The translations under genes were made by a program, and so were the position numbers. 64,000 nucleotides of DNA from Rhizobium etli 8C-3 (GTDB lineage Bacteria > Pseudomonadota > Alphaproteobacteria > Rhizobiales > Rhizobiaceae). A model generated the notes under the pieces. That model was not told the origin of the DNA. It searched no databases and saw nothing but the letters and a program-made list of their open reading frames with translations. Within the stretch, counting starts at the first letter, position 1. Each line of letters begins with the position of its first letter. The DNA lies in NCBI RefSeq assembly GCF_001908375.1, contig NZ_CP017244.1:2170001-2234000 (forward strand). The letters are read 5' to 3'. Positions 1 through 64,000 of this stretch are shown here, piece by piece.

Positions 1-468
1 AATCAATTCTCGGCTTGGGACTTTGGCTGCGGGAAGGTCTTTACCATCTGCTTCATAAAGAACAATGCCGTCGCGCCTTATATCGGAGAAGAAGTAACGG
101 CCCTGATGCAAAGCGTCCCCTACCTCACGTCGCGAATGGATGATCGGCGTAACGGGTGTCTTGATGCCGCGGTCGCGTATCAGCCGGTCCTTGGCGGCAT
201 ACCAATATTCGGGATCGGCCAGCTTCTTCGTGCTGACGATGATCAGAATGTCGTAGTCCGAGCGGTAGCCCTTGGCAGTGTGTGGTTCATCAACCCAGGT
301 TCCGCGGGCGTAAGATCCAAAGAGGATGATCTTCCAGATACGGCCCTTCTTCTTGAACTCCGCCTCCGCACCCTTCAACGCGTTCTCGAATTCTTCGTGA
401 ATGATCTCGACAACACGCGCCAGTTCGCGCTGCTTCTTCTCCGGCAGATGATCGAGGCTCGATTTCAT
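1..468 (-). CDS. Nucleotidyltransferase (MNT) / HEPN-type protein, 3' end cut by window
   Basis: Reading down from ATG at 468, the frame stays open to base 1, so the C-terminus lies outside the window. The protein begins MKSSLDHLPEKKQRELA, then carries the polymerase-beta-type nucleotidyltransferase motif GSYARG followed about 15 residues later by SDYDILIIVS (the GS-x-D-x-D metal site). In rhizobia such an N-terminal domain is usually fused to a C-terminal HEPN domain; the visible part (about 156 residues, ending near DGIVLYEADGKDL) fits the linker of such fusions, but the HEPN part itself is not visible. MNT/HEPN proteins occur as toxin-antitoxin pairs and as fused proteins of uncertain role. 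A GGGAG stretch lies about 12 bases upstream of the chosen start. Confidence 0.75.
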   Translation of the reverse strand, partial: MKSSLDHLPEKKQRELARVVEIIHEEFENALKGAEAEFKKKGRIWKIILFGSYARGTWVDEPHTAKGYRSDYDILIIVSTKKLADPEYWYAAKDRLIRDRGIKTPVTPIIHSRREVGDALHQGRYFFSDIRRDGIVLYEADGKDLPAAKVPSRELI

Positions 469-1036
469 CAAGGGCAAAAACTCCCGTTGAATCACTTCCT
501 TAGCGCATCGACTGACCTGCGCGCCACTGCAATTTCTGAAGGGAAATGGCATTAATCTGACCGGCTCGTGATTTTCCAGTCGCTTGAGGTGTGCGTGTAC
601 GATCGCCGATCTTCTCAGACATCTGCTCATGCAGTCTCTACGCCTTGCCCATTCTCTTCACACCAGCACAGGCTGTCGTCGCAACAGAGAAAGAGAAGGA
701 ACCAACCATTCCGGCCGTTCTCCAACAATTGCCGACTTCAGGTAGGCCGCAGCTTTCGCTGAATATCACTTCGTGTTGAAATCTTCATCCGCATTGTCCC
801 CACCGCCTGAGTTATGCCCCAAGGAAAACTGGGGACACCGTATTTCAACTTCTCGCACGCACGGGCGGGAGCGAAAGTATAAGCGTCGGCTGGATTGTCT
901 CAGGTTCCAGAGCCGGGCGGGAACTTTTGGTCGAAAGCAGCGTTTTCTTACTGTCACCGAACTCGACCAAGTCGATGACATTCATGGGGCTCGCCGACAT
1001 GACAGGAGGCGAGCTCCTTCCGTTTCCGCGGTTTGC
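469..1036. other. Intergenic stretch, no confident gene
   Basis: No frame here has a convincing start, ribosome-binding site and recognisable product. One plus-strand frame is open from about 780 to the TAG at 1038-1040 and reads like protein (TGDTVFQLLARTGGSES, later PNSTKSMTFMGLADMTGG), but it lacks an upstream start codon and I do not recognise it; it may be a gene remnant. The stretch separates two minus-strand genes and must hold whatever promoter drives the nucleotidyltransferase. Confidence 0.5.
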
Positions 1037-1960
1037 TTAGAAATAGATCGACATCACCAGGTCCTGGTCGAAATCCCCGAAGCCCTTGCCAAAAATGTTC
1101 ATGCCGCCCGGATTGTCGGCCTTTTCGTCAATGCCGATGCGAAAGCGAATGGAATGATGATCGGCAATGCCGAGCGAGCCGATCGTCTGTGTCGAGACCA
1201 TCGCGCCATCAATCCAGGTTCCCTTGTCGTCGATCGTCCACGTCTTGAGCTTGCCGTACTGCGAGCCGCTGAGTTTCCACCAGGCGGGCGAGTACATGCC
1301 GCGCCGGTCGCCGAAATCGCCCGGGGACGTCCAGTGGCCGGCCTTGATGCCATTCACCCAGATCGAGATGTCGGATGGCCAGTTGGCGTTGGTCGCCGGC
1401 GTCTCGGAGCTGAGCTCCGCCGAAAACTCGACCTTGCGGATCTTTCGGCCCGTGACCTTGGCATTGTTCGGAAATTTGTACTCCACATAGCCGCGGGTGA
1501 ACCACAAAAGCGCGGCCTGCATGCGTTGCGGGTCAAGGAAGACTTCCTGCACGTCGAGCATTCCGATGACATTGTTGACCGAGCAGAGCCCGCAGGGCGC
1601 CTCCACTTCGAACTCTGTGAAAAGCCCGATCGGCATGCTGACGGTAACGACATCTTCAGAAGACTTTGTGCCGCTGGCGTCGAAGCGGATCAGAATTTCA
1701 TCGTAGATGCAGGAGCAGACCTTCTGATTACCCTTCGTCGCCTTCATCGTCTGCGTCTGGATCAGCCCCGCCTGTTCCAGCGCCTTCAAGTTGGTCGCCG
1801 CCGTCGATTGCGGCAAGCCCATGTGTGCGGCGATGTCGTTCACATTCAAGGGGCCCTTCTGGCGCAGCAGGTTGAGGATCTCGATACGCGTCGCTGAACC
1901 GAGGGCGTGGACGACTTCGGCATCCTTCATCGGATCGACGGTTAGAAGCTTAGTCTCCAT
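1037..1960 (-). CDS. ArsR-type winged-helix regulator with C-terminal sensor domain
   Basis: This 307-residue protein starts with a winged helix (residues about 12-75, including SATRIEILNLLRQKGPLNV and the recognition region MGLPQSTAATNLKALEQAG), as in ArsR/HTH_20 regulators. The rest is a beta-rich domain of about 220 residues with a cysteine cluster (CSC near residue 82, CGLC near 121), unlike short metal-sensing ArsR proteins. Similar long ArsR proteins accompany arabinofuranosidase and sugar ABC genes, so the C-terminal half probably senses a sugar. It is the last gene downstream of the arabinose-oligosaccharide operon and probably controls it; binding was not shown. The preceding permease stops 165 bases upstream, so it may have its own promoter. 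Confidence 0.75.
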   Translation of the reverse strand: METKLLTVDPMKDAEVVHALGSATRIEILNLLRQKGPLNVNDIAAHMGLPQSTAATNLKALEQAGLIQTQTMKATKGNQKVCSCIYDEILIRFDASGTKSSEDVVTVSMPIGLFTEFEVEAPCGLCSVNNVIGMLDVQEVFLDPQRMQAALLWFTRGYVEYKFPNNAKVTGRKIRKVEFSAELSSETPATNANWPSDISIWVNGIKAGHWTSPGDFGDRRGMYSPAWWKLSGSQYGKLKTWTIDDKGTWIDGAMVSTQTIGSLGIADHHSIRFRIGIDEKADNPGGMNIFGKGFGDFDQDLVMSIYF

Positions 1961-2124
1961 GCTCTACTACCGGTTCTCCAGTCTTTCTCGGCTCTACTTC
2001 GCTGATAACATGCGGGCGTTGCCGGTGTCGCCGCCTTTTCTATAAGTGCCGGCCCGCGCGTCGGGAGAGCTGTCGCGGACCGGCTGGGCCTTCTCACCTC
2101 GGCCCGAAAGGTGTTCTTCATTGC

Positions 2125-2949
2125 CTACCCCTTGATGCCGGAAGACAGCATCAGCGCCTGCGTTACGCGTTTCTGGAAGAGCAGATAGGCAACTGCGACG
2201 GGCATGGCGGCGAGAATCGCGACGGCCATGTCACGTGCGTATTTGACCCCGAAGGCATCACTGATCTGGGTAATACCGACGGTGACCGTCATCATGTCCT
2301 CCGAACTAGTGACAAGGAAGGGCCATAGGAAGGCATTCCAGGCCATGATGTAGGTGATGATCGCAAGTGCCGTGGTAATTCCCCAGTTCAGCGGCAGATA
2401 GAGCCTGAAGAGGATCTGGAATTCCCCGCAACCGTCGAGCTTTGCCGCTTCGCGCAGTTCCTTTGGAACGGAATCGAAGAACTGCTTGTAGACTATGACG
2501 ACCACCGGAACGATCAATTGCGGCAGGATGATGCCGCCCCAGGTATTGATCAGGCCGAGTCGGTGCATGAGGACGAACTGCGATACCACAAGAGCCTGCG
2601 ACGGCACCATGAAGCTCGCTAGGATGATGCCATAGAGCAGTTTGCGGCCTGGAAAGATGATCTGCGACAGCGCATAGGCGCACATCACGCTGATCACGAT
2701 CACGACGATCGTCACGGTGACCGAGGTCACGATCGAATTCATGTACCAGGTGGCGAGATTGGTATTGAAAAGTGCAAAGTAATAGGCCGAGAAGTTGAAG
2801 ACGTCCGGGATGAAGGTCGTTTTCGATACCACCTCCTGCTCCGGTTTGACCGATGTGACGACCGCCCAATAAATCGGGAATGCCCACATGCAGGCGATCA
2901 GGAGGGTCAGGATGAGGAAAAGCACGTTGCCGATAGACTTGCCGGGCAT
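2125..2949 (-). CDS. Sugar ABC transporter permease (MalG/AraQ type)
   Basis: This inner-membrane permease of 274 residues is a typical MalG-family size, with about six membrane segments and the EAA loop (ELREAAKLDGCGEFQIL) that docks the ATPase. It starts with MPGKSIGNVLFLILTLL, a membrane segment right at the N-terminus. It follows the partner permease by only three bases, so the two are translationally linked. With the partner permease, the binding protein and the ATPase upstream it forms a complete CUT1 importer. The GH51 arabinofuranosidase at the head of the operon points to arabinose-containing oligosaccharides as cargo; that is an inference from context. Confidence 0.9.
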   Translation of the reverse strand: MPGKSIGNVLFLILTLLIACMWAFPIYWAVVTSVKPEQEVVSKTTFIPDVFNFSAYYFALFNTNLATWYMNSIVTSVTVTIVVIVISVMCAYALSQIIFPGRKLLYGIILASFMVPSQALVVSQFVLMHRLGLINTWGGIILPQLIVPVVVIVYKQFFDSVPKELREAAKLDGCGEFQILFRLYLPLNWGITTALAIITYIMAWNAFLWPFLVTSSEDMMTVTVGITQISDAFGVKYARDMAVAILAAMPVAVAYLLFQKRVTQALMLSSGIKG

Positions 2950-2952
2950 GTG

Positions 2953-3831
2953 TCAGCGCTCCCTTACGCGCAGAAGCTGGTATTGCAGCACGGAAACGAC
3001 GACGATAATCAGGAAGAGCATGACGGCGACCGCCGAGCCGACACCACCATGATTGAGGCGGAAGGCCTCGCGGTAAACGAGCTGCAGCAGCACATAGGTC
3101 GAGTTGAACGGTCCGCCTTCGGTCATCAGGTAGACCTGGTCGAAAATCTTCAGCTGCAGGATGAGCTGGAGCGTGAGAACGAGCGCCGTGACCGGCCAGA
3201 TCAGCGGCCAGGTGATGCGGCGGAAGCACTGGAGGCGCGTCGCGCCGTCGAGCATCGCAGCCTCATAATAATCCTGCGGAATATTGCGCAGCCCGGCGAT
3301 GAAGAGCAAAAGGTTGAAGCCGTTCGTCCACCAGACCGTGACGAGGGCCACCATCGGCATGGCCCAGACGGGATCACGGAAAACACTGATGCGCTTGCCG
3401 GTGAAGAATTCGATCATGTATTGCGCAATGCCGAACTGCTGGTCGAGTACCCATTGCCATATCTGGGTCACGACAGACACCGGCAGGATATAGGGGATGA
3501 AGAAAAGCACGAGTATCAGGCTCTGCAGCCAACCCTTCAGCCGCACGACCATCAGCGCCAGACCAAGGCCGATCAGCGTGTTCGGGATGACGGTCAACAA
3601 GACGAAATAGCCGGTGTTCCATACCGAGGTATAGAAGAGCTTCTGGCCGAAGAGCTTTACATAGTTGCCGAAACCCACCCATTGCCCCACGCCGATCAGC
3701 GGCGCGTCGGTGAAGCTCAGGGCAAACATCTTGTAGACCGGGTAGGCAAACACGACCAGATAGGCGGTCACAAACGGCGCAATCATGATGATCGCCGTCA
3801 GCGTCTTGCCTCGTCTTTCACTGCTGAACAC
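2953..3831 (-). CDS. Sugar ABC transporter permease (MalF/AraP type)
   Basis: The protein has 292 residues with about six membrane segments and an EAA loop (YYEAAMLDGATRLQCFRRI). The start is GTG at 3831 (MFSSERRGKTLTAI), chosen because AAGGAGA lies seven bases upstream. It is the first permease of a CUT1 importer: its stop is three bases from the start of the second permease, while a 55-base gap with a strong hairpin separates it from the binding-protein gene upstream. The short N-terminus without a periplasmic loop insertion is as in UgpA/AraP rather than enteric MalF. Confidence 0.9.
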   Translation of the reverse strand: MFSSERRGKTLTAIIMIAPFVTAYLVVFAYPVYKMFALSFTDAPLIGVGQWVGFGNYVKLFGQKLFYTSVWNTGYFVLLTVIPNTLIGLGLALMVVRLKGWLQSLILVLFFIPYILPVSVVTQIWQWVLDQQFGIAQYMIEFFTGKRISVFRDPVWAMPMVALVTVWWTNGFNLLLFIAGLRNIPQDYYEAAMLDGATRLQCFRRITWPLIWPVTALVLTLQLILQLKIFDQVYLMTEGGPFNSTYVLLQLVYREAFRLNHGGVGSAVAVMLFLIIVVVSVLQYQLLRVRER

Positions 3832-3854
3832 TAAGCATCTCCTTCAAGCGAGGT

Positions 3855-3880
3855 GCCGGCCGAAGGTCGCTCCGGCCGGC
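3855..3880 (-). repeat. Intra-operon hairpin between binding-protein and permease genes
   Basis: A perfect 8-base-pair GC-only stem (GCCGGCCG at 3855-3862, CGGCCGGC at 3873-3880) encloses a 10-base loop. It begins just after the binding-protein stop and ends before the permease ribosome-binding site. No T-run follows, so it is more likely an mRNA stabilising or attenuating element than a full terminator. Such elements let a binding protein be made in excess over membrane subunits. Confidence 0.6.
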
Positions 3881-3886
3881 GAATTC

Positions 3887-5155
3887 TCACATCTGGCTCT
3901 TCAGCTCTTCGCGCATCTGCTCGATCGCGTCTTCCGGCTCGAGCTGCCCGTTCAAGGCCGGAACCACGAAGTTCTGCGTCGCTTCGTAGATGGGACCTGC
4001 GACGCCTGCGAGTTTGGAGACCGGATCGAAGACTGCCGTATCTGCGAGCTTCGCATAGGTCGCATTCGGCTGCATTTCCGTGAATTCCTTGCTGTCGGTC
4101 ACGGGCTTGTAGGCCGGAATGTGACCGGCGCTCGCCCAGGAGATGCTGTGCTCGTTCATCCAGTTGATGATCTCGAGGACGATCTTCACCTTCTCCGGAG
4201 CGATCGGTTTGGCATCGCTATTGGGGATCGCGAAGGAGTGCGAGTCCGCCCACGTCGCCTGTTTGCCCATCAGGTTCGGGATTTCGATGGCACCCCATTC
4301 GAAACCGAGATTGCCGTTCTTCTGCAGGTCGACCATGGTCGGCACTTCCCAGACGCCGTTGATATGCATGGCGGCCTTGCCAGAGGTGAAAAGCGCAATC
4401 GAGGCTTCATACGAAATCAGCTTGGGCGAATAGCCGGTCGTGACCCAGTTTGCCATGGTCTGCAGCGCCTTGGCGCCGGCATCGCCGGGCAGGATCTCGT
4501 CTGCATCGATGAACTTGGCGCCCTGCTGTGAAAGCAGAGTATAAAAAACGCGCCACATCGAGCCGCCTTCGTCAGTGTGCAGCGACAACGGATACTCGAC
4601 CTTGCCGGTCGCCTTGATCTTCTCGAGCGCGGCGTTGAAATTGTCGAGCCCGTCGAGACCCTTGGGCAGACCGTCGTCGCCCAGAAGCCCGGCCTCTTTC
4701 AAAATCGTCTTGTTGTAGTAAAGGACGATCGAATGAACGTCGAAGGGAATGCCATAGACCTTGTTGTCAAAAGTCGCCTGCTTCCAGGCCGCATCGACGT
4801 AATTTTCCTTCTTGATTCCGGCGGAAGCGAGCTCTTCATCGGAAAACGGCCGCAAGATTCCGGTCGGAACGGCGAGCGGATAACGCGACATATGATAGGT
4901 CATGATGTCGGGCTGCTGGCCGACGGCAGCCGATGTCTGAACCTTGGTATAGAAGGGAACGCCCCATTCGAGCGTCGTCGCGTTGATCTTGATGTCCGGG
5001 TGGGTATCGTTGAACTCCTTGATGAGCGCCTTCATGCGGATACCGTCACCACCGCTTAAGAAATCCCACCAGGTAATATCGGTCTGTGCGAATGCCGCGG
5101 CCGGGGGCAGCAATGCGATTGCCGCCGAAACGGCCAGTTTCAATAGCTTTTTCAC
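3887..5155 (-). CDS. Periplasmic sugar-binding protein of CUT1 ABC importer
   Basis: The 422-residue precursor has a clear Sec signal (MKKLLKLAVSAAIALL, cleavage likely after AAAFAQ) and then TDITWWDFLSGGDG, the usual opening of family 1 extracellular solute-binding proteins. The start is GTG at 5155, with AGGAGG about eight bases upstream. It delivers oligosaccharide to the two permeases downstream. The gene is followed by a hairpin that may raise its expression relative to the permeases. Arabinose-oligosaccharide specificity is inferred from the arabinofuranosidase in the same operon; the binding-site residues do not tell me the sugar. Confidence 0.9.
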   Translation of the reverse strand: MKKLLKLAVSAAIALLPPAAAFAQTDITWWDFLSGGDGIRMKALIKEFNDTHPDIKINATTLEWGVPFYTKVQTSAAVGQQPDIMTYHMSRYPLAVPTGILRPFSDEELASAGIKKENYVDAAWKQATFDNKVYGIPFDVHSIVLYYNKTILKEAGLLGDDGLPKGLDGLDNFNAALEKIKATGKVEYPLSLHTDEGGSMWRVFYTLLSQQGAKFIDADEILPGDAGAKALQTMANWVTTGYSPKLISYEASIALFTSGKAAMHINGVWEVPTMVDLQKNGNLGFEWGAIEIPNLMGKQATWADSHSFAIPNSDAKPIAPEKVKIVLEIINWMNEHSISWASAGHIPAYKPVTDSKEFTEMQPNATYAKLADTAVFDPVSKLAGVAGPIYEATQNFVVPALNGQLEPEDAIEQMREELKSQM

Positions 5156-5292
5156 GTCGGTTCCTCCTCGATAAATTCATGGGTTGTGACAATCCCCTCG
5201 GGAACGGTCCTGGCTGCAAGCCCCCTCCTGGGCCGGCATCCTCATCCTGCATTCACTTCCGAAATCCGGGCTAGACGCCCAAACTCCAGGCA

Positions 5293-6378
5293 TCAGCTGA
5301 GCCTCCTGCCTTCGCTGTCGAAGGCCAGCATTTCAGGCACCCTCAGAGAAAGATTGATCTTTTCCTTGGGCTGCGGGCGGCTGTCGCGGCACTCGACCGT
5401 CATTTCCGCGCCACTTACAGTCAGAATGTGCAGATAGCCGGTGCCTCCGAGCTCCTCGGTGAACTCGGCCACGGCCGGAAGCGTCACAGTGCCTTCACTT
5501 GCCCCAAGCCCGATATGCTCCGGACGGACACCGACATGGACGGATGCGCCGGCAGCAGCACCCCTTCGCACCGGCAGATCGAATGGCTGGCCGGGCGCGT
5601 CTTCAAGCTCGACCCGCAAAGAGCCTGACCCCGCATTTACGACTTTTGCCTTCAGAAAGTTCATTCCCGGCGAGCCGATGAAGCCTGCGACAAACATGTT
5701 TTGCGGATCGCGATAGAGCTTGAGCGGCGCACCGACCTGCTGGACGACGCCTCCTTTGAGCACGACGATCTTGTCGGCAAGCGTCATCGCCTCCACCTGA
5801 TCATGCGTGACATAAACCATGGTCGCGCCGATCTGCCGGTGCAGCCGGGCGATCTCCATGCGCATCTTTACGCGCAGTTCGGCGTCGAGGTTCGACAGCG
5901 GCTCATCAAACAGGAAGACGCGCGGCTCGCGCACGATTGCCCGGCCGATCGCCACGCGCTGGCGCTGGCCGCCGGAAAGCTGGCTTGGCTTGTGGTCCAG
6001 ATAGTCTCCCAGACGCAGAATGTCGGCGGCCGCCTTGACCTTCTGCTGGATCTCCGCTTTCGGCCGACGGGCGATCGACAGGCTGAACGCCATGTTTTCG
6101 AAAACGGACAGATGTGGATAAAGCGCATAGGACTGGAAGACCATCGCCACGCCGCGCTTGGAGGCTTCCCTGTGCGTCACGTCGTCGTTCTCGATGCGGA
6201 TTTGCCCGCCGCTCGTCTCCTCCAGCCCCGCAATCATTCTGAGCAGCGTCGACTTTCCGCAGCCCGAGGGACCGACAAAGACGGCGAACTCGCCCTGTTC
6301 GATCTCGATATCGACGCCATGAATGACCTTGAACGAACCGAACGACTTGCTGACATTCGTCAGCTTGATACCAGACAT
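5293..6378 (-). CDS. ABC transporter ATPase, MalK/UgpC/MsmX type
   Basis: The 361-residue cytoplasmic ATPase has Walker [10 protein letters not shown] at residues 36-44, the LSGGQ signature near residue 135, Walker B (VFLFDEP) shortly after, and the C-terminal OB-fold regulatory domain ([12 protein letters not shown]) typical of CUT1 ATPases. It energises the permease pair of the same operon. Unusually it lies ahead of the binding-protein gene and behind the arabinofuranosidase. GGGAGGG is seven bases upstream of ATG. The TOBE domain may also contact regulators, as in MalK, but nothing here shows that. Confidence 0.93.
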
Positions 6379-6404
6379 GCACCCTCCCGATTGTCGTTTT
6401 CAAC

Positions 6405-6426
6405 GGGGCGGCTCCTCCGCCGCCCC
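6405..6426 (-). repeat. Hairpin between arabinofuranosidase and ABC genes
   Basis: A perfect 8-base-pair stem (GGGGCGGC at 6405-6412, GCCGCCCC at 6419-6426) with a 6-base loop lies just downstream of the arabinofuranosidase stop. On the transcribed minus strand the loop reads GGAGGA, which resembles a ribosome-binding site and would be held in the loop. There is no T-run. It may be a processing or partial-termination site that sets enzyme and transporter levels separately. Confidence 0.55.
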
Positions 6427-6439
6427 AATGGCAATCAGT

Positions 6440-7960
6440 TCACGCCGAGGCGACAGACAGCAGTATGAAATGATAGGATTTTGCCGGCAGGGCCCCGATG
6501 AGCGCACCCTCGTCGGTGATGGAAAGACCCGCGCCCGGCTTTGGGACGATGCGCTCCTGGTTCTCGACCGAGTTCCTGGCTTTCAGATCCTCGCCGGTCA
6601 TGACGTGATGCTGCATGATCTTGAGACCCTTGAAGCCCTGCAGGTCGACGCTGAAGTCCAACGCCTCGTCAAGGCTGCGGTTGATTGCAAAGAGCGCTAT
6701 CGTCCTGCCGTCGTCGTGCAGCACCGCCGACAGATCGAGATAGGGCACGTCCTGGGCGACCTCGCAGTCGTAAGTCGGGCCGAATGACGACACCGTCAGC
6801 GCCGTGCCGCGACCGTATTTCGAGGCAAATTGCAGCGGATAATAGATCGACTGGCGCCATGCCGGACCGCCGGCCTTGGTGAGGATGGGCGCAATCACAT
6901 TGACGAGCTGCGCCATGCAGGCGATCTTGACCCGGTCGGAGCGGCGGATGAAGACATTGATCAGCGAAGCGACGAAGATCGCATCCTCGAGATTATAGAG
7001 CTCTTCGAGGAGCGGCGGCGCTTCCGGCCAGTCCCAGCTCGCGATACGCTCGCCGTCTTCCTTGCGGTCGTGGTACCAGACGTTCCATTCATCGAAGCAG
7101 ATCTTCACGTCGCGCTTCGACCGCTTCTTCGCCTTGATGTAGTCGATGACGCCGCCGATGGTGACGATATAGCGATCGAGCTCGATCGCCTTGGCATAAT
7201 AGTTCAGCGTGTCGTTTTCTTCGTTGCCGAAGTACTTGTGCAACGAGATGTAGTCGACGCTGTCATAGCTGGCTTCGAGAACCGTCGCCTCCCATTCGGG
7301 ATAACTCTTCATCTTGTCGTTGGACGAGCCGCAGACAACCGTTTCCAAGGTCTTGTCGAAGTATTTGAAGGCCTTGCTGACTTCGTTGGCGAGGTGGCCA
7401 TATTCGGCAGCGCTCTTGTGGCCGACCTGCCAGGGGCCGTCCATCTCGTTTCCGAGGCACCAGATGCGGACATTGTGCGGATCCTTGTAGCCGTGGCTGG
7501 CGCGAAGGTCGCTCCAGTAGGTTCCGCCCGGATGATTGCAGTATTCGAGGAAGTTGCGGGCATCGTTCAGCCCGCGCGAGCCGAGATTCATGGCAAGCAT
7601 CATCTCGGTGTTGGCAAGCTTCGACCAGTCGGCGAATTCATTGATGCCCATCTGGTTGGTTTCACGTGTGCGCCACGCAAGATCAAGCCGGGTCGGACGC
7701 TGGTCCCGCGGGCCGATACCGTCTTCCCAATGATAGGCCGAGACGAAATTGCCGCCCGGATAACGCACGATCGGCATATCCAGGTCGCGTACCATATCAA
7801 GAACATCGGTTCGAAAGCCGTCCTTGTCCGCCTTGGCATGGCCCGGTTCGTAGATGCCGGTGTAAACTGCGCGGCCCATGTGCTCGAGGAAGGAGCCATA
7901 GACCCGCTTGTCGACGGCCGAAATCGTGAATTCCCGGTTTAGGGTGGCTTTTGCCCGCAT
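6440..7960 (-). CDS. abfA: Alpha-L-arabinofuranosidase, GH51
   Basis: The 506-residue protein has no signal peptide, so it acts in the cytoplasm on imported arabinose oligosaccharides, releasing L-arabinose. The two GH51 catalytic glutamates are visible: acid/base in CLGNEMDGPW (E172) and nucleophile in CFDEWNVWYH (E291). The N-terminal pattern (GSFLEHMGRAVYTGIY and MPIVRYPGGNFVSAYHWEDGIG) is characteristic, and the length matches bacterial AbfA. It heads the minus-strand operon; GAGGAA precedes ATG at 7960. No arabinose isomerase or dehydrogenase genes lie in the window, so arabinose catabolism must be encoded elsewhere. Confidence 0.93.
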   Translation of the reverse strand: MRAKATLNREFTISAVDKRVYGSFLEHMGRAVYTGIYEPGHAKADKDGFRTDVLDMVRDLDMPIVRYPGGNFVSAYHWEDGIGPRDQRPTRLDLAWRTRETNQMGINEFADWSKLANTEMMLAMNLGSRGLNDARNFLEYCNHPGGTYWSDLRASHGYKDPHNVRIWCLGNEMDGPWQVGHKSAAEYGHLANEVSKAFKYFDKTLETVVCGSSNDKMKSYPEWEATVLEASYDSVDYISLHKYFGNEENDTLNYYAKAIELDRYIVTIGGVIDYIKAKKRSKRDVKICFDEWNVWYHDRKEDGERIASWDWPEAPPLLEELYNLEDAIFVASLINVFIRRSDRVKIACMAQLVNVIAPILTKAGGPAWRQSIYYPLQFASKYGRGTALTVSSFGPTYDCEVAQDVPYLDLSAVLHDDGRTIALFAINRSLDEALDFSVDLQGFKGLKIMQHHVMTGEDLKARNSVENQERIVPKPGAGLSITDEGALIGALPAKSYHFILLSVASA

Positions 7961-8384
7961 GGATGTTCCTCGTTATTGAATCTGATTTTTCCGCAAGCTA
8001 GACTCGGAAATTTTTTATTTCAAGGATTTTGTTTTATATCAAAAAATCAGTTTCATATAACCGGCCTGGGTTGATGGGGCACGGTTGGATGCGTGAGTCT
8101 TAACACTGTTTCAGGCTGTGAATTTTTGCCTCGCGTTTCCTGGACGTCTGCGCGTTTCAGCTTTGCATCCGCTCGCCGTCGACCGCCCCAATCCCTATTG
8201 AGGATGCTGCTGTGGCGTGACATTGGCCTCAGAAACTGCGATTATGAGCACCCGATCGAGAACGGTCACCAACGACAATCCAAGGCCAGGGAACGCCCTG
8301 CATGTTCTGGTCGTTTCCTCGTCACTTCTTCGGCGGCGGGGCGGCCGTTGCCGGCTTCCGTTTAACAACGATCGTCAACAGGAA
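7961..8384. promoter_or_regulatory. Divergent promoter region abfA / kup with direct repeats
   Basis: This 424-base region must carry the promoters of the arabinofuranosidase operon (leftward) and of kup (rightward). An AT-rich core at about 8010-8060 contains two direct repeats, GTTTTATAT (8031-8039) and GTTTCATAT (8050-8058), 19 bases apart, which are candidate binding sites for the operon's ArsR-type regulator. I saw no riboswitch or small gene in the GC-rich part near kup. Confidence 0.4.
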
Positions 8385-10304
8385 ATGACCTTGACCTCGA
8401 CGAAGCCACCCGGAAACGGACTCCCTGCCGAAGACGATCACCGGGGAACGGCGAATTTTCCACTCCTCGTGCTCGCAGCTCTCGGCGTCGTCTACGGCGA
8501 TATCGGCACGAGCCCGATTTATGCATTCCGCGAAGCCCTGAAGGTCTCCGGTCAGGTGTCAGGGATGGTTGACGGCAAGCAGATTCTGGGTTTGCTTTCC
8601 CTGATCGTCTGGGCATTGACCTCCATCGTCGCCGTCAAATACGTAGGCTTCGTTCTGAGAGCCGACAACAAAGGAGAAGGCGGCACGCTTTCACTGATGT
8701 CGCTCGCCCGCGAGAGCCTTGAAGGCAGACCGGTCTGGGTTCTTGTTCTTGGCATTGCCGGCGCCTCGCTGTTTCTGGGCGATGCCATCATCACTCCTGC
8801 GATATCGGTATTATCGGCCGTCGAAGGCCTCGAGGTCGTCGCTCCGCAGCTTTCGCATTGGGTCGTTCCGACCACGGTTGTCATCATAACGGTCCTGTTT
8901 CTCGTGCAACGTTTCGGGACAGGCGGTGTCGCATCGGTATTCGGGCCGGTCACCGCATTATGGTTCCTGACACTTGGCGTCTCCGGCCTTGCTCATATCC
9001 TCCAACAGCCCCTGATCCTCTCGGCCATCAATCCGCTCCACGCCATTGAATTTCTCGGCACCCATACTGGAATTTCGGTGCCGGTTCTGGGTGCAGTGTT
9101 TTTGGCGGTAACCGGCGCTGAGGCGCTTTATGTCGATCTTGGGCATTTCGGGCGAAAGCCGATCGTCTTTGCCTGGTTCGCGCTGGTGTTTCCAAGCCTG
9201 CTTTTGAACTATTTCGGACAGGGCGCATATGTCCTCAGCCATCCTGAGGACATCGAACATCCGTTTTTTGCAATGCAGCCCGAATGGGCACAATTTCCTG
9301 TGGTCGCCCTCGCCACCGCTGCAACCGTCATTGCCAGCCAGGCAGTCATATCCGGAGCATATTCCCTTATCCGCCAAGCGATGCATCTCAATCTTCTGCC
9401 GCGCTTCAGCATCCGTCATACGTCGGAAACTCAGGCCGGGCAGATCTACATGCCCCAGATCAATGGCCTGTTGTTCGTCGCCGTCATCGTATTGGTGATC
9501 ACCTTTCGCAATTCGAGCGGTCTGTCGGCCGCCTACGGGATCGCCGTCACCGGCGAGATGCTTATTACCGCCATCTTGCTTTTCGTCGTCGTGCGACGCG
9601 TCTGGAGATGGCGACTGACACTTGCGCTGCTCGTAATCGCACCGCTGATCTTGATAGACACCAGCTTCTTCGTCGCCAACGTCGCAAAATTCGCACAAGG
9701 CGGCTGGGTTCCCGTCGCCGTGGCCCTAACCCTTGCGTTCTTGATGCAAACCTGGATTTCCGGGCGCCGCTTGCTGACAATTCGAACGAGGGCAGACGAG
9801 GTCCCGCTCACGATGATCATCGATAATCTGACAAGGAAAAAGCCGTCGACGGTACCGGGAACTGCGGTGTTTCTGACGAGCGACGTCGAAGGTGCGCCTA
9901 CTGCTCTCTTGCATAGCATGAAGCACTACAAGGTGCTGCACGAGCACAATATCATCCTCAGCGTTCTGACGTCCCCGTCACCTTATGTTGCCGATGACGA
10001 GAAAATCCTCCTTGAGCGCCTGCATCCCCTGTTCAGCCGCATCGTCATCACCTTTGGCTATATGGAGACCCCCAACATTCCCCGCGCCCTTATCCTGGCG
10101 CGCAAGCTCGGCCTGAAATTCGACATCATGTCGACCACCTTTTTCCTGTCGCGCAGGACGATCTTGCCGTCCGATAAAGGCGGCATGCCGTTGTGGCAGG
10201 ATCGGGTGTTCATCGCACTCGCGCACAATGCCAGCAACGCGACTGAGTATTTCCGGCTCCCGACCGGGCGTGTCGTCGAACTCGGTATCCAGGTGACGAT
10301 CTGA
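8385..10304 (+). CDS. kup: Low-affinity potassium transporter Kup
   Basis: From ATG at 8385 the protein has 639 residues, the usual Kup length, with the diagnostic N-terminal motif AALGVVYGDIGTSPIYAFRE followed by about 12 membrane segments and a hydrophilic C-terminal domain of about 150 residues. Kup imports potassium with protons. The same frame is open further upstream to 8217, but the extra residues do not resemble Kup. The ribosome-binding site (CAGGAA) is unusually close to this ATG, so the exact start is uncertain. It is a single gene; nothing nearby suggests specific regulation. Confidence 0.93.
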   Translation: MTLTSTKPPGNGLPAEDDHRGTANFPLLVLAALGVVYGDIGTSPIYAFREALKVSGQVSGMVDGKQILGLLSLIVWALTSIVAVKYVGFVLRADNKGEGGTLSLMSLARESLEGRPVWVLVLGIAGASLFLGDAIITPAISVLSAVEGLEVVAPQLSHWVVPTTVVIITVLFLVQRFGTGGVASVFGPVTALWFLTLGVSGLAHILQQPLILSAINPLHAIEFLGTHTGISVPVLGAVFLAVTGAEALYVDLGHFGRKPIVFAWFALVFPSLLLNYFGQGAYVLSHPEDIEHPFFAMQPEWAQFPVVALATAATVIASQAVISGAYSLIRQAMHLNLLPRFSIRHTSETQAGQIYMPQINGLLFVAVIVLVITFRNSSGLSAAYGIAVTGEMLITAILLFVVVRRVWRWRLTLALLVIAPLILIDTSFFVANVAKFAQGGWVPVAVALTLAFLMQTWISGRRLLTIRTRADEVPLTMIIDNLTRKKPSTVPGTAVFLTSDVEGAPTALLHSMKHYKVLHEHNIILSVLTSPSPYVADDEKILLERLHPLFSRIVITFGYMETPNIPRALILARKLGLKFDIMSTTFFLSRRTILPSDKGGMPLWQDRVFIALAHNASNATEYFRLPTGRVVELGIQVTI

Positions 10305-10538
10305 CTGGCGCCCTCATCGGCGCAGCGCCTGCGTTGCGCTCATGAGCGAAGAGCTTGCCTGGTGATCGTGACGAAGGCGAAAGAGGAGCCGCGCTTCGAG
10401 GCATCGTCGAACCCGCCGTCAGCGGCAATGGCCGGGCCGGTCCTCGGCTTCGATCTTCCAACGGGTCGCTTCCAGAAAGTTGCCGCTGGAGACTTCAGGT
10501 AAGAGCACGGCTTGCTTCCGGCAAATTGACTGTCGCTC

Positions 10539-10749
10539 TAAAGCTTCGGCGTCAGCATCTCAAACCGGTCGCGGACGGTGGAGCAGAGATCGCCGCCAAG
10601 GCGGGCGATCGCATCGACTGCTGCTGGATCAACGTGGAAGCGCTCCGGATCGACAACACCGTCACGATAGTGCGCAAAGACGATTTCACCGAGGATAGCT
10701 TGTAGCGCTCGCGCTCGCTCAGTGCCGTAAAGTCGAAGGAGATGCTCAA
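10539..10749 (-). pseudogene. Flavin reductase-family gene with internal frameshifting deletion
   Basis: The first codons from TTG at 10749 read MSISFDFTALSERERYKL, the N-terminus of flavin reductase-like FMN-binding proteins. The next bases continue in another frame as ILGEIVFAHYRDGVV, then DAIARLGGDLCSTVRDRFEM, ending at TAG near 10539. That is the C-terminal part of the same family. About 66 codons remain of an expected 200, so the FMN-binding core has been deleted and the halves are out of frame. It directly follows the racemase stop and was once the last gene of that operon. Confidence 0.75.
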
Positions 10750-10750
10750 A

Positions 10751-11494
10751 TCAGCTTGCTGTCCCTATCGGGGCAAATCTGCTCATGGCGCCGGTGAAGG
10801 CCTTGGGAAGCGGCGGGGCATAGGAGCCACGCTTGCTGGTCGAAAGTCCGAGCGACACCAGCGCCTCGGCCTGCTTCACCGCCGCGGCAACGCCATCGAC
10901 GACCGGAACACCATAGATCTCCTGCAAATCGCGCGCGAGATCTGTCATGCCCGCACAGCCGAGCACGATTGCTTCTGCACCATCTTCTGAAAGTGCCCTT
11001 TCGATTTCAGCCCGAAGCTTCCCGATAGCACCGGAGGCCCCGTTTTCGAGTTCGAGCACTGGGATGTCGGATGCCCTTACCTTCGCCCGGCCGCCCATGC
11101 CGTAGCGGCGGACAAGATTGTCGATGAGCACGCGGGAGCGTTCCAGCGTGGTAACGACCGTGAAACGTTGCGCCAAAAAGCCGGCCGTCGCCACCGCAGA
11201 TTCGCAAAGGCCGAGAACCGGCACATCGGCAAAGGCGCGCGCGGCATCAAGGCCGGTGTCGTCGAAACAGGCGACGACCGCCGCGTCATAGCCGGCCCCC
11301 TGGCGCTCCTTCAGCTCCATCAGCAGTCCCGGGATTGCCAGCGCCCCGTCATAGTGGCCCTCGATCGAAACCGGTCCCATACGGGACGTGGCCGCGATGA
11401 TGTCCGTTCCTGTTGCGGCGACGGCGCGTGCGGCGATAGCAGCCTTTTCCGTCATCGAGGCCGTCGTGTTGGGGTTTACCAGCAATATGCGCAT
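10751..11494 (-). CDS. Asp/Glu/hydantoin racemase family protein
   Basis: The 247-residue cytoplasmic protein has the hydantoin racemase opening ILLVNPNTTASMT and the two catalytic cysteines in VVACFDDTG (C76) and VLGCAGM (C180). Members racemise 5-substituted hydantoins, aspartate or glutamate without cofactor. Its ATG begins one base after the stop of the upstream permease gene, so it belongs to the polyamine-type ABC operon; the importer may therefore carry a hydantoin, amino acid or related nitrogen compound rather than a polyamine. The flavin reductase-like gene that followed it is broken, so the pathway may be incomplete in this strain. Confidence 0.85.
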   Translation of the reverse strand: MRILLVNPNTTASMTEKAAIAARAVAATGTDIIAATSRMGPVSIEGHYDGALAIPGLLMELKERQGAGYDAAVVACFDDTGLDAARAFADVPVLGLCESAVATAGFLAQRFTVVTTLERSRVLIDNLVRRYGMGGRAKVRASDIPVLELENGASGAIGKLRAEIERALSEDGAEAIVLGCAGMTDLARDLQEIYGVPVVDGVAAAVKQAEALVSLGLSTSKRGSYAPPLPKAFTGAMSRFAPIGTAS

Positions 11495-11495
11495 G

Positions 11496-12317
11496 TCATT
11501 TGAACTTTGCCTGCCGCCGGCTGAGCATCATCATGATGGCGAGCGCGACGAGGATAATGGTGAAGGAGAAGAGCGTCGTCACGGTTCCGAGCGCATAGAG
11601 CACGGGCGTCGTGACGTTCGTCGTCATGCCGTAGATTTCGAGCGGCAGCGTGTTGTAGGTACCCGACGTCATCAGCGTGCGGGCGAATTCGTCATAGGAG
11701 AGCGTGAAGCCGAAAAGGCCGACGCCGATCAGGCTCGGCAGGATCATCGGCAAAACGACGTGCCGGAAGGTCTGCCATGAGTTTGCGCCGAGATCGCGCG
11801 CCGCTTCCTCATAGGCCGGAGAGAACCGGTTGAAGACGGCAAACATGATCAGAACGCCGAACGGCAGCGTCCAGGTGAGGTGGGCGCCGAAAGCCGAGGA
11901 ATACCAGGCAGGCTTCAGACCGCCTTGCTGGAAGACGACGCCGATGCCGAGCGAAATGATGATCGAGGGAACAACGAGGCTCGCAACGGTCGCATAAAAC
12001 AGTGCCGTCGAGCCCCGGAACTTCCGGCGGAAGGCCAGACCTGCGAGCAGCGAGACGGCGACGGTGACGATCATCACCATCAGGCCGAGCAAAAAGGATC
12101 GTTTGAAGGAGGCGCCGAAATCGCCGACGGCCTGTTTTTCGAAAAGGTTGAAGAACCAGTGAACCGAAACCCCGTTCAGCGGGAAGGTCAGGCCACCGTC
12201 CGGCCCCTGGAACGACAGGATCACAATCGCCGAGAGCGGGCCGTAGAGAAAGACCACGAAGACGGCGAAAAAGACCGCGAGCACGTAGAATTCGACGGTT
12301 CGCTTTTCATGGTTCAT
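11496..12317 (-). CDS. ABC transporter permease, PotC type
   Basis: The 273-residue inner-membrane protein has about six membrane segments and the EAA loop (YEEAARDLGANSWQTF) of polyamine/opine/iron-type permeases. Its length and N-terminus (EFYVLAVFFAVFVVFLYGPL) match PotC. It pairs with the PotB-like permease upstream, whose stop lies one base before its ATG. The operon pairs it with a racemase, which makes the actual cargo uncertain. Confidence 0.9.
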   Translation of the reverse strand: MNHEKRTVEFYVLAVFFAVFVVFLYGPLSAIVILSFQGPDGGLTFPLNGVSVHWFFNLFEKQAVGDFGASFKRSFLLGLMVMIVTVAVSLLAGLAFRRKFRGSTALFYATVASLVVPSIIISLGIGVVFQQGGLKPAWYSSAFGAHLTWTLPFGVLIMFAVFNRFSPAYEEAARDLGANSWQTFRHVVLPMILPSLIGVGLFGFTLSYDEFARTLMTSGTYNTLPLEIYGMTTNVTTPVLYALGTVTTLFSFTIILVALAIMMMLSRRQAKFK

Positions 12318-12318
12318 C

Positions 12319-13233
12319 TCAAAGCTCCTTGCGGATGTCGACGACGCGCAGAATGGCGGCGACCATCAAGAGCACGACGACCAGAAGCACGACAGCATTG
12401 GCGGCAGCGGCCGGATACTGCAGCAGCGACATCTGGTTTTTCATCATCAGCGCCACCGAAGCGCTCTGGCCGCCGGACATGACCTGCACGGTGGAAAAAT
12501 CCGCCATCACCAGGGTCACGACGAAGATCGTACCGATCGCCATGCCCGGTTTTGCAAGCGGGATGACGACGTTCCAGAGGATCTGCCAGCCGCTGGCACC
12601 GGCATCGCGCGCCGCCTCGAAGAGCGAGCGGTCGATGCGCATCAGCGTGTTGAAGATCGGCGTCACCATGAAGAGCGTATAAAGGTGCACCATGGCGAGT
12701 ACGACGGCGAAATCGGAGTAGAGCAACCACTCGATCGGCTGTGGGATGAGGCCCATCTCGATCAGCGTCGTATTGACGAGCCCATTGCGGCCGAGCACGG
12801 GGATCCACGAGATCATGCGGATGATGTTCGACGTCATGAAGGGCACGGTGCAGACAAGGAAGAGGATCATCTGCGTCGAGGTCTTGCGGATATGGAAAGC
12901 CAGAAAATAGGCGACCCAAAAACCGATGAGGAGCGTGAGTGCCCAGACGATGACGGTGAACTTGAGCGTGTTGAGGTAGATCTTCCAGGTGACCCACGAA
13001 CCGAGCGTCTCGGTATAATTCATGGTGAGGAAGGCGGGATAGAGCCCCGCAAAGTCATAATCCCAGAAGCTCACGACAGCGATCATCGCGATCGGCAGCA
13101 GGAAGAAGAAACCGAGGATCAGAAAGAGCGGCAGAGCCTGGAAATAGGAAATCGCAGCCAGCGGAAGGCGAAAACCGCCACTTTTAACGCGCTCAGCCTT
13201 CTCACCGGGTTGTGCGGAAGCGATCGTTGCCAT
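12319..13233 (-). CDS. ABC transporter permease, PotB type
   Basis: From ATG at 13233 (MATIASAQPGEKAERV) the protein has 304 residues, about six membrane segments and the EAA loop (LFEAARDAGASGWQILW). The frame is open far upstream, but AGAGGA nine bases before this ATG and family length decide the start. It forms the membrane channel with the PotC-type permease. It is separated from the binding-protein gene by about 150 bases containing a GC-rich repeat. Confidence 0.9.
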   Translation of the reverse strand: MATIASAQPGEKAERVKSGGFRLPLAAISYFQALPLFLILGFFFLLPIAMIAVVSFWDYDFAGLYPAFLTMNYTETLGSWVTWKIYLNTLKFTVIVWALTLLIGFWVAYFLAFHIRKTSTQMILFLVCTVPFMTSNIIRMISWIPVLGRNGLVNTTLIEMGLIPQPIEWLLYSDFAVVLAMVHLYTLFMVTPIFNTLMRIDRSLFEAARDAGASGWQILWNVVIPLAKPGMAIGTIFVVTLVMADFSTVQVMSGGQSASVALMMKNQMSLLQYPAAAANAVVLLVVVLLMVAAILRVVDIRKEL

Positions 13234-13284
13234 CTGCCATCCTCTTAGACATTCGCGGAAACCAAACTGGAAGGGATCCGAAAG

Positions 13285-13350
13285 ACCCCTCCCCAGCCCT
13301 CCCGCAGAAGGAGGGAGTGTCTGCCGCGGCCTCTCCGGTCCCTCCTCCTG
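13285..13350 (-). repeat. Rhizobial intergenic palindrome, RIME-like, inside operon
   Basis: The sequence between binding-protein and permease genes contains C-rich and G-rich blocks that pair (CCCTCC at 13297-13302 with GGAGGG at 13310-13315, then more pyrimidine-rich and GGGGG blocks). The wording CCCCTCCCCAGCCCTCCC followed by AGAAGGAGGGAG is the pattern of dispersed intergenic repeats common in Rhizobium. Assignment to a named repeat family is from memory. It may stabilise the upstream binding-protein message. Confidence 0.55.
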
Positions 13351-13384
13351 TCGGGGGATTGAGGAGACGAACGCGGCGAGCACC

Positions 13385-14683
13385 TTATGCGGCGATGAAC
13401 TCGTTCCAGCGGCGGACCATGTAGCGGTCTTCATCCATGACCGAGTTCCAGCAGGCAACAGCGCCCATGCGGGCCTCGAAGGAGCCGCCATCGCGCACGG
13501 CGCCGGCCTTCTCCATGACCTTGCCTTCCGGCGAGAGAATGTCGCCCTGCGCCGGCTTGCCCTCGATCCAGTAGCCCCATTCATCGGCCGACATGAAGCC
13601 CTTGGCGGTTTCCATGCAGGCAGAGTAGTAGCCCTGGCGGTTGAGGTAGCCGCCGACCCAGCCGGATGTGTACCAGTTGATGTACTCGTAGGCGGCGTCG
13701 AGCTGAGCACCCTTGAGGTGCGAGGCAAGGCCGAGACCGCCGCCCCACGCGCGGTAGCCTTCCTTGAGCGGCTGGTATTTGCAGGCAATACCCTTGGAAC
13801 GGACAGCGGCAACGGCCGGCGACCACATCGACTGGATGACGACCTCGCCCGACGCCATCAGGTTGACCGACTCGTCGAAGCTCTTCCAGAAGGCGCGGAA
13901 CTGGCCTTCGCTCTTTGCCTTGATCAGGAATTCTATCGTCTTGTCGATCTCTTCCTTGGTCATGTTGCCCTTGTCGGCATATTTGATGTTGCCCATGGCT
14001 TCCATGATCATCGCGGCATCCATGATGCCGATCGAGGGAATGTTCAGGATCGAGGTCTTGCCCTTGAACTTCGGATCCATGATGTCGGCCCAGGTGGTGA
14101 TCTCGCGGCCGACGAGATCCGGACGGATGCCCAGGGTGTCGGCGTTGTAAATGGTCGGAACCATCGTCATCCACTTCGTCGGCTCCTTGGCGAAGGTCTT
14201 GGAATCGGCGCCTTCGACGAAGCCGACCGTATGCGGTGCAGTACCCTGCGCAATGACGCTGTCCGGCTTCATCTTGCCGTTGATGAAGAGCGGCACGATC
14301 TTGTCGAAATATTTCAGCTTCGACGTGTCCATCGGCTGGAGGACGCCGGTCGGAAAGACCTTCTTGGCAATCCAGTATTCGATGTCGGCGATGTCATAGC
14401 TGTCCGGCTGGGTGACCGCACGCTGGGCAGCAGCGTCGGAGTCCGTTGCCGTCATCTCAAGCGTGATGCCGAGGTCCTTCTTGCACTGTTCGGCGATCGC
14501 GTTGATGTTGGAAACGCCCGTGCCGAACTGGCGAAGCGTGATGCTGGACTGCGCCCAGATCGTCGGAAAGCCGGTGATCAGGCCCGAGCCGGCGGCCGCA
14601 CCGATCGCGGCAGCGCCCGTCTTCAAAAGCGAACGGCGGGAAATGCCCTTCGCGGTCTTGGTTGTCTTCGTTTCAGTCGTCAT
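13385..14683 (-). CDS. Periplasmic binding protein of PotABCD-type importer (Tat signal)
   Basis: From ATG at 14683 the precursor has 432 residues. The N-terminus has a twin-arginine pattern, GISRRSLLKTG, followed by an alanine/glycine-rich hydrophobic stretch, so export by Tat is likely. The mature part (SITLRQFGTGVSNINAI and TDSDAAAQRAVTQP) belongs to the PotD/PotF-like binding-protein group. The start is chosen over an upstream in-frame codon at 14737 because GGGGA precedes it. It is the second gene of the operon, behind the ATPase. Confidence 0.88.
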   Translation of the reverse strand: MTTETKTTKTAKGISRRSLLKTGAAAIGAAAGSGLITGFPTIWAQSSITLRQFGTGVSNINAIAEQCKKDLGITLEMTATDSDAAAQRAVTQPDSYDIADIEYWIAKKVFPTGVLQPMDTSKLKYFDKIVPLFINGKMKPDSVIAQGTAPHTVGFVEGADSKTFAKEPTKWMTMVPTIYNADTLGIRPDLVGREITTWADIMDPKFKGKTSILNIPSIGIMDAAMIMEAMGNIKYADKGNMTKEEIDKTIEFLIKAKSEGQFRAFWKSFDESVNLMASGEVVIQSMWSPAVAAVRSKGIACKYQPLKEGYRAWGGGLGLASHLKGAQLDAAYEYINWYTSGWVGGYLNRQGYYSACMETAKGFMSADEWGYWIEGKPAQGDILSPEGKVMEKAGAVRDGGSFEARMGAVACWNSVMDEDRYMVRRWNEFIAA

Positions 14684-14711
14684 GTCAGTTCCCCTTTTTT
14701 GATTGCAAAGT

Positions 14712-15794
14712 TCAAGGACGGCCGAGGAGGATGGCATCCTCCAGGGTCCAACTCAAAGCCACCGCATCGCCGATCGATACGGGTCTGGCGAAGTAATCGC
14801 CGTCGCTCGCGATGACCGTAAAGTCGTCACTGCCCGCGCCGATTGCGGTGATTTTCACCGAAGCGCCGCGGTATTCGATGTTGGAAACCACGCCGTGGAA
14901 GCCGAGCGTCTTTTCCGCAGGCGCTTCGAGGCGGACGCGATCGGTGCGGATGCCGATATCGATAGGCTCGCCCACCTTCCTGCCCTCACCACGCACGGAA
15001 AATGTCTGGCCTTCCGGCACCTTGAGGGTGATCACGCCGCCTTCGGCAGCGACCACGCGTCCGGATAGAACGTTGTGGTCGCCCATGAAACGGGCGACGA
15101 AAGCCGTGGCCGGGCGCTCGAAGACCTGGCGCGGTGCTGCCGCCTGTTCGATCTTGCCGTCATTCATGACGACAATCATGTCGGCAAGCGCCATCGCCTC
15201 TTCCTGGCTGTGCGTCACATGGACGAAGGTGATGCCAAGCGTCTTTTGAAGCTTCTTGAGCTCGGCGCGCATACGGATCTTCAAGAACGGGTCGAGGGCC
15301 GACAAGGGCTCGTCAAGCAGCAGCGCTTCCGGATCGGTGATCAGCGCCCGCGCCAGCGCCACGCGCTGCTGCTGGCCGCCCGAAAGCTGCGCCGGACGCC
15401 TGGTCGCGTAAGCTTCCATCTGCATCAGCTTCAGCATCTCCAGCGCCTTGGCCCGGCGCTCGTCCTTGCCCAGTCCCTTCATCTTCAGGCTGAAGGCGAC
15501 ATTGTCGATAAGGTCCAGATGTGGAAAGAGTGCATAAGACTGAAACATCATCGCCGTGCCGCGTTTGGCGGGAGGAAAGTCGGTCACGACGGTATTGCCG
15601 AGGCGGATATCGCCCGACGAGATGCTTTCATGGCCGGCGATCATGCGGAGCGTCGAGGTCTTGCCGCAGCCCGATGGGCCGAGGAAGCAGCAATATGACC
15701 CAGCCGGAATCTTCAAGCTGATGGCGTGGACCGCAGTCGTCGCGCCATAAACCTTCGAAACGGATGCTATATCGATTTCCGCCGCTTTCGACAT
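14712..15794 (-). CDS. ABC transporter ATPase, PotA type
   Basis: The 360-residue ATPase has Walker A GPSGCGKTS (about residues 38-46), the QLSGGQQQRVALARAL signature region, Walker B (LLLDEPLSALD) and a C-terminal TOBE domain, as in PotA/FbpC proteins. It is the first gene of the minus-strand operon (ATPase, binding protein, two permeases, racemase, flavin reductase remnant). AGGGGAAG lies upstream of ATG at 15794. The divergent GntR gene probably regulates it through the palindrome at 15966. Confidence 0.92.
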   Translation of the reverse strand: MSKAAEIDIASVSKVYGATTAVHAISLKIPAGSYCCFLGPSGCGKTSTLRMIAGHESISSGDIRLGNTVVTDFPPAKRGTAMMFQSYALFPHLDLIDNVAFSLKMKGLGKDERRAKALEMLKLMQMEAYATRRPAQLSGGQQQRVALARALITDPEALLLDEPLSALDPFLKIRMRAELKKLQKTLGITFVHVTHSQEEAMALADMIVVMNDGKIEQAAAPRQVFERPATAFVARFMGDHNVLSGRVVAAEGGVITLKVPEGQTFSVRGEGRKVGEPIDIGIRTDRVRLEAPAEKTLGFHGVVSNIEYRGASVKITAIGAGSDDFTVIASDGDYFARPVSIGDAVALSWTLEDAILLGRP

Positions 15795-15965
15795 CGTGTC
15801 TTCCCCTGTTCGAGAAAGATCGATGCATCCGCCGTGCCAGTTTTGTCGCCGGCCTCAAATCCCATGAATCACTTGGCTTTTTCGGAAGGTCCAAAGCTCC
15901 CGCCCAATTCAGTCCTCCATCGACGTGCACAGGAAATAGGCTTTTGTCCGCGATTTATGCAGATG

Positions 15966-15977
15966 ATCGTATACAAT
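15966..15977. promoter_or_regulatory. Candidate FCD-GntR operator (GTATAC core)
   Basis: ATCGTATACAAT is a near-perfect palindrome around GTATAC in the AT-rich region between the divergent ATPase and GntR genes. FCD/VanR-type GntR regulators often bind TNGTATACNA-like sites. Its position in the shared promoter region fits autoregulation plus control of the importer operon. No binding data exist here. Confidence 0.5.
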
Positions 15978-16062
15978 TTGACCTGCATTTTGCTTGCAAA
16001 TTCCGTTTAACATTTCTTGCGAAGCTGTCTATCATTGGGGTGATAATCAGGTATCCGATTTC

Positions 16063-16776
16063 ATGAAGTCCACCTCTGACGCAGTTCTTTCGACAGATGA
16101 TTCAGCCGAGACAGGCGCGCAGCAAATTCGTGATGCGATCCGCGATGCGATTGTCGAGCGCCGCCTTTCTCCGGGCACGAAACTTTCTGAAGGCGATGTC
16201 GGAAATCTCTTCAACGTCAGCCGCACGCTTGCCCGTGCCGCACTCCAGGCGCTGTCTTACGAGGGACTCGTCAGCGTCGAGAAGAACCGCGGCGCCTTCG
16301 TCGCCTATCCCTCCCCTGACGAGGCCCGTCAGATTTTCGCTGCCCGGCGTCTCGTGGAGCCCGGAATCCTGCGCGAAGCGGCCGCGCGAATTACACCTTC
16401 GCAGATTGAGCACCTGAAGCAGCTTCTATTGGAAGAGGGCCGTCTGATGAGCGAGCGCGGCCAAACAGCGCGACGCGCGGAAATCAAGGCCTCCGGCGAT
16501 TTTCACTTGATGCTCGCACAGATTTCCGGCAATGCCATCATGCAGCGCTTCATGGAAGAACTCGTCGCCCGCTCCTCGCTCGTCATTGCTCTCTACGGTC
16601 AATCGACCGTATCAAGCTGCGGCCATACAGAGCATGGCGATATCGTTGCAGCCATCGAAAACGACGATCTCGATACCGCCTGCCGACTGATGGTGCACCA
16701 TATTTCCCATATAGAAGCCGATCTGGATCTGCGCGAACGCAAAAGCTTCGGACTGAAGGAGGCCTTTTCCGTCTAG
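16063..16776 (+). CDS. GntR-family regulator (FCD subgroup)
   Basis: From ATG at 16063 (MKSTSDAVLSTDDS) the protein has 237 residues: an N-terminal winged helix (about residues 18-85, with LSPGTKLSEGDVGNLF and SRTLARAALQALSYEGLV) and a helical FCD ligand domain with the metal-site pattern DFHLMLAQISGN and a late HGDIVAAIENDD helix. It is transcribed divergently from the racemase/ABC operon and is its probable regulator. An upstream in-frame start at 15994 is possible but gives an atypical N-terminal extension overlapping the AT-rich promoter region. Confidence 0.85.
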   Translation: MKSTSDAVLSTDDSAETGAQQIRDAIRDAIVERRLSPGTKLSEGDVGNLFNVSRTLARAALQALSYEGLVSVEKNRGAFVAYPSPDEARQIFAARRLVEPGILREAAARITPSQIEHLKQLLLEEGRLMSERGQTARRAEIKASGDFHLMLAQISGNAIMQRFMEELVARSSLVIALYGQSTVSSCGHTEHGDIVAAIENDDLDTACRLMVHHISHIEADLDLRERKSFGLKEAFSV

Positions 16777-16836
16777 AATTGGCCAGCTTGGCACACGAAG
16801 GCTAATTCCGGCTGTCAGAGCATTGCCAACCCGGTT

Positions 16837-17844
16837 TCATTGCAGTGGTCTATCGGCGAAATGAGCCATCGCAAACTCGGCCGCATTCTGGTTGGATCTC
16901 CTTGCTTCGTCGAGCCAGAACGGAAACAACGAGGCCCCATGGAACAGGCCCGGCACGACATCGAGCCGCACATCGACATTGGAAGCCTTCAGCTTTTCGA
17001 AAAGCCGCTGAACATCCCCCCGCAAAGCCTCCTTGTCCCCGACTTGCAGCAGGGTCGGAGGAAAGCCTGAATAATCGCTGTTTATCGGCGACACGGTTTG
17101 AAGCGAGGCAGTCCCCTTGCCCGCATATTCTTTCCCCACCTGCTGCAGCCATTCGCGGCTCAGCGAAACCTCGTCCTTTCCATGCGCTGGAACCCCCGCA
17201 CCCTCAAAATCGGTAACCGGGCTGATAGCGATCACGGCAGCGGGCTTCTCGCCATTTGTGGCGATCTGGCGAAGGGACATTTGAAGTGCCAAGGTTGCGC
17301 CGACGGAATCTCCGATCACCACAATGTTTGCCGCCTCGTAGCCCGATTCAAGCAGCCATCGAAACGCAGTGACTGCATCCTCGACCTGCCTCGGAAAGCG
17401 GTACTGAGGCAAAAGCCGATATTCGATCAACAGCACATCGGCAGACGAGGCCTTCGCGAACGACGCGGCGATGTTTCGATGACTACGCAAGGAGCCGCCA
17501 TAAAGGCCTCCACCGTGGAGATAGAGGATCGCCCGTTTGCCAAGCGGGTGGTGGAGGCGAGCGGGCCAGATCAACTCGCCGTCAACGCCATCGGCATCGA
17601 CGTCTCGTATCTGTACCCGCGTTGGCTCAGGCGTGGCCCTCATCGCCTCCTCGAAGCGCAGCCTTCGGTCGCGAAACTCACTCTTGTCGTCTAAAAGCCG
17701 AGCAATGATTTCCTTGGCGCGCGATCGTGGATCCGACTTTGTTGCGCTGGCGCCATCGGCACGTGCCATACCGTTCAGCGATGATAGCAGAAGCAAGCAT
17801 GCCATCACCCTGAAAGCCAAACCGGTTTTTGATCGCAATGGCAT
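16837..17844 (-). CDS. Exported alpha/beta hydrolase, HSL-type esterase/lipase
   Basis: The 335-residue precursor has an N-terminal signal (FRVMACLLLLSSLNGMARA). The mature enzyme carries the hormone-sensitive-lipase oxyanion motif LHGGGLYGGS (near residue 110), the nucleophile elbow GDSVGA (S180), and late aspartate and histidine candidates in VGDKEALRG and PGLFHGAS. It should hydrolyse short-chain esters in the periplasm or outside the cell; the substrate is unknown. GAGGAG precedes ATG. It stands alone, flanked by a gene-poor region. Confidence 0.85.
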   Translation of the reverse strand: MPLRSKTGLAFRVMACLLLLSSLNGMARADGASATKSDPRSRAKEIIARLLDDKSEFRDRRLRFEEAMRATPEPTRVQIRDVDADGVDGELIWPARLHHPLGKRAILYLHGGGLYGGSLRSHRNIAASFAKASSADVLLIEYRLLPQYRFPRQVEDAVTAFRWLLESGYEAANIVVIGDSVGATLALQMSLRQIATNGEKPAAVIAISPVTDFEGAGVPAHGKDEVSLSREWLQQVGKEYAGKGTASLQTVSPINSDYSGFPPTLLQVGDKEALRGDVQRLFEKLKASNVDVRLDVVPGLFHGASLFPFWLDEARRSNQNAAEFAMAHFADRPLQ

Positions 17845-18331
17845 GAAACTCCTCTTGATCCTCGCTTCTCAATATCAGTGGTCGGCCAAGACTGTAGCGG
17901 CAATTGCTTTCGTGTAAAGAAAGGGAAGCAGTTTCCGGGAGTATTTGTCCCGAGCCTGCCTCAAGACCTGGAAATCACGCCGGCGTTGGAAAAATCTTGG
18001 CAAAGCGGGCACCTGGCCACGGCCAATGCGCCGGTTTCTGTTTGCCGCCGTGCAACGACCTGCGTCGGATTGACGACCCCCCAAGGCGATCGCCTGAAAA
18101 GCGTCGTGATCATCTAGACGACAGCCATGACATCGATGGACTGGGTGGATCGAGAATAGCGGGGGCGAAGATGGCATAGTGGAGCGAGGCGACCAGCCTT
18201 TGCGTCAGCCCGGCAATGATGAGTTGAACGGCAGACCCGTCCGCTACCGTGTGGGATCTCGCTGCCGAAGGCCGACGTGCCGTGCCGGCCGGCACGACGT
18301 CCGCGCATGACGACCTCTATGATGAGCACGG
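17845..18331. other. Gene-poor stretch, possibly degraded
   Basis: No open frame here has a start with a ribosome-binding site or a recognisable product. Frames of 60-100 codons exist on both strands, but their composition is not protein-like or matches no family I know. Together with the integrase-like remnant that follows, the stretch looks like decayed insertion material. Confidence 0.4.
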
Positions 18332-18469
18332 CCTGCGGAGGCCGCCAATCGCGGCATCTCCCTGCTGGAGGCCATCCAGTTGTCGCGTTACAAGTCGGTG
18401 ACGCACGCAGCCGGTTACTATATTAATGCAGAACACAAGCTTGGATACGCAGCGCGGCTGCTGGTCTGA
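18332..18469 (+). pseudogene. C-terminal remnant of a tyrosine recombinase/integrase
   Basis: One frame reads PAEAANRGISLLEAIQ, LSRYKSVTHAAGYYINAE, HKLGYAARLLV and a stop, preceded in frame by stops. The pattern (E-A-A-x-R-G, then a K-S-V-x-x-A-x-Y-Y segment with the tyrosine nucleophile) matches the C-terminus of phage-type integrases. Only about 45 codons remain and no start is available, so it is a fragment. It suggests past insertion of a mobile element between the esterase and the iduronidase locus. No att repeats or tRNA were found. The identification rests on a short motif. Confidence 0.45.
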
Positions 18470-18680
18470 GCGCGGCTTTATGTCGAAGAGTCGGTCCGAT
18501 AGCTGCATCCTCCCCTGCCGCTTCCGATCAATCGTGCCAACCTGCGGCCATGACTGCCCTATCCCTTTGGCACACTCGGTGTCAACGACATGATCATCCA
18601 AGTGCGAGCGAGAAGCCCGACGCGGGCAAGAGATGCGTTGGCACCCACTGTGTGTGCATCTAACACCCGCGGCGCCAGTA

Positions 18681-20555
18681 TCAGTCGGCGATGATGCAGA
18701 GTGGGCTCTCCCGTCCGAAGGCGTCGCGCGCCCGCACGGCATGGCGCGCGCCCGATTGCGGCGATACATGCAAGTAGGCCGTCGAGATCAGAGGAGCGGG
18801 ATTGACCTTCTCGAAGGTCTTTCCATCGGTGCTGGTCAAGACGTCGTAGAAAATGCCCGGACTGGCATCGCCTGCGGCCCAGAACAGCATCCGTTGCGCC
18901 CGCTCTCCAAGACCCCGGTAGCGCGTCGCCGTCAGCCCGGTCGGCGCGGACGGCGCCGCTCCCGTGTCGGGGACTACCAGTATTTGCGTGAGGGAGGGCA
19001 GTGGCACGTCAAGGTCGAGGCTGATCCGGCCTTCCTGCGCGTCGACGATGCTGATCGGGTGCAAAAGCGCAGGCTCCTGGGCGCGCCGCAATTGGGCAAA
19101 CTGATCGGCGGTTGGCTCGCGCGGTGCGCCGACCGGCTCCCAGGGACCGCGTGGGTTGCCTTCGTCCCGCTGCGCCTCCCACACTTCCATGGGATTGGTA
19201 AACTCATTGTCGATGCGCAGCAGGCAAACGGCGTGACGGCCCGGCTTTAATCCGTCGATTTGAAGCCGCACCGACGTTCGTCCGGACTGTGTGATTGCGT
19301 CGACGGAGTGGATCAGCGCGATTGAGGCGCCGCCATCGGCAAGTTTTGTAGGCAGGACGGCCAGCCCGTCTATGTCCGGATCGAGTTTCGGATTTGCTGT
19401 CGCCTCGCAGAGTGTATCGCCCAGCGTTGCCAGCAATTCGAGCGATGTCAGGGCGGGCTTCTTGATCTGCTCGAAAGGCGGGGCAGCGTCGACGTCGGTT
19501 TCCAACGTGCTCAGATCGGTCTTGTGCTCCCATTGCGCCCGCCGGAAATTGCGGGGTCCGAAATAAGCAAAGATCGTTCGCTGCCCCCAGCCGCCGATGA
19601 AGGCGTGATCGTTGCTCAGAAAGGTGAAGTCGGCCGCCCCGGGGGCGATGATGCGGCGCTCGTGCTGCTCGATGATCTTGCCGATCATTGCGGCATAATA
19701 GGCCTTTCCATGCCACGAGTGATGGTCGGACCAACCAAGCTGCGGATCGCATTCATCATTGACGATCGGCAATTCAGCCAGCCGCGGATGATGCTGCCGC
19801 AAATAGTCGACGGTAAGCAGCGTGCGATCGATGATGCCCTTGCTGTTGGGCGTCAGATCCTCGATGCTGCCATTGACGCCCTTTTCATGGATGGAAATGA
19901 AGTCGATCCGCGGCGGGCCGTCGTTGGTCAGGCAGCTCACGCCTTTATCGCAGTGCGCAACGATGGCGCGAAAGATCGGCGAGAGCGTGCGCGCCGTCCC
20001 GGGACCACCCATCGGTAAGGAGCGGTCGACGGCGTCGAGCCCGGCAACGCAGGCATCATAATAGTTTGTGTAGCCCCGCTCACCGTAGGTCCACCAGCCG
20101 GAGTCCGCCTCATTGGTCGTCTCGAAAAACCAGCTGCGTAGCTCCTCTATGCCATAGCGCCCGGCATAACGTTCCGCCACTGCCGTGACCAGGTCGCGCC
20201 ACGCCTTGACCTGGTCGATGTTCTCATAATCGGTGAAGATGCCGGATGGATTGCCCATCAGTTCGAAGAACGGTTTGAGCCGATGCTCGACCATCACGTC
20301 GAGTGCGCGGTCGAGCAGCGACCAGTCGTATCTGGGGTTTTCAATGCCTCCGGTCGCAGTCAGCAGGTTGAGCAGATAGTGAACGCGCAGATAGCGGACG
20401 CCTTCATGCGGTACGCCGCCGAGATAGGCGACCATCTGGCGCATTTCCGGCTCCAGCAGCAGTTCTGCCGGAGAAAAGCCCGTGCCGCGCCAGAAGCGTT
20501 TGAAAGGACGCACCGGCTTGCTCACGTCGACATCTATCTTTGTGCGCTGGCGCAT
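18681..20555 (-). CDS. GH39 glycosidase, alpha-L-iduronidase-like
   Basis: The 624-residue protein aligns by eye with animal alpha-L-iduronidase along almost its whole length. It shares FFELMGNPSGIFTDYE (residues 96-111), FFETTNEAD with acid/base E149, GGPG (183-186), SIHEKG (K225), VNDECDPQLGWS with nucleophile E268 and G274-W275, LSNDHAF (D316) and GQRTIFAYF (R326). In the human enzyme the residues equivalent to K225, G274, W275, D316 and R326 line the uronate pocket. The C-terminal part (EPTADQFAQLRRAQEPALLHP, then YDVLTSTDGKTF) matches the beta and fibronectin-like domains. No signal peptide is visible, so it should act on imported oligosaccharide. It is the last gene of the Opp-type operon; AAGGAGA precedes ATG. 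Other GH39 activities, such as beta-xylosidase, remain possible. Confidence 0.85.
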   Translation of the reverse strand: MRQRTKIDVDVSKPVRPFKRFWRGTGFSPAELLLEPEMRQMVAYLGGVPHEGVRYLRVHYLLNLLTATGGIENPRYDWSLLDRALDVMVEHRLKPFFELMGNPSGIFTDYENIDQVKAWRDLVTAVAERYAGRYGIEELRSWFFETTNEADSGWWTYGERGYTNYYDACVAGLDAVDRSLPMGGPGTARTLSPIFRAIVAHCDKGVSCLTNDGPPRIDFISIHEKGVNGSIEDLTPNSKGIIDRTLLTVDYLRQHHPRLAELPIVNDECDPQLGWSDHHSWHGKAYYAAMIGKIIEQHERRIIAPGAADFTFLSNDHAFIGGWGQRTIFAYFGPRNFRRAQWEHKTDLSTLETDVDAAPPFEQIKKPALTSLELLATLGDTLCEATANPKLDPDIDGLAVLPTKLADGGASIALIHSVDAITQSGRTSVRLQIDGLKPGRHAVCLLRIDNEFTNPMEVWEAQRDEGNPRGPWEPVGAPREPTADQFAQLRRAQEPALLHPISIVDAQEGRISLDLDVPLPSLTQILVVPDTGAAPSAPTGLTATRYRGLGERAQRMLFWAAGDASPGIFYDVLTSTDGKTFEKVNPAPLISTAYLHVSPQSGARHAVRARDAFGRESPLCIIAD

Positions 20556-20585
20556 TCGCGCAATCTCCTTGGTTGGTTAAAGAGG

Positions 20586-21425
20586 CTATTTGAATTTGGC
20601 GCGCATTGCGTCGATGCCTGGAATGACCCCGGTCAGGTGCTCATGCTTCGGGTCGAAGCGCTGGATAAGACCACGGCGATGCTTGCCGACGAGGATGGTG
20701 AAGATGTAGCTGCGGTGTCCGGGCGACGTAACCGTCGGATGATAGCCGCGGTCGAGCAGGAACGTGTCGCCGCTGCGGGTCATGAATGTCTCGACCGGCC
20801 CGTTCTCTTCATAGACGATCTGTCCACCGAAACCGGTCTCCGGCAGGAAGCGGTAATGGTAGAGCTCTTCGTGACGACTTTCGACATCGCCGCACTCGGT
20901 GTCGTGCTTGTGGGGCGGGTAGCCTGACCAGCAACCGTCGCCGGCGTAGAGTTCGCTCACCAGGAGATGACCACAGCGCCCGTTCTGGCGTTGACCGAGC
21001 AGATGGGCTATGCGGCGCTGACTATGGGTCTCGAAGGAGCCGACATTGACCGCGTCGACCTCTTGAGGCGTGACGCGAAAAGCTGCATAGCGCCTCTCGC
21101 AGATCCCACCGGCCACGGCGATCTCGGCATTCCCGCTTGTTGCCGTGACAACGACGTCTGCGTCGACGGGCGCATAAACGCAATCGGCGTCACCTGACCA
21201 GATGTCGGCGCGTTGGCCGACCGCTTCGAAGCGAATGCCGTCGACCTCGATGTCGACCCTACCTGAGAGCACGACATAAAGGCTTTCATGCGCCGGCAGC
21301 CGTCTTCGCTCCTGACGGCCGCCAGAAAGCTTGAGAAGGTCGAAATAAATGAGCTCCAGGGTAGCCGACGACTGGTCGACGAGCGGGCGGGCGCGGATCT
21401 CGCTACGGGAAATGAGTTCTGGCAT
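20586..21425 (-). CDS. IolB/KduI-family uronate isomerase-like cupin
   Basis: The 279-residue double cupin has the metal-binding pattern of 5-deoxy-glucuronate isomerase: GYPPHKHDT (H172, H174), EELYHYRF (E187) and RGYHP (H229), with opening and closing segments as in IolB. IolB isomerises 5-deoxy-glucuronate in inositol breakdown, and the related KduI acts on deoxy-hexuronates. No other iol or kdu genes lie in the window, so its substrate here may be a uronate released by the iduronidase-like enzyme encoded next. Its ATG directly follows the stop of the OppF-type ATPase gene. Confidence 0.85.
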   Translation of the reverse strand: MPELISRSEIRARPLVDQSSATLELIYFDLLKLSGGRQERRRLPAHESLYVVLSGRVDIEVDGIRFEAVGQRADIWSGDADCVYAPVDADVVVTATSGNAEIAVAGGICERRYAAFRVTPQEVDAVNVGSFETHSQRRIAHLLGQRQNGRCGHLLVSELYAGDGCWSGYPPHKHDTECGDVESRHEELYHYRFLPETGFGGQIVYEENGPVETFMTRSGDTFLLDRGYHPTVTSPGHRSYIFTILVGKHRRGLIQRFDPKHEHLTGVIPGIDAMRAKFK

Positions 21426-22487
21426 TCAATGCAACTCCGCAAGTGGGTGCTCGTCGAAGGGCGTGAGCTTCAAGGTTTCGGCGTGGTGGCAAGCGACGGA
21501 ATGGTCATCCGTCTTGACTGGCCGCAGTGGCGGTACATGGCTCTTGCAGAGGTCTGTGACGTAGCGGCAGCGGGGGTGGAACGGACAGCCTGAAGGAGGG
21601 TTCGCCGGATCGGCCACCTCGCCGGCAAGCCGGATGCGGCGGCCACGGCGGCGCAGCCTTGGATCCGGGATGGGGACGGCCGAAAGAAGGGCTTCGGTAT
21701 AAGGGTGGCGAGGGCTGGCGAAAATGGCGTTGGTCGGCGCCTTTTCCACGACTTTCCCCATATACATGACCGCAACGTTGTCGGAGATGTGACGCACGAC
21801 CGAAAGGTCATGCGCCACGAAGAGGTAAGTCAGCCCGAAGCGCTCCTGCAGGTCTTGCAACAGGTTGATGGTCTGCGCCTGCACGCTCACATCCAGAGCC
21901 GAGACAGCCTCGTCGGCGATCACCAGGCGCGGTTCGGGCGCAAGCGCGCGGGCGATGCTGATGCGCTGCCTTTCTCCGCCGGAAAAGGCGTGCGGATAGC
22001 GGCGCATGAATTCGGGGCGAAGTCCGACGCTGCGCAGCAGCTCGGCGACCCGATCCACCAGTTCCGAGCCCGTTGCGATGCCATTCACCTTCAGCACCTC
22101 GCCGATGATGTCAATGACGCGCATGCGCGGGTTAAGCGAAGATTGCGGATCCTGAAAGACGACGCGGATATCGCGGTGAATCTCTTTCAGCCCCGGTCCG
22201 GACAATCTCGCAAGATCGATGGGCGCACCGCTGCGCCCGGTATAGGCGATCTCGCCTGCCGTCGGGCGGTAGACGCGCAGGATGGTGCGCGCGAGCGTCG
22301 ACTTTCCGCAACCGGATTCGCCGACGATGCCCAGCGTCTCGCCACTGTCGACGCTGAGAGACACGCCGTCAACGGCCTTGATATGACCGACGACCCGTCG
22401 GAATGCACCTCGATGGATGGGGAAATGCATTTTGAGATCGTGCAACTCGAGCAGCGCGTTCTGTCGCCGGGGTGTGTCGGCCGTCAT
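21426..22487 (-). CDS. ABC transporter ATPase, OppF/DppF type
   Basis: From ATG at 22487 the protein has 353 residues with Walker [10 protein letters not shown], the [15 protein letters not shown] signature, Walker B ([12 protein letters not shown]) and the C-terminal oligopeptide-ATPase extension with the CPFHPRC cysteine motif. ATG overlaps the stop of the OppD-type gene (ATGA), which fixes the start against a longer open frame. It is one of two ATPases of the importer. Opp-type importers with this layout also carry oligosaccharides, which fits the glycosidases here. Confidence 0.9.
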
Positions 22488-23533
22488 CGGTTTTCTCCAT
22501 GCAGAAGGCAGCTTGCAACGTGGCCTTTTGATATCGTGACCGGCTCGGGAGCCTTGCGGTCGCAAAGCCCTGCCACCGCCATTGCGCAGCGCGGGTGAAA
22601 ACCGCATCCCTGCGGGCGGTCCAAAGGCGAAGGCACCATACCCTCGATGGTCGGGAGCCGCTTTGTTCCACCGCCATGCATTCGCGGAACCGATTGCAGG
22701 AGCGCCCTGGTGTAGGGATGTGCCGGCGCGTGGAAGATGGTGTCGACGTCGCCGGCCTCGACGACCTTGCCCAGATACATGACGACCACCTCGTCGGCGA
22801 TCTCGGACACCACGCCGAGGTCGTGGGTGACAAACAGCACCGAAAGATTGAAGTCGGCCTGCAGCGTCGAAAGCAGGTCGAGGATGTTGGCCTGCGTCGT
22901 CACGTCAAGTGCCGTGGTCGGCTCGTCGGCGATCAAGAGCTTTGGGCGACAGGAAAGCGCAAGTGCAATACAGACGCGCTGGCGCATGCCGCCGGAAAAT
23001 TGGAAAGCGTAGCTCTCCATCCGCTCCCTCGGGCGGGGAATGCCGACAAGCGACAGCGTCTCGATCGCATGCTCTTTCGCTTCGCGTCGGCCCATGTTCA
23101 GATGCAGGCGAATGACTTCGATCATCTGATTGCCAATCGTGTGGACCGGCGAGAGCGCGGCCATCGGCTCCTGGCTGATCAGGGCGATCTGAGCGCCGCG
23201 AATCGCCCGCATATCCTTGCCGCGTGGATCGAGCGCGACAATGTCCACCGGCGGCTTGCCGGCGTCTGGCCTGTAGCGGATTGCGCCCGATACAATGCGC
23301 CCGCCGCGCGGAACCTGGTTCAGGATCGAGCGCCCGGTAATGCTCTTGCCGGAGCCGGATTCGCCCACGACGCACACCGTCCTGCCGCGCGGGATCGAGA
23401 AAGACACGCCGTCGACCGCCCGCACCAATCCCGCATTGCCGAAGAAATGGGTGTGAAGGTTGTCGACCTCGATCAGCGGGTCCGGCGCAGCGCTCCGGTC
23501 TGTCTCTTTGGCAGGCATGGGTTTAGTACTCAT
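22484..23533 (-). CDS. ABC transporter ATPase, OppD/DppD type
   Basis: From ATG at 23533 ([12 protein letters not shown]) the protein has 349 residues with Walker [10 protein letters not shown], the [14 protein letters not shown] signature, Walker B ([12 protein letters not shown]) and the GCGFHPRC motif near the C-terminus. The start overlaps the last codons of the OppC-type gene by 11 bases. Together with the OppF-type ATPase it powers the importer. Confidence 0.9.
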
Positions 23534-24665
23534 AGGGATCTGCAGCATCGCGAATTCCATCACCAAGGAAGTTGAGCGCAAGGACCGTGATGATCACCGC
23601 CAGTCCGGGCAGGAACAGCCAGGGCGCGTTAGAGACAGCCAGGATGTTCTGCGCCTCCTGCAGCAGGACACCCCAGCTCACCACCGGAGGTCTGAGCCCG
23701 ATGCCGAGGAAAGACAGTGCCGTCTCGGCCAGGATCATGGTAGGGATCGCCAGCGTCACCGAGGCGATGATATGGCTCATGAATGACGGCACCATGTGTC
23801 GCCAGATGATGCGCATCTTCGAACAGCCGTCGAGCTCTGCGGCAATCACGAAATCCTCAGACTTGAGCGACAGGAAGCGCCCACGCACCACGCGCGCCAT
23901 GTCAGTCCAGCCGATCAGCGACAGGATGACGGTGATCCAGAGGTAGACAACGATCGGGTCGGTGCTGATCGGAACGGCCGCCGCCAGTCCCATCCACAGC
24001 GGAATGGTTGGTATCGACTTCAAAAGCTCGATGCCGCGCTGGATGACATCATCCACCCAACCGCCGTAAAGACCCGATATGCCGCCTAAAAGAATACCGA
24101 GGATCAGACTGATGGTCACGCCGATCAGGCCCACCGACATCGAGATGCGGGTTCCATGGATGGTTCTGCTGAGCACGTCGCGGCCAAGCCGGTCAGCACC
24201 AAACAGGTAAAAAGGCTGACCCGGTTCGAACGGACCGATCAGGTGGCGGTTGGTCTCGAACAGGCCCCAGAACCGGTAGGGCTCGCCCTTGACGAAGAAA
24301 CCCACCGGGATGAGCGTGTTCGGATCAGGTTCATAGGTACGGCTGAGCGCAATCGGGTCGACCTTGGCAAGGTAGCCGTTCACATAGAGCATGTGGAACG
24401 CGCCGTTGGCGTCATGGCCCGCAAACCTGAGCCGTTGCGGCGGGGCATAGGTGAAGCGTGGATCATAAGCCTGCTCCGACATCGGCGCCAGGAACTCGGC
24501 AAAGGCGGCAATCAGATAGACCAGCACGATGACGGCACCCGAAGCCAAAGCCACCCGGTGCTGGCAAAACCGCCACCAGATCAGCCGCCATTGCCCTGCC
24601 GATGCGTTTGCGTGCTTGGCGGGCTTGATCTTTGGGATGGCCGTTGCCACGGTTTGATCGGCCAT
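23523..24665 (-). CDS. ABC transporter permease, OppC/DppC type
   Basis: The 380-residue permease starts at ATG 24665 (MADQTVATAIPKIK), with GAGGAGG upstream. After the first membrane segment it has a periplasmic insertion of about 110 residues (YDPRFTYAPPQRLRF to GQPFYLFGADRLGRDVLS), longer than in dipeptide DppC and typical of permeases working with long binding proteins. The DGCSKMRIIWRH segment is the ATPase-docking loop. Confidence 0.88.
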   Translation of the reverse strand: MADQTVATAIPKIKPAKHANASAGQWRLIWWRFCQHRVALASGAVIVLVYLIAAFAEFLAPMSEQAYDPRFTYAPPQRLRFAGHDANGAFHMLYVNGYLAKVDPIALSRTYEPDPNTLIPVGFFVKGEPYRFWGLFETNRHLIGPFEPGQPFYLFGADRLGRDVLSRTIHGTRISMSVGLIGVTISLILGILLGGISGLYGGWVDDVIQRGIELLKSIPTIPLWMGLAAAVPISTDPIVVYLWITVILSLIGWTDMARVVRGRFLSLKSEDFVIAAELDGCSKMRIIWRHMVPSFMSHIIASVTLAIPTMILAETALSFLGIGLRPPVVSWGVLLQEAQNILAVSNAPWLFLPGLAVIITVLALNFLGDGIRDAADPYEY

Positions 24666-24681
24666 TGCAGTTGCCTCCTCT

Positions 24682-25668
24682 TCAACCGTTGCGGATGCGC
24701 GGATCGAGCCATGCAAGAAGCAGGTCGGAGATCAGCGTACCGATGAGGGTAAGGATGCTCATGAGCAGAATGATGCTGCCGGCCAGATACATGTCCTGGG
24801 CAAAAAGCGCGCTGAGCAGCAGCGGCCCGGTTGTCGGCAGGCTGAGCACGATCGACACCACGACCGCACCGGAGACGAGGTGCGGCAGCACCCAGCCAAG
24901 CGTTGAGACGAACGGATTGAGCGCCACGCGCACCGGATATTTCAGGAGGAGCCTGGTCTCGCTGAGACCGCGGGCGCGTGCCATGTCGACATAGGGCTTG
25001 TTGAGCTCGTCCAGCAGGTTTGCTCGCATGATGCGGATGAGGGCTGCCGTCGCGCCGGTGCCGAGCACGATGACGGGGATCCACATATGCTTCATGAGAT
25101 CCCAAAGCTTGCCCCAGCTCCAGGCGGCGTTCATGTATTGAGGCGAGAACAGTCCACCGATGCTCAGCCCGAAATAGTGAGCGCTGAAATACATCAGCAC
25201 CAGCGCCAGCAGGAAGCTTGGAATGGCAAGGCCGAGGAAGCCGAAGAAGGTGGCGATGTAGTCGCCCACCGAATATTGCCGCACGGCCGAATAGATGCCG
25301 ATCGGGAATGCCACCGCCCATACGAAGATCAGCGTGATGAGCGAAACCACCATCGTCAGGTTCAGGCGCGACCAGATAAGCTCGCTGACCGGTTTGTTCC
25401 AGTCGAAGGACTGCCCGAAATCGCCGCGCAGCAAAATGCCGCTGATCCACTTCCAGTATTGGACGACCAACGGCTGGTCGAGCCCATAGCGCTCGCGCAG
25501 GCCAGCGATCACCCCGGGATCGATGGTTTCGTTCTGCGACGCCAGCCGGGCGGTCAAAGCGGTCAGGAAATCGCCCGGCGGAAGCTGGATGATGATGAAG
25601 GTGACGATCGAAATCACAAACATCATCGGGATCATGTAGAGCAGGCGTCTGATCATGAATCCGGCCAT
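24682..25668 (-). CDS. ABC transporter permease, OppB/DppB type
   Basis: The 328-residue permease starts at ATG 25668 (MAGFMIRRLLYMIPM), with AAGGAG upstream. It has the usual OppB N-terminal membrane segment, about six membrane spans and the docking loop (YVDMARARGLSETRLL). It is the first permease after the binding protein. The 90-base gap upstream holds a strong palindrome. Confidence 0.9.
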   Translation of the reverse strand: MAGFMIRRLLYMIPMMFVISIVTFIIIQLPPGDFLTALTARLASQNETIDPGVIAGLRERYGLDQPLVVQYWKWISGILLRGDFGQSFDWNKPVSELIWSRLNLTMVVSLITLIFVWAVAFPIGIYSAVRQYSVGDYIATFFGFLGLAIPSFLLALVLMYFSAHYFGLSIGGLFSPQYMNAAWSWGKLWDLMKHMWIPVIVLGTGATAALIRIMRANLLDELNKPYVDMARARGLSETRLLLKYPVRVALNPFVSTLGWVLPHLVSGAVVVSIVLSLPTTGPLLLSALFAQDMYLAGSIILLMSILTLIGTLISDLLLAWLDPRIRNG

Positions 25669-25723
25669 TTCTTCGCTCCTTGCGATGTTTGTGGGCAGAT
25701 CGCCCGCCACAAGACACAAGGGC

Positions 25724-25742
25724 GGCGACAGGTCCTGTCGCC
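25724..25742 (-). repeat. Perfect inverted repeat between binding-protein and OppB genes
   Basis: GGCGACAGG and CCTGTCGCC flank a single base, forming a 19-base palindrome that can fold into a hairpin just after the binding-protein stop at 25758. No T-run follows. Like the elements at 3855 and 13297 it sits exactly between a binding-protein gene and its permease gene. Confidence 0.6.
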
Positions 25743-25757
25743 GTCCGGTTCGGAAGG

Positions 25758-27686
25758 TCAGTTTTCGTAGTAGAAGGTCTCGGGCTTAACCGGCCCGGGG
25801 ATCATATAGAAAGAGGTGCTCGGGATCACGTCGGGCACGTTGCGCATATTCTTCTTGGCGATGCCCACGCGGTCGGGTTCGAGGTTGGTACCGATGATGT
25901 AGAATTGGTCGCGTGTAATGGCGAGCAGTTCCTTCATGGCCGCGAGCTGCTGCTCAAGTGTCGCGCTCTGCTGCACCTTCCGGTACAGATCCATCTGCTT
26001 CTTGGCTTCCTCGCTCGGCTCCTCGGCATTCGGATCGTTGGGGTTCTGGTAGTAAAGACCCCAGGCGGTAGCGAAGCTCGATTCATATTCATGCGGGAAG
26101 TACCATTTGGGATCGAGCAGTCCCAGAAAATCGTAGCCTCCGCCGCCAACCCAGCCGATGCCATCGTTCTCATTGGTCTGGAGACGGGCGAAGATGAGCG
26201 AGCGCTCGGTCGGTCGCGGCTGCATATCGATGCCGACCTTCCTCCAGTAGCGCTGGATCAGTTCGAGCGCGTCGCTTTGGATCGGACTGCCCGTCAGTAC
26301 GTCAATGGCGAAGGTGACGCGCCTGCCGTCCGGCCCCAGTCTGTATCCTTCGCCGTCACGGGTGGTCAGTCCCGCCTTGTCGAGATACCGGTTGGCAAGA
26401 TCGACGTCATACGTGAGGTACTGGGTCGCCATCTGCTCGTCATAGAGCGCACTGCCCTCACGCGGAGCGGCCTGGTATGGCTTCGACTGGCCGGCGTAGA
26501 TGAGCTGGTTGAGCTCCTCGCGGTTGATCGCATGGCTGAGACCGATGCGAAAGTTTTTGTCGGAGAAGATCTTGCGCAGCACCTTGTTCTTGTGGGTCTG
26601 GTTCAGTGTGATAAGCAAGGCGTTGGACCAGGCCGGCCGCGCGATGAAAAGCCTGTATCCGCCCTTTTCCTGGTTCTGAACGATGACCGGGCGGGCATCC
26701 GTGGTCTCGATGAAACGGTTCTGCATATCGATCTCGCCATTGATCGCCTTCAGAATGATCGCCTGGGTGTCTTCCATCACGTCGATGGTGACCTTGTCGA
26801 GATAGGGAAGCTGGTTGCCGGCGGTGTCGACCTTGGCATAGTAAGGGTTGCGCTCTGACACGACCTGCGATGTGCCGACATAGGGGGCGGTCAGCATCCA
26901 GGCGTCGAGCACCGGGCGGCCGACGTCACGCCAGCGGCCCGGGAACGAGATCTTGTTGTTGAAGAGCTGCGCCCAGTCTGCAGCGCCGGCCTGCTTGACC
27001 AGCGCAGCGATGCCTTCTGGATTGAAATCCTTGTGGAATTTCTTGAGGTAGTGCGCCGGCGCAGCGGCAAGGATATCGGCGCCGCGGATGGTGGCCATGT
27101 TCATCAGGAACAGGCCGTTGGGCGCCTTGAACTTGAACACGACCTTGTAGTCACCAAACTTTTCGACTTTGACGGGCTCGCCGCCTGCCGTCAGCCATGC
27201 CGGGGGCGAGGGCGTGATTTCCTTGTTGCGCAGGACATGCTCGTCCCAGAAGATCAGGTCGTCGGCGCTGAAAGGTTCGCCGTCCGACCAGCGAGTGCCT
27301 TCGCGCAGAGTGAACGTGTATTCCGTGGCGTCGGCATTGACCTCGAAGCTCTCGGCGATATCGGGAATGACCTCAGTCCATTCGGGGTTCCAGCGAACAA
27401 GCCGGGTATAGCCGATCGAGCGCTCGATCTCGCTGTCGCCGCCGCCGAAAGTGGCGGTGCGCCAGGTGCCGCCGTAGCTGCCAACCGACTGGAGCGGCGT
27501 GAGTACGAGGGGCTTTGCCGGGAGGCGCTTGTCAACAGGGGGCAATTTTCCCGCATCGACGAGCGCCTTGAGCTGCGGAGACTCCTGAAATGCGACTGCA
27601 GCCCCGGCCCAGCCGGCGCCAACAACAAGTGCGAGAACGGCAGCACGAGCGGCTTGCCGTTGCAGATCTTTGACGAGCTTCATCAT
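25758..27686 (-). CDS. Periplasmic binding protein, OppA/DppA family (cluster with glycosidases)
   Basis: The 642-residue precursor has a Sec signal (RQAARAAVLALVVGAGWAGAAVA) and the long two-lobed SBP_bac_5 fold (RWSDGEPFSADDLIFWDE is the family signature). It lacks a lipobox cysteine, so it is a free periplasmic protein. It captures the substrate for the Opp-type importer. The length and the glycosidase neighbours suggest an oligosaccharide or glycoconjugate ligand rather than a short peptide. GGGAGGAA precedes tandem ATG codons, so the start may be the second ATG. The gene faces the LacI gene across an operator region. Confidence 0.9.
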   Translation of the reverse strand: MMKLVKDLQRQAARAAVLALVVGAGWAGAAVAFQESPQLKALVDAGKLPPVDKRLPAKPLVLTPLQSVGSYGGTWRTATFGGGDSEIERSIGYTRLVRWNPEWTEVIPDIAESFEVNADATEYTFTLREGTRWSDGEPFSADDLIFWDEHVLRNKEITPSPPAWLTAGGEPVKVEKFGDYKVVFKFKAPNGLFLMNMATIRGADILAAAPAHYLKKFHKDFNPEGIAALVKQAGAADWAQLFNNKISFPGRWRDVGRPVLDAWMLTAPYVGTSQVVSERNPYYAKVDTAGNQLPYLDKVTIDVMEDTQAIILKAINGEIDMQNRFIETTDARPVIVQNQEKGGYRLFIARPAWSNALLITLNQTHKNKVLRKIFSDKNFRIGLSHAINREELNQLIYAGQSKPYQAAPREGSALYDEQMATQYLTYDVDLANRYLDKAGLTTRDGEGYRLGPDGRRVTFAIDVLTGSPIQSDALELIQRYWRKVGIDMQPRPTERSLIFARLQTNENDGIGWVGGGGYDFLGLLDPKWYFPHEYESSFATAWGLYYQNPNDPNAEEPSEEAKKQMDLYRKVQQSATLEQQLAAMKELLAITRDQFYIIGTNLEPDRVGIAKKNMRNVPDVIPSTSFYMIPGPVKPETFYYEN

Positions 27687-27744
27687 TTCCTCCCAATGTG
27701 AACCCGCAGACGTCTGTCGTTATCCTCTAGTCCTTCTCCTCGTT

Positions 27745-27770
27745 GATTTACGTTATCGTTACCGTAAATC
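27745..27770. promoter_or_regulatory. LacI-type operator palindrome
   Basis: GATTTACG (27745-27752) and CGTAAATC (27763-27770) flank a 10-base core containing TTATCGTTAC, giving 11 of 13 symmetric pairs. It lies about 60 bases upstream of the binding-protein start and about 107 bases upstream of the LacI start. The CG-centred, AT-flanked form fits a LacI operator controlling both directions. Confidence 0.65.
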
Positions 27771-27840
27771 GATGTCAAATGGTATTCTCTCGGCACCTCG
27801 GATTGCGGTATTTTATCTGGATTTTACCCTATATGTGTGC

Positions 27841-27854
27841 GATATCGTTACCAT
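27841..27854. promoter_or_regulatory. Second LacI-type half-operator
   Basis: GATATCGTTACCATC repeats the TATCGTTACC core of the palindrome at 27745, about 86 bases away and just upstream of the LacI start. Two spaced sites of the same core suggest cooperative or looping repression and autoregulation. Confidence 0.45.
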
Positions 27855-27876
27855 CAGTTTGCAGTGAGACGAGCAT

Positions 27877-28884
27877 TTGACCCGGCCAAAGGATTTCGAA
27901 TCGAAGACCACCATCGCCGACGTGGCCCGCGCGGCGGGCGTGTCGCCGATGACCGTTTCACGCGTGCTGAACGGCCATGGCGGCGCCAGTGCCGAAACCA
28001 GCGAGCGCGTTGTCTCGGCTGCCAGCGCGCTGAACTACCGGCCCAATCCTTTCGCACGCGGGCTGCGGTCCGATCGATCGAGAACCATCGGATTTCTGGT
28101 TCCGGACATTACCAACCCGTTCTTCCCCGAGATCATCCGCGGTGCGGAAGACGCAGCCAATGCCGCCGGCTACAATCTGCTCTTGTCGAACGTCGTGGAA
28201 AGCAGCAAGCGCGAGGCCGAGTTGATCGATGCGTTCCTGGTGCATCGCGTCGATGGAATCATCGTGTGCAGCGCGCGCCTGCCAGACGCGGCGCTGCACA
28301 AGGCGCTCGGCCCACATCGCGCAGCGGTGCTCATCAACCGTGAGGCGCCGAAGGATGTCGCCGGGACCATAATGACCGACTATGAGCACGGGGCTTCGCA
28401 GGCGGTCAATCACCTCGTGGCACGTGGCCGGCGCAAGATTGCAATCATCGCCGGTCCTCGCAATTCCTATGGCGGTAAATGTCGTCTGATCGGCATCGGC
28501 AAGACCTTGGCCGAACACGGGCTGAAGGCGCCTGAGCCGGTCTACTGCGACCCAACGGTTGCCGGCGGGCGTATTGCAGCGGAAGAGCTGTTAGGCACCA
28601 AGCCAGGTTTCGACGCGCTGGTCTGCTACAACGATCTCAACGCCATCGGCGCCATGAAGGCCTGCCGGGCGGCGGGCATCACCGTGCCGCATCAAATGGC
28701 CCTGGTCGGCTTCGACGACATACCGATTGCCGAGCTGATGTCTCCGGCCTTGACGACCCTTCGCGTGCACAAGCGCGAGATGGGCGAAGCGGCGGTCGAA
28801 CTGCTGCTCAGCCGTATCGTCACGAAGAACAGGCAGCACGGGGTCGTAATCGAACCGGAGCTCATGATCCGCGAGACGACCTGA
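27877..28884 (+). CDS. LacI-family transcriptional regulator
   Basis: The 335-residue protein has the LacI helix-turn-helix (TTIADVARAAGVSPMTVSRV, about residues 10-30), the hinge (LNYRPNPFARGL) and the periplasmic-binding-like core (SRTIGFLVPDITNPFF). The start is taken as TTG at 27877; no ATG precedes the HTH in frame and the ribosome-binding site is weak, which suits a low-level repressor. It faces the Opp-type operon and is followed by the alpha-L-fucosidase gene after 21 bases, so it probably controls the whole locus in response to a released sugar. Confidence 0.9.
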   Translation: MTRPKDFESKTTIADVARAAGVSPMTVSRVLNGHGGASAETSERVVSAASALNYRPNPFARGLRSDRSRTIGFLVPDITNPFFPEIIRGAEDAANAAGYNLLLSNVVESSKREAELIDAFLVHRVDGIIVCSARLPDAALHKALGPHRAAVLINREAPKDVAGTIMTDYEHGASQAVNHLVARGRRKIAIIAGPRNSYGGKCRLIGIGKTLAEHGLKAPEPVYCDPTVAGGRIAAEELLGTKPGFDALVCYNDLNAIGAMKACRAAGITVPHQMALVGFDDIPIAELMSPALTTLRVHKREMGEAAVELLLSRIVTKNRQHGVVIEPELMIRETT

Positions 28885-28905
28885 TCGACAGAGGAGGAGA
28901 TTTCG

Positions 28906-30219
28906 ATGAATATAGAGACCCTGCCAGCCCTGACGCTGCCGCATGAAAAGAAGGCTTGGTTTGTTCATGACCGCTTCGGCCTTTTCGTGCACTGGGGTCT
29001 CTACTCGCTGCCGGCGAGGCACGAATGGGTGAAAAGCCGCGAAGAGCTGAGCGACGCCGACTATCAGAACTATTTCGACCATTTCGATCCGGATCTTTAC
29101 GATCCCCGCGACTGGGCCCGGCGCGCCCGCGCCGCAGGCATGAAATATGTCGTGCTGACCTCCAAGCACCATGAAGGCTTTTGTCTCTGGGATACCAAGA
29201 CCACCGACTACAAGGTAACCAACACGCCCTACGGACGGGATCTGCTTCTTCCCTTCGTCAAGGCGTTTCGAGCCGAGGGACTGAAGATAGGCTTCTACTA
29301 TTCGCTGATCGACTGGCACCATCCAGATTTCACGATCGACCCGCGGCATCCTCAGCGCAACCATCCCGATGCCGTGAAAATCAATGAAGGGCGCGACATT
29401 CGTCGCTATGCCGGCGTCATGCGCGAACAGGTCCGCGAACTGCTTACCGACTTCGGACCGGTCGATGTCATGTGGTTCGACTTCTCCTACCCGCAGTGGA
29501 AGCAGGGCGATCTCGTCGGCAAAGGACAGAAGGACTGGGAGAGCGAAACGCTGGTACGCCTGGTGCGCGAACTGGCGCCGGATACGATCATCAACAACCG
29601 GCTCGATCTTGCCGACCTCGTGCCCGATATCGTGACGCCGGAGCAATATGTGCCACGTGCCTGGCCTGAACGAGACGGCAAACGGATGACCTGGGAGGCG
29701 TGCCACACCTTCAGCGGCTCATGGGGTTATCACCGGGACGAGGATAGTTGGAAAAGCCCCGAGCAGCTGATCCAGCTCCTGATCGGCAGTGTGGCGATGG
29801 GCGGTAACTTGCTGATGAACGTCGGTCCGACGGCGCGCGGCACGCTTGATGATCGCGCCAAGGCTGCGCTCGGCGCCTATGAAGAATGGATCGCGCTGCA
29901 TGGGCGCAGCATCTATGGATGCACGCAGTCTGAGTTCTTGGCGCCGCTCGACTGCAGGCTGACGCAAAATGGCAGCCGGCTCTACATCCACCTCTTCAAC
30001 TGGCCGTTCCGTCACCTGCATTTCGACGCGCTGGCGGGCAAGATCGAGTATGCCCAGTTTCTACATGATGGCAGCGAGGTGACCTGGCTCAAGCCATCCG
30101 GAAATACCCTTTGGAAGAACAGCCAGTTTCCCGTCGGCGAAGATGCCATAAGCTTCGTATTGCCGGTACGCCGCCCGTCGGTCACCGTGCCGGTCATTGA
30201 AGTCTTCCTGAAGACCTGA
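28906..30219 (+). CDS. Alpha-L-fucosidase, GH29
   Basis: The 437-residue protein has no signal peptide. It shows the GH29 hallmarks FGLFVHWGLYSLPARHEW near the N-terminus, YVVLTSKHHEGFCLWDT (81-97) and VMWFDFSYP with nucleophile D192. It hydrolyses alpha-L-fucosides in the cytoplasm. It follows the LacI gene closely, with GAGGAGG before ATG, so the two are probably co-transcribed. Fucose plus a uronate-type glycosidase in one locus suggests a complex oligosaccharide, perhaps from a polysaccharide with alpha-L-linked residues. Confidence 0.92.
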   Translation: MNIETLPALTLPHEKKAWFVHDRFGLFVHWGLYSLPARHEWVKSREELSDADYQNYFDHFDPDLYDPRDWARRARAAGMKYVVLTSKHHEGFCLWDTKTTDYKVTNTPYGRDLLLPFVKAFRAEGLKIGFYYSLIDWHHPDFTIDPRHPQRNHPDAVKINEGRDIRRYAGVMREQVRELLTDFGPVDVMWFDFSYPQWKQGDLVGKGQKDWESETLVRLVRELAPDTIINNRLDLADLVPDIVTPEQYVPRAWPERDGKRMTWEACHTFSGSWGYHRDEDSWKSPEQLIQLLIGSVAMGGNLLMNVGPTARGTLDDRAKAALGAYEEWIALHGRSIYGCTQSEFLAPLDCRLTQNGSRLYIHLFNWPFRHLHFDALAGKIEYAQFLHDGSEVTWLKPSGNTLWKNSQFPVGEDAISFVLPVRRPSVTVPVIEVFLKT

Positions 30220-30315
30220 GGCTGGCAACATCGGGCCAAATGATTGTGGCGCGTCGAACCAAGGCGTTATGAACTCGCTCGGCGAGGATTTGCTGAGAAG
30301 CCTCGTCCGGCCGCT

Positions 30316-30696
30316 TCAGTTCCATGTGTGCAGGCACGTCTTCCAGGAACCGTCGCGTTGTTTTCTGAAGATCGTGACGATCGTGCCCTCGTAGCGTTGC
30401 TCCTTTCCGTCTTCTCCCAGACCGGACGCCCACCACTTGCCGCTGGAATAGGCAATGTCACCCCCGTCATGGGCTTCCAGCAGTTCAATCCCGTGGTCTT
30501 TGACCCCGGCCGAGATCATTCCGGCCCAGAAGTCGGAGATTGCCGCCTGCCCTTTTACGATTGCATGAGTGTGCGGCAGAACGGTTGCGTCTTCGGTGTA
30601 GAGTGCCGCTATCGAAGCTGAATCTCCACTGTTGAAAGCTTGATTCCAGCGGTCGTGAGCGTCCTTGGCTATCGCGGCGATATCCTTTTGCGGCAT
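30316..30696 (-). CDS. SnoaL-like / DUF4440 (SgcJ/EcaC family) protein
   Basis: The 126-residue protein has the NTF2-like opening IAKDAHDRWNQAFNSGD and ALYTEDATVLPHTH, the hallmark of small SnoaL-like proteins. These form a cone-shaped pocket and act as enzymes or binding proteins; no function can be assigned. AAGGAG precedes ATG at 30696. It lies 20 bases downstream of the large cyclase gene on the same strand and may be co-transcribed. Confidence 0.8.
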   Translation of the reverse strand: MPQKDIAAIAKDAHDRWNQAFNSGDSASIAALYTEDATVLPHTHAIVKGQAAISDFWAGMISAGVKDHGIELLEAHDGGDIAYSSGKWWASGLGEDGKEQRYEGTIVTIFRKQRDGSWKTCLHTWN

Positions 30697-30716
30697 GACC
30701 TTCTCCTTGCTGTGGG

Positions 30717-33700
30717 CTAAGCTGCTCCTGCCGTGTGTCCGCTTAGCAATTGCGCGTTCTTGAGATCTGGCAATGCCGTACCCTCTGTGAAACTTTCACA
30801 GATTTGGGCAAGCTGTTCACGCGCGGCGCCTTCGTTGTCAATCCGCGCAAGGCTCGTTGCTGCCCTCAGTTCCCAAAAGCGTGCGCCCTGTGCTCGGGCA
30901 GTGGCCAGCGCTTCGCCGAAGCGCTCGGCAGCCATCGTTTTGCGTTCGGGATCGATTTGCAGCATGGCCTCTCCCTGAAGTCGGAAAACCTCGGCCGCAA
31001 ACCAGCGCTCGTTGGTACGCTCGATGACCTGCTGTGCTTCCACAAGCAGGGCGAGGGCCGCATTCGGATGTCCGGCTTTGATGTCGATCTGCGCTTGAAC
31101 CGCCGTGAAATAGGGCAACATGTACTTCGCGCCGGTGCGACGCCATTCTTCAATGCCCCTCAACAAATCGGATCTGCCGCGATCTGTTTCGCCCTCCTCG
31201 GCAATTGCCCAGGCCTGCAGGATCATTGCTCCTGCCTGCCAGAAGCGAAATCCGGCCTCTTCTGATATTTCCGAGAGTTCACAGGCCCGACTTTTCACGG
31301 CCTGCCGATTGCCGAGTATCTGATGGACAACGCCACCGAAAAACAAGGGCAGAGCGAGACTGTTGCGGTGTCCCAGGCTCCTCGCTTCCCGAACCGCTTC
31401 ATCATTGGCCGCGATCGCCTGATCGGGCAAACCAAGCGGCAAGAGAGTGCGGGCCAGATAATCGAGACAGACGACACGGGGGTCAAAGGCATACACGAAT
31501 GCTTCAGACCGATGCTCCTGCGGGTCATAAAGTGACAGCGCTTCCTTCAAATGGGCGCGAGCACGCAAAAATTCGCCGGCTGGAAGCGCGCTGACACCAG
31601 CTGCCCGATGGGCGAAGAAAGAAAGGCCGCGATCATTGCTGTGACCTGCCAGCTCCAGCAGCTTGTCGGCGGCGCGACGTGCCTCGTCAAGCTCGGCCGC
31701 ATAGAGATGGTAGAGGCACAGGCCGTAAAGGACCGGGAACAGCTGGCGCATCTCATCAAGCTCTTCGCACAGCTCCTGTGCCCGCAGGTAGGCCGCTCCT
31801 GTTTCCGGCGCGGCAAAGCCATGCGCTGCCACTTGCGTGCTGCCGAGCGCGACCTGAATTCCCAGTTCTCGCCGCAATCGCTCCCGGGAAGGCGGGAGAG
31901 CTGCCAATCCGTTCAGGGCGTTGCGGAACCGGACAAGCGCTTCCGATATCGAGGAGCGCAAAAGCGCCCGCCTTCCGGCCAGTTCGTTATACTCGACGGC
32001 CTTGTCCAAAAGAGAGGCCTGGTTGAAATGATGCGCAAGCAACTCAGGCTCAGCTTCCACCTTTTCAGGAAAGCTTTCCTCCATGATGTGGGCAATGCGC
32101 GCGTGCAACTGTTGGCGTCGGCTCAATAAAAGGCTGCCGTAAGCGGCATCTTGAACCAATGCGTGTTTGAAGGCGTAGCTGACGTCGCCGCCTCCACCAC
32201 GGCGGAATACCAGGCCTGCAGCCACAAGCTGGTCAGTCGCCCTCTCCAGCTCGGGTTCTGCCAGTCCGGCGGCAGCAGCCAGCAATTCGTGGCTGAATTC
32301 CCGGCCGATTACTGCACCGATCTGGGCAACCTCCCTGACAGAGGCCAGCCGGTCGAGCCTTGCCATCAAGGAGTCGTGCAGCGTGGCGGGTACTGCCAGA
32401 GGAGGCAAGGGGCCGGACAGTTTGTAGTCCTCGCCTGTATCGCTCAGCATGCCTGATTCCAGGATGAGCTTGGTCATTTCCTCGATGAAAAGCGGCACGC
32501 CCTCGGTTTTTGAGAGGATTTGGTCGAGAACCGGTGATGGAAGGCTCTTTCCTCCTGTCATCGCCGCGATGATCGAGGCCGCCTGCGCACGGCTCAATCG
32601 GTTCAGTGTCAATAAAGTAGCGTGCCGAAGGCCGTTCCACCGAACCACACCTTCCGGGCGGGACGTGGCGACCAAAAGGATGGGAAGCTTTTGGATCCGA
32701 TCGACGATCACATCGAAGAGCTCGGCCGATACCGGATCAAGATAATGCGCATCCTCAAGCAGCATGAGGATCGGCTTTGCTCGCGCCAGGGCCACCAGTT
32801 GGTCGACCAGGACCTCGAATGTGCGCGTTTTCACCTTCTGCGGCATCAGATCGGGTTTGGGATAACGGTCTCCCGTGGGGATCGACAGCAAGGTGGCAAT
32901 GAGCGGCACTTCCTCCTGCGGATTGTTGGTCGCTGCAAGCACTCCTTCGAGAAAGGCCAGCTGTCGTTCCGGCGGATCCGTCCGTGAAATGCTGGCAGCC
33001 CGCAGCAACTGGTCTATGACTGGAAAAAGTGCACTTTGCGTATGATACGGTGAGCAGAAATAACGCAGGTATGTGACGTTCTCCTCCTTCAACCGTTCGC
33101 GAAGTTCCTGGAGAATGCGTGACTTTCCGATCCCAGCTTCGCCAAATAGCTCGACGACCTGACCTTCCCCCGACGCTGCGAGGTTCCATCGCTCGGTCAA
33201 CAAGGCCAGGTCGAGATCTCGCCCCGCCAGCGGCGCAGTGCCACCCTCGTGGAGAGCGTCGAAACGGCTTTCCGCCCGGCCCTCCCCGATCACTTGGTAG
33301 GAATTGGTGGGGGTATCGAAACCGTGCAGTTTCTGCGGGCGAATACGCTTCACTTCGAAGAGCTTGCCTGTCAGTCGGAACGTGAGTTCAGAAATCAGCA
33401 CTGTGTTCGGTTCGGCAAGAGCTTGCAGTCTGGCAGCAAGATTTGGCGTCTCGCCGACAACTGCATTCTCCTGAGCGGCGCCGAAGCCGACGAGGTCGCC
33501 GACGACCACCAGTCCGGTCGCAATCCCGACGCGCACCGAGAGTTGCTGGCCGCCCTTGGTCGACAAGCCCTTGATGGTCTCTACAACTGCAAGACCTGCC
33601 TTGACGGCTCGCTCGGCCTCGTCCTCATGGGTCTGCGGCCAGCCGAAATAACAAAGCACGCCATCGCCCATCAGCTTCGCCACGTAGCCGTCAAAGCGGA

Positions 33701-34097
33701 CGACGTCGCCCGCCACGGCATTTTGGAACTGACGCAACAGCGCGCCCATCTCCTCAGGGTCGAGCTGGGTGGAAAGGCCGGTAGAACCCACCAGGTCGAC
33801 GAACATCACTGTCAGCTGGCGTCTTTCCGCCTCCCGGGGACGCGCCGGCGATGGTTGGTGGCGACGAGGAGCGGCAGTGAGGTCCGCCTGCTTGCGCAGA
33901 TGCCGGCCCTCTTGGCCGTCATCAAGCCCAGCAATTGCCTCGAGTATTTTCTTTCTGTGCGCAAGGGCGGCCACGCCGATCTCTTTGAGGTCGTCGGAGG
34001 TCAGCTTTGGCAGCATCTCCGCGTCGATCGCATTGATCTCGAAGGCCGAGGCATACTGCCCGCATCCCAGGCTCTCCAGCCAGGAAGATATATTCAT
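30717..34097 (-). CDS. SAM domain - class III nucleotidyl cyclase - AAA ATPase - TPR protein
   Basis: This 1126-residue multidomain protein has a SAM domain at residues 1-58 (WLESLGCGQYASAFEINAI), a class III adenylate/guanylate cyclase domain at about 91-250 with metal aspartates in VMFVDLVGST (D101) and KLMGDGVLCYF (D145), and a predicted NTPase whose Walker A is GEAGIGKS (319-326) with Walker B in ILMLLEDAHYLDP. The remaining 500 or so residues are TPR-like helices. Such proteins are common in rhizobia, but their inputs are mostly unknown. The cyclase probably makes cAMP. The strong ribosome-binding site GGGAGGAG upstream of ATG is complementary to the loops of the neighbouring small RNA. 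Confidence 0.9.
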   Translation of the reverse strand: MNISSWLESLGCGQYASAFEINAIDAEMLPKLTSDDLKEIGVAALAHRKKILEAIAGLDDGQEGRHLRKQADLTAAPRRHQPSPARPREAERRQLTVMFVDLVGSTGLSTQLDPEEMGALLRQFQNAVAGDVVRFDGYVAKLMGDGVLCYFGWPQTHEDEAERAVKAGLAVVETIKGLSTKGGQQLSVRVGIATGLVVVGDLVGFGAAQENAVVGETPNLAARLQALAEPNTVLISELTFRLTGKLFEVKRIRPQKLHGFDTPTNSYQVIGEGRAESRFDALHEGGTAPLAGRDLDLALLTERWNLAASGEGQVVELFGEAGIGKSRILQELRERLKEENVTYLRYFCSPYHTQSALFPVIDQLLRAASISRTDPPERQLAFLEGVLAATNNPQEEVPLIATLLSIPTGDRYPKPDLMPQKVKTRTFEVLVDQLVALARAKPILMLLEDAHYLDPVSAELFDVIVDRIQKLPILLVATSRPEGVVRWNGLRHATLLTLNRLSRAQAASIIAAMTGGKSLPSPVLDQILSKTEGVPLFIEEMTKLILESGMLSDTGEDYKLSGPLPPLAVPATLHDSLMARLDRLASVREVAQIGAVIGREFSHELLAAAAGLAEPELERATDQLVAAGLVFRRGGGGDVSYAFKHALVQDAAYGSLLLSRRQQLHARIAHIMEESFPEKVEAEPELLAHHFNQASLLDKAVEYNELAGRRALLRSSISEALVRFRNALNGLAALPPSRERLRRELGIQVALGSTQVAAHGFAAPETGAAYLRAQELCEELDEMRQLFPVLYGLCLYHLYAAELDEARRAADKLLELAGHSNDRGLSFFAHRAAGVSALPAGEFLRARAHLKEALSLYDPQEHRSEAFVYAFDPRVVCLDYLARTLLPLGLPDQAIAANDEAVREARSLGHRNSLALPLFFGGVVHQILGNRQAVKSRACELSEISEEAGFRFWQAGAMILQAWAIAEEGETDRGRSDLLRGIEEWRRTGAKYMLPYFTAVQAQIDIKAGHPNAALALLVEAQQVIERTNERWFAAEVFRLQGEAMLQIDPERKTMAAERFGEALATARAQGARFWELRAATSLARIDNEGAAREQLAQICESFTEGTALPDLKNAQLLSGHTAGAA

Positions 34098-34316
34098 CGG
34101 GGTCTCCTCCCAGGCCGACCCTCAAGAAAATACTATAGCGCAGCCATCGGCAAAAAGCACTCGCCACAGAGTGTATGGCGACAGTATCGGAGGCGGGTTC
34201 AACCTCTGGATCGCTGAAGCTGCTGGATGATGCCCCCTTAGCAGCCTGCTCGGCGGCACGGATGCAGCAAGCCCCTGGGTACGCCCTCCTTGCGGCAAGC
34301 CTCCGCGTGCGCAATG

Positions 34317-34436
34317 AAAAGCCCGGCGCGGGAGGAGGTGCGCCGGGCTTCGATAGTGACTGGCAGCTTGGGAGGAGGAGCGCTGCCCGTCGGTCCGAAG
34401 CGGCTCGGGAGGAGGGTGAACCGCTTCGGATCACCA
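34317..34436 (-). ncRNA. Three-hairpin anti-Shine-Dalgarno sRNA, alpha-r14 / cuckoo-like
   Basis: Read on the minus strand there are three consecutive hairpins, each with CCTCCTCCC or CTCCTCCC in the loop. Hairpin 1 has the stem CCGAAGCGG/CCGCTTCGG (about 34396-34430). Hairpin 2 has GGCAGC/GCTGCC (about 34362-34387). Hairpin 3 has an 11-base stem AAGCCCGGCGC/GCGCCGGGCTT (34319-34350) followed by TTTTC, a Rho-independent terminator. This is the design of the alphaproteobacterial alpha-r14 and CcsR (cuckoo) RNAs, which sequester ribosome-binding sites and are often stress-induced. The predicted length is about 118 bases. The ends are inferred from promoter and terminator, not measured. Paralogues are usual in this family, but no second copy was seen in the window. 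Confidence 0.78.
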
Positions 34437-34437
34437 A

Positions 34438-34467
34438 AAGGTAATGCTGCAATGCAGCAAGTTCAAG
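34438..34467 (-). promoter_or_regulatory. Promoter of the sRNA with embedded inverted repeat
   Basis: On the minus strand CTTGAA (34462-34467) stands as a -35 element, followed about 16 bases later by a TTACCT-like -10. Between them lies a perfect inverted repeat, TGCTGCA-T-TGCAGCA (34445-34459). CTTGAA resembles the -35 of heat-shock sigma (RpoH) promoters, which drive related RNAs in Rhodobacter. The repeat could bind a regulator. The assignments are by eye. Confidence 0.45.
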
Positions 34468-34764
34468 CCCGCATGTCGATGTTTCTACCTTCGGCATCAA
34501 ATAGCAATCCCAGCCCTCCGACGTCGCTCGAAAGGGCGCCCGCCCTCGCCCTGGCGGCCCCCGAACAGGTTCGTTTTCGTCAGGCCGACGGCCCCATAAG
34601 CGGAGTTCGGCATCAGATCGAAAAAGGGGCTTGCAGGCGTGGCGCGTTTCTCGATGTCCCTCCCGCAAGAGAAGGCTCAACGACTGCTTTTCTTTCTTAT
34701 TTCCCGCTCTAGTTGCCAAAAGCCGGGCCAATGCAGTCATCGTCGGACATTAGAAGGAGGGAGC

Positions 34765-36126
34765 ATGAGCGGGAAATCATTGGATAAGCTAGTCGAGCAG
34801 CCGGAACTGAAGCGGGTCATGGGATCCGGTCTGCTCCTGCTTTTCATCGTCGGCGATATTCTCGGGACGGGTATTTATGCGTTGACAGGACAAGTCGCCA
34901 AAGAGGTCGGCGGCGTGGTCTGGCTGCCGTTCCTGATTGCTTTCGTCGTCGCGCTGCTCACCGCCTTGAGCTATCTTGAACTGGTGACGAAATATCCGCG
35001 CGCCGCCGGTGCTGCACTCTATACGCACAAGGCATTCGGTATCCACTTCCTCACCTTCCTCGTTGCATTCGCCGTGATGTCTTCGGGGATAACGTCCGCG
35101 TCGACCGCCTCCCGCGCCTTTGCCGCCAACTTCTCGACAGCCTTCGGCTTCGATTTCGGCGGTTACGGCGTGACCCTCATCGCAGTTGTCTTCATCTCGA
35201 TCGTCGCGGCGATCAACTTTCGCGGCGTCGGCGAGAGCGTCAGGCTCAACGTCGTGCTGACCGCGGTCGAACTCACCGGTCTTCTGATCATCATCGGTAT
35301 CGGCTTTTGGGCGATCGCCGGCGGACAGGGCGACGTCTCCCGGGTTTGGACTTTCCAGCCGAGCGGCGATCGCGGCGTCATCTGGTCCGTCATCGCGGCA
35401 ACGACGCTTGCCTTCTTCGCCATGGTCGGTTTCGAGGATTCGGTCAACATGGCCGAGGAATGCAAGGAACCGAACCGGATATTTCCGAAAGTGCTCCTCG
35501 GCGGTCTGGTGATCACCGGCACCATCTATATCCTTGTTGCGATTTCGGCCATCACACTGGTTTCTGCCGCCGCCCTCGGCGAAGGCGAAACGCCGCTCTT
35601 GAAAGTCGTGCAGGCCGGTGCGCCGAATTTCCCCGTCGGCATCTTCGGGATCATCACGATGTTTGCGGTTGCGAACTCCGCTCTGATCAACATGATGATG
35701 GCAAGTCGCTTGATCTACGGGATGAGCCGCGAGCACGTTCTGCCTGACGTGCTTGGAAAGGTCCACGCGACCAGAAAGACGCCTTTTGTGGCAATCATCT
35801 TCACCTCGCTTCTTGCCGTCGCGCTGATCGTCTTTTCAGGCGGCGTTCCGGCGCTTGGCGGCACCACGGCCCTCCTGCTTTTATGCGTCTTTGCAGTGGT
35901 CAATATCGCCGCACTCGTGCTTCGACGCGACAGCGTCGGACATTCGCATTTCAAAGCACCGACGTTTGCGCCTGTGCTGGGTTCGATCACCTGTGCGTTT
36001 CTCGCCGGACCCTGGACCGGGCGCGATCCCATCCAGTACCTAATCGCCGCCGTCCTTCTCGGCCTTGGCGTCGGATTGTGGTTCGTCACAGTCGGCATCA
36101 TGCGCATCAACAGTAGGACGGCCTGA
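34765..36126 (+). CDS. APC-family amino acid permease
   Basis: From ATG at 34765 (MSGKSLDKLVEQPELK) the protein has 453 residues with about 12 membrane segments and the APC opening GDILGTGIYALTGQVAKEVG. AAGGAGG precedes ATG and the longer open frame upstream is not protein-like. APC members exchange or import amino acids or amines with protons; the substrate is unknown. It lies upstream of a GntR/uxuA pair with its own promoter, so it is likely independent of them. Confidence 0.9.
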   Translation: MSGKSLDKLVEQPELKRVMGSGLLLLFIVGDILGTGIYALTGQVAKEVGGVVWLPFLIAFVVALLTALSYLELVTKYPRAAGAALYTHKAFGIHFLTFLVAFAVMSSGITSASTASRAFAANFSTAFGFDFGGYGVTLIAVVFISIVAAINFRGVGESVRLNVVLTAVELTGLLIIIGIGFWAIAGGQGDVSRVWTFQPSGDRGVIWSVIAATTLAFFAMVGFEDSVNMAEECKEPNRIFPKVLLGGLVITGTIYILVAISAITLVSAAALGEGETPLLKVVQAGAPNFPVGIFGIITMFAVANSALINMMMASRLIYGMSREHVLPDVLGKVHATRKTPFVAIIFTSLLAVALIVFSGGVPALGGTTALLLLCVFAVVNIAALVLRRDSVGHSHFKAPTFAPVLGSITCAFLAGPWTGRDPIQYLIAAVLLGLGVGLWFVTVGIMRINSRTA

Positions 36127-36159
36127 GGAGAGGTCACCGCTCCCTTGGCCATGTCTTGG

Positions 36160-36190
36160 CAAGGGATTTCGATTGATATACTAGTATGCA
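36160..36190 (+). promoter_or_regulatory. Promoter and GntR operator upstream of gntR-uxuA
   Basis: CTTGGC and TATACT (36177-36182), 16 bases apart, form a plausible -35/-10 pair. The perfect palindrome ATACTAGTAT (36178-36187) overlaps the -10, as expected for a repressor site. FCD-type GntR proteins commonly bind such TATAC-TAG-TATA sites. The regulator encoded just downstream is the obvious candidate. Confidence 0.55.
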
Positions 36191-36213
36191 CGCAATTCAT
36201 GTTCAGGCAGTCC

Positions 36214-36936
36214 ATGCGACAGGCATCCAGTTCCGAAGCGATCGATTTTCCGGCTCTCTTGGAAAGACCGGCGAGGCTCCGCCGCGTAACGACGGCGGAT
36301 GCGATCTTCGACAGGCTTCATGCCGACATCGTTTCGCTGCGCATGCCGCCGGGGATTGCGCTTCAGGAAAAGCGCATCGCCGAGGAATTCGGCGTCAGCC
36401 GCACGCCGGTGCGTGAAGCGCTGCTTCGTCTTGCCGAAGGTGGCCTCGTGGAGATCTATCCACAGTCCGGCACCGTCGTTTCGCGTATCCCCGTATCGGC
36501 AATCCCGGAAGCGGTTGTCGTTCGCAAAGCACTGGAAGGCACGACCGTCGAGAGTGCTGCCAGAATGGCCAAGCCGCACCACATTGTCCGGCTCGATGCC
36601 ATCATCTCCCGGCAGAAAGCGCTTGCCGCCCTCGGCGACGTGTCGAGCTTCCATGAAGAGGACGAAGCCTTTCACGAGGCGATAACCCAGATCGCCGGCT
36701 ATCCCGGTATCTGGACCATCCTGAAAACGGTCAAGGTGCAGATCGACCGAGCCCGGCGGCTGACGCTTCCGGCCCTCGGCCGCATGGACAATGTGGTTCC
36801 CGAACACTGCGCTATCCGCGATGCGATCGCGGCCCACGATCCGGAAGCCGCCCGCAACGCCATGCTGCACCATCTGAGCGCCGTCATTCCCGATGTCGCG
36901 GAGCTTCGAACACGTTATCCCGATTATTTCTGCTGA
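36214..36936 (+). CDS. GntR-family regulator (FCD subgroup), probable uxuA regulator
   Basis: The protein of about 240 residues has a winged helix (VTTADAIFDRLHADIVSLRM to EEFGVSRTPVREALLRLAEGG) and an FCD ligand domain (FHEEDEAFHEAITQIAGY, later HCAIRDAIAAHDPEAAR). The start is uncertain: ATG at 36214 has CAGG upstream, and ATG at 36199 is also in frame. It is followed after 48 bases by mannonate dehydratase, so it likely responds to a hexuronate or aldonate intermediate and represses its own operon. Confidence 0.82.
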   Translation: MRQASSSEAIDFPALLERPARLRRVTTADAIFDRLHADIVSLRMPPGIALQEKRIAEEFGVSRTPVREALLRLAEGGLVEIYPQSGTVVSRIPVSAIPEAVVVRKALEGTTVESAARMAKPHHIVRLDAIISRQKALAALGDVSSFHEEDEAFHEAITQIAGYPGIWTILKTVKVQIDRARRLTLPALGRMDNVVPEHCAIRDAIAAHDPEAARNAMLHHLSAVIPDVAELRTRYPDYFC

Positions 36937-36984
36937 AGCAGCCGGCAGAACCCTTAAAACAACGAGACAGCAAGGAGGAAACAG

Positions 36985-38172
36985 ATGCGGCAAGGTTGGA
37001 GATGGTTTGGGCCCGAGGCTCCCGTCAGCCTGGACGACGTGCGCCAGACGGGCGCGACGAACATCGTTTCCTCGCTGCATCAGGTTCCGATCGGCCGCCC
37101 CTGGACGGAAAGCGAAGTCAGCGAACGCAAGGCCATGATCGAAGATACGCCGCCCGGGCGCTCGTCCCTCACCTGGTCTGTCGTCGAAAGCATTCCGATC
37201 CCCGATGCAGTCAAACGCAAGGGCGGCCAGGCCAAGGCCGAAATAGAGGCCTGGATTGCAAGCCTCGAGGCCGTCGCCGCCTGCGGGATACCGATCATCT
37301 GCTACAACTTCATGCCCGTGGTCGACTGGACACGCACGGAGCTTGACTACGAGATACCAACGGGCGCGACCGCCATGCGCTTCGACCACGAACGCTTTGC
37401 CGCCTTCGACCTCTTCGTGCTGCAGCGTCAGGGCGCTGAAAAGGAATATTCAGCGGACGACCGGAATCGCGCTCGCGAAGTCTACGAGGCTATGCCGGAA
37501 GCCGAGATCGCCGAGATCACCCGCATCATAACCTCGGCGCTGCCCGGCTCGACGACCGAGCCTCTGACCATTCCCGGTTTCCGCGAAAAGCTGGCCGCCT
37601 ATGCCGGCATCGATGCGGCCAGGCTGCGCCAGCACCTCGTCGAATTCCTTCAGGCCGTCACACCGGCCGCCGAAGCGCGCGGCGTCAAGCTGACGCTCCA
37701 TCCGGACGATCCGCCGCGTCCGCTCTTCGGCCTGCCGCGCATTGCCTCGACGGCCGACGACTATGCTGCCCTTTTTAAGGCCATACCATCACAGGCAAAC
37801 GGCATGTGCTACTGCACCGGCAGCCTCGGCGTGCGTGCCGACAACAACCTGCCCGAGATCGCCCGCCGCTTTGCCTCGCGCATCTACTTCGCGCATCTGC
37901 GTGCCACCAAGCGTGAAGGCGACGGCCGCTCCTTCCATGAAAGCGCACATCTGGAAGGTGATGTCGATATGGTCGCGGTTCTCAAGGAACTCGTGGCCGA
38001 GGACCGCAAGCGCAGCCCGAACGACGAAATCGTGTTCCGCTCCGACCATGGTCACCGTATGCTGGATGATCTGAACAAGACCGTCACGCCAGGCTATCCT
38101 GCAATCGGCCGCATGCGCGGGCTGGCGGAACTGCGCGGCATCCTGCACGCGCTCGGTGCCAGACCATCCTGA
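36985..38172 (+). CDS. uxuA: D-mannonate dehydratase
   Basis: The 395-residue enzyme has the UxuA opening GWRWFGPEAPVSLDDVRQTG, the segment PIICYNFMPVVDWTRTEL, and later KLTLHPDDPPRP and FRSDHGHRM with metal-binding histidine and aspartate residues. It converts D-mannonate to 2-dehydro-3-deoxy-gluconate in glucuronate or fructuronate breakdown, using Mn or Fe. AAGGAGG precedes ATG. Its location between a GntR gene and the FadR/oxidoreductase/ABC cluster suggests that both serve hexuronate-like substrates. Confidence 0.95.
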   Translation: MRQGWRWFGPEAPVSLDDVRQTGATNIVSSLHQVPIGRPWTESEVSERKAMIEDTPPGRSSLTWSVVESIPIPDAVKRKGGQAKAEIEAWIASLEAVAACGIPIICYNFMPVVDWTRTELDYEIPTGATAMRFDHERFAAFDLFVLQRQGAEKEYSADDRNRAREVYEAMPEAEIAEITRIITSALPGSTTEPLTIPGFREKLAAYAGIDAARLRQHLVEFLQAVTPAAEARGVKLTLHPDDPPRPLFGLPRIASTADDYAALFKAIPSQANGMCYCTGSLGVRADNNLPEIARRFASRIYFAHLRATKREGDGRSFHESAHLEGDVDMVAVLKELVAEDRKRSPNDEIVFRSDHGHRMLDDLNKTVTPGYPAIGRMRGLAELRGILHALGARPS

Positions 38173-38174
38173 TC

Positions 38175-38533
38175 GTGAGAGACCCCTCCGGGCCCGCATT
38201 CCGATTTCCGGAGGAGTTCGCTAGCACGCTCGGGCTTACCCGCCGACAGGTTGCCGAGATCGAAACCGGCGCAGGGAACCCACCCTAGAGACGCTGGACA
38301 AGATTGGCAGGCTATTGGGCTTCGCAGTTGGATTTGTACCGAAAACGCCGCGCGACGATGAGCCAGGATCACTCCTGGCGCAAAGTCTCTCCGGCGCCGC
38401 CTGCTGGCGCGCCCGACTGTCTGGCCATCTGGCGGCCGCTCATGTGGGTTCTGCCCGGACAGGAGAGCCAATCGGAATTCCTGCCGAAAGGCTGGAGAAG
38501 GGGGCGTTGTACCCAGAAGCCTTGACCATCTAG
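38175..38533 (+). pseudogene. Frameshifted XRE-type HTH gene
   Basis: From GTG at about 38175 the frame reads FPEEFASTLGLTRRQVAEIE, TGAGNP and then hits TAG. A one-base shift at about 38284 continues TLETLDKIGRLLGFAVGFVP and runs to 38533 (TGEPIGIPAERLEKGALYPE). Together they form an XRE/HipB-like helix-turn-helix (QVAEIETGAGNPTLETLDKIGRL is the classic recognition region, here split) plus an unassigned tail. The frameshift makes it a likely pseudogene unless a sequencing error is involved. Its last bases overlap the stop of the convergent FadR-type gene. Confidence 0.65.
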
Positions 38534-39300
38534 CGCGATTTTCCATCATCCGCCTGCATGACTTCAGGCGCAAACCGTCCCCTTTCGTCAGCTTCCATCA
38601 GCTCGTTACTGACGTTGCGGATGTGGCGCGCCATCGCCTTGTAGGCAGCGTCCGGATTGCGCAGACGCAGAGCCGTAAGTATTGCATGGTGATCGCCGAT
38701 CCAGAGCGGGCGCACGCTTGGCGCATGAATATGCTCATGCAGTTTTTTCCACATCAGCGACTCGTCGCGCTGAACCCAAAGCGCCTCGACGATCGAGACG
38801 ATGATGGCATTTCCTGTCATGCGTGCAATCGTCACATGAAAATCGCGGTCGCCCTTTTCGTTGTTTAAGGTGACATCGGTCTCATGCTCCATTTGAGCGA
38901 TACAGTCCTCGAGCACGGCAATATCGTAGTTCGTCGCGCGTTCGGCTGCCATCGCAGCAGCACTTGCCTCGACTGCAAGCCGGGCTTCCAGAAGCTCGAA
39001 CGGGCCGGGGCCGGCATCCGCGCTGATCTTGTCAAAATTGACCTGATTGCCGCGGACCGGCAGAACGACGATGCCGGCCCTGCCCTTGACTTCGACCAGG
39101 CCGCGCATCTCCAGCGCAATAACTGCCTCGCGTACGACCGGGCGGCTGACTTGGAGTTCTTCGGCGAGCTCGCGTTCGGAAGGCATGCGCCAGGCAGGGT
39201 TCTTGGCGTTTGCCTCGATCATGCGCGCAATGCGGCGTGCGACGATCTGATAAAGCCGCTGCTCGCCTTGAAGCCGAAGCGTTGGTACGGCTGCCCCCAT
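38530..39300 (-). CDS. GntR-family regulator, FadR/UxuR subgroup
   Basis: From ATG at 39300 (MGAAVPTLRLQGEQRLYQ), with AAGGAG upstream, the protein has 256 residues. The winged helix (WRMPSERELAEELQVSRPVV, EAVIALEMRGLVEV) is followed by an FCD domain (DRDFHVTIARMTGNAI, then IGDHHAILTALRLRNPDAA). FadR-group proteins recognise TGGT-NNN-ACCA, and two such sites lie between the divergent oxidoreductase and ABC operons upstream (41534 and 41657), so this is their likely regulator. The ligand is unknown, perhaps a hexuronate. Confidence 0.85.
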   Translation of the reverse strand: MGAAVPTLRLQGEQRLYQIVARRIARMIEANAKNPAWRMPSERELAEELQVSRPVVREAVIALEMRGLVEVKGRAGIVVLPVRGNQVNFDKISADAGPGPFELLEARLAVEASAAAMAAERATNYDIAVLEDCIAQMEHETDVTLNNEKGDRDFHVTIARMTGNAIIVSIVEALWVQRDESLMWKKLHEHIHAPSVRPLWIGDHHAILTALRLRNPDAAYKAMARHIRNVSNELMEADERGRFAPEVMQADDGKSR

Positions 39301-39355
39301 GATATCTCCTTGCGGCGCCACCCTTAAGACGGGTGACGCATTGTCTGTTTGGCGC

Positions 39356-40453
39356 TCAGGCGCTGGCGGCCAGTTGCCGCTCTTCGTCCGGAAGCCACGA
39401 GTGATAAAGCGGATGCTCGGCGGTGATCGGCAGCGGCGTCGGCTTGCCGGTGCGCTGCGAATGATAGGCAGCCGTCACCAGTTCCAGCGAATTGCGCGCG
39501 TCCTGCAGCGTTACCGGCGGCTCCTTGTCTTCAATGATCGCCTGGTGGAACAGCTCGAACTGTCGGGTGTAGCCGTCTTCCTTCACTTCGTAGCCGGCAA
39601 GCGCTTCGTCGACGCGCTTCTGGTGCTCCTCGGTGCCTGCGATGAAGCTCCACGGATCACGGCCCATCGTATAAGGTTCGAGAATGCTTTCGGCGACGAG
39701 ATCATGGAAGCAGAAGCGCAGCCGCGAGATCTCCTTGCGTGAGCCGAGCGTCATGGAAAGTGCCGCCAGCGAGCCGTTCTGCATCTTGACGGAAAGCGCC
39801 ATCGTATCTTCGACTTCGATCTTGTTGACCAGTGTCGCGCCATAGGCAAAGACTTCGGCGCAGGCGCCATGCACATAGTTCAGCATGTCGTGCGCGTGGA
39901 TCGCGTGGCCAAGCAGGCCGCCGCCGAGTTCGCTCTTCCACTTTCCGCGCCAGGGAACTTCGTAGTAGGCAGGGCCACGCCACCAATGTGTCTCGATCGT
40001 CGTCAGGAAGGGACGCCCGGTCAGACCAAGTTCGATCAGCAGCTTCAGCTTCTGAAGGCCGGAGCCGTAGCGATACTGGAAGATCGGCATCAGTTTCTTG
40101 CCGCCCGAACGCGCGACAATGCGGCTCATCTCGTCGACGTCGGCAATCGAGCCGAAGAGTGGCTTTTCGCAGATCACATGTTTTCCCGATTCGATACCCT
40201 TCCTGCAGAGTTCGAAATGCGAATCCGGCGGCGTCGAAATATCGATGATGTCGAGATCGTTGCGGACAAAGAGATCGTCGACATTCTGGGTATATTCGCC
40301 AATGCCATGCTTTTGGCAAAGTTCGCGGCCGCGTTCTTCGTCCAGCGAGCAAAGCACCGGCACATCGAAAAGGTCCTTGTTCCAGTCGTAGCCGATCAGA
40401 TGGCGCGAAGCGATGCCCGCGCCGATTACGCCAACGCGCAATTTCTTCGTCAT
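39356..40453 (-). CDS. Gfo/Idh/MocA-family oxidoreductase
   Basis: The 365-residue protein has an N-terminal Rossmann fold (KLRVGVIGAGIASRHLIGYD) and the family catalytic motif CEKPLFG with lysine near residue 97, then the alpha/beta substrate domain (GGGLLGHAIHAHDMLNYVHG). It should oxidise or epimerise a sugar or cyclitol with NAD(P). AGGAGG precedes ATG. It follows the second oxidoreductase gene by 11 bases; such pairs often interconvert sugars via keto intermediates. Confidence 0.9.
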   Translation of the reverse strand: MTKKLRVGVIGAGIASRHLIGYDWNKDLFDVPVLCSLDEERGRELCQKHGIGEYTQNVDDLFVRNDLDIIDISTPPDSHFELCRKGIESGKHVICEKPLFGSIADVDEMSRIVARSGGKKLMPIFQYRYGSGLQKLKLLIELGLTGRPFLTTIETHWWRGPAYYEVPWRGKWKSELGGGLLGHAIHAHDMLNYVHGACAEVFAYGATLVNKIEVEDTMALSVKMQNGSLAALSMTLGSRKEISRLRFCFHDLVAESILEPYTMGRDPWSFIAGTEEHQKRVDEALAGYEVKEDGYTRQFELFHQAIIEDKEPPVTLQDARNSLELVTAAYHSQRTGKPTPLPITAEHPLYHSWLPDEERQLAASA

Positions 40454-40464
40454 GATATCTCCTC

Positions 40465-41475
40465 CTATCGTCCGCCGAGCCGGGCAGCCTTGGCCTGCGC
40501 CTCAAGCGAAAGGCGGCAGACCTCGTAGACGTGCGCCTGCGTCATCGCCGTTTCCGTGCGATCGCGCACGTCGGCAGTGAATGCTTCAAAATAGTCGAGC
40601 TTCTCGCTGCTGCAGTCGATGTAGGTATTTTCCTCGCCGTTGACGAGGAACAGATGATCCTTGCCGGGGCGGCCGGAAATATCGATGTATTTGCGAAGCT
40701 CGATATAGCCTTTGGTGCCTAAAATGGTCAGGCGTCCGTCACCCCAGGTCGGCAGCGCCTCGGGCGTAAACCAGTCGACGCGGACATAGCCAGACGCCTT
40801 GTCGGAGCGCAGCAATACCTCGCCGAAATCCTGGAATGCCGGCCTTTGCGGCATGCCGAAGTTGCCGATTGCGCTTGCGACGACTTCGCCGCTCGTCGAG
40901 CCGGTATAGAAGAGAAACTGGTCGATCTGATGCGAGGCGATGTCTACGATGATGCCACCAAAGGCTTCGGGATCGAAAAACCAGTCGGGCCGCGTCGGAA
41001 GCTGCAGCCGGTGCGGTCCCATGCCGAGCGTCTGGATAACCTGGCCGATCGCGCCTTGCTTGACGAGTTTGGCTGCTTTGACCGCAGAGCGAACGCAATG
41101 GCGCTCCGAAAAGCAGATCGAGAAGATCTTGCCTGTCTCGGCGACGGTCTTCTTGACCTCCTCCAACTGCGCAAACGTCGTGAGGCCAGGCTTGTCCGTC
41201 ATCACGTCCTTGCCGGCCCTCATGGCGCGGATCGCAAGACCGGCGCGATCGCGCGGAATGGCGGAGATGCAGATGACGTCGATCGACGAATCGGCGAAAA
41301 TCGTCTCGCGGTCGATCTGCGGCGCATCCGGATATGTCTTCTTGAAATTTTCAAGGATCGCCGGAACAGAGGTCTTCGGGCAATAGCCAACGAACTCTCC
41401 ACCCGCAGCTTGCAATCCCTTCACATGATCAAACGTATGCGAATGGTCGATTCCGACAACGGCAAATCTCAGCAT
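40465..41475 (-). CDS. Gfo/Idh/MocA-family oxidoreductase
   Basis: From ATG at 41475 (MLRFAVVGIDHSHTFDHVKG) the protein has 336 residues. The nucleotide-binding start is atypical (VVGIDHSH instead of GAGxxG), the catalytic lysine motif is TDKPGL, and GGIIVDIASHQIDQFLFYTG is the C-terminal domain signature. AGGAGG lies about 10 bases upstream. It is the first gene of the minus-strand oxidoreductase operon, with a FadR-type operator near its transcription start. The unusual N-terminus suggests a member acting on a non-standard substrate. Confidence 0.88.
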   Translation of the reverse strand: MLRFAVVGIDHSHTFDHVKGLQAAGGEFVGYCPKTSVPAILENFKKTYPDAPQIDRETIFADSSIDVICISAIPRDRAGLAIRAMRAGKDVMTDKPGLTTFAQLEEVKKTVAETGKIFSICFSERHCVRSAVKAAKLVKQGAIGQVIQTLGMGPHRLQLPTRPDWFFDPEAFGGIIVDIASHQIDQFLFYTGSTSGEVVASAIGNFGMPQRPAFQDFGEVLLRSDKASGYVRVDWFTPEALPTWGDGRLTILGTKGYIELRKYIDISGRPGKDHLFLVNGEENTYIDCSSEKLDYFEAFTADVRDRTETAMTQAHVYEVCRLSLEAQAKAARLGGR

Positions 41476-41533
41476 TTGAATATCGTCCTCCTGCAAAAGC
41501 CGTGGGAGCTGCGGCTTCTCGTCTCCTCATAAT

Positions 41534-41544
41534 TGGTCAAACCA
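41534..41544. promoter_or_regulatory. FadR-type operator (TGGT-CAA-ACCA)
   Basis: TGGTCAAACCA matches the TGGT-NNN-ACCA consensus of FadR-subgroup GntR regulators exactly. It lies about 60 bases upstream of the oxidoreductase operon, just downstream of a leftward TTGACA, in the right place for repression. The probable binder is the FadR-type protein at 38530-39300. Confidence 0.65.
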
Positions 41545-41647
41545 GACACTCAAAGCTCCAACCTGTCAAGAATGTTTTTGCAATCGAAACCGCGGTAAAG
41601 AGGCCACATTAGCACTCGTTTTGACGAAAATTCTTTCGCCTTGCCGG

Positions 41648-41676
41648 TTGACAATCTGGTAAGTCCAGACATGTTT
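41648..41676 (+). promoter_or_regulatory. ABC-operon promoter with FadR-type operator in the spacer
   Basis: TTGACA (41648-41653) and ATGTTT, 17 bases apart, form a sigma-70-type promoter for the ABC operon. The spacer contains TGGTAAGTCCA (41657-41667), one mismatch from the FadR consensus. An operator between -35 and -10 blocks RNA polymerase directly. With the site at 41534 it places both divergent operons under one regulator. Confidence 0.6.
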
Positions 41677-41729
41677 ATGGCAGATCGCCCCGGGCGGGAG
41701 GCGCCTCGCGATCGCTGGAGGATCTGGAT

Positions 41730-43007
41730 ATGAAACGCACCCGCATCGGCTTGTGGGCGGCCTCGACGCTGCTTGCAGCCACGGCGCTGACGGGTATTGC
41801 CCAGGCGCAGGAGCTCACCGTTTTTTGCGACGATATCGGCTTCGGCTGCCTGACCATGGATCCGGTGGTCAAACGATACGAATCCGAAAATCCAGGCGTC
41901 AAGGTCAAGCTCGAAACCGTTCCCTATCAGTCGCTCGTCGAAAGCCTGCCGGTGCAGCTCGAATCCGGCGAAGGCCCCGATGCGGCGATCATCACCGACC
42001 TCGGCGGCCTCAGCCGTTACTATCTCGACCTGACGCCTTATGTGAACGCGGCGAATTTCGAGAAGGAATACAGCCAGACCCTGCAATGGCTGCGTGGCTC
42101 CAATCCGACGAGCAAGGCGATCAACGGCATGCCGACGACGCTCACTGTCAACGGCGCCTATGTCAATCTCACCTTGTTCGAGCAGGCGGGCGTTGCGGTC
42201 CCCAAGGAAGGCGCAACCTGGGCCGAATGGGCCGAAGCGACACGCAAGGTGGCCAAGGCCACCAACACCGAATACGCCATGGAGATGGACCGCTCTGGCC
42301 ACCGCTTTGCAAGCCTTGCCATCAGCTACGGCGCCGAATTGGTCGATGACCAGGGCAAACCGGTCATCGACAAGGGGCTGAAGGACGCGGTCGAACAGTT
42401 CGTGGCCTGGCACAAGGACGGGACAATGCCGATGGACCTTTGGGGAGCGGTCGGCGGCGCAACGCATCGCGAACTCTTCTCAGATTTCCTGAATGCCAAG
42501 ACCGTGCTTTACTTCGGCGGCTCCTGGACACTCAGCCAGATGGACAAGGAAGTCGCAGACCTCTTCGACTGGCAGGTGGCACCTGCGCCTTGCGGGCCCT
42601 CGTCGTGCACCGTCATGCCGGGCGGCGGAGCGCTCGTCGGTTTCAAGCATACCAAGCAGCCCGAAGCGGTCGGCAAGCTGATCGACTATATCGCCCGCTC
42701 GAAGAACAACGCCGAAATCGTCTCGGCGGCCGTCGAGATTCCGGCGGCAAAATCGCTGATCGAAAATGGCGTGACCTATCCGGGCGCCTCTCAGCGTACG
42801 CAGCAATCGCTTTCGACCTTCATCGCCCAGATCCCGAAAATGGCGCCGGCCGCCTATCGTTTCCAGGGCTGGCGCTATCAGCGTGCCATGATGAACGCGC
42901 TGACGACGCGCATCAGCCAGGTCCTGAATGACGAATTGGAGGTCGACGCAGCACTTGACCGTGTCAAACAGGATGTCGAGCTCGCCATCAAGGCGGCCGG
43001 CCAATAG
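41730..43007 (+). CDS. Periplasmic sugar-binding protein, CUT1 ABC importer
   Basis: The 425-residue precursor has a Sec signal (RIGLWAASTLLAATALTGIA, cleaved near AQA) and then QELTVFCDDIGFGCLTMDP, a family 1 solute-binding protein. Cysteine pairs near the start (CDDIGFGC) and at CGPSSC could form disulphides. GGAGGA precedes ATG. It is the first gene of a complete four-gene importer; unlike the other three loci there is no hairpin between it and the permease gene (26-base gap). The substrate is unknown, perhaps a sugar acid or cyclitol acted on by the divergent oxidoreductases. Confidence 0.9.
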   Translation: MKRTRIGLWAASTLLAATALTGIAQAQELTVFCDDIGFGCLTMDPVVKRYESENPGVKVKLETVPYQSLVESLPVQLESGEGPDAAIITDLGGLSRYYLDLTPYVNAANFEKEYSQTLQWLRGSNPTSKAINGMPTTLTVNGAYVNLTLFEQAGVAVPKEGATWAEWAEATRKVAKATNTEYAMEMDRSGHRFASLAISYGAELVDDQGKPVIDKGLKDAVEQFVAWHKDGTMPMDLWGAVGGATHRELFSDFLNAKTVLYFGGSWTLSQMDKEVADLFDWQVAPAPCGPSSCTVMPGGGALVGFKHTKQPEAVGKLIDYIARSKNNAEIVSAAVEIPAAKSLIENGVTYPGASQRTQQSLSTFIAQIPKMAPAAYRFQGWRYQRAMMNALTTRISQVLNDELEVDAALDRVKQDVELAIKAAGQ

Positions 43008-43033
43008 ACAGGCTGATCCGGAAGGAGAGCGGT

Positions 43034-44032
43034 ATGGCCACAAGGGCTCGACTTGCGACAGTTGCCGGCGGCGTCATCCTCCTGCCGGCAAGGCTCGCCG
43101 AGCCTTTGATGACGGGCCTGCAAAAGGTCCTGGGCATCGGGCGCATGCCGTGGGTCTTTCTTCTGCCGAACCTTCTCGCCGTTTTGTTTTTCTCGCTGCT
43201 TCCGGTCGCAATCAACGTCTTCTATTCTGTCACCGGCAGCGACCGTCTTTATCCGAGCGAGCGACCCTTCATCGGTTCTGTCAATTACGAAACGCTGTTC
43301 GACTGCACCAACTACCTCGATGCATCCACCTGCTCGAGTGATCTCTTCTGGCGGGCGCTCGGCAACAGTCTCGTCTTCGTGCCGATCCAGGTGATCTGCA
43401 TGATCGGCGTGGCGCTGCTTGCCGCTGTCTGCCTCAACCGCGAGATCCGCGGCCGCGGCTCCTTTCGCGCCGTCTTCTTCTTTCCCGTCATGCTTTCGCC
43501 TGTCGTCGTGGCGTTGACGTGGCAGTGGATCCTGCAGCGCAACGGCGCGCTGAACGGCATTCTGACATGGCTTGGACTTTCGCCCGTCAACTGGCTGGTA
43601 TTTCCAAATACCGCCTTCTTCTGGTCGGTCTTCGTCACCGTCTGGGCGCATATGGGCTTTTACACGATCATTCTGCTCGCCGGTCTGCAGTCAATCCCGC
43701 GCGATGTCTACGAAGCTGCCAAGATGGACTCCGCCACCAACTGGCGGGTCTTCACGCGCATCACGCTGCCGCTTCTAAAGCCCGTCCTGCTCGTCGTCTT
43801 CGTCCTCTGCGTCATTCGCTCGGTCCAGACCTTCGATGAGCTCTACGTGCTGACAGGCGGCGGGCCCGGATCTGCGACGATGCTGATCGTCCAATATATC
43901 TACGAGGTCGGTTTCGCCGTGCAGCCTCGCAATTTCGGTCTTGCGGCCGCAGCCTCGCTGCTGCTCGGCGTCGTGCTCTTGATCTTCACCGGCCTGCAGC
44001 TGCGACTGTCGAGGAATTCGCAACATGGCTGA
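43034..44032 (+). CDS. Sugar ABC transporter permease (MalF/UgpA type)
   Basis: The 332-residue permease has a hydrophilic N-terminal extension of about 35 residues, about six membrane segments and the EAA loop (DVYEAAKMDSATNWRVF). A cysteine-containing periplasmic loop (LFDCTNYLDASTCSSD) follows the first membrane segment. AAGGAG precedes ATG. It overlaps the next gene by 8 bases. Confidence 0.9.
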   Translation: MATRARLATVAGGVILLPARLAEPLMTGLQKVLGIGRMPWVFLLPNLLAVLFFSLLPVAINVFYSVTGSDRLYPSERPFIGSVNYETLFDCTNYLDASTCSSDLFWRALGNSLVFVPIQVICMIGVALLAAVCLNREIRGRGSFRAVFFFPVMLSPVVVALTWQWILQRNGALNGILTWLGLSPVNWLVFPNTAFFWSVFVTVWAHMGFYTIILLAGLQSIPRDVYEAAKMDSATNWRVFTRITLPLLKPVLLVVFVLCVIRSVQTFDELYVLTGGGPGSATMLIVQYIYEVGFAVQPRNFGLAAAASLLLGVVLLIFTGLQLRLSRNSQHG

Positions 44033-45113
44033 CGTTGCCCTGTCCAAATCCGGAGCTGTCATGCGCGGTCTGCTCTTTGCCCGGCGCGGGCGCAACCGGC
44101 TCGACGTGACAGATTGGCTCACCTATGGCTTCCTCGTCCTTGGGCTGCTCATCATGTTCACGCCGGTTGCCTGGGTGGTCCTGTCGTCTTTCAAGACGCA
44201 AGCGAATCTGCAGGAATTTCCCCCGAGCATTCTGCCCTATTCCAGTGAGACAGCCGTGGTTGAAGGTTTCGACCAGCCGCTGCCGCTCTTCGACGTAAAC
44301 TTGAAGGACGGCACGAAGGCGCGACTTGCGCAGATCCGCCGCGTTGGCAGAAATGCACAGATGATCAGTCCGGACAATCCTGGCGCCGGCCGGCTCACCG
44401 TTGCCGTGACGGATGCCGTCCCCGTCCGCAAGGTGCGGCTTGCGATCGAGAACTACACCAACCTCATTGCTAGTTCCGGCCAGGCGATGGGCCGCTATCT
44501 CTACAACAGTCTTTTCATCACCATTGTTGCGACCATCATCACGCTGGTGATGAATTCCATGGCTGCCTTTGCGCTTTCTAAATACCGTTTCGCAGGCAGC
44601 AGCGTCGCCTTGATTTCGATCCTGTCGACGCTGATGATCCCGGCAACCGTGGTTCTCGTGCCGACCTACCTCATCGTTTCCGAGCTCGGCCTTGTCGGAA
44701 ACCTCTGGGGTGTCATCCTGCCGACCGTCGCGACGCCGACCGGCGTCTTCCTGCTCCGCCAATACATGCTGACCATCCCTGACGAACTGATCGAAGCAGC
44801 GCGCATGGATCATGCCAGCGAGTGGCGCATCTTCTGGCGGATCGTCCTGCCGCTTTCCAGCCCGGCGCTTGCCGTCGTGGCGATCTTCTCGATCCTGTCG
44901 CGCTGGAACGACTTCCTGCTGCCCTTGATCGTCCTCAATCGCCGCGAGGTCTATACGCTGCAGCTGGCGCTCAACTCTTTCCAGAGCGAGTTCGAGGTCC
45001 GATACGATCTGATGCTCGCCATGACGACCCTGACGGCGCTGCCGCTTGCCTGCGCCTTCATCTTTCTGCAGCGCTACATCACCACCGGCATCGCATCCAC
45101 GGGCATCAAGTGA
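44025..45113 (+). CDS. Sugar ABC transporter permease (MalG type) with periplasmic insertion
   Basis: The 362-residue permease is about 80-90 residues longer than usual MalG-type proteins. The extra length is a hydrophilic domain between membrane segments 1 and 2 (about residues 60-150, PSILPYSSETAVVEGF to VRKVRLAIENYTNL), predicted to lie in the periplasm. The EAA loop is ELIEAARMDHASEWRIF. The insertion may contact the binding protein. The start overlaps the upstream permease gene, indicating translational coupling. Confidence 0.88.
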   Translation: MADVALSKSGAVMRGLLFARRGRNRLDVTDWLTYGFLVLGLLIMFTPVAWVVLSSFKTQANLQEFPPSILPYSSETAVVEGFDQPLPLFDVNLKDGTKARLAQIRRVGRNAQMISPDNPGAGRLTVAVTDAVPVRKVRLAIENYTNLIASSGQAMGRYLYNSLFITIVATIITLVMNSMAAFALSKYRFAGSSVALISILSTLMIPATVVLVPTYLIVSELGLVGNLWGVILPTVATPTGVFLLRQYMLTIPDELIEAARMDHASEWRIFWRIVLPLSSPALAVVAIFSILSRWNDFLLPLIVLNRREVYTLQLALNSFQSEFEVRYDLMLAMTTLTALPLACAFIFLQRYITTGIASTGIK

Positions 45114-45122
45114 GTTTCGTTC

Positions 45123-46199
45123 ATGGCCAATCTCGTACTTGAAAATGTCAACAAATCCTTCGGCACGCTGCAGGTGATCCCCGATATCAATCTCGATATC
45201 AGGGATGGCGAATTCGTCGTCTTCGTCGGCCCGTCCGGCTGCGGAAAGTCGACGCTGCTTAGAATGATTGCCGGGCTCGAAGAGGCAACGGGCGGCGACA
45301 TCCGCATTAACGGCGAAAGCGTCATCGACACGCCGGCGGCCGATCGCGGCGTCGCCATGGTCTTCCAGTCCTACGCTCTTTATCCCCACATGACCGTTCG
45401 CCAGAACCTGAGCTTCGGACTTGAGAATATCCGGATGCCGAAGGACGAAATCGACCGCCGCGTTGAAGCAGCCGGCAAGCTTTTGCAGATCGACACGCTG
45501 CTCGACCGGCGCCCCCGCCAGCTGTCCGGCGGTCAGCGCCAGCGCGTCGCAATTGGTCGCGCCATCACCCGCGACCCGAAGATATTCCTGTTCGACGAGC
45601 CGCTTTCCAACCTCGATGCAGAACTGCGGGTGCTGATGCGCGTCGAGATTACCAAGCTGCACGAGCGGCTCGGCAATACGATGATTTACGTGACGCATGA
45701 CCAGATCGAGGCGATGACGATGGCAGATAAGATCGTCGTCCTTCGCAAGGGCGTCATCGAGCAGGTCGGTGCGCCGCTTGATCTTTATAATCGCCCGCAC
45801 AACACTTTCGTGGCCGGCTTCATCGGCTCGCCGCGCATGAACCTCGTCGAAGGGACAATCGGCACTTCGACCAACGGGACGCTCGCCTTCGAGGGCGCCG
45901 GGTTGCCGCCATTGGAATTGCCCCTTGAAGCCGGGCTTGCAGGCATACGGAAAGCAACACTCGGTGTGCGGCCCGAAGATCTCCTGGTCGGCGAAAGCGG
46001 CTGGCCAGCCGAGGTCGCCGTTGCCGAACAGCACGGCGCCAACAGCTACCTGCATTGCATCCTTTTAAACGGCGAGCCGATCCTGGTGCACCAGCAGGGC
46101 CAGAGCCGGGTTGCGCGCGGCGATGTCCTCAACATCGCACCCCGTGCGGGCCATTGGCACCTGTTCGATGAAACAGGCCTGCGGATCAAGATCGACTGA
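45123..46199 (+). CDS. ABC transporter ATPase, MalK/UgpC type
   Basis: The 358-residue ATPase has Walker [10 protein letters not shown] (about residues 37-45), the [15 protein letters not shown] signature, Walker B ([12 protein letters not shown]) and a C-terminal TOBE domain ([12 protein letters not shown]). It energises the two permeases just upstream; the gap is 9 bases. It ends in a hairpin shared with the convergent DMT gene. Confidence 0.93.
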
Positions 46200-46232
46200 G
46201 CCTGCCGCGACAGTCCTTCGACTGAAGGCTCA
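46197..46232. terminator. Bidirectional hairpin between convergent genes
   Basis: TGAGCC (46197-46202) pairs with GGCTCA (46227-46232), and inside it AGTC pairs with GACT around a CTTC tetraloop. The stem spans both stop codons. It may terminate the ABC operon and the leftward DMT gene; there is no long T-run on either side. Confidence 0.5.
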
Positions 46233-47144
46233 ATGTCCGTCCGGCGGAACGACGTCCGGCGTGATCGTGTCCCTGAGGTTTTTCCGATGGAAGATGAAAA
46301 GCCCTGCAAAGACGATGATCGCCGCGCCGATCAGGATCTGCATATCGGGTACGTCATCGAAAAAGACCATGCCAAGCACGATCGCCCATATGAGAAGCGT
46401 GTATTGCAGCGGTGCCAGCAGCGATGCCGGGGCAAGTTTCAGCGATCGGGTAATCAGCAGATGGGCGCAGGAGGCGACGACGCCCAGAAGCAGCATGCCA
46501 CAGTAGTCGAGAAGCGTCGCCTGACGCCAGTGGCCGATACTGAGAATGATCCCGGCAATGAGAGCAGCAATCGTCTGCCAGGTGACGAGCGTGGTGTCGC
46601 TTGTCGCGCGCAAGGAGCGGTTCATCACCAGCGTGAGCGCGAAGGCGAGACTGCCCGTCAGACCGAAAAGAGATGGCAGGGACAGCATCGCAGACGATGG
46701 ACGGAGCGCTACGACGACACCGGCAAAGCCGATGAAAACCGCAAGCCAGCGGCGCCAGCCGATCTTCTCGCCGAGGAAGAAGTGCGATAGCGCGGCGACA
46801 TAGATTGGCCCCGCCATATAGAAGGTCATGACATCGGCAAGCGGCAGATAGGCGACGGCCGCATAAAACAGGCTGACATCGCAGGTCGTCATGACGACGC
46901 GCATCAGCTGCTGCCCCTTTTGCTCGACATTGAAGAGCTGCCGCGTCCCTTGCCGGACGATCATCGGACCGAGCACGATGAAAGCGCCGACCGAGCGGAT
47001 CACCAGCACCTGGCCGACGGCGAAACTCGCAACCAGCCATTTGCCCATCGCATCGTTGAGCGCAAAGAGGAAATCGCCGAGCAGCATCAACAAGACGCCC
47101 GTCAAGATCACGTTCGAACCGACGGCAACGGTACTGCGCTTCAT
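46230..47144 (-). CDS. DMT-superfamily (EamA) exporter
   Basis: The 304-residue protein has about ten membrane segments in two EamA repeats (first repeat from VILTGVLLMLLGDFLFALND, second from SLPSLFGLTGSLAFALTLVM) and the segment LADVMTFYMAGPIYVAALSH. EamA proteins export amino acids or metabolites; this one has no clear substrate. AAGGAAGG precedes ATG. It is a single gene convergent with the ABC operon. Confidence 0.88.
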   Translation of the reverse strand: MKRSTVAVGSNVILTGVLLMLLGDFLFALNDAMGKWLVASFAVGQVLVIRSVGAFIVLGPMIVRQGTRQLFNVEQKGQQLMRVVMTTCDVSLFYAAVAYLPLADVMTFYMAGPIYVAALSHFFLGEKIGWRRWLAVFIGFAGVVVALRPSSAMLSLPSLFGLTGSLAFALTLVMNRSLRATSDTTLVTWQTIAALIAGIILSIGHWRQATLLDYCGMLLLGVVASCAHLLITRSLKLAPASLLAPLQYTLLIWAIVLGMVFFDDVPDMQILIGAAIIVFAGLFIFHRKNLRDTITPDVVPPDGH

Positions 47145-47524
47145 CCTGACCTTCCTTGATACGACACTGCGAGGCAGCCGAGTGCGGCTTCCGATTTAAC
47201 AGCCTCGATGTCAAGGTCAGGCTGAAGCTTAAAGCGCCTCAGCGGCGCGATTCGATCACCATGCGAACTAGCAAGTCCTCCAGGGACTGTTGCCGCACCA
47301 TGCGCTAGGCCCGATCCAGGCCGGCCGTTCGCCGAGACAAAACGTGATGGACCCGGCAGAAAGCGCAATGAGTGCGCTGACGCTGATCGCGATCTAAGTA
47401 AAGCCGACGCGATCGATGGCACAAAGAGCTGCCGACCTGCGGGTTCACGAATTACGGCAGCAGTGAGAAATGGACGGATCACAATCTAAAGCCGCAGCAA
47501 CTTCCGCCCACGGCACAGCCGTTG
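47145..47524. other. Intergenic stretch, nothing recognised
   Basis: About 380 bases between the DMT gene and the CDP-alcohol transferase gene contain no recognised gene, RNA or repeat. It must hold the DMT promoter, but no clear -35/-10 pair stood out. Confidence 0.4.
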
Positions 47525-48169
47525 TCAGTTCGAACTTTTCATGGACCGGATCAGGCGCAAGCTGCGCCGGGCCGCGGTTGCGGCGGCACCGACAAGCACA
47601 ATCCAAAGTCCGAGCCAAAGGACATGGTTTTGCAGATCCCAGTAAGGTTCGCCGATCGAAATGACAGCGGCCGCGGTGATGATCGCCATGCGGTGCTGCT
47701 TGGCCATCGGGCCTGAAAAATCACTGCCGTGACCCGTGGCCCGGCCAAGTTCGCGCACATAGGCCGTCAGCACTGCGAATGCTGCTGCCGCCCAGCCAAG
47801 GCCGGGATGGCCGATACCGAGACCGATGCCTGCAAAAATCAGCATGTCGGCGGCGCGGTCTGGAAATTCGTTCCAGAAAGGACCGTCGGCCTCTGCCTTG
47901 CCCCCTTCCACCGCCACCATGCCGTCAAACAGATTGCACAGAAGTCTCACCTGGCAAAAAAGTGCCGCAAGAGCGAGAAGAACCATGCGCGAATAGCCGG
48001 CGTCGCGTCCGGCGGCAAAGAACAAGAGACCGGCAATGAAGGCAGCGGCGATGCTTGCCTGGGATATCTGGTTCGGCGTGACGGACCTCGTCGCGACCTT
48101 CTGGGCGATCGCCCTTGCCCACCAGCTGTTCCGGCTATTCAAGGGGCGACGATCTTGAGTGTCAGTCAT
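47525..48169 (-). CDS. CDP-alcohol phosphatidyltransferase family protein (YnbA-like)
   Basis: The 214-residue membrane protein has about five membrane segments and a divergent CDP-alcohol transferase motif, NLFDGMVAVEGGKA followed by NEFPDRAAD. The usual first aspartate is asparagine and the A-R pair is A-V, while the later PDRAAD aspartates remain. E. coli YnbA, which lies in an operon with a CdsA-like gene, is the closest functional comparison from memory. ATG overlaps the stop of the small membrane protein gene (TGATG). The product lipid is unknown. Confidence 0.8.
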   Translation of the reverse strand: MTDTQDRRPLNSRNSWWARAIAQKVATRSVTPNQISQASIAAAFIAGLLFFAAGRDAGYSRMVLLALAALFCQVRLLCNLFDGMVAVEGGKAEADGPFWNEFPDRAADMLIFAGIGLGIGHPGLGWAAAAFAVLTAYVRELGRATGHGSDFSGPMAKQHRMAIITAAAVISIGEPYWDLQNHVLWLGLWIVLVGAAATAARRSLRLIRSMKSSN

Positions 48170-48558
48170 CACTTACCTTTCCCGGTCAAAAGCGAATAAT
48201 TGTAAATCGCCGCATAGCTGGTGGAGACGGCAAGTGGCACCGCAACGGTCCTTAATATTTCCGGTGTTGCGGCGAGTGCGTGAATGGCGATGAGGATGCT
48301 TGCAGAACCGAGACAGGCGATGAGAGGCGGCGCAATCAGTGCGGCAGAACCCTTGAAGCGCGTGGAAAATATTTCGACCGCCGATTTCAAGTACAGGGTG
48401 AGGCAGGCAGACAGCGTGCCCTGAACGAGGCCGGCAAGCAGCATGCGCGGTAAAGGATGAACGCGATTGGCAAACAGCGCCCAGCTTCCCATGGCGAGAA
48501 AGGCGAAACTCACGTGCACGGTGCTGCTGCGTCCAATCCGCCCGACCCATCCACTCAT
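48169..48558 (-). CDS. Small membrane protein of phospholipid operon
   Basis: The protein has 129 residues starting MSGWVGRIGRSSTVHV, with three to four hydrophobic segments (SFAFLAMGSWALFA, MLLAGLVQGTLSACLTLYL, IAPPLIACLGSASILIAI and a last one). ATG overlaps the stop of the CdsA-like gene (ATGA) and its stop overlaps the next ATG, so it is tightly coupled on both sides and not a chance frame. I do not recognise the family. Its place suggests a helper or flippase-like role in the lipid pathway. Confidence 0.72.
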   Translation of the reverse strand: MSGWVGRIGRSSTVHVSFAFLAMGSWALFANRVHPLPRMLLAGLVQGTLSACLTLYLKSAVEIFSTRFKGSAALIAPPLIACLGSASILIAIHALAATPEILRTVAVPLAVSTSYAAIYNYSLLTGKGK

Positions 48559-49505
48559 GTCAGTGACCACCAGTAGCGGACAAGGTGAAAGAAGATTGGT
48601 GCCGAAAACACCACCGAATCGAGGCGGTCGATCAGTCCGCCATGACCCTCGATGAGATTGCCCCAATCCTTGACACCCCGGTCGCGCTTGATAGCCGACA
48701 TCACCAGACCGCCGAAGAAGCCCATCAGCGTGATGACCAGCGAAAGCAGTCCCGCCTGCAACGGCGTGAACGGTGTGATCCACCAGAGCGACGCGCCGAT
48801 CAAAGTCGCACTGGCAACACCGCCCGCAAAGCCCTCGACCGTCTTCGACGGCGAGAGTTTCGGGGCAATCTTCGTTCGCCCGAAAAGCTTGCCCCAGACA
48901 TACTGCAAGACGTCGCTGAGCTGCACGACGATGACCAAGAATGCGATGAGCAGAACATTGCGGCCCTCGTAGCCGGGAATGTTCAACGTCAGCAGCGCCG
49001 GCACGTGCGAAGCGCAGAAGACGCAGATCATCAAGGCCCATTGCACTTCGGCGATGCGGATGAGGAACCGTTCGGTATCGCCCCGAAGCACGGAAATGAT
49101 CGGCATCAGCAAAAACGCGTAAACCGGAACGAAAATCGAATAGATTCCGTATTCTTCAGCCCACAACAAATAATACTGAATGGGAAGGACCACGAAAAAG
49201 GCCGAGGCGAGCGCCCAGTGATCAGCCCGCTTCGTGTTTGTCAGCGTGATGAATTCTCGAAGTGCCGCAAAGGAGCAGAAGGCGAAAAGAATGATGACGC
49301 CGGCACGACCGGCCAGAAACGCAATGCCGATGAAGATCACCATGATCCACCAGGCCTTGATGCGGGCATTCAGGTTCTCGACGGCGCTGTTCGAGCCATC
49401 CGGCGAAAGGCGCCGATGCAGGACATAGCCAACCAGTGAGGCGAGGATCAGCACGGCGAAAACGCCGAGCACCAGCGTAATGAGATCGGACCGCGCGTCG
49501 TTCAT
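48555..49505 (-). CDS. Phosphatidate cytidylyltransferase (CdsA-like)
   Basis: The 316-residue membrane protein has about eight membrane segments and the CdsA signature near the C-terminus (SAIKRDRGVKDWGNL, IEGHGGLIDRLD). It makes CDP-diacylglycerol from phosphatidate and CTP in the inner membrane. It is not in a typical dxr/bamA locus, so it is probably a second copy serving the adjacent acyltransferase and CDP-alcohol transferase. ATG overlaps the stop of the upstream acyltransferase gene. Confidence 0.9.
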   Translation of the reverse strand: MNDARSDLITLVLGVFAVLILASLVGYVLHRRLSPDGSNSAVENLNARIKAWWIMVIFIGIAFLAGRAGVIILFAFCSFAALREFITLTNTKRADHWALASAFFVVLPIQYYLLWAEEYGIYSIFVPVYAFLLMPIISVLRGDTERFLIRIAEVQWALMICVFCASHVPALLTLNIPGYEGRNVLLIAFLVIVVQLSDVLQYVWGKLFGRTKIAPKLSPSKTVEGFAGGVASATLIGASLWWITPFTPLQAGLLSLVITLMGFFGGLVMSAIKRDRGVKDWGNLIEGHGGLIDRLDSVVFSAPIFFHLVRYWWSLT

Positions 49506-50155
49506 TCGCTGTTGCCTGCATGTTTTGGAGAAAGGGAAATCAAGGCGGCCCTTGCCCTTGACAGAAAACCATCCTTGGTCTCGCCGGGATCAAGACGGAT
49601 CGGGCTGCCGAAGGTTACTGTGCAGATCAGTGGAATTGGCACGATCTCGCCCTTCGGCATGACGCGATTGAGGTTGTTGATCCAGACCGGCACGAGATCG
49701 ATCCCCGGGCGCAATACGGCAAGATGGAAGAGGCCGCCCTTGAAAGGCAGAAGCGGCTCGTCGGTCTGGTTGCGCGTGCCTTCGGGAAACAGGATCAGCG
49801 ACGAGCCGGCGTCGATTGCCGCCGCCATCTGCTCGATCGGATCCTGCGTGCGCCTCTCACGGTCGCGCTCGATCAGCACGGCATTGAAGACTTCGCGGCC
49901 AATGAAAGTGGTAAGCGGCGATTTCAGCCAGTAGTCTGCTCCGGCCACAGGCCGTGCTCGCCGGCGAAGACGCGGCGGCAGGACCGCCCAGATCAGGATG
50001 AAATCGCCATGGCTCGAATGGTTGGCAAAATAGATGCAGCGCCGGGGCGGTAAACCGTCATTCGCCCAGATCGCCCGCACCGCCGTGATTGCGCGGGCAA
50101 ACAGCACGATTGCGATCGCCACAGGCTTTGCGATCAGGCTGTGCATCTGCTTCAT
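49502..50155 (-). CDS. 1-acyl-glycerol-3-phosphate acyltransferase (PlsC-like)
   Basis: From ATG at 50155 (MKQMHSLIAKPVAIAI) the protein has 218 residues, an N-terminal membrane segment, the catalytic NHSSHGD (H-x4-D) motif and FPEGTR. It would make phosphatidate, the substrate for the CdsA-like enzyme encoded next. The longer upstream frame is not protein-like. It leads an overlapping run of four genes that could build a phospholipid headgroup variant. Confidence 0.87.
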   Translation of the reverse strand: MKQMHSLIAKPVAIAIVLFARAITAVRAIWANDGLPPRRCIYFANHSSHGDFILIWAVLPPRLRRRARPVAGADYWLKSPLTTFIGREVFNAVLIERDRERRTQDPIEQMAAAIDAGSSLILFPEGTRNQTDEPLLPFKGGLFHLAVLRPGIDLVPVWINNLNRVMPKGEIVPIPLICTVTFGSPIRLDPGETKDGFLSRARAALISLSPKHAGNSE

Positions 50156-50258
50156 TAGCCCAATTCCCGCATCACGATTGCAGGAACGTAGCCGCGTTTT
50201 TGACAAAGCGGAAGACGGTTGCAAAGCCGGATAAAGATTTCCACATGGAGCGGAGGGA

Positions 50259-51560
50259 TCAAGTCGTCCGCTCCTCGCCTTCGACAAGCTCCCGCGAGAC
50301 GAGGATCTTGTCGACGCGGCGGCCGTCAAGATCGACGACTTCGAAGCGCCAGCCGTCTTTCACGAAGCTTTCGCCGAGGTCGGGCAGGTGTTTCAGCTCT
50401 TCCAGCACAAGGCCGGCGACGGTCTGGAACCCGATGTCATCTGGCAACTTAAAGTTCATGAACTCGGCGAATTCGTCGATCGGCGTCCAGCCGGAAACAA
50501 GATAGGAACCATCGGCGCGGCGAATAATTGCCTGCTCGTCGGCAGGTCCCTCCTGCAATGCGCCCATGATCGCCTCCATGATGTCGCCGGAAGAGACGAT
50601 TCCCTCGAAGTGGCCGTATTCGTCGTAGACAAGCACCATGTGGACCGGCGATCTGCGGATGGCCTGGATGACATGCGTTGCCGTCGAAAGATCCGAGATC
50701 ACCGGAACTTCATGGGCAAGCGACTGGATGTCGGCATGGCCATGTGCGTCGAGCGAATCGTAAAAGTCCTTCACGAAGAGCACGCCAAGCATCTCGTCAG
50801 AACTGTTTCGCCGCACGGGCAGGCGCGAGCGGTGCGTTCGATGCAGTTGCTTGCGAATGTCTTCGATACTGTCTTCGATGTCGACGACCTCGACGTCGCG
50901 GCGCGGAGTCATCAAGGCTCTCGCCGTGCGGTCGGCAAGCCGCATGACACCGGATATCATCGCCGATTCCTCGCTCTCGATCACCCCGGCGCTCTGCGCC
51001 TCGGCAAGCACCGTCTTGATCTCTTCGTCGCTCACCCCGTCGCTGCCTTTTCCGGACTGACCAAGAAGCGTAAGCACAAGCTTGCCGGACGCGTCGAGAA
51101 GCCAGACGAGCGGCAAGGCAAGCTTGGAAAGCAGGACCATGGCCGGGGCAACCTTGCTTGCGACCACTTCAGGTTCGCGAAGCGCAATCTGCTTCGGCAC
51201 CAGTTCGCCTATAATCAGCGAAAGATAGGTAATGGCAACGACCACCGTGCCGACGCCAAGCGCATCGGAAACGGCAGAGGAAACGCCTTGTGCGCTGAGC
51301 CAGGCCGAAAGACGACCGCCCAGCGTGGCGCCCGAAAAGGCACCCGATAGAACGCCGACAAGGGTAATTCCGATCTGAACGGATGACAGGAAGCGGCCGG
51401 GATGTTCGGCAAGTTTGATGGCTTGGGCAGCCCCCCGGCTCCCATGATCGGCAAGGACCCTCAGACGGGCCGGACGTGATGAAACGACAGCAAGTTCAGA
51501 CATTGCGAGCACACCGTTGAAGATAGTGAGCAGCACAATGATTGTGATCTCCAGAAACAA
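50259..51560 (-). CDS. CorC/HlyC-type membrane protein with DUF21 and CBS domains
   Basis: The protein has about 433 residues: an N-terminal DUF21 (CNNM) membrane domain (LEITIIVLLTIFNGVLAMSE), two CBS domains (RALMTPRRDVEVVDIED to HRSRLPVRRN, and VISDLSTATHVIQAIRR) and a C-terminal CorC_HlyC domain (DGSYLVSGWTPIDEFAEF). Such proteins are linked to magnesium or cobalt efflux. The start is uncertain; TTG at 51560 gives the usual FLEITII opening, while a TTG at 51593 is also in frame. Confidence 0.85.
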   Translation of the reverse strand: MFLEITIIVLLTIFNGVLAMSELAVVSSRPARLRVLADHGSRGAAQAIKLAEHPGRFLSSVQIGITLVGVLSGAFSGATLGGRLSAWLSAQGVSSAVSDALGVGTVVVAITYLSLIIGELVPKQIALREPEVVASKVAPAMVLLSKLALPLVWLLDASGKLVLTLLGQSGKGSDGVSDEEIKTVLAEAQSAGVIESEESAMISGVMRLADRTARALMTPRRDVEVVDIEDSIEDIRKQLHRTHRSRLPVRRNSSDEMLGVLFVKDFYDSLDAHGHADIQSLAHEVPVISDLSTATHVIQAIRRSPVHMVLVYDEYGHFEGIVSSGDIMEAIMGALQEGPADEQAIIRRADGSYLVSGWTPIDEFAEFMNFKLPDDIGFQTVAGLVLEELKHLPDLGESFVKDGWRFEVVDLDGRRVDKILVSRELVEGEERTT

Positions 51561-51686
51561 ATGAAGCCTATGACATTGACAGCGATGCCTCAAAATAGGG
51601 CCAAAGCGCCGACAATGAAAGCAAGGCTTTCATCCTGCTTCGGCTATTTTTGCTCGGCGCTCCTTTATGGCCGAGCTTGGGCCCCG

Positions 51687-53021
51687 TCAATGTGCCGAAG
51701 CCGGCGTGACCCGCCATATCGTGTTGCCGACGTCATCGGCAACAAGCAATGCACCCTTGATGTCGATTGCGACGCCGACAGGTCGGCCAAAGGCCCTGTC
51801 GTCGGCCCCGATAAAGCCCGTCAAGACATCGCGCGGCGGGCCGGATGGCTTGCCATCGGCGAAAGGCACGAAGATCACCTTGTAGCCGCTGCGCGGCCTG
51901 CGGTTCCAGGAGCCGTGCTGGCCGACGAAGGCGCCGCCGACATAATCTGGACCAAACAGGTTGCTCGTGTTGAAGGACAGGCCGAGCGAGGCGGTATGAG
52001 GACCAAGGGCATAATCGGGGACGATGGCGCTTGCTACCATTTCAGGGTTCTGCGGCTTTGCCCGACCATCGATATGCTGGCCGAAATAGCTGTAGGGCCA
52101 GCCATAAAAGCCGCCTTCCTTCACCGAGGTCATATAGTCGGGAACAAGATCGCTGCCGAGTTCGTCGCGTTCGTTGACTGCCACCCACAGTGCCCCCGTC
52201 CGCGGCTGCCATGCAAGTCCATTTGGATTGCGCAAGCCGCTTGCAAAGACGCGAACAGCCTTTGTGGCAAGATCGATTTCGAGGATAGAGGCACGGTTTT
52301 TTTCCGCATCCATGCCGTTTTCCCCGACATTGCTGTTGGAGCCCACGGTGGCATAGAGCTTGGTGCCGTCAGGGCTGGCGATCACGTCCTTCGTCCAATG
52401 CTGGTTGATCGGACCTGCTGGAAGATCGGCGATTTTCGCGCCCGGCGTGGTGATCACCGTTTCACCTTCCTTATAGGCAAAAGCCATGACCCCATCGGTA
52501 TTGGCGACATAGAGCACGTCCTTCGAATATGCCATGCCGAAGGGCGAATTGAGATCCTTCAGGAGAACGGTGCGCATCTCGGCGGCACCGTTATTGTCGG
52601 CATCGCGCAGCAGCGTGATGCGGTTTGCACTTTTGACCTCGGCGCCGGCCCGGCTCATGAGCAGAGTTTCGAACCAGCCACGGATGCTGAACCCGGCGTC
52701 TTCACCCTTTGGCGGCTTGTTGCTTTCGGCAACAAGAACATCGCCGTTCGGCAGGACATGGATCCAGCGCGGGTGGTCCAGGCCCTTTGCAAAAGCGTTC
52801 ACCTTCAGCCCCTGTGCGGCTTTTGGAGTGGCGCCTACTGGCCAGCTCGCCGCTTTAGCGACATTGACGGTCGGGATCAGCGTCGGGTTCGGCGCAGGCA
52901 GCGTCGGTGAGGGACCGTAGCCTTCCTCGATCGGGACTGTCGCGGATTCACGCTCAAAGACGAATATCCACCCGCCCGCAACAAGGACGAGAAGAAGGAC
53001 GACAAGGATGAACTTCTTCAT
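51687..53021 (-). CDS. PQQ-dependent sugar dehydrogenase / L-sorbosone dehydrogenase-like
   Basis: From ATG at 53021 the protein has 444 residues with an N-terminal membrane anchor ([20 protein letters not shown]) and a six-bladed propeller, including [58 protein letters not shown] and [11 protein letters not shown]. Family members oxidise sugars or sorbosone in the periplasm, with or without PQQ. GGAG precedes ATG; an upstream in-frame start at 53075 is less likely. No PQQ synthesis genes are nearby. Confidence 0.88.
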
Positions 53022-53317
53022 GAATGATCTCCAATAAAAGACCGTGCTAACGGCCTGGCTCGTTATGGGTTTCAACGCTCTCCAGAGTTCGAAACGATCG
53101 CAAGGTGCGCAAGGTTCGAGATTTCAATGGCGCTGCCGCATTTCTTGACCGGCGTCTTTGATCATGGCCCTTTTCGATGCGACAAAACCACAGAGGACGA
53201 ACTTGAGCGATCACACAGCATGCCGGGCGATCTTGAGGCATTTGCCCAAACCGACAGCCTGACACTTTCGGGCTCCGACCGTCCCATTGTACGATTGCGG
53301 ACCTATGAAGTTTATGG
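53022..53317. other. Divergent intergenic region
   Basis: About 300 bases between the propeller gene and the ECF sigma gene contain no gene I can support. Apart from the sigma-factor promoter at its right edge, no structured element was noticed. Confidence 0.4.
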
Positions 53318-53343
53318 GGAACTTCACCGAGTGGGACGGCATT
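53318..53343 (+). promoter_or_regulatory. EcfG-type promoter upstream of the ECF sigma gene
   Basis: GGAAC (53318-53322), then 16 bases, then GCATT resembles the GGAAC-N16/17-CGTT promoters used by EcfG (RpoE2) sigma factors in the general stress response. The -10 half is imperfect. It lies 26 bases before the sigma factor ATG, suggesting autoregulation. Confidence 0.5.
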
Positions 53344-53368
53344 AATTCCTCCGTAGAAGGAGGACGCC

Positions 53369-53899
53369 ATGCCAACAGTCACCGTTGCAAAAGCTTGCAG
53401 CGCTCAGGCAGAAATCATCTCGCTTCTTCCAGCTCTCAAAGCCTTTGCGAGGCGATTCGAGCGTGTTGAAAGCGACGCCGACGATCTCGTTCAAGAAACG
53501 GTCTCCAAGGCACTTTGTCACATCGAGCAGTTCCAGGACGGCACGAGCCTCAAATCCTGGCTCTTTACGATCATGCGCAATACCTATTGCAGCAGCTACA
53601 AACGCCGCAAGCGCGAGCCGGTGGGCTGCGTCGGCGACCTGACTGACTGTCAGATGCCGGTCAAATCGACGCAGGAATGGTCGGTAAGAGCCCTTGACGT
53701 GCAGGCGGCGATCGACAAGCTCGGAGCCTCGCACCGCCATGCCCTGATGCTCGTCGTGAACGGGACAAGCTACGAAGAAGCAGCTGCAATCTGTGACTGC
53801 CAGGTGGGCACCATCAAAAGCCGGGTGAGCCGCGCGCGCAACCATCTTCTGGAAATGCTCGGCGAGACGCAGTCTTCCGAAGCAGCCTCGTTACACTAG
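53369..53899 (+). CDS. ECF sigma factor, EcfG-like
   Basis: The 176-residue protein has sigma region 2 (FERVESDADDLVQETVSKAL, SLKSWLFTIMRNTYCSSYK) and region 4 (ASHRHALMLVVNGTSYEEAA, TIKSRVSRARNHLLEML). The short LKSWLFTIMRNT segment resembles EcfG/RpoE2-type general stress sigmas. AAGGAGG precedes ATG. The expected anti-sigma NepR and the PhyR regulator are not in the window, so this may be a secondary EcfG paralogue. It is followed by a DUF2934 gene after 16 bases, a gene type often found in general stress regulons. Confidence 0.88.
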   Translation: MPTVTVAKACSAQAEIISLLPALKAFARRFERVESDADDLVQETVSKALCHIEQFQDGTSLKSWLFTIMRNTYCSSYKRRKREPVGCVGDLTDCQMPVKSTQEWSVRALDVQAAIDKLGASHRHALMLVVNGTSYEEAAAICDCQVGTIKSRVSRARNHLLEMLGETQSSEAASLH

Positions 53900-53915
53900 G
53901 AAGGGACGCGGAGCG

Positions 53916-54158
53916 ATGAGCCGCCACGACAGAAACGAATGGATCGCCAAGAGGGCCTATGCACTTTGGGAAGCGTGCGGTCGTCAAGATGGGCGCGATG
54001 GAGAGCACTGGGCACAGGCTGTGCGCGAGCGCGACGAGCTGGAACGCACGCAGGCTTCGGCCGACGGGCGCGAGGTGCTGATCCGGTTCAGACCAAGACC
54101 ACCGGCTGCGACGTCTTCGAAACGCGCGGTGAGCCCGGCCTCTCGTGCAACCGGCTGA
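53916..54158 (+). CDS. DUF2934 protein
   Basis: The 80-residue protein has the DUF2934 core WIAKRAYALWEACGRQDG followed by HWAQAV. The family is small, of unknown function and common in rhizobia. It lies 16 bases after the ECF sigma gene, and a related gene lies at 58440-58694, flanking the oxidase operon on either side. A basic proline-rich tail follows the domain. Confidence 0.75.
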   Translation: MSRHDRNEWIAKRAYALWEACGRQDGRDGEHWAQAVRERDELERTQASADGREVLIRFRPRPPAATSSKRAVSPASRATG

Positions 54159-54221
54159 AGGAACACTTCATTCAAGCCCTGAAATCTGCACTTTCAGGCG
54201 ATGAGAAGTCGCCGGTTCTCA

Positions 54222-56465
54222 TCAGCCGAGACCGGTTGCTTCCTTTACCTTGTTGCGCGATAGCGGCAGATCGACCAGCCGCTTTCCCGTCGCATTGCGG
54301 ATTGCATTGGCGAGCGCTGCACAGGTCGGTCCCTGCGCAGCCTCGCCTGTGCCGAGGAAGGGCTGACCGGGCCGATCGAGAACATGCACCTCGACGCTTT
54401 CTGGGACGCTGCCGAAGCGCAGTATCGGATAACTCGACCAATCAGTGCTGGTAATACGAGTGCGATCGAAGGTGACGGCTTCATAAAGCGTCCAGCTGAT
54501 CGATTGCAGGATGCCGCCCTCCGTCTGGTTGCGGATGCCGTCAGGATTGACGGCCTGACCGGCATCGATAGCACCGACGGCACGCAGCACCTGCACACGG
54601 CCGGTTTCGCGCTCGACCTTGGCTTCCAGTGCGACCGCCAGATAGGCGGCACGGTTCTTGTAACGCGCAAAGGCAAAGCCACGCCCGTGACCGGAAGGAA
54701 CTTCGCTCCTGCCCCAGCCGAATTTCTCCGCAGCAAGCTTCACGACATCGCTGGCACGATGATCTTCCAGATGACGCAGGCGGAATTCGACCGGATCGGC
54801 CTTGGCGGCAATAGCCAGCTCGTCCATGGTGCTTTCGATCGAAAATACATTGGCATAAGCACCAAGGCCGCGTAGCGCCGAAACCCTGAGCGGCATGTCG
54901 GGCAGGAAATGCCACAACACCCGGCGGTTCGGGATCGCATAGACAGGGTCGGCGTTCCGATCGCCGCTGCCATTGGGACTGATGCTGAGCTTCGGCACCT
55001 CCAGGGGCGTCGGCTGTTCCTTGGCGCGCCCGGCAATGAGCGAGCCGGAACTTCCGGGGCGCGTGCTGTGGGTATTGCTCCACACATCATAGGTCCAGTT
55101 GTCGATCCTGCCGTTTGCATCAAGCGACGCCCGGACCTTGCATACCATGCCAGGCCCGTAAGGTTCCCACATATGCTCCTGCTCGCGCATCCACTGGACA
55201 CGCACGGGACGGCCGGGAATTTTCATGGCGATGAGTGCTGCGTCGGCAGCTGCGTCGTCGGCGCCGTTGTGCCCGTAGCAGCCGGACCCTTCCATGTGGA
55301 TGACACGCACCTTCTCCTCCGGCATCGCCAGCATTTGGGCAATCGCACTCCGATCGGGGAAGACTCCTTGCGTGTGCGACCAGATATCAAGGCTGCCGTC
55401 GGCCTTCAGATGCGCGAGCGCACAGGACGGACCGATCGAAGCGTGCATCTGATAGGGGCGCGTGAAGGTTGCCTCGTAGATTGGGCCGTTCGGGAAGCTC
55501 GGATTGCCGGATTCGGCCACGGTGCCGACATCCTTTTCCAGAGCGACGAGAGCGGCGGCCAGATCGGCCTGTTCTGGAAGCGTTGCAGGCTCGTCCCACC
55601 GCGCCGCTTTTTCAACCGCGCGCATGGCCTTGACCGCCTGCCATTCTTTCTCCGCCACCACGGCAAGGAAACTGCCGTCGCGGATCACCGAGATGACGCC
55701 GGGCATGGCGGCAGCGGCCGTGGCGTCGATGTCTTTCAATGTTGCACCATAGCTCGGCGGACGGATCACGCGAGCGTGCACCATTCCTTCCAGGCGCAAG
55801 TCCTGGACATAAGCTGCAGCGCCGGTAACCTTGCCCGGGATGTCGATGCGCTGCACATCACGGCCGATGATGCTCAGTCCATCAGGCTGCTTCAGTTTCG
55901 ATTGCGGCTGGGCTTGGACGTGCAGGAACTGGCCCGATACCAGCTCGCCATAGGTCGCCGAGCTGCCTTGCGGCCCGAAGACGCTTTTCTTTTTCGCCCT
56001 GAGCTGGTCTGGCGGCAGGCTAAAACGGCGCGCTGCCTCGGTGATCAGCAGCTCGCGAACCTGCGCGGCTGCGTTGCGGATCGCAGTACCGCTGTTCTGC
56101 ATCGACTGGCTGCCTGCCGTAAACCCTTCGTCGGGTGTACGCCCGGTGTCAGCGGTCACGAGTGCAATGTCTGCGGGATCGACTTCCAGCTCCTCTGCGG
56201 CAACCTGGATGAGGGCCGTGCGGATCCCCTGTCCAAGTTCCACCTTGCCGGTGAACACGGTGATCGTGCCGTCAGCATCTATTCTTATCCAGCTATCGAG
56301 ATAGCCGTCGTCATCCAGGCTGCCCGGCAATTTCGGCTTTTCAGGCGCCGCAGCCGGCATCCCTTGCGCCAGCGCACCGATGGTGGAGAAGCTGACGATG
56401 AGAGAGCCGGTGCCCGCAAGCAGGCAGCGCCGGCTCATTCGATGTCCGGTGAGAATATCCATCAT
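54222..56465 (-). CDS. Molybdopterin-binding aldehyde/isoquinoline oxidoreductase large subunit
   Basis: The 747-residue precursor has a twin-arginine-type signal (RMSRRCLLAGTGSLIV), so it is exported. The mature protein has xanthine dehydrogenase-family large-subunit motifs (GKVELGQGIRTALIQVAAEE, GRDVQRIDIPGKVTGAAAYV, GSGCYGHNGADDAAADAA) and the catalytic glutamate motif GTGEAAQGP near the end. With the 2Fe-2S subunit and cytochrome c encoded upstream it forms a periplasmic oxidase for aldehydes, N-heterocycles or related compounds. The start overlaps the 2Fe-2S gene (ATGA). The substrate is unknown. Confidence 0.88.
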   Translation of the reverse strand: MMDILTGHRMSRRCLLAGTGSLIVSFSTIGALAQGMPAAAPEKPKLPGSLDDDGYLDSWIRIDADGTITVFTGKVELGQGIRTALIQVAAEELEVDPADIALVTADTGRTPDEGFTAGSQSMQNSGTAIRNAAAQVRELLITEAARRFSLPPDQLRAKKKSVFGPQGSSATYGELVSGQFLHVQAQPQSKLKQPDGLSIIGRDVQRIDIPGKVTGAAAYVQDLRLEGMVHARVIRPPSYGATLKDIDATAAAAMPGVISVIRDGSFLAVVAEKEWQAVKAMRAVEKAARWDEPATLPEQADLAAALVALEKDVGTVAESGNPSFPNGPIYEATFTRPYQMHASIGPSCALAHLKADGSLDIWSHTQGVFPDRSAIAQMLAMPEEKVRVIHMEGSGCYGHNGADDAAADAALIAMKIPGRPVRVQWMREQEHMWEPYGPGMVCKVRASLDANGRIDNWTYDVWSNTHSTRPGSSGSLIAGRAKEQPTPLEVPKLSISPNGSGDRNADPVYAIPNRRVLWHFLPDMPLRVSALRGLGAYANVFSIESTMDELAIAAKADPVEFRLRHLEDHRASDVVKLAAEKFGWGRSEVPSGHGRGFAFARYKNRAAYLAVALEAKVERETGRVQVLRAVGAIDAGQAVNPDGIRNQTEGGILQSISWTLYEAVTFDRTRITSTDWSSYPILRFGSVPESVEVHVLDRPGQPFLGTGEAAQGPTCAALANAIRNATGKRLVDLPLSRNKVKEATGLG

Positions 56466-56956
56466 CCGGCACTCCTTTTGGCGCCCACAAGCCCGGAAGC
56501 TTCCATCAGTTCACCCGCGCGCCTGATGGCGGCAAGGATGCGCATATGCGTGCCGCAGCGACAGAGATTGGTCCGTAACGCCGATCTGATTTCCTCATCG
56601 CTCGGCGTCGCATTCTGCTTCAGAAGCACCGCTGCGCTCATCATCATGCCGGCAATGCAGTAGCCGCATTGGGCCGCCTGTTTCTCGATGAAGGCCGCCT
56701 GCAGCGGTCCGGGCTTTTCGGCTGTTCCAAGCCCTTCCACGGTGACGATTTCCTTGCCTTCGACCACGACGATCGGCGTCACGCACGAAAGTACCGCCTG
56801 GCCGTCGACCATGACGGTGCAGGCGCCGCATTGGCCTAGGCCGCAACCAAATTTTGCGGCGTTGAGTCCAAGATCATTGCGAAGCACGTAAAGTAGTGGC
56901 GTGTCGGGCTCGCTTTCGACCTCGTGGGTCTGTCCATTGACCTTAAGGCTTGTCAT
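56462..56956 (-). CDS. 2Fe-2S subunit of molybdopterin oxidoreductase (IorA-like)
   Basis: The 164-residue protein has the plant-type ferredoxin cysteines KFGCGLGQCGACTV with a fourth cysteine in AVLSC, and the second cluster QCGYC with CRCGTH. It passes electrons from the molybdopterin subunit to the cytochrome c. No signal is present; export with the large subunit through Tat as a complex is usual. ATG overlaps the stop of the cytochrome gene. Confidence 0.92.
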   Translation of the reverse strand: MTSLKVNGQTHEVESEPDTPLLYVLRNDLGLNAAKFGCGLGQCGACTVMVDGQAVLSCVTPIVVVEGKEIVTVEGLGTAEKPGPLQAAFIEKQAAQCGYCIAGMMMSAAVLLKQNATPSDEEIRSALRTNLCRCGTHMRILAAIRRAGELMEASGLVGAKRSAG

Positions 56957-58350
56957 CTCGGCTCCTTCGCGCCGACATTGGAGGGCGCTCGTTCAATTCC
57001 GTCCGAGGGGCGGACGGCGACAAAATATTCACCGGAGCGTGTGCGGTTGACCCGTTCCAGCAGATCGGGCCAAGGACCGCGCGTCGTAAAGCGCTGCCGC
57101 ATGAAATCGAGCAGGTCGGCGATCTGCTGGTCGTTCAGTGCCCCGGCAAAACCCGGCATCACGGCACTTGGCTCACCGTCGGCAGGTGGCAGGCCGAAAA
57201 GCACGACATTGACGATGTTTTGCGGATTGGGCGCGTTGACGGCGGTGCTGAGATTGAAATTCAGCCCCCCGAAGGGCGCAGCGCGACCGGACTCATGACA
57301 GGTCGCACAAGCCGCACCATAGATGGCTGCACCCGGGTGAGCGGTAAGTTCGGCCGACGCCTTGTTCTCGTCAATCGCCGCCGTCACCACGCCATCCTGC
57401 TCGGGAAGGAACTGCTTTTTCAGCTTTTCGGCCCATTGAAGGCGTTCGGCAGACGGTTCGCCCATGATCGAGGCGACATAGGCAGCGATGGCGTTGATAT
57501 CGCTGTCGGGAAGGACCCCGAGATTGCCGGTGACCTCAGCCATCGGACCGCGCGAGACGCCGTGGAAGACATGGTAGCCATGACGCAGATAGAACGCGAG
57601 CGACTCCTTGTCCCACGGGATCGGCGAGGGGTTTTGCGCATTGATCGCATAAGCCTGCCAGCCTTCCGCCTCGCCGCCGCCGAAGTGCTTGCCGCGCTCC
57701 TCGGCACCAAAGGCGTTGCGAGGCGTGTGGCAAGCCCCGCAGTGACCGAGGCCTTCGGCAAGATAGGCACCGCGGTTCCATTCCTCGCTTTTGTTCGGAT
57801 CAGGCGCGAAAGCGCCCTGGTCGAAGAAGACCAGTTTCCAGGCGGCAAGAATGGGGCGGACATGCAGGAGGTACGGCAGCTCGTTTCGGGGCGAACTCGC
57901 CCTGACGGGCGTGCGCGTCATCAAGAAGGCATAGAGGGCCTTGTTGTCCTCGTCGGTGACGCGGGTGAAATGATCATAGGGAAATGCCGGATAAAGATGA
58001 TCGCCTTTTCGGTCTACTCCTTCACGCATGGCCCGCTTGAAGGCAGCCTCGCTCCAGCGCCCGATACCGGTTTCATCGTCCGGTGTGATGTTCGTCGAAT
58101 AAATGGTACCGAAAGGTGTCGGCAGTTTGAGGCCCCCCGAAAAGGCCTGCTTTCCCGGGACCGTATGACAGGCAATGCAGTTTCCAACCGCTGCGAGGCT
58201 GGCTCCCTTGGCGATCAATGCGTTATCGAAAGGCCCGGCCTGCGAGGCATTTCGGGCCTCGATTTCGGGGCGCCAGGCAAGAAAAAAGAATGCGAGACCG
58301 AAAACGATGAAGAGGGTGAGGATCGTCGACAGCAGTCTGATGGCTCGCAT
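56953..58350 (-). CDS. Membrane-anchored tri-heme cytochrome c subunit
   Basis: The 465-residue precursor has an N-terminal membrane segment (LLSTILTLFIVFGLAFFFL) and three CxxCH heme sites: NCIACHT (about 58-62), HCGACHTPRN and ACATCHESGR. This matches cytochrome subunits of periplasmic dehydrogenases such as the gluconate or aldehyde type. It would pass electrons to the respiratory chain. It leads the operon, with GGGAGGG before ATG. Confidence 0.93.
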   Translation of the reverse strand: MRAIRLLSTILTLFIVFGLAFFFLAWRPEIEARNASQAGPFDNALIAKGASLAAVGNCIACHTVPGKQAFSGGLKLPTPFGTIYSTNITPDDETGIGRWSEAAFKRAMREGVDRKGDHLYPAFPYDHFTRVTDEDNKALYAFLMTRTPVRASSPRNELPYLLHVRPILAAWKLVFFDQGAFAPDPNKSEEWNRGAYLAEGLGHCGACHTPRNAFGAEERGKHFGGGEAEGWQAYAINAQNPSPIPWDKESLAFYLRHGYHVFHGVSRGPMAEVTGNLGVLPDSDINAIAAYVASIMGEPSAERLQWAEKLKKQFLPEQDGVVTAAIDENKASAELTAHPGAAIYGAACATCHESGRAAPFGGLNFNLSTAVNAPNPQNIVNVVLFGLPPADGEPSAVMPGFAGALNDQQIADLLDFMRQRFTTRGPWPDLLERVNRTRSGEYFVAVRPSDGIERAPSNVGAKEPR

Positions 58351-58439
58351 TGCCGATATGACCCTCCCAGGAGTGCAGACCGAACCGCATAAAACGCAAG
58401 GGATCAGGACTTTGTTCCCGGATCAGGTGTTGGTATCGC

Positions 58440-58694
58440 TTAAGGCTTGGCGATGGTTGAGCGCTCCTGAACGATCCGAGCCCGGTCTTTGTCGCTCTCG
58501 CGCATAAGGCGACCGGTGACGCGCAGCATCGCGATGAGGTCGGTTCCGTCGATGGACGCCTTTGTCATTTGGAGCTGTTCGAACTCGGCCGCCGCCTGCT
58601 GCCAGTTTTCGGTCTCGCGCCCAAAGGGGCATCCTTCCTCCTCCCAAATGGCGTATGCGCGCTGGCTGATCCAATCGTCCTTGTTGTAAACCAT
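58440..58694 (-). CDS. DUF2934 protein
   Basis: From ATG at 58694 (MVYNKDDWISQRAYAIWEEE) the protein has 84 residues with the DUF2934 core. It is upstream of the cytochrome operon on the same strand and relates to the DUF2934 protein at 53916-54158. No function is known; the family is often stress-associated. The ribosome-binding site is weak (GGTTGGG). Confidence 0.75.
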   Translation of the reverse strand: MVYNKDDWISQRAYAIWEEEGCPFGRETENWQQAAAEFEQLQMTKASIDGTDLIAMLRVTGRLMRESDKDRARIVQERSTIAKP

Positions 58695-58805
58695 GATACC
58701 CAACCAAAAATGGAGAAAAATGTTCGTCTTGAGGTTGTCAGATTTCGTTTACGGAGTTGTTACTTCCGCAAGCGTCTGCGGTGATCGCGCCGCAACAGCA
58801 GTGCG

Positions 58806-59225
58806 TCAGATAGTGCTGTTGCCTGCCTCGATTGACCGCTCGGCGAGCTCGATGAGGATGCCGTCGGGATCGCGCAGAAAAGCGACCTTGTGCAGAACCT
58901 CGGAATTGTAAGCAAGGCGCGGGCGCTCCTTCACTTCAACCCCGGCGGCTTCGAGCCTTGCGAAGGTTTCAGCGACGCTGGCGAACAGGAACGTGAGATG
59001 GCGAAGACCGGCAGTACCCTCGGGAACGTCGCTTGCCCGCACTGCCCCGCCTGCAGGCGCAAAGACTTCCAGCATACCGCCTCCGGCATCGAGAAAAGCA
59101 ACCTGCGAGCCATCCGGCATCGCCTTGCGCAGATGCAGCCGAAGGCCAAGCAGGCCGCAATAAAAGGCAACGGCGCGGTCCATGTCGCTGACAGTCATGC
59201 CGATATGTTCAAAGGATTTCAGCAT
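58806..59225 (-). CDS. Glyoxalase/VOC-family protein
   Basis: The 139-residue protein has the VOC opening FEHIGMTVSDMDRAVAFYCG and the closing VAFLRDPDGILIELAE, with metal-ligand candidates H (FEHIG), H (GLRHLTF) and E (LIELAE). It may be a lactoylglutathione lyase-like or dioxygenase-type enzyme. GGGAGGA precedes ATG at 59225; a longer open frame upstream is not protein-like. Confidence 0.87.
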   Translation of the reverse strand: MLKSFEHIGMTVSDMDRAVAFYCGLLGLRLHLRKAMPDGSQVAFLDAGGGMLEVFAPAGGAVRASDVPEGTAGLRHLTFLFASVAETFARLEAAGVEVKERPRLAYNSEVLHKVAFLRDPDGILIELAERSIEAGNSTI

Positions 59226-59394
59226 TGAAAATTCCTCCCGCCGACAATGCTCGAACTGACTGCGGTCGCTTGCCGTCGTCAAGTCGAAATCGTGTGATGG
59301 CAATCGACAAGACCTGGCTTGCGGTCGATGAAATGGGGCGCTATCTGGTTGGAAAGGCCACGACTTAAGACCATCGAAAGCCGGGAGGCAGGGC

Positions 59395-60039
59395 ATGCGC
59401 AAAGCGATCATCGTTTGGGGCGGCTGGCAGGGCCACGAACCTGAAGCATGCGCAGCCACCGTCGGAGAACTTTTGCGCGAGGACGGCTTTTCGGTGGATA
59501 TTACCGGCGATCTCGACATCTTCGGCTCGCCGGTAATTGCCAATGCCGATCTTCTCGTTCCGATCATCACCGGGGAGCAGTTGGAAAAGGCGCATGCCAA
59601 CGCGCTGGTCACGGCTGTTCGTGACGGTCTTGGCCTCGGCGGCCACCACGGTGCACTCGCGACATCCTTCAAGGAAAGTGCTCCGTTCCGCTATGTTTGC
59701 GGCGTCACCTGGGTCTCTCATCCTGGCAACATCATCGACTTCCGTGTGAACGTCAGCCGACAAAACGATCCGCTGATGCAAGGCATTCCGGACTTCGACT
59801 ACCACTCGGAGCAGTATTACCTGCACTACGATCCGTCCGTTGAAATTCTGGCGACCACCACGTTCACCGGCGAATATGACGAGGCGGCCCGCAATGTCAT
59901 CATGCCGGTGGTCTTCAAGCGGCACTTTGGCGCGGGCCGCGTCTTTTATTCGGCACTCGGCCATGTCGCAGCCGAATTCGACCATCCCTACATGCGACTT
60001 ATTCTTCGCCGCGGTCTTGCCTGGGCTGCACGCCGCTAA
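59395..60039 (+). CDS. ThuA-like protein
   Basis: The 214-residue protein has the ThuA-like type-1 glutamine amidotransferase fold: RKAIIVWGGWQGHEPEACAA at the start, GLGLGGHHGALATSF in the middle and GRVFYSALGHVAAEF near the end. ThuA of Sinorhizobium takes part in trehalose use by converting ketotrehalose. Without ThuB or a trehalose importer nearby the substrate here is open. GGGAGG precedes ATG. Confidence 0.87.
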   Translation: MRKAIIVWGGWQGHEPEACAATVGELLREDGFSVDITGDLDIFGSPVIANADLLVPIITGEQLEKAHANALVTAVRDGLGLGGHHGALATSFKESAPFRYVCGVTWVSHPGNIIDFRVNVSRQNDPLMQGIPDFDYHSEQYYLHYDPSVEILATTTFTGEYDEAARNVIMPVVFKRHFGAGRVFYSALGHVAAEFDHPYMRLILRRGLAWAARR

Positions 60040-60065
60040 TGCAGCGCAGTGCGGCGCCGTATCGG

Positions 60066-60698
60066 TCAGCTCTGAACGATATGCTGCCTCACCAGTCGCT
60101 TGAGCTCTTCTGCATCCTTGAGCTGAATGGCTTCGATCATCAAGTGATGTTCGCAGCCGGACTGTTCGATGCGGGCGCGCGTTCGCCATTGAGCGACGGG
60201 CGCTGACGGGGTTCGCTGGCGAATTTCGGTAATGAGGTCGACCAGTTCCTGATTGCCGCCAAGAACCAGAAGTTGCCTGTGAAAGGCCAGATTGGCTTCG
60301 TAAAGGTCCAGCATCGTACCATCAAGGACCATGCGGTCGAAATGGATCGCCAGCTTCCGCAGGATATCGAGATCGTCGGCAGAGGCATTTTCCACGATCG
60401 TATCGGCAATCGCCGTCTCAAGAATGATGCGGATTTCGCTGACCTCCCTGGCACGGCGGCCGTCGGGCGCGTAGACGTGGTAGCCGCGATTGGGGACATG
60501 CTCGACCAGCCGCTTCTGGGCAAGGCGATCGAGCGCACGGCGTACTTCCGGGCGGGTGCAGTTGTAGCGTCGTTCAAGATCGATCTGCTTCAGCCATGTG
60601 CCAGGTAGAAGCACGCCCGCCAGGATATCCTGGAGGACAAGGTCGGTCACGTCCTTCGAATTTTCGATCTCCGGCTGCCCCATCGAAACGTCTGCCAT
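60066..60698 (-). CDS. GntR-family regulator (FCD subgroup)
   Basis: The 210-residue protein has a winged helix (DLVLQDILAGVLLPGTWLKQ, then RYNCTRPEVRRALDRLAQKR) and an FCD ligand domain (NLAFHRQLLVLGGNQELV, HHLMIEAIQLKDAEELKRL). It is divergent from the M20/M28 genes and is their probable regulator through the palindrome at 60817. AGGGAG precedes ATG. Confidence 0.86.
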   Translation of the reverse strand: MADVSMGQPEIENSKDVTDLVLQDILAGVLLPGTWLKQIDLERRYNCTRPEVRRALDRLAQKRLVEHVPNRGYHVYAPDGRRAREVSEIRIILETAIADTIVENASADDLDILRKLAIHFDRMVLDGTMLDLYEANLAFHRQLLVLGGNQELVDLITEIRQRTPSAPVAQWRTRARIEQSGCEHHLMIEAIQLKDAEELKRLVRQHIVQS

Positions 60699-60792
60699 TC
60701 AAGACTCCCTTTTCGAAACGGATATCACGGCACCGACAGTTTCTGTAGGCGGCCCGATTCCGGCCTGTCTAAAATTTATTCATGCCTGCGGA

Positions 60793-60832
60793 TTGCGCAA
60801 AAGTTTTTTGTAGCCTAAATTGGCGCCAATTT
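60793..60832 (+). promoter_or_regulatory. Promoter and perfect palindromic operator of the M20/M28 operon
   Basis: TTGCGC (60793-60798) and TAAATT (60816-60821), 17 bases apart, form a promoter. The 16-base perfect palindrome AAATTGGCGCCAATTT (60817-60832) overlaps the -10. It is a likely operator for the divergent GntR protein. A TTG start for the M20 gene at 60820 would lie inside it, so the ATG at 60868 is the likelier start. Confidence 0.6.
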
Positions 60833-60867
60833 TGGATACTAAGCGAAAAGAAGCCCTTTTGAAAGCC

Positions 60868-62292
60868 ATGAAAAACTCAGACAGCGTGTGGGACATCGTC
60901 GAAGGCAAGCGCGAAATCTTCTTTGCGCTCAGCGATCTGATCTGGGATCTGCCGGAAACGAACTATCAGGAGTATCGATCGGCAGACGAACATGCGCGGC
61001 TCCTGCAACAGGAAGGCTTTCGCGTCGAACGCGGCCTTGCCGGCCTGCCGACAGCGGTCATGGGAGAGGCCGGCGAGGGCGGACCGGTCATTGCAATTCT
61101 CGGCGAGTTCGATGCGCTGCCGGGCCTCAGCCAGGTTGCAGGCCTTGCCGAAGAGCGCGAAGCGGTCGCCGGCGGCAATGGCCATGGTTGCGGTCACAAT
61201 CTTCTGGGTGCCGGCTCGATGCTCGCGGCCGCCGCGGTCAAGGATTTCCTTGCACAGAACGGTCTGAAAGGACGCGTGCGCTATTATGGCTGCCCGGCCG
61301 AAGAAGGCGGCTCCTCCAAGGGCTTTATGGTGCGCGCCGGCGTCTTCGATGACGTCGATGTCGCCATTTCGTGGCATCCGGCTGCCTTTGCCGGCGTCAA
61401 CAATCCGATCTCGCTTGCCTGCAACGAACTCAACTTCCATTTCACAGGCCGCGCCTCGCATGCCTCCGCGACACCGCACCTTGGCCGCAGTGCGCTCGAT
61501 GCCGTCGAGCTGATGAATGTCGGCGTCAATTACATGCGAGAGCATATGCCATCGACAGCCCGCATTCATTACGCCGTTACCGATACCGGAGGTGCTGCCC
61601 CGAACGTCGTCCAGGCCCGCGCGACTGTTCGTTATCTCATCCGCGCCCGCACTCTGCCCGAACTTTTGTCGCTTGTCGCACGCGTCAAGAAAGTCGCCGA
61701 GGGGGCGGCGCTGATGACCGAGACGTCGGTCCGCAGCGAGATCCTCAGCGGCGACGCGAACCTGATCGGCAATACCCCCCTGGAGGAACGCATGTTTGCC
61801 CATCTCCAGCGTCTCGGCCCTCCGGTCTTCGACGAAAGTGACCGGCAGACCGCCCGCACGTTCCAGCAGACGATGAGCGCGGAGGATATTGCTGCTTCCT
61901 ATAATCGCTTCGGCTTGAAAGCCAATAAGGATCAACCGCTTTGCGAGGAGATCGTGCCGCTTTATTCCGGAGACGGCTCGATTGTCGGCTCGACCGATGT
62001 CGGCAGCGTGAGCTGGGTCGTTCCGACCGTGCAGATGCGCGGCGCGACCTATGCGATCGGGACACCCGGCCATTCCTGGCAGCTGGTTGCGCAGGGCAAG
62101 CTTCCGGCTGCCCATAAGGGCACCGAACATGCAGCAAAGGTGATGGCAAGCACGGCCGTTGATCTGATCTTGGACCCCTCGCTCATCGATGCCGCCAAGG
62201 CCGATCTCAAAGCCCGCCTCGACGGGACACCCTTCGTCAATCCCATCCCGGATGACGTTGAGCCGCCGCTGCCGGAAAAACGACATGGCTGA
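60868..62292 (+). CDS. M20-family amidohydrolase (AbgB-like)
   Basis: From ATG at 60868 (MKNSDSVWDIVEGKREI) the protein has 474 residues. It has the metal-ligand motifs EFDALPG, GHGCGHNLLG and PAEEGGSSKG, and the dimerisation-domain segment FTGRASHASATPHLGRSALD, as in p-aminobenzoyl-glutamate hydrolase AbgB. It removes amide-linked groups in the cytoplasm. It overlaps the following M28 gene by 8 bases, so the two peptidase-like enzymes act together, probably on an imported peptide or amide conjugate. Confidence 0.9.
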   Translation: MKNSDSVWDIVEGKREIFFALSDLIWDLPETNYQEYRSADEHARLLQQEGFRVERGLAGLPTAVMGEAGEGGPVIAILGEFDALPGLSQVAGLAEEREAVAGGNGHGCGHNLLGAGSMLAAAAVKDFLAQNGLKGRVRYYGCPAEEGGSSKGFMVRAGVFDDVDVAISWHPAAFAGVNNPISLACNELNFHFTGRASHASATPHLGRSALDAVELMNVGVNYMREHMPSTARIHYAVTDTGGAAPNVVQARATVRYLIRARTLPELLSLVARVKKVAEGAALMTETSVRSEILSGDANLIGNTPLEERMFAHLQRLGPPVFDESDRQTARTFQQTMSAEDIAASYNRFGLKANKDQPLCEEIVPLYSGDGSIVGSTDVGSVSWVVPTVQMRGATYAIGTPGHSWQLVAQGKLPAAHKGTEHAAKVMASTAVDLILDPSLIDAAKADLKARLDGTPFVNPIPDDVEPPLPEKRHG

Positions 62293-63967
62293 CGAGCCCA
62301 ACAATGCGGATGTCGGGCACCTGATGGCGCATCTTCGGGAGTTTTCCCGACGCGTCAAGCTGTCGGGAACGCCTGAGGAGCTGGAAAGCTTCGGCTACCT
62401 CGAAAGGCAGATGACAAGCTATGGCTATCGCACCGAGCTGCTGTTTCATGAGGCCTTCATCAGCCTGCCGGGACAGGCAAAGGTGGAAATCGATGGCGTA
62501 GCGCTTCGCTGCATCACCCATTCGATGGCCGCTTCCAGTCCGCCTGGAGGCATCAGCGGCGAACTCGTTCATGTCGGCGAAGGCACAGAAGCCGATTTTT
62601 CGCAGGCCGAGGTGGCTGGAAAGATCGTTGTCGTGGACGGCATTGCAACCGAAGAGGTCGCAGCGCTTGCAAGTGCGGCCGGCGCGCGCGGCCAGCTCCA
62701 TATCAGTCCCACCGAGCATCTTCATGAAATGTGCGTGTCGCCCGTGTGGGGAAATCCCTCCCAGCATACCCGCGACCAGCTCCCTGCGACCGTTATCTGC
62801 TCGATCGGCAATCATGACGGTGCCGCGTTGCGCCAGCGCCTTGCAGCCGGCCAAAACGTCAAGACCTGGTTGTTTGCCGAAGTCGACACCCGTTGGACCA
62901 AGACACCTTTGCTGGTGGCCGAGATGCCTGCTCAAGGTGGCGCGGCAGACGATCCTTTCATACTTTTGTCGGGTCATCACGACACCTGGCACTACGGGGT
63001 CATGGACAATGGCGGTGCGAATGCGACGATGCTGGAGGCAGCACGACTGCTTGGCCAAACGGCGTCCAGCTGGAAGCGCGGGTTGCGCATCTGCTTCTGG
63101 TCGGGTCATTCGCATGGGCGCTATTGCGGCTCGGCCTGGTATGCCGACGAGTATTTCGATGATCTCGAGCGCCGTTGCGCCGTCCATGTCAATGTCGACT
63201 CCACCGGTGGGAAGGGCGCGGCGATCTTGAGCAATTCCAGCGTAGTCGACGAACTTCGACCGCTGGCGGCCGAGGCGATCGAGAAAATTACCGGCCAGCG
63301 CCATGCCGGCCGGCGTCACGGCCGCGCGGCCGACCAATCCTTCTGGGGTGTCGGTATTCCTTCGATGTTCGGCAGCCTGAGCCATCAGCCTGCCGGACCG
63401 GCAAAGATGCTGACGGCGCTCGGTTGGTGGTGGCATACTCCCCATGACACCATCGAACATATCGACCCGGACAATCTGCGGCGCGACACACAGATCATCA
63501 TCGAAGTTCTCGAACGCCTGCTTGTCTCGCCCGTCCTGCCACTGGACTACACAGTCTATGCCGCCTCGCTTGAAGAGGAGCTGACACGGCTGAGGAGCGC
63601 CATTGGCGAGCGGCTCGATCTCTCATCGATTGCCGGCGAGATTGCCGAGCTCCGGTCGAATGCCCAGGCAGTCCTGGCAGCAAGCGATGGCTGCCTGAAG
63701 CAGGCCGAGCGTCTCAACGCAGCGCTGATGGCCGCGTCCCGCCAGCTCGTGCCGTTGAACTATACCCATGGCGATCGCTTCCTTCACGATAGAGCCCTCC
63801 CGCATCCGCCATGGCCGGCCTTGGCAGGCCTGCGCGAGCTGGCCGGCCTGCCAAAGCACGCATCCGATACGGCATTTTATGTCGTTCACGCTCGGCAGAC
63901 GCGCAATCGCATTGCTCATGCACTTCGCAACGCCAATGCCGCATTGCGATCTGCATTTGATACCTGA
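62285..63967 (+). CDS. M28-family metallopeptidase with altered active-site motif
   Basis: From ATG at 62285 (MADEPNNADVGHLMAHLREF) the protein has 560 residues, with an inserted PA-like domain (about 60-210) and the M28 core. Expected zinc ligands are seen in GHHDTWHYG, MDNGGAN (D241), NVDSTG (D305) and WHTPHDT. Where M28 enzymes have the catalytic E-E pair, this protein has SGHSHGRYCGS (274-282), so both glutamates are replaced. It has no signal peptide. It may be a non-classical hydrolase or a binding protein of the M28 fold. Confidence 0.87.
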   Translation: MADEPNNADVGHLMAHLREFSRRVKLSGTPEELESFGYLERQMTSYGYRTELLFHEAFISLPGQAKVEIDGVALRCITHSMAASSPPGGISGELVHVGEGTEADFSQAEVAGKIVVVDGIATEEVAALASAAGARGQLHISPTEHLHEMCVSPVWGNPSQHTRDQLPATVICSIGNHDGAALRQRLAAGQNVKTWLFAEVDTRWTKTPLLVAEMPAQGGAADDPFILLSGHHDTWHYGVMDNGGANATMLEAARLLGQTASSWKRGLRICFWSGHSHGRYCGSAWYADEYFDDLERRCAVHVNVDSTGGKGAAILSNSSVVDELRPLAAEAIEKITGQRHAGRRHGRAADQSFWGVGIPSMFGSLSHQPAGPAKMLTALGWWWHTPHDTIEHIDPDNLRRDTQIIIEVLERLLVSPVLPLDYTVYAASLEEELTRLRSAIGERLDLSSIAGEIAELRSNAQAVLAASDGCLKQAERLNAALMAASRQLVPLNYTHGDRFLHDRALPHPPWPALAGLRELAGLPKHASDTAFYVVHARQTRNRIAHALRNANAALRSAFDT

Positions 63968-63993
63968 ACAGCGAACCGCAATAAAAAAGGGGA

Positions 63994-64000
63994 ATGATGT
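63994..64000 (+). CDS. Start of a further gene, cut by window end
   Basis: AAGGGGA followed by two ATG codons (63994 and 63997) is a good translation start, 27 bases after the M28 stop. The next gene of the operon, perhaps the importer for the M20/M28 substrate, begins here. Nothing of the product can be seen. Confidence 0.4.

Follow-up and report, generated by a model that had tools for sequence, protein, structure and literature searches.

A nine-gene locus of Rhizobium etli 8C-3 is, on balance, likely to take up and digest, in a regulated way, a small acidic oligosaccharide with a terminal alpha-L-iduronate, the sugar being routed through an isomerase, a dehydrogenase and a gluconokinase. 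More tentatively, we propose that it represents a dedicated bacterial catabolism of L-iduronate, made up of iduronide import, an iduronidase, a new IolB-derived isomerase, 5-keto-D-gluconate, a dehydrogenase and a gluconokinase. The novelty lies in this proposed pathway and not in the enzyme type, which is already known, the Rhizobium leguminosarum orthologue being PDB 5NDX. A 2019 review describes the microbial reactions that catabolise L-iduronic acid as not clear (PMC6353982). The initial annotation knew of no described rhizobial pathway, and we found none in openly licensed PubMed Central papers.

The locus and its iduronidase homologue

The window (the whole stretch of DNA analysed, 64,000 nucleotides) carries the locus at 18681-30219 with the layout originally proposed, namely a GH39 protein, an Opp-type importer and an IolB-family isomerase in a minus-strand run, with a LacI-family regulator and a GH29 protein divergent from it (Table 1). 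The run is unbroken from the isomerase through two Opp ATPases and two permeases to a family-5 binding protein. A search for orthologous loci showed the layout to be conserved, 26 of the 27 loci fetched having the full set of nine genes in the same order. Wider genome searches turned up few cases (1/385, 5/397, 1/5 and 3/398); three of the genomes named below (G661 = L006, G765 = L024 and G675 = L026) are within the 27 and not additional to them. Apart from L020, whose title gives only "Rhizobiales bacterium", the one intact locus read outside Rhizobium and Neorhizobium was that of G514, a genome from another family. Two homologue lists, one for the GH39 and one for the isomerase, suggested further linked pairs; homologue P0117 is probably G514.

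Table 1. Features of the iduronidase locus (positions in the window)
Feature	Position	Strand	Basis
GH39 alpha-L-iduronidase homologue, 624 aa	18681..20555	-	PF01229, 5NDX, IDUA, pocket residues
IolB-family isomerase, iduronidase-linked GYHPT subtype, putative L-iduronate isomerase	20586..21425	-	PF04962, signature
Opp/Dpp-type ATPase F, start probably inside ORF	21426..22607	-	PF00005, PF08352
Opp/Dpp-type ATPase D	22484..23581	-	PF00005, PF08352
Permease C	23523..24716	-	PF00528, PF12911
Permease B	24682..25719	-	PF00528, PF19300
Periplasmic binding protein, family 5, SPH1118-related	25758..27686	-	PF00496; 7ver 437 bits
Predicted LacI-type operator GTTATCGTTACC / GGTAACGATAAC	27752..27763	.	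pattern match
TTTGAC, likely -35 of operon promoter	27774..27779	-	placement; function putative
LacI-family regulator, recognition helix VSPMTVSRV	27877..28884	+	PF00356, PF13377
GH29 alpha-L-fucosidase-family protein, no visible signal peptide, accessory	28906..30219	+	PF01120, 6gn6

The GH39 protein matched the Pfam profile PF01229 over residues 6-500 (6.5e-68) and is the only match to it found in the whole 7.3 Mb genome. It scored 1156 bits against its orthologue 5NDX and 277 bits, over nearly its full length, against human alpha-L-iduronidase (IDUA). The initial annotation had called it a full-length protein with a catalytic pair and five uronate-pocket residues, and all seven residues are present in the hand-read alignment with IDUA: the catalytic glutamates correspond as E149=E182 and E268=E299, and the residues K225=K264, G274=G305, W275=W306, D316=D349 and R326=R363 fall on the positions that we take to be the uronate pocket of the human enzyme. 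The last of these was set by the common QRT motif, HMMER having misplaced a gap there. The catalytic pair and the pocket set, together with H59, N148, H223 and D270, are invariant in 120 of 120 sequences, a set consisting of the window GH39, the G514 GH39 and 118 of the 120 homologues listed (two shorter than 540 aa were left out, and the 118 probably include G514 a second time). Human IDUA is lysosomal and glycosylated; the window GH39, unlike it, is probably cytoplasmic and placed behind an importer, since no signal peptide is visible in its translation. The proposal of an iduronidase homologue was thus borne out, but not as a new kind of protein: PMC10794756 already presents R. leguminosarum bv. 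trifolii 5NDX, in complex with 4-MU-iduronide, as the bacterial orthologue of human IDUA. What has been solved there is the protein alone; descriptions of its operon, pathway or natural substrate were not found in openly licensed PubMed Central papers.

The importer likewise fits the Opp/Dpp ABC type by its domains, with two permeases, two oligo_HPY ATPases and an SBP_bac_5 protein. The closest solved structure to the latter is SPH1118, the pectin-binding protein of Sphingomonas sp. A1 (437 bits), of which, by hand mapping, R57, R294, R466 and E505 are kept in the window protein. The ligand probably differs from that of SPH1118, because several of the ligand contacts are lost, N53, E216, N324, R438, F592 and W594 being replaced. 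Kinship with a uronide binder speaks for the iduronide reading, the lost contacts against it.

The dehydrogenase and the shared operator type

A gluconate 5-dehydrogenase partner, expected to reduce the 5-keto-D-gluconate that the IolB-like protein should make from L-iduronate, had been set as a test before the G514 locus was examined. In G514, the start of a gluconate-5-dehydrogenase-family SDR overlaps the stop codon of the GH39 gene (TGATG), and this SDR is the sole match at E <=1e-70 in that 78% complete genome. It scored 424 against NF005711 (cut-off 413) and 282 against the equivalog PRK08085 (cut-off 408), with 5u9p as the best PDB match (294 bits). The dehydrogenase was seen inside the operon in G514 only, and the R. 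leguminosarum-type loci hold three other genes at its position. In the window genome, a gene 71% identical to the G514 SDR is followed by a gluconokinase gene in an idn/gnt cluster. The GntII or L-idonate pathway of E. coli consists of IdnD, IdnO, GntK and IdnR. The route proposed here would share 5-keto-D-gluconate with it as an intermediate, but would enter by isomerisation of L-iduronate and not by oxidation of L-idonate.

The idn/gnt cluster and the iduronidase locus of the window genome also have an operator type in common. At the iduronidase locus, the pattern is exact in 28/28 intergenic regions, the same regions from which it was derived, and in the window a further operator-like site with one mismatch occurs at 27841. 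The sequence TTTGAC precedes a site of this type by 6-13 nt in 27/28 regions, G514 being the exception, and the operator likely overlies the -10 side of the operon promoter. Across the 7.3 Mb genome the operator type occurs in 8 places (3 for the reversed control), five of them in or beside the idn/gnt cluster and one here. It is also present just upstream of the dehydrogenase gene in two other Rhizobium genomes, G661 and G765, and absent from that position in G567, G451 and G675. A comparison in which the operator was found in 4/4 genomes with an intact iduronidase locus versus 0/3 without one (G567, G451 and G675) was given up, as it is weakened by the idn cluster of R. tumorigenes, which also has the operator, with no GH39 locus shown for that species. 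Since it occurs there too, the common operator may reflect similar DNA specificity instead of one regulon, and our claim goes no further than that the operator type is common to both clusters. By NCBIfam the LacI protein is not an IdnR orthologue (138 bits, cut-off 500), its best model being RbsR (220).

The isomerase and competing readings of the substrate

The initial annotation listed the isomerase but drew nothing from it, although it points to a specific pathway. The protein belongs to the KduI/IolB family (PF04962, 1.4e-67). It shares with IolB this Pfam family and the metal-type motif PPHKHD...E..Y, whose site residues H172, H174 and E187 are invariant across 32 aligned isomerase sequences, but it reads GYHPT/PGH where IolB has GYHPC/GY, and it is flanked by the iduronidase where IolB is flanked by iol genes. 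GYHPT was present in 28/28 iduronidase-linked isomerases and in 0/16 inositol-type IolBs, which carry GYHPC in 16/16; the subtypes were split on this signature, and the tree was not used for branch order. A KduI identity was dropped, the relatives being IolBs and not KduI. The Devosia isomerase P0158 is 78% identical to that of the window.

An unlikely reading, and yet the most credible of the competing ones, is that the locus serves D-glucuronides or uronides generally, the GH39 having come to act on a neighbouring hexuronide and the isomerase making D-fructuronate from D-glucuronate. The configuration at C5 is all that separates an alpha-L-iduronide from a beta-D-glucuronide, and UxuA is an enzyme of the D-glucuronate route. 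A Phyllobacterium GYHPT isomerase adjoins a UxuA-family ORF; kdgD lies roughly 7 kb off, and GH39 is absent among the annotated genes shown. Because of this neighbourhood, isomerases of the GYHPT subtype may act on hexuronates in general. Against this stand the IDUA-type pocket of the GH39, whose orthologue 5NDX was crystallised with 4-MU-iduronide (PMC10794756), and the G514 locus (L050), where a gluconate-5-dehydrogenase-family gene is present and UxuA is not one of the 14 ORFs identified out of 16.

We consider it improbable that the isomerase is simply one more IolB, in a locus digesting an inositol-containing or unrelated glycoside. Its nearest outside-clade relatives in the order (39-44% identity) are indeed IolBs, lying in inositol operons where looked, and public names call the isomerase, and most of its named relatives, "5-deoxy-glucuronate isomerase". 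However, no inositol gene was found among the ten locus proteins scanned, the fixed GYHPT and GYHPC signatures part the two groups, and another KduI/IolB-family protein of the same genome, 29% identical to the isomerase, has a much higher family score (373.6 bits versus 227.9). The isomerase also falls short of the NCBIfam IolB model TIGR04378 (166.8 bits, cut-off 205), a shortfall that in itself says little because the iol-operon IolB examined is below the cut-off too (147.5).

A fucoside locus, with the GH29 as main activity and the GH39 secondary, appears very improbable. The GH29 (PF01120, 3e-84, 283.9 bits over a cut-off of 25.2; 385 bits against 6gn6) accompanies 26 of 27 loci, and a distant haloarchaeal GH39 (26% identity) also lies close to a GH29; in G514, however, a sulfatase occupies the GH29 slot while the core of importer, isomerase and GH39 is retained, and for this reason the GH29, on the evidence of this one genome, looks accessory and not core. 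Of the substrate suggested in the initial annotation, an oligosaccharide with L-iduronate or fucose, homology and gene order give good support to import and intracellular breakdown of an iduronide-type oligosaccharide, whereas the fucose half is weakened by the same sulfatase.

Finally, although xylosidases are among the members of GH39 and residues 7-233 match the beta-xylosidase chain 4ekj (88 bits), a xylo-oligosaccharide locus is highly improbable and a xylosidase identity was dropped, given at most 88 bits against xylosidases in the alignments called for at the outset versus the 277 bits over nearly the full length of IDUA, with weak extra support from four contrast GH39 proteins (three annotated beta-xylosidase, two alignments doubtful). 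K225 and D316 are each present in two of these four, G274 in none, and W275 and R326 were each aligned, doubtfully, in one; as aligned, only G274, W275 and R326 together, found in 0/4, discriminate the window GH39 from them.

The proposed route and its implications

In the iduronide route that we favour, the binding protein and Opp-type transporter would carry the intact oligosaccharide into the cytoplasm, an accessory enzyme (the GH29, or the sulfatase in G514) would strip a cap or decoration, and the GH39, as its strong homology suggests, would release L-iduronate. The substrate of IolB has no C5 stereocentre, 5-deoxy-glucuronate being the same compound as 5-deoxy-L-iduronate. The IolB-like isomerase would convert L-iduronate to 5-keto-D-gluconate, which corresponds to the product of IolB with a 2-hydroxy group added. 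Gluconate 5-dehydrogenase would reduce this keto acid to D-gluconate, and gluconokinase would phosphorylate the D-gluconate to 6-phosphogluconate. We infer the steps from isomerase to gluconokinase from the stereochemistry, the gene order in G514 and the genes and operators of the genome. LacI would repress the operon at the site seen, which is of the type shared with the idonate/gluconate cluster.

The locus is a concrete candidate for an L-iduronate route, every step of which is testable with one protein and one substrate. If the proposal is true, soil bacteria could use the iduronate of animal glycosaminoglycans, algae and other sources, and G514, with its cytoplasmic sulfatase, would mirror human lysosomal iduronide breakdown in a bacterial cytoplasm. 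An L-iduronate isomerase would then join the IolB/KduI family, and the name "5-deoxy-glucuronate isomerase" may be wrong across the GYHPT subtype.

Gene order and distribution of the iduronidase-type locus

The initial annotation had placed an iduronidase-type locus in this window, and both the domains and the gene order bear out that it is real. On the minus strand, an operon-like run encodes in order the binding protein, two permeases, two ATPases, an IolB-family isomerase and the GH39 protein, while LacI and GH29 lie on the plus strand in divergent orientation (see table). About 0.8 kb beyond GH39 lies an alpha/beta hydrolase gene, which among the 27 fetched loci falls within the flank in L002 only. 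The window also encodes a long composite protein, described from its translation only, and to the left of the window a KduI-family stretch (L031) is interrupted by an in-frame TAG and looks like a disrupted paralogue.

Coordinates of features in the window and in compared loci (C4, contig of the window's genome; L-numbers, fetched loci)
Feature	Position	Strand	Remark
Binding protein	window 25758-27686	minus	first gene of run
GH39	window 18681-20555	minus	last gene of run
GH29	window 28906-30219	plus	
Alpha/beta hydrolase	window 16837-17844	minus	signal-like N-terminus
Long protein	window 30717-34097	minus	nucleotide cyclase-like, joined to ATPase and repeats
KduI-family stretch	C4:2158941-2159405		in-frame TAG
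Dehydrogenase-like gene	C4:1589573		gluconokinase immediately behind
Operator sites of idn/gnt cluster	between C4:1589517 and 1601314		five, in or beside the idonate/gluconate genes
Sulfatase of G514	L050 16777-18132		in GH29 slot
Three extra genes	L087 15877-19134		after GH39, R. johnstonii 3841 pRL10
GYHPT isomerase copy, Phyllobacterium sp. T1293	L089 13013-14828		

All nine genes were matched, in the same order, in 26 of the 27 loci fetched from public genomes, L026 being truncated; one gene each is in pieces in L025 and L028, and GH29 is cut by a contig end in L024. Of the locus, L026 (identical to L051, genome G675) retains only a fragment of the binding-protein gene and an incomplete GH39, and another Opp operon lies directly beyond it, as also in Neorhizobium L003. 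GH39 relatives at E 1e-30 or better comprised 89 plasmid records, 88 of them from Rhizobium. The locus is uncommon beyond the genus: it was present in 5/397 genomes of the order (two of the five outside the genus, one of these truncated), in 1/385 of a class draw, namely the window's own genome, and in 3/398 of a phylum draw. On a haloarchaeal plasmid (Haladaptatus pallidirubidus, L088), a GH39 relative (26%) has a GH29 gene and genes for sugar oxidation in its vicinity. Three further genes, all absent from the window, are present in R. leguminosarum-type loci; they encode a TIM-barrel protein, a 2-hydroxyacid dehydrogenase and a product that resembles glucarate dehydratase only weakly (E 0.014).

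The GH39 enzyme and the imported ligand

Within the 7.3 Mb genome, the search found PF01229 only in the GH39 gene, which lies on the 2.25 Mb contig C4 and has its closest named relatives in R. mongolense (96%) and R. gallicum (95%). Against solved structures the protein scored 1156 bits with 5NDX and 277 bits with human iduronidase (residues 7-619), versus at most 88 bits with xylosidases, the best of which covers residues 7-233. The enzyme type is already known: an excerpt of PMC10794756 describes 5NDX, from Rhizobium leguminosarum, as the bacterial orthologue of the human enzyme in complex with 4-MU-iduronide, and an excerpt of PMC6933502 ascribes one additional beta-sandwich to the Rhizobium GH39. 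The acid/base Glu position is Gln in the 5NDX chain, which we read as a deliberately inactive mutant. The catalytic pair and the five uronate-pocket residues listed in the initial annotation all align as claimed. Eleven pocket and catalytic positions are invariant in 120/120 GH39 sequences (one each from the window and G514, plus 118 that remain of the 120 listed homologues once two short ones are omitted), which demonstrates conservation rather than activity, since the homologues were chosen by similarity.

Closest to the binding protein is the pectin-binding SPH1118, which holds uronates largely via arginines according to excerpts of PMC7055323 and PMC9314435. When its contacts were mapped by hand from the alignment, R57, R294, R466 and E505 were kept (R294 and R466 being present in 5ipw too), R496 was replaced by Lys, and N53, E216, N324, R438, F592 and W594 were not kept. 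As the contacts are partly kept and partly replaced, the ligand is likely acidic and probably differs from pectin.

An isomerase subtype linked to the iduronidase

The isomerase scored 166.8 bits on the IolB model (cut-off 205), a cut-off that does not discriminate by itself because an IolB encoded in an iol operon also scored only 147.5. Relatives occurred in 31/297 genomes of the order; only those of G000, G661 and G514 reach 57% or more, and each of these has GH39 next to it. At 15 of the other 29 places, an IolC-type kinase cluster was found in 13/15, IolD in 11/15 and IolE-like in 10/15, the clusters being named from their representatives and one contig being only 4 kb long. The motif GYHPT....PGH..Y occurred in 28/28 iduronidase-linked copies (L018 and L087 among them being the same strain), versus GYHPC....GY..Y in 16/16 inositol-type copies; among 1221 wider relatives, 114 of the 119 listed carry GYHPT. 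Since a conserved His stands two residues away from the changed position, altered substrate binding in this subtype is plausible.

IolB converts 5-deoxy-D-glucuronate into 2-deoxy-5-keto-D-gluconate. Lacking a C5 centre, this substrate is equally 5-deoxy-L-iduronate, and from our own stereochemical reasoning we propose that an IolB-type aldose-ketose isomerisation would turn L-iduronate into L-sorburonate, which is 5-keto-D-gluconate; a gluconate 5-dehydrogenase would act next, towards 6-phosphogluconate. A strict iduronate role of the isomerase is countered by Phyllobacterium sp. T1293, where a GYHPT copy comes directly after a UxuA-family ORF that lacks annotation and after another Opp importer; kdgD is some 7 kb distant, and GH39 is absent among the annotated genes shown for that locus. 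That the Rhizobium locus handles D-glucuronides, or uronides in general, seems to us unlikely.

A distant locus, a shared operator and the proposed L-iduronate route

For the iduronate route, a dehydrogenase or gntK nearby had been set as a test before the locus of G514, a genome of another family in the same order, was fetched; there a gene probably of the gluconate 5-dehydrogenase family was found adjoining GH39. GH39 (44-47% identity), isomerase (56-57%), the four transporter genes, the binding-protein gene and LacI keep their order in G514, and the GH29 slot holds a sulfatase that has an SGSH_C domain and a CCPSR motif and in which no signal peptide is visible. As both occupy one slot, we treat GH29 and the sulfatase as decoration-clearing enzymes, either of which would act on the imported oligosaccharide. 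The short-chain dehydrogenase directly follows GH39, with ATG and stop overlapping by one base (TGATG); its sequence suggests a member of the gluconate 5-dehydrogenase family (5u9p as best match in the PDB, 294 bits; NF005711 above cut-off, the specific equivalog PRK08085 below its own). Being the sole match at E 1e-70 or better in a genome 78% complete, it would adjoin GH39 by chance in about 2 of 3300 cases (some 3300 genes assumed). In no other locus was the dehydrogenase seen within the operon. The window's genome carries a gene 71% identical to it; around this gene lie two LacI-type regulators and a gene resembling idonate dehydrogenase, each under its NCBIfam cut-off.

GKTAWCGWTAMC sites were present between LacI and binding protein in 28/28 regions (26 loci, the window and G514), partly by construction, as the pattern was derived from them; a TTTGAC box precedes a site by 6-13 nt in 27/28. 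Across the window's genome the site was found at 8 places, compared with 3 for the reversed control; the idn/gnt cluster and its flanks account for five of the 8, this locus for one, and contigs C1 and C2 for the remaining two. Two genomes also among the 27 loci, an overlap that slightly lowers our confidence in the iduronate route and slightly raises that in a glucuronide locus, gave 6 (control 3; G661) and 9 (control 0; G765), each with two at the iduronidase locus and two at the dehydrogenase stretch, the other two and five lying elsewhere. G514 had 2 (control 1), one inside its locus. In four genomes without an intact locus the number of places ranged from 1 to 5, as it did in their controls, and no site lay near the dehydrogenase in the three of them that have this gene. 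Rhizobium sp. N6212 and R. tumorigenes likewise carry the operator in their idn clusters; of the two, only N6212 was seen to have the GH39 locus, on a plasmid. The LacI recognition helix, VSPMTVSR, is identical to that of one of the two idn-cluster regulators. We conclude that the iduronidase locus and the idn cluster share an operator type; they possibly form one regulon.

Overall, a route of import, iduronidase, IolB-derived isomerase, 5-keto-D-gluconate, dehydrogenase and gluconokinase, with a LacI operator type in common, is somewhat more likely than not. We found no description of the assembled pathway in openly licensed PubMed Central papers, and its passage through an IolB-derived isomerase to 5-keto-D-gluconate is what we propose as new, a proposal that is easily tested.
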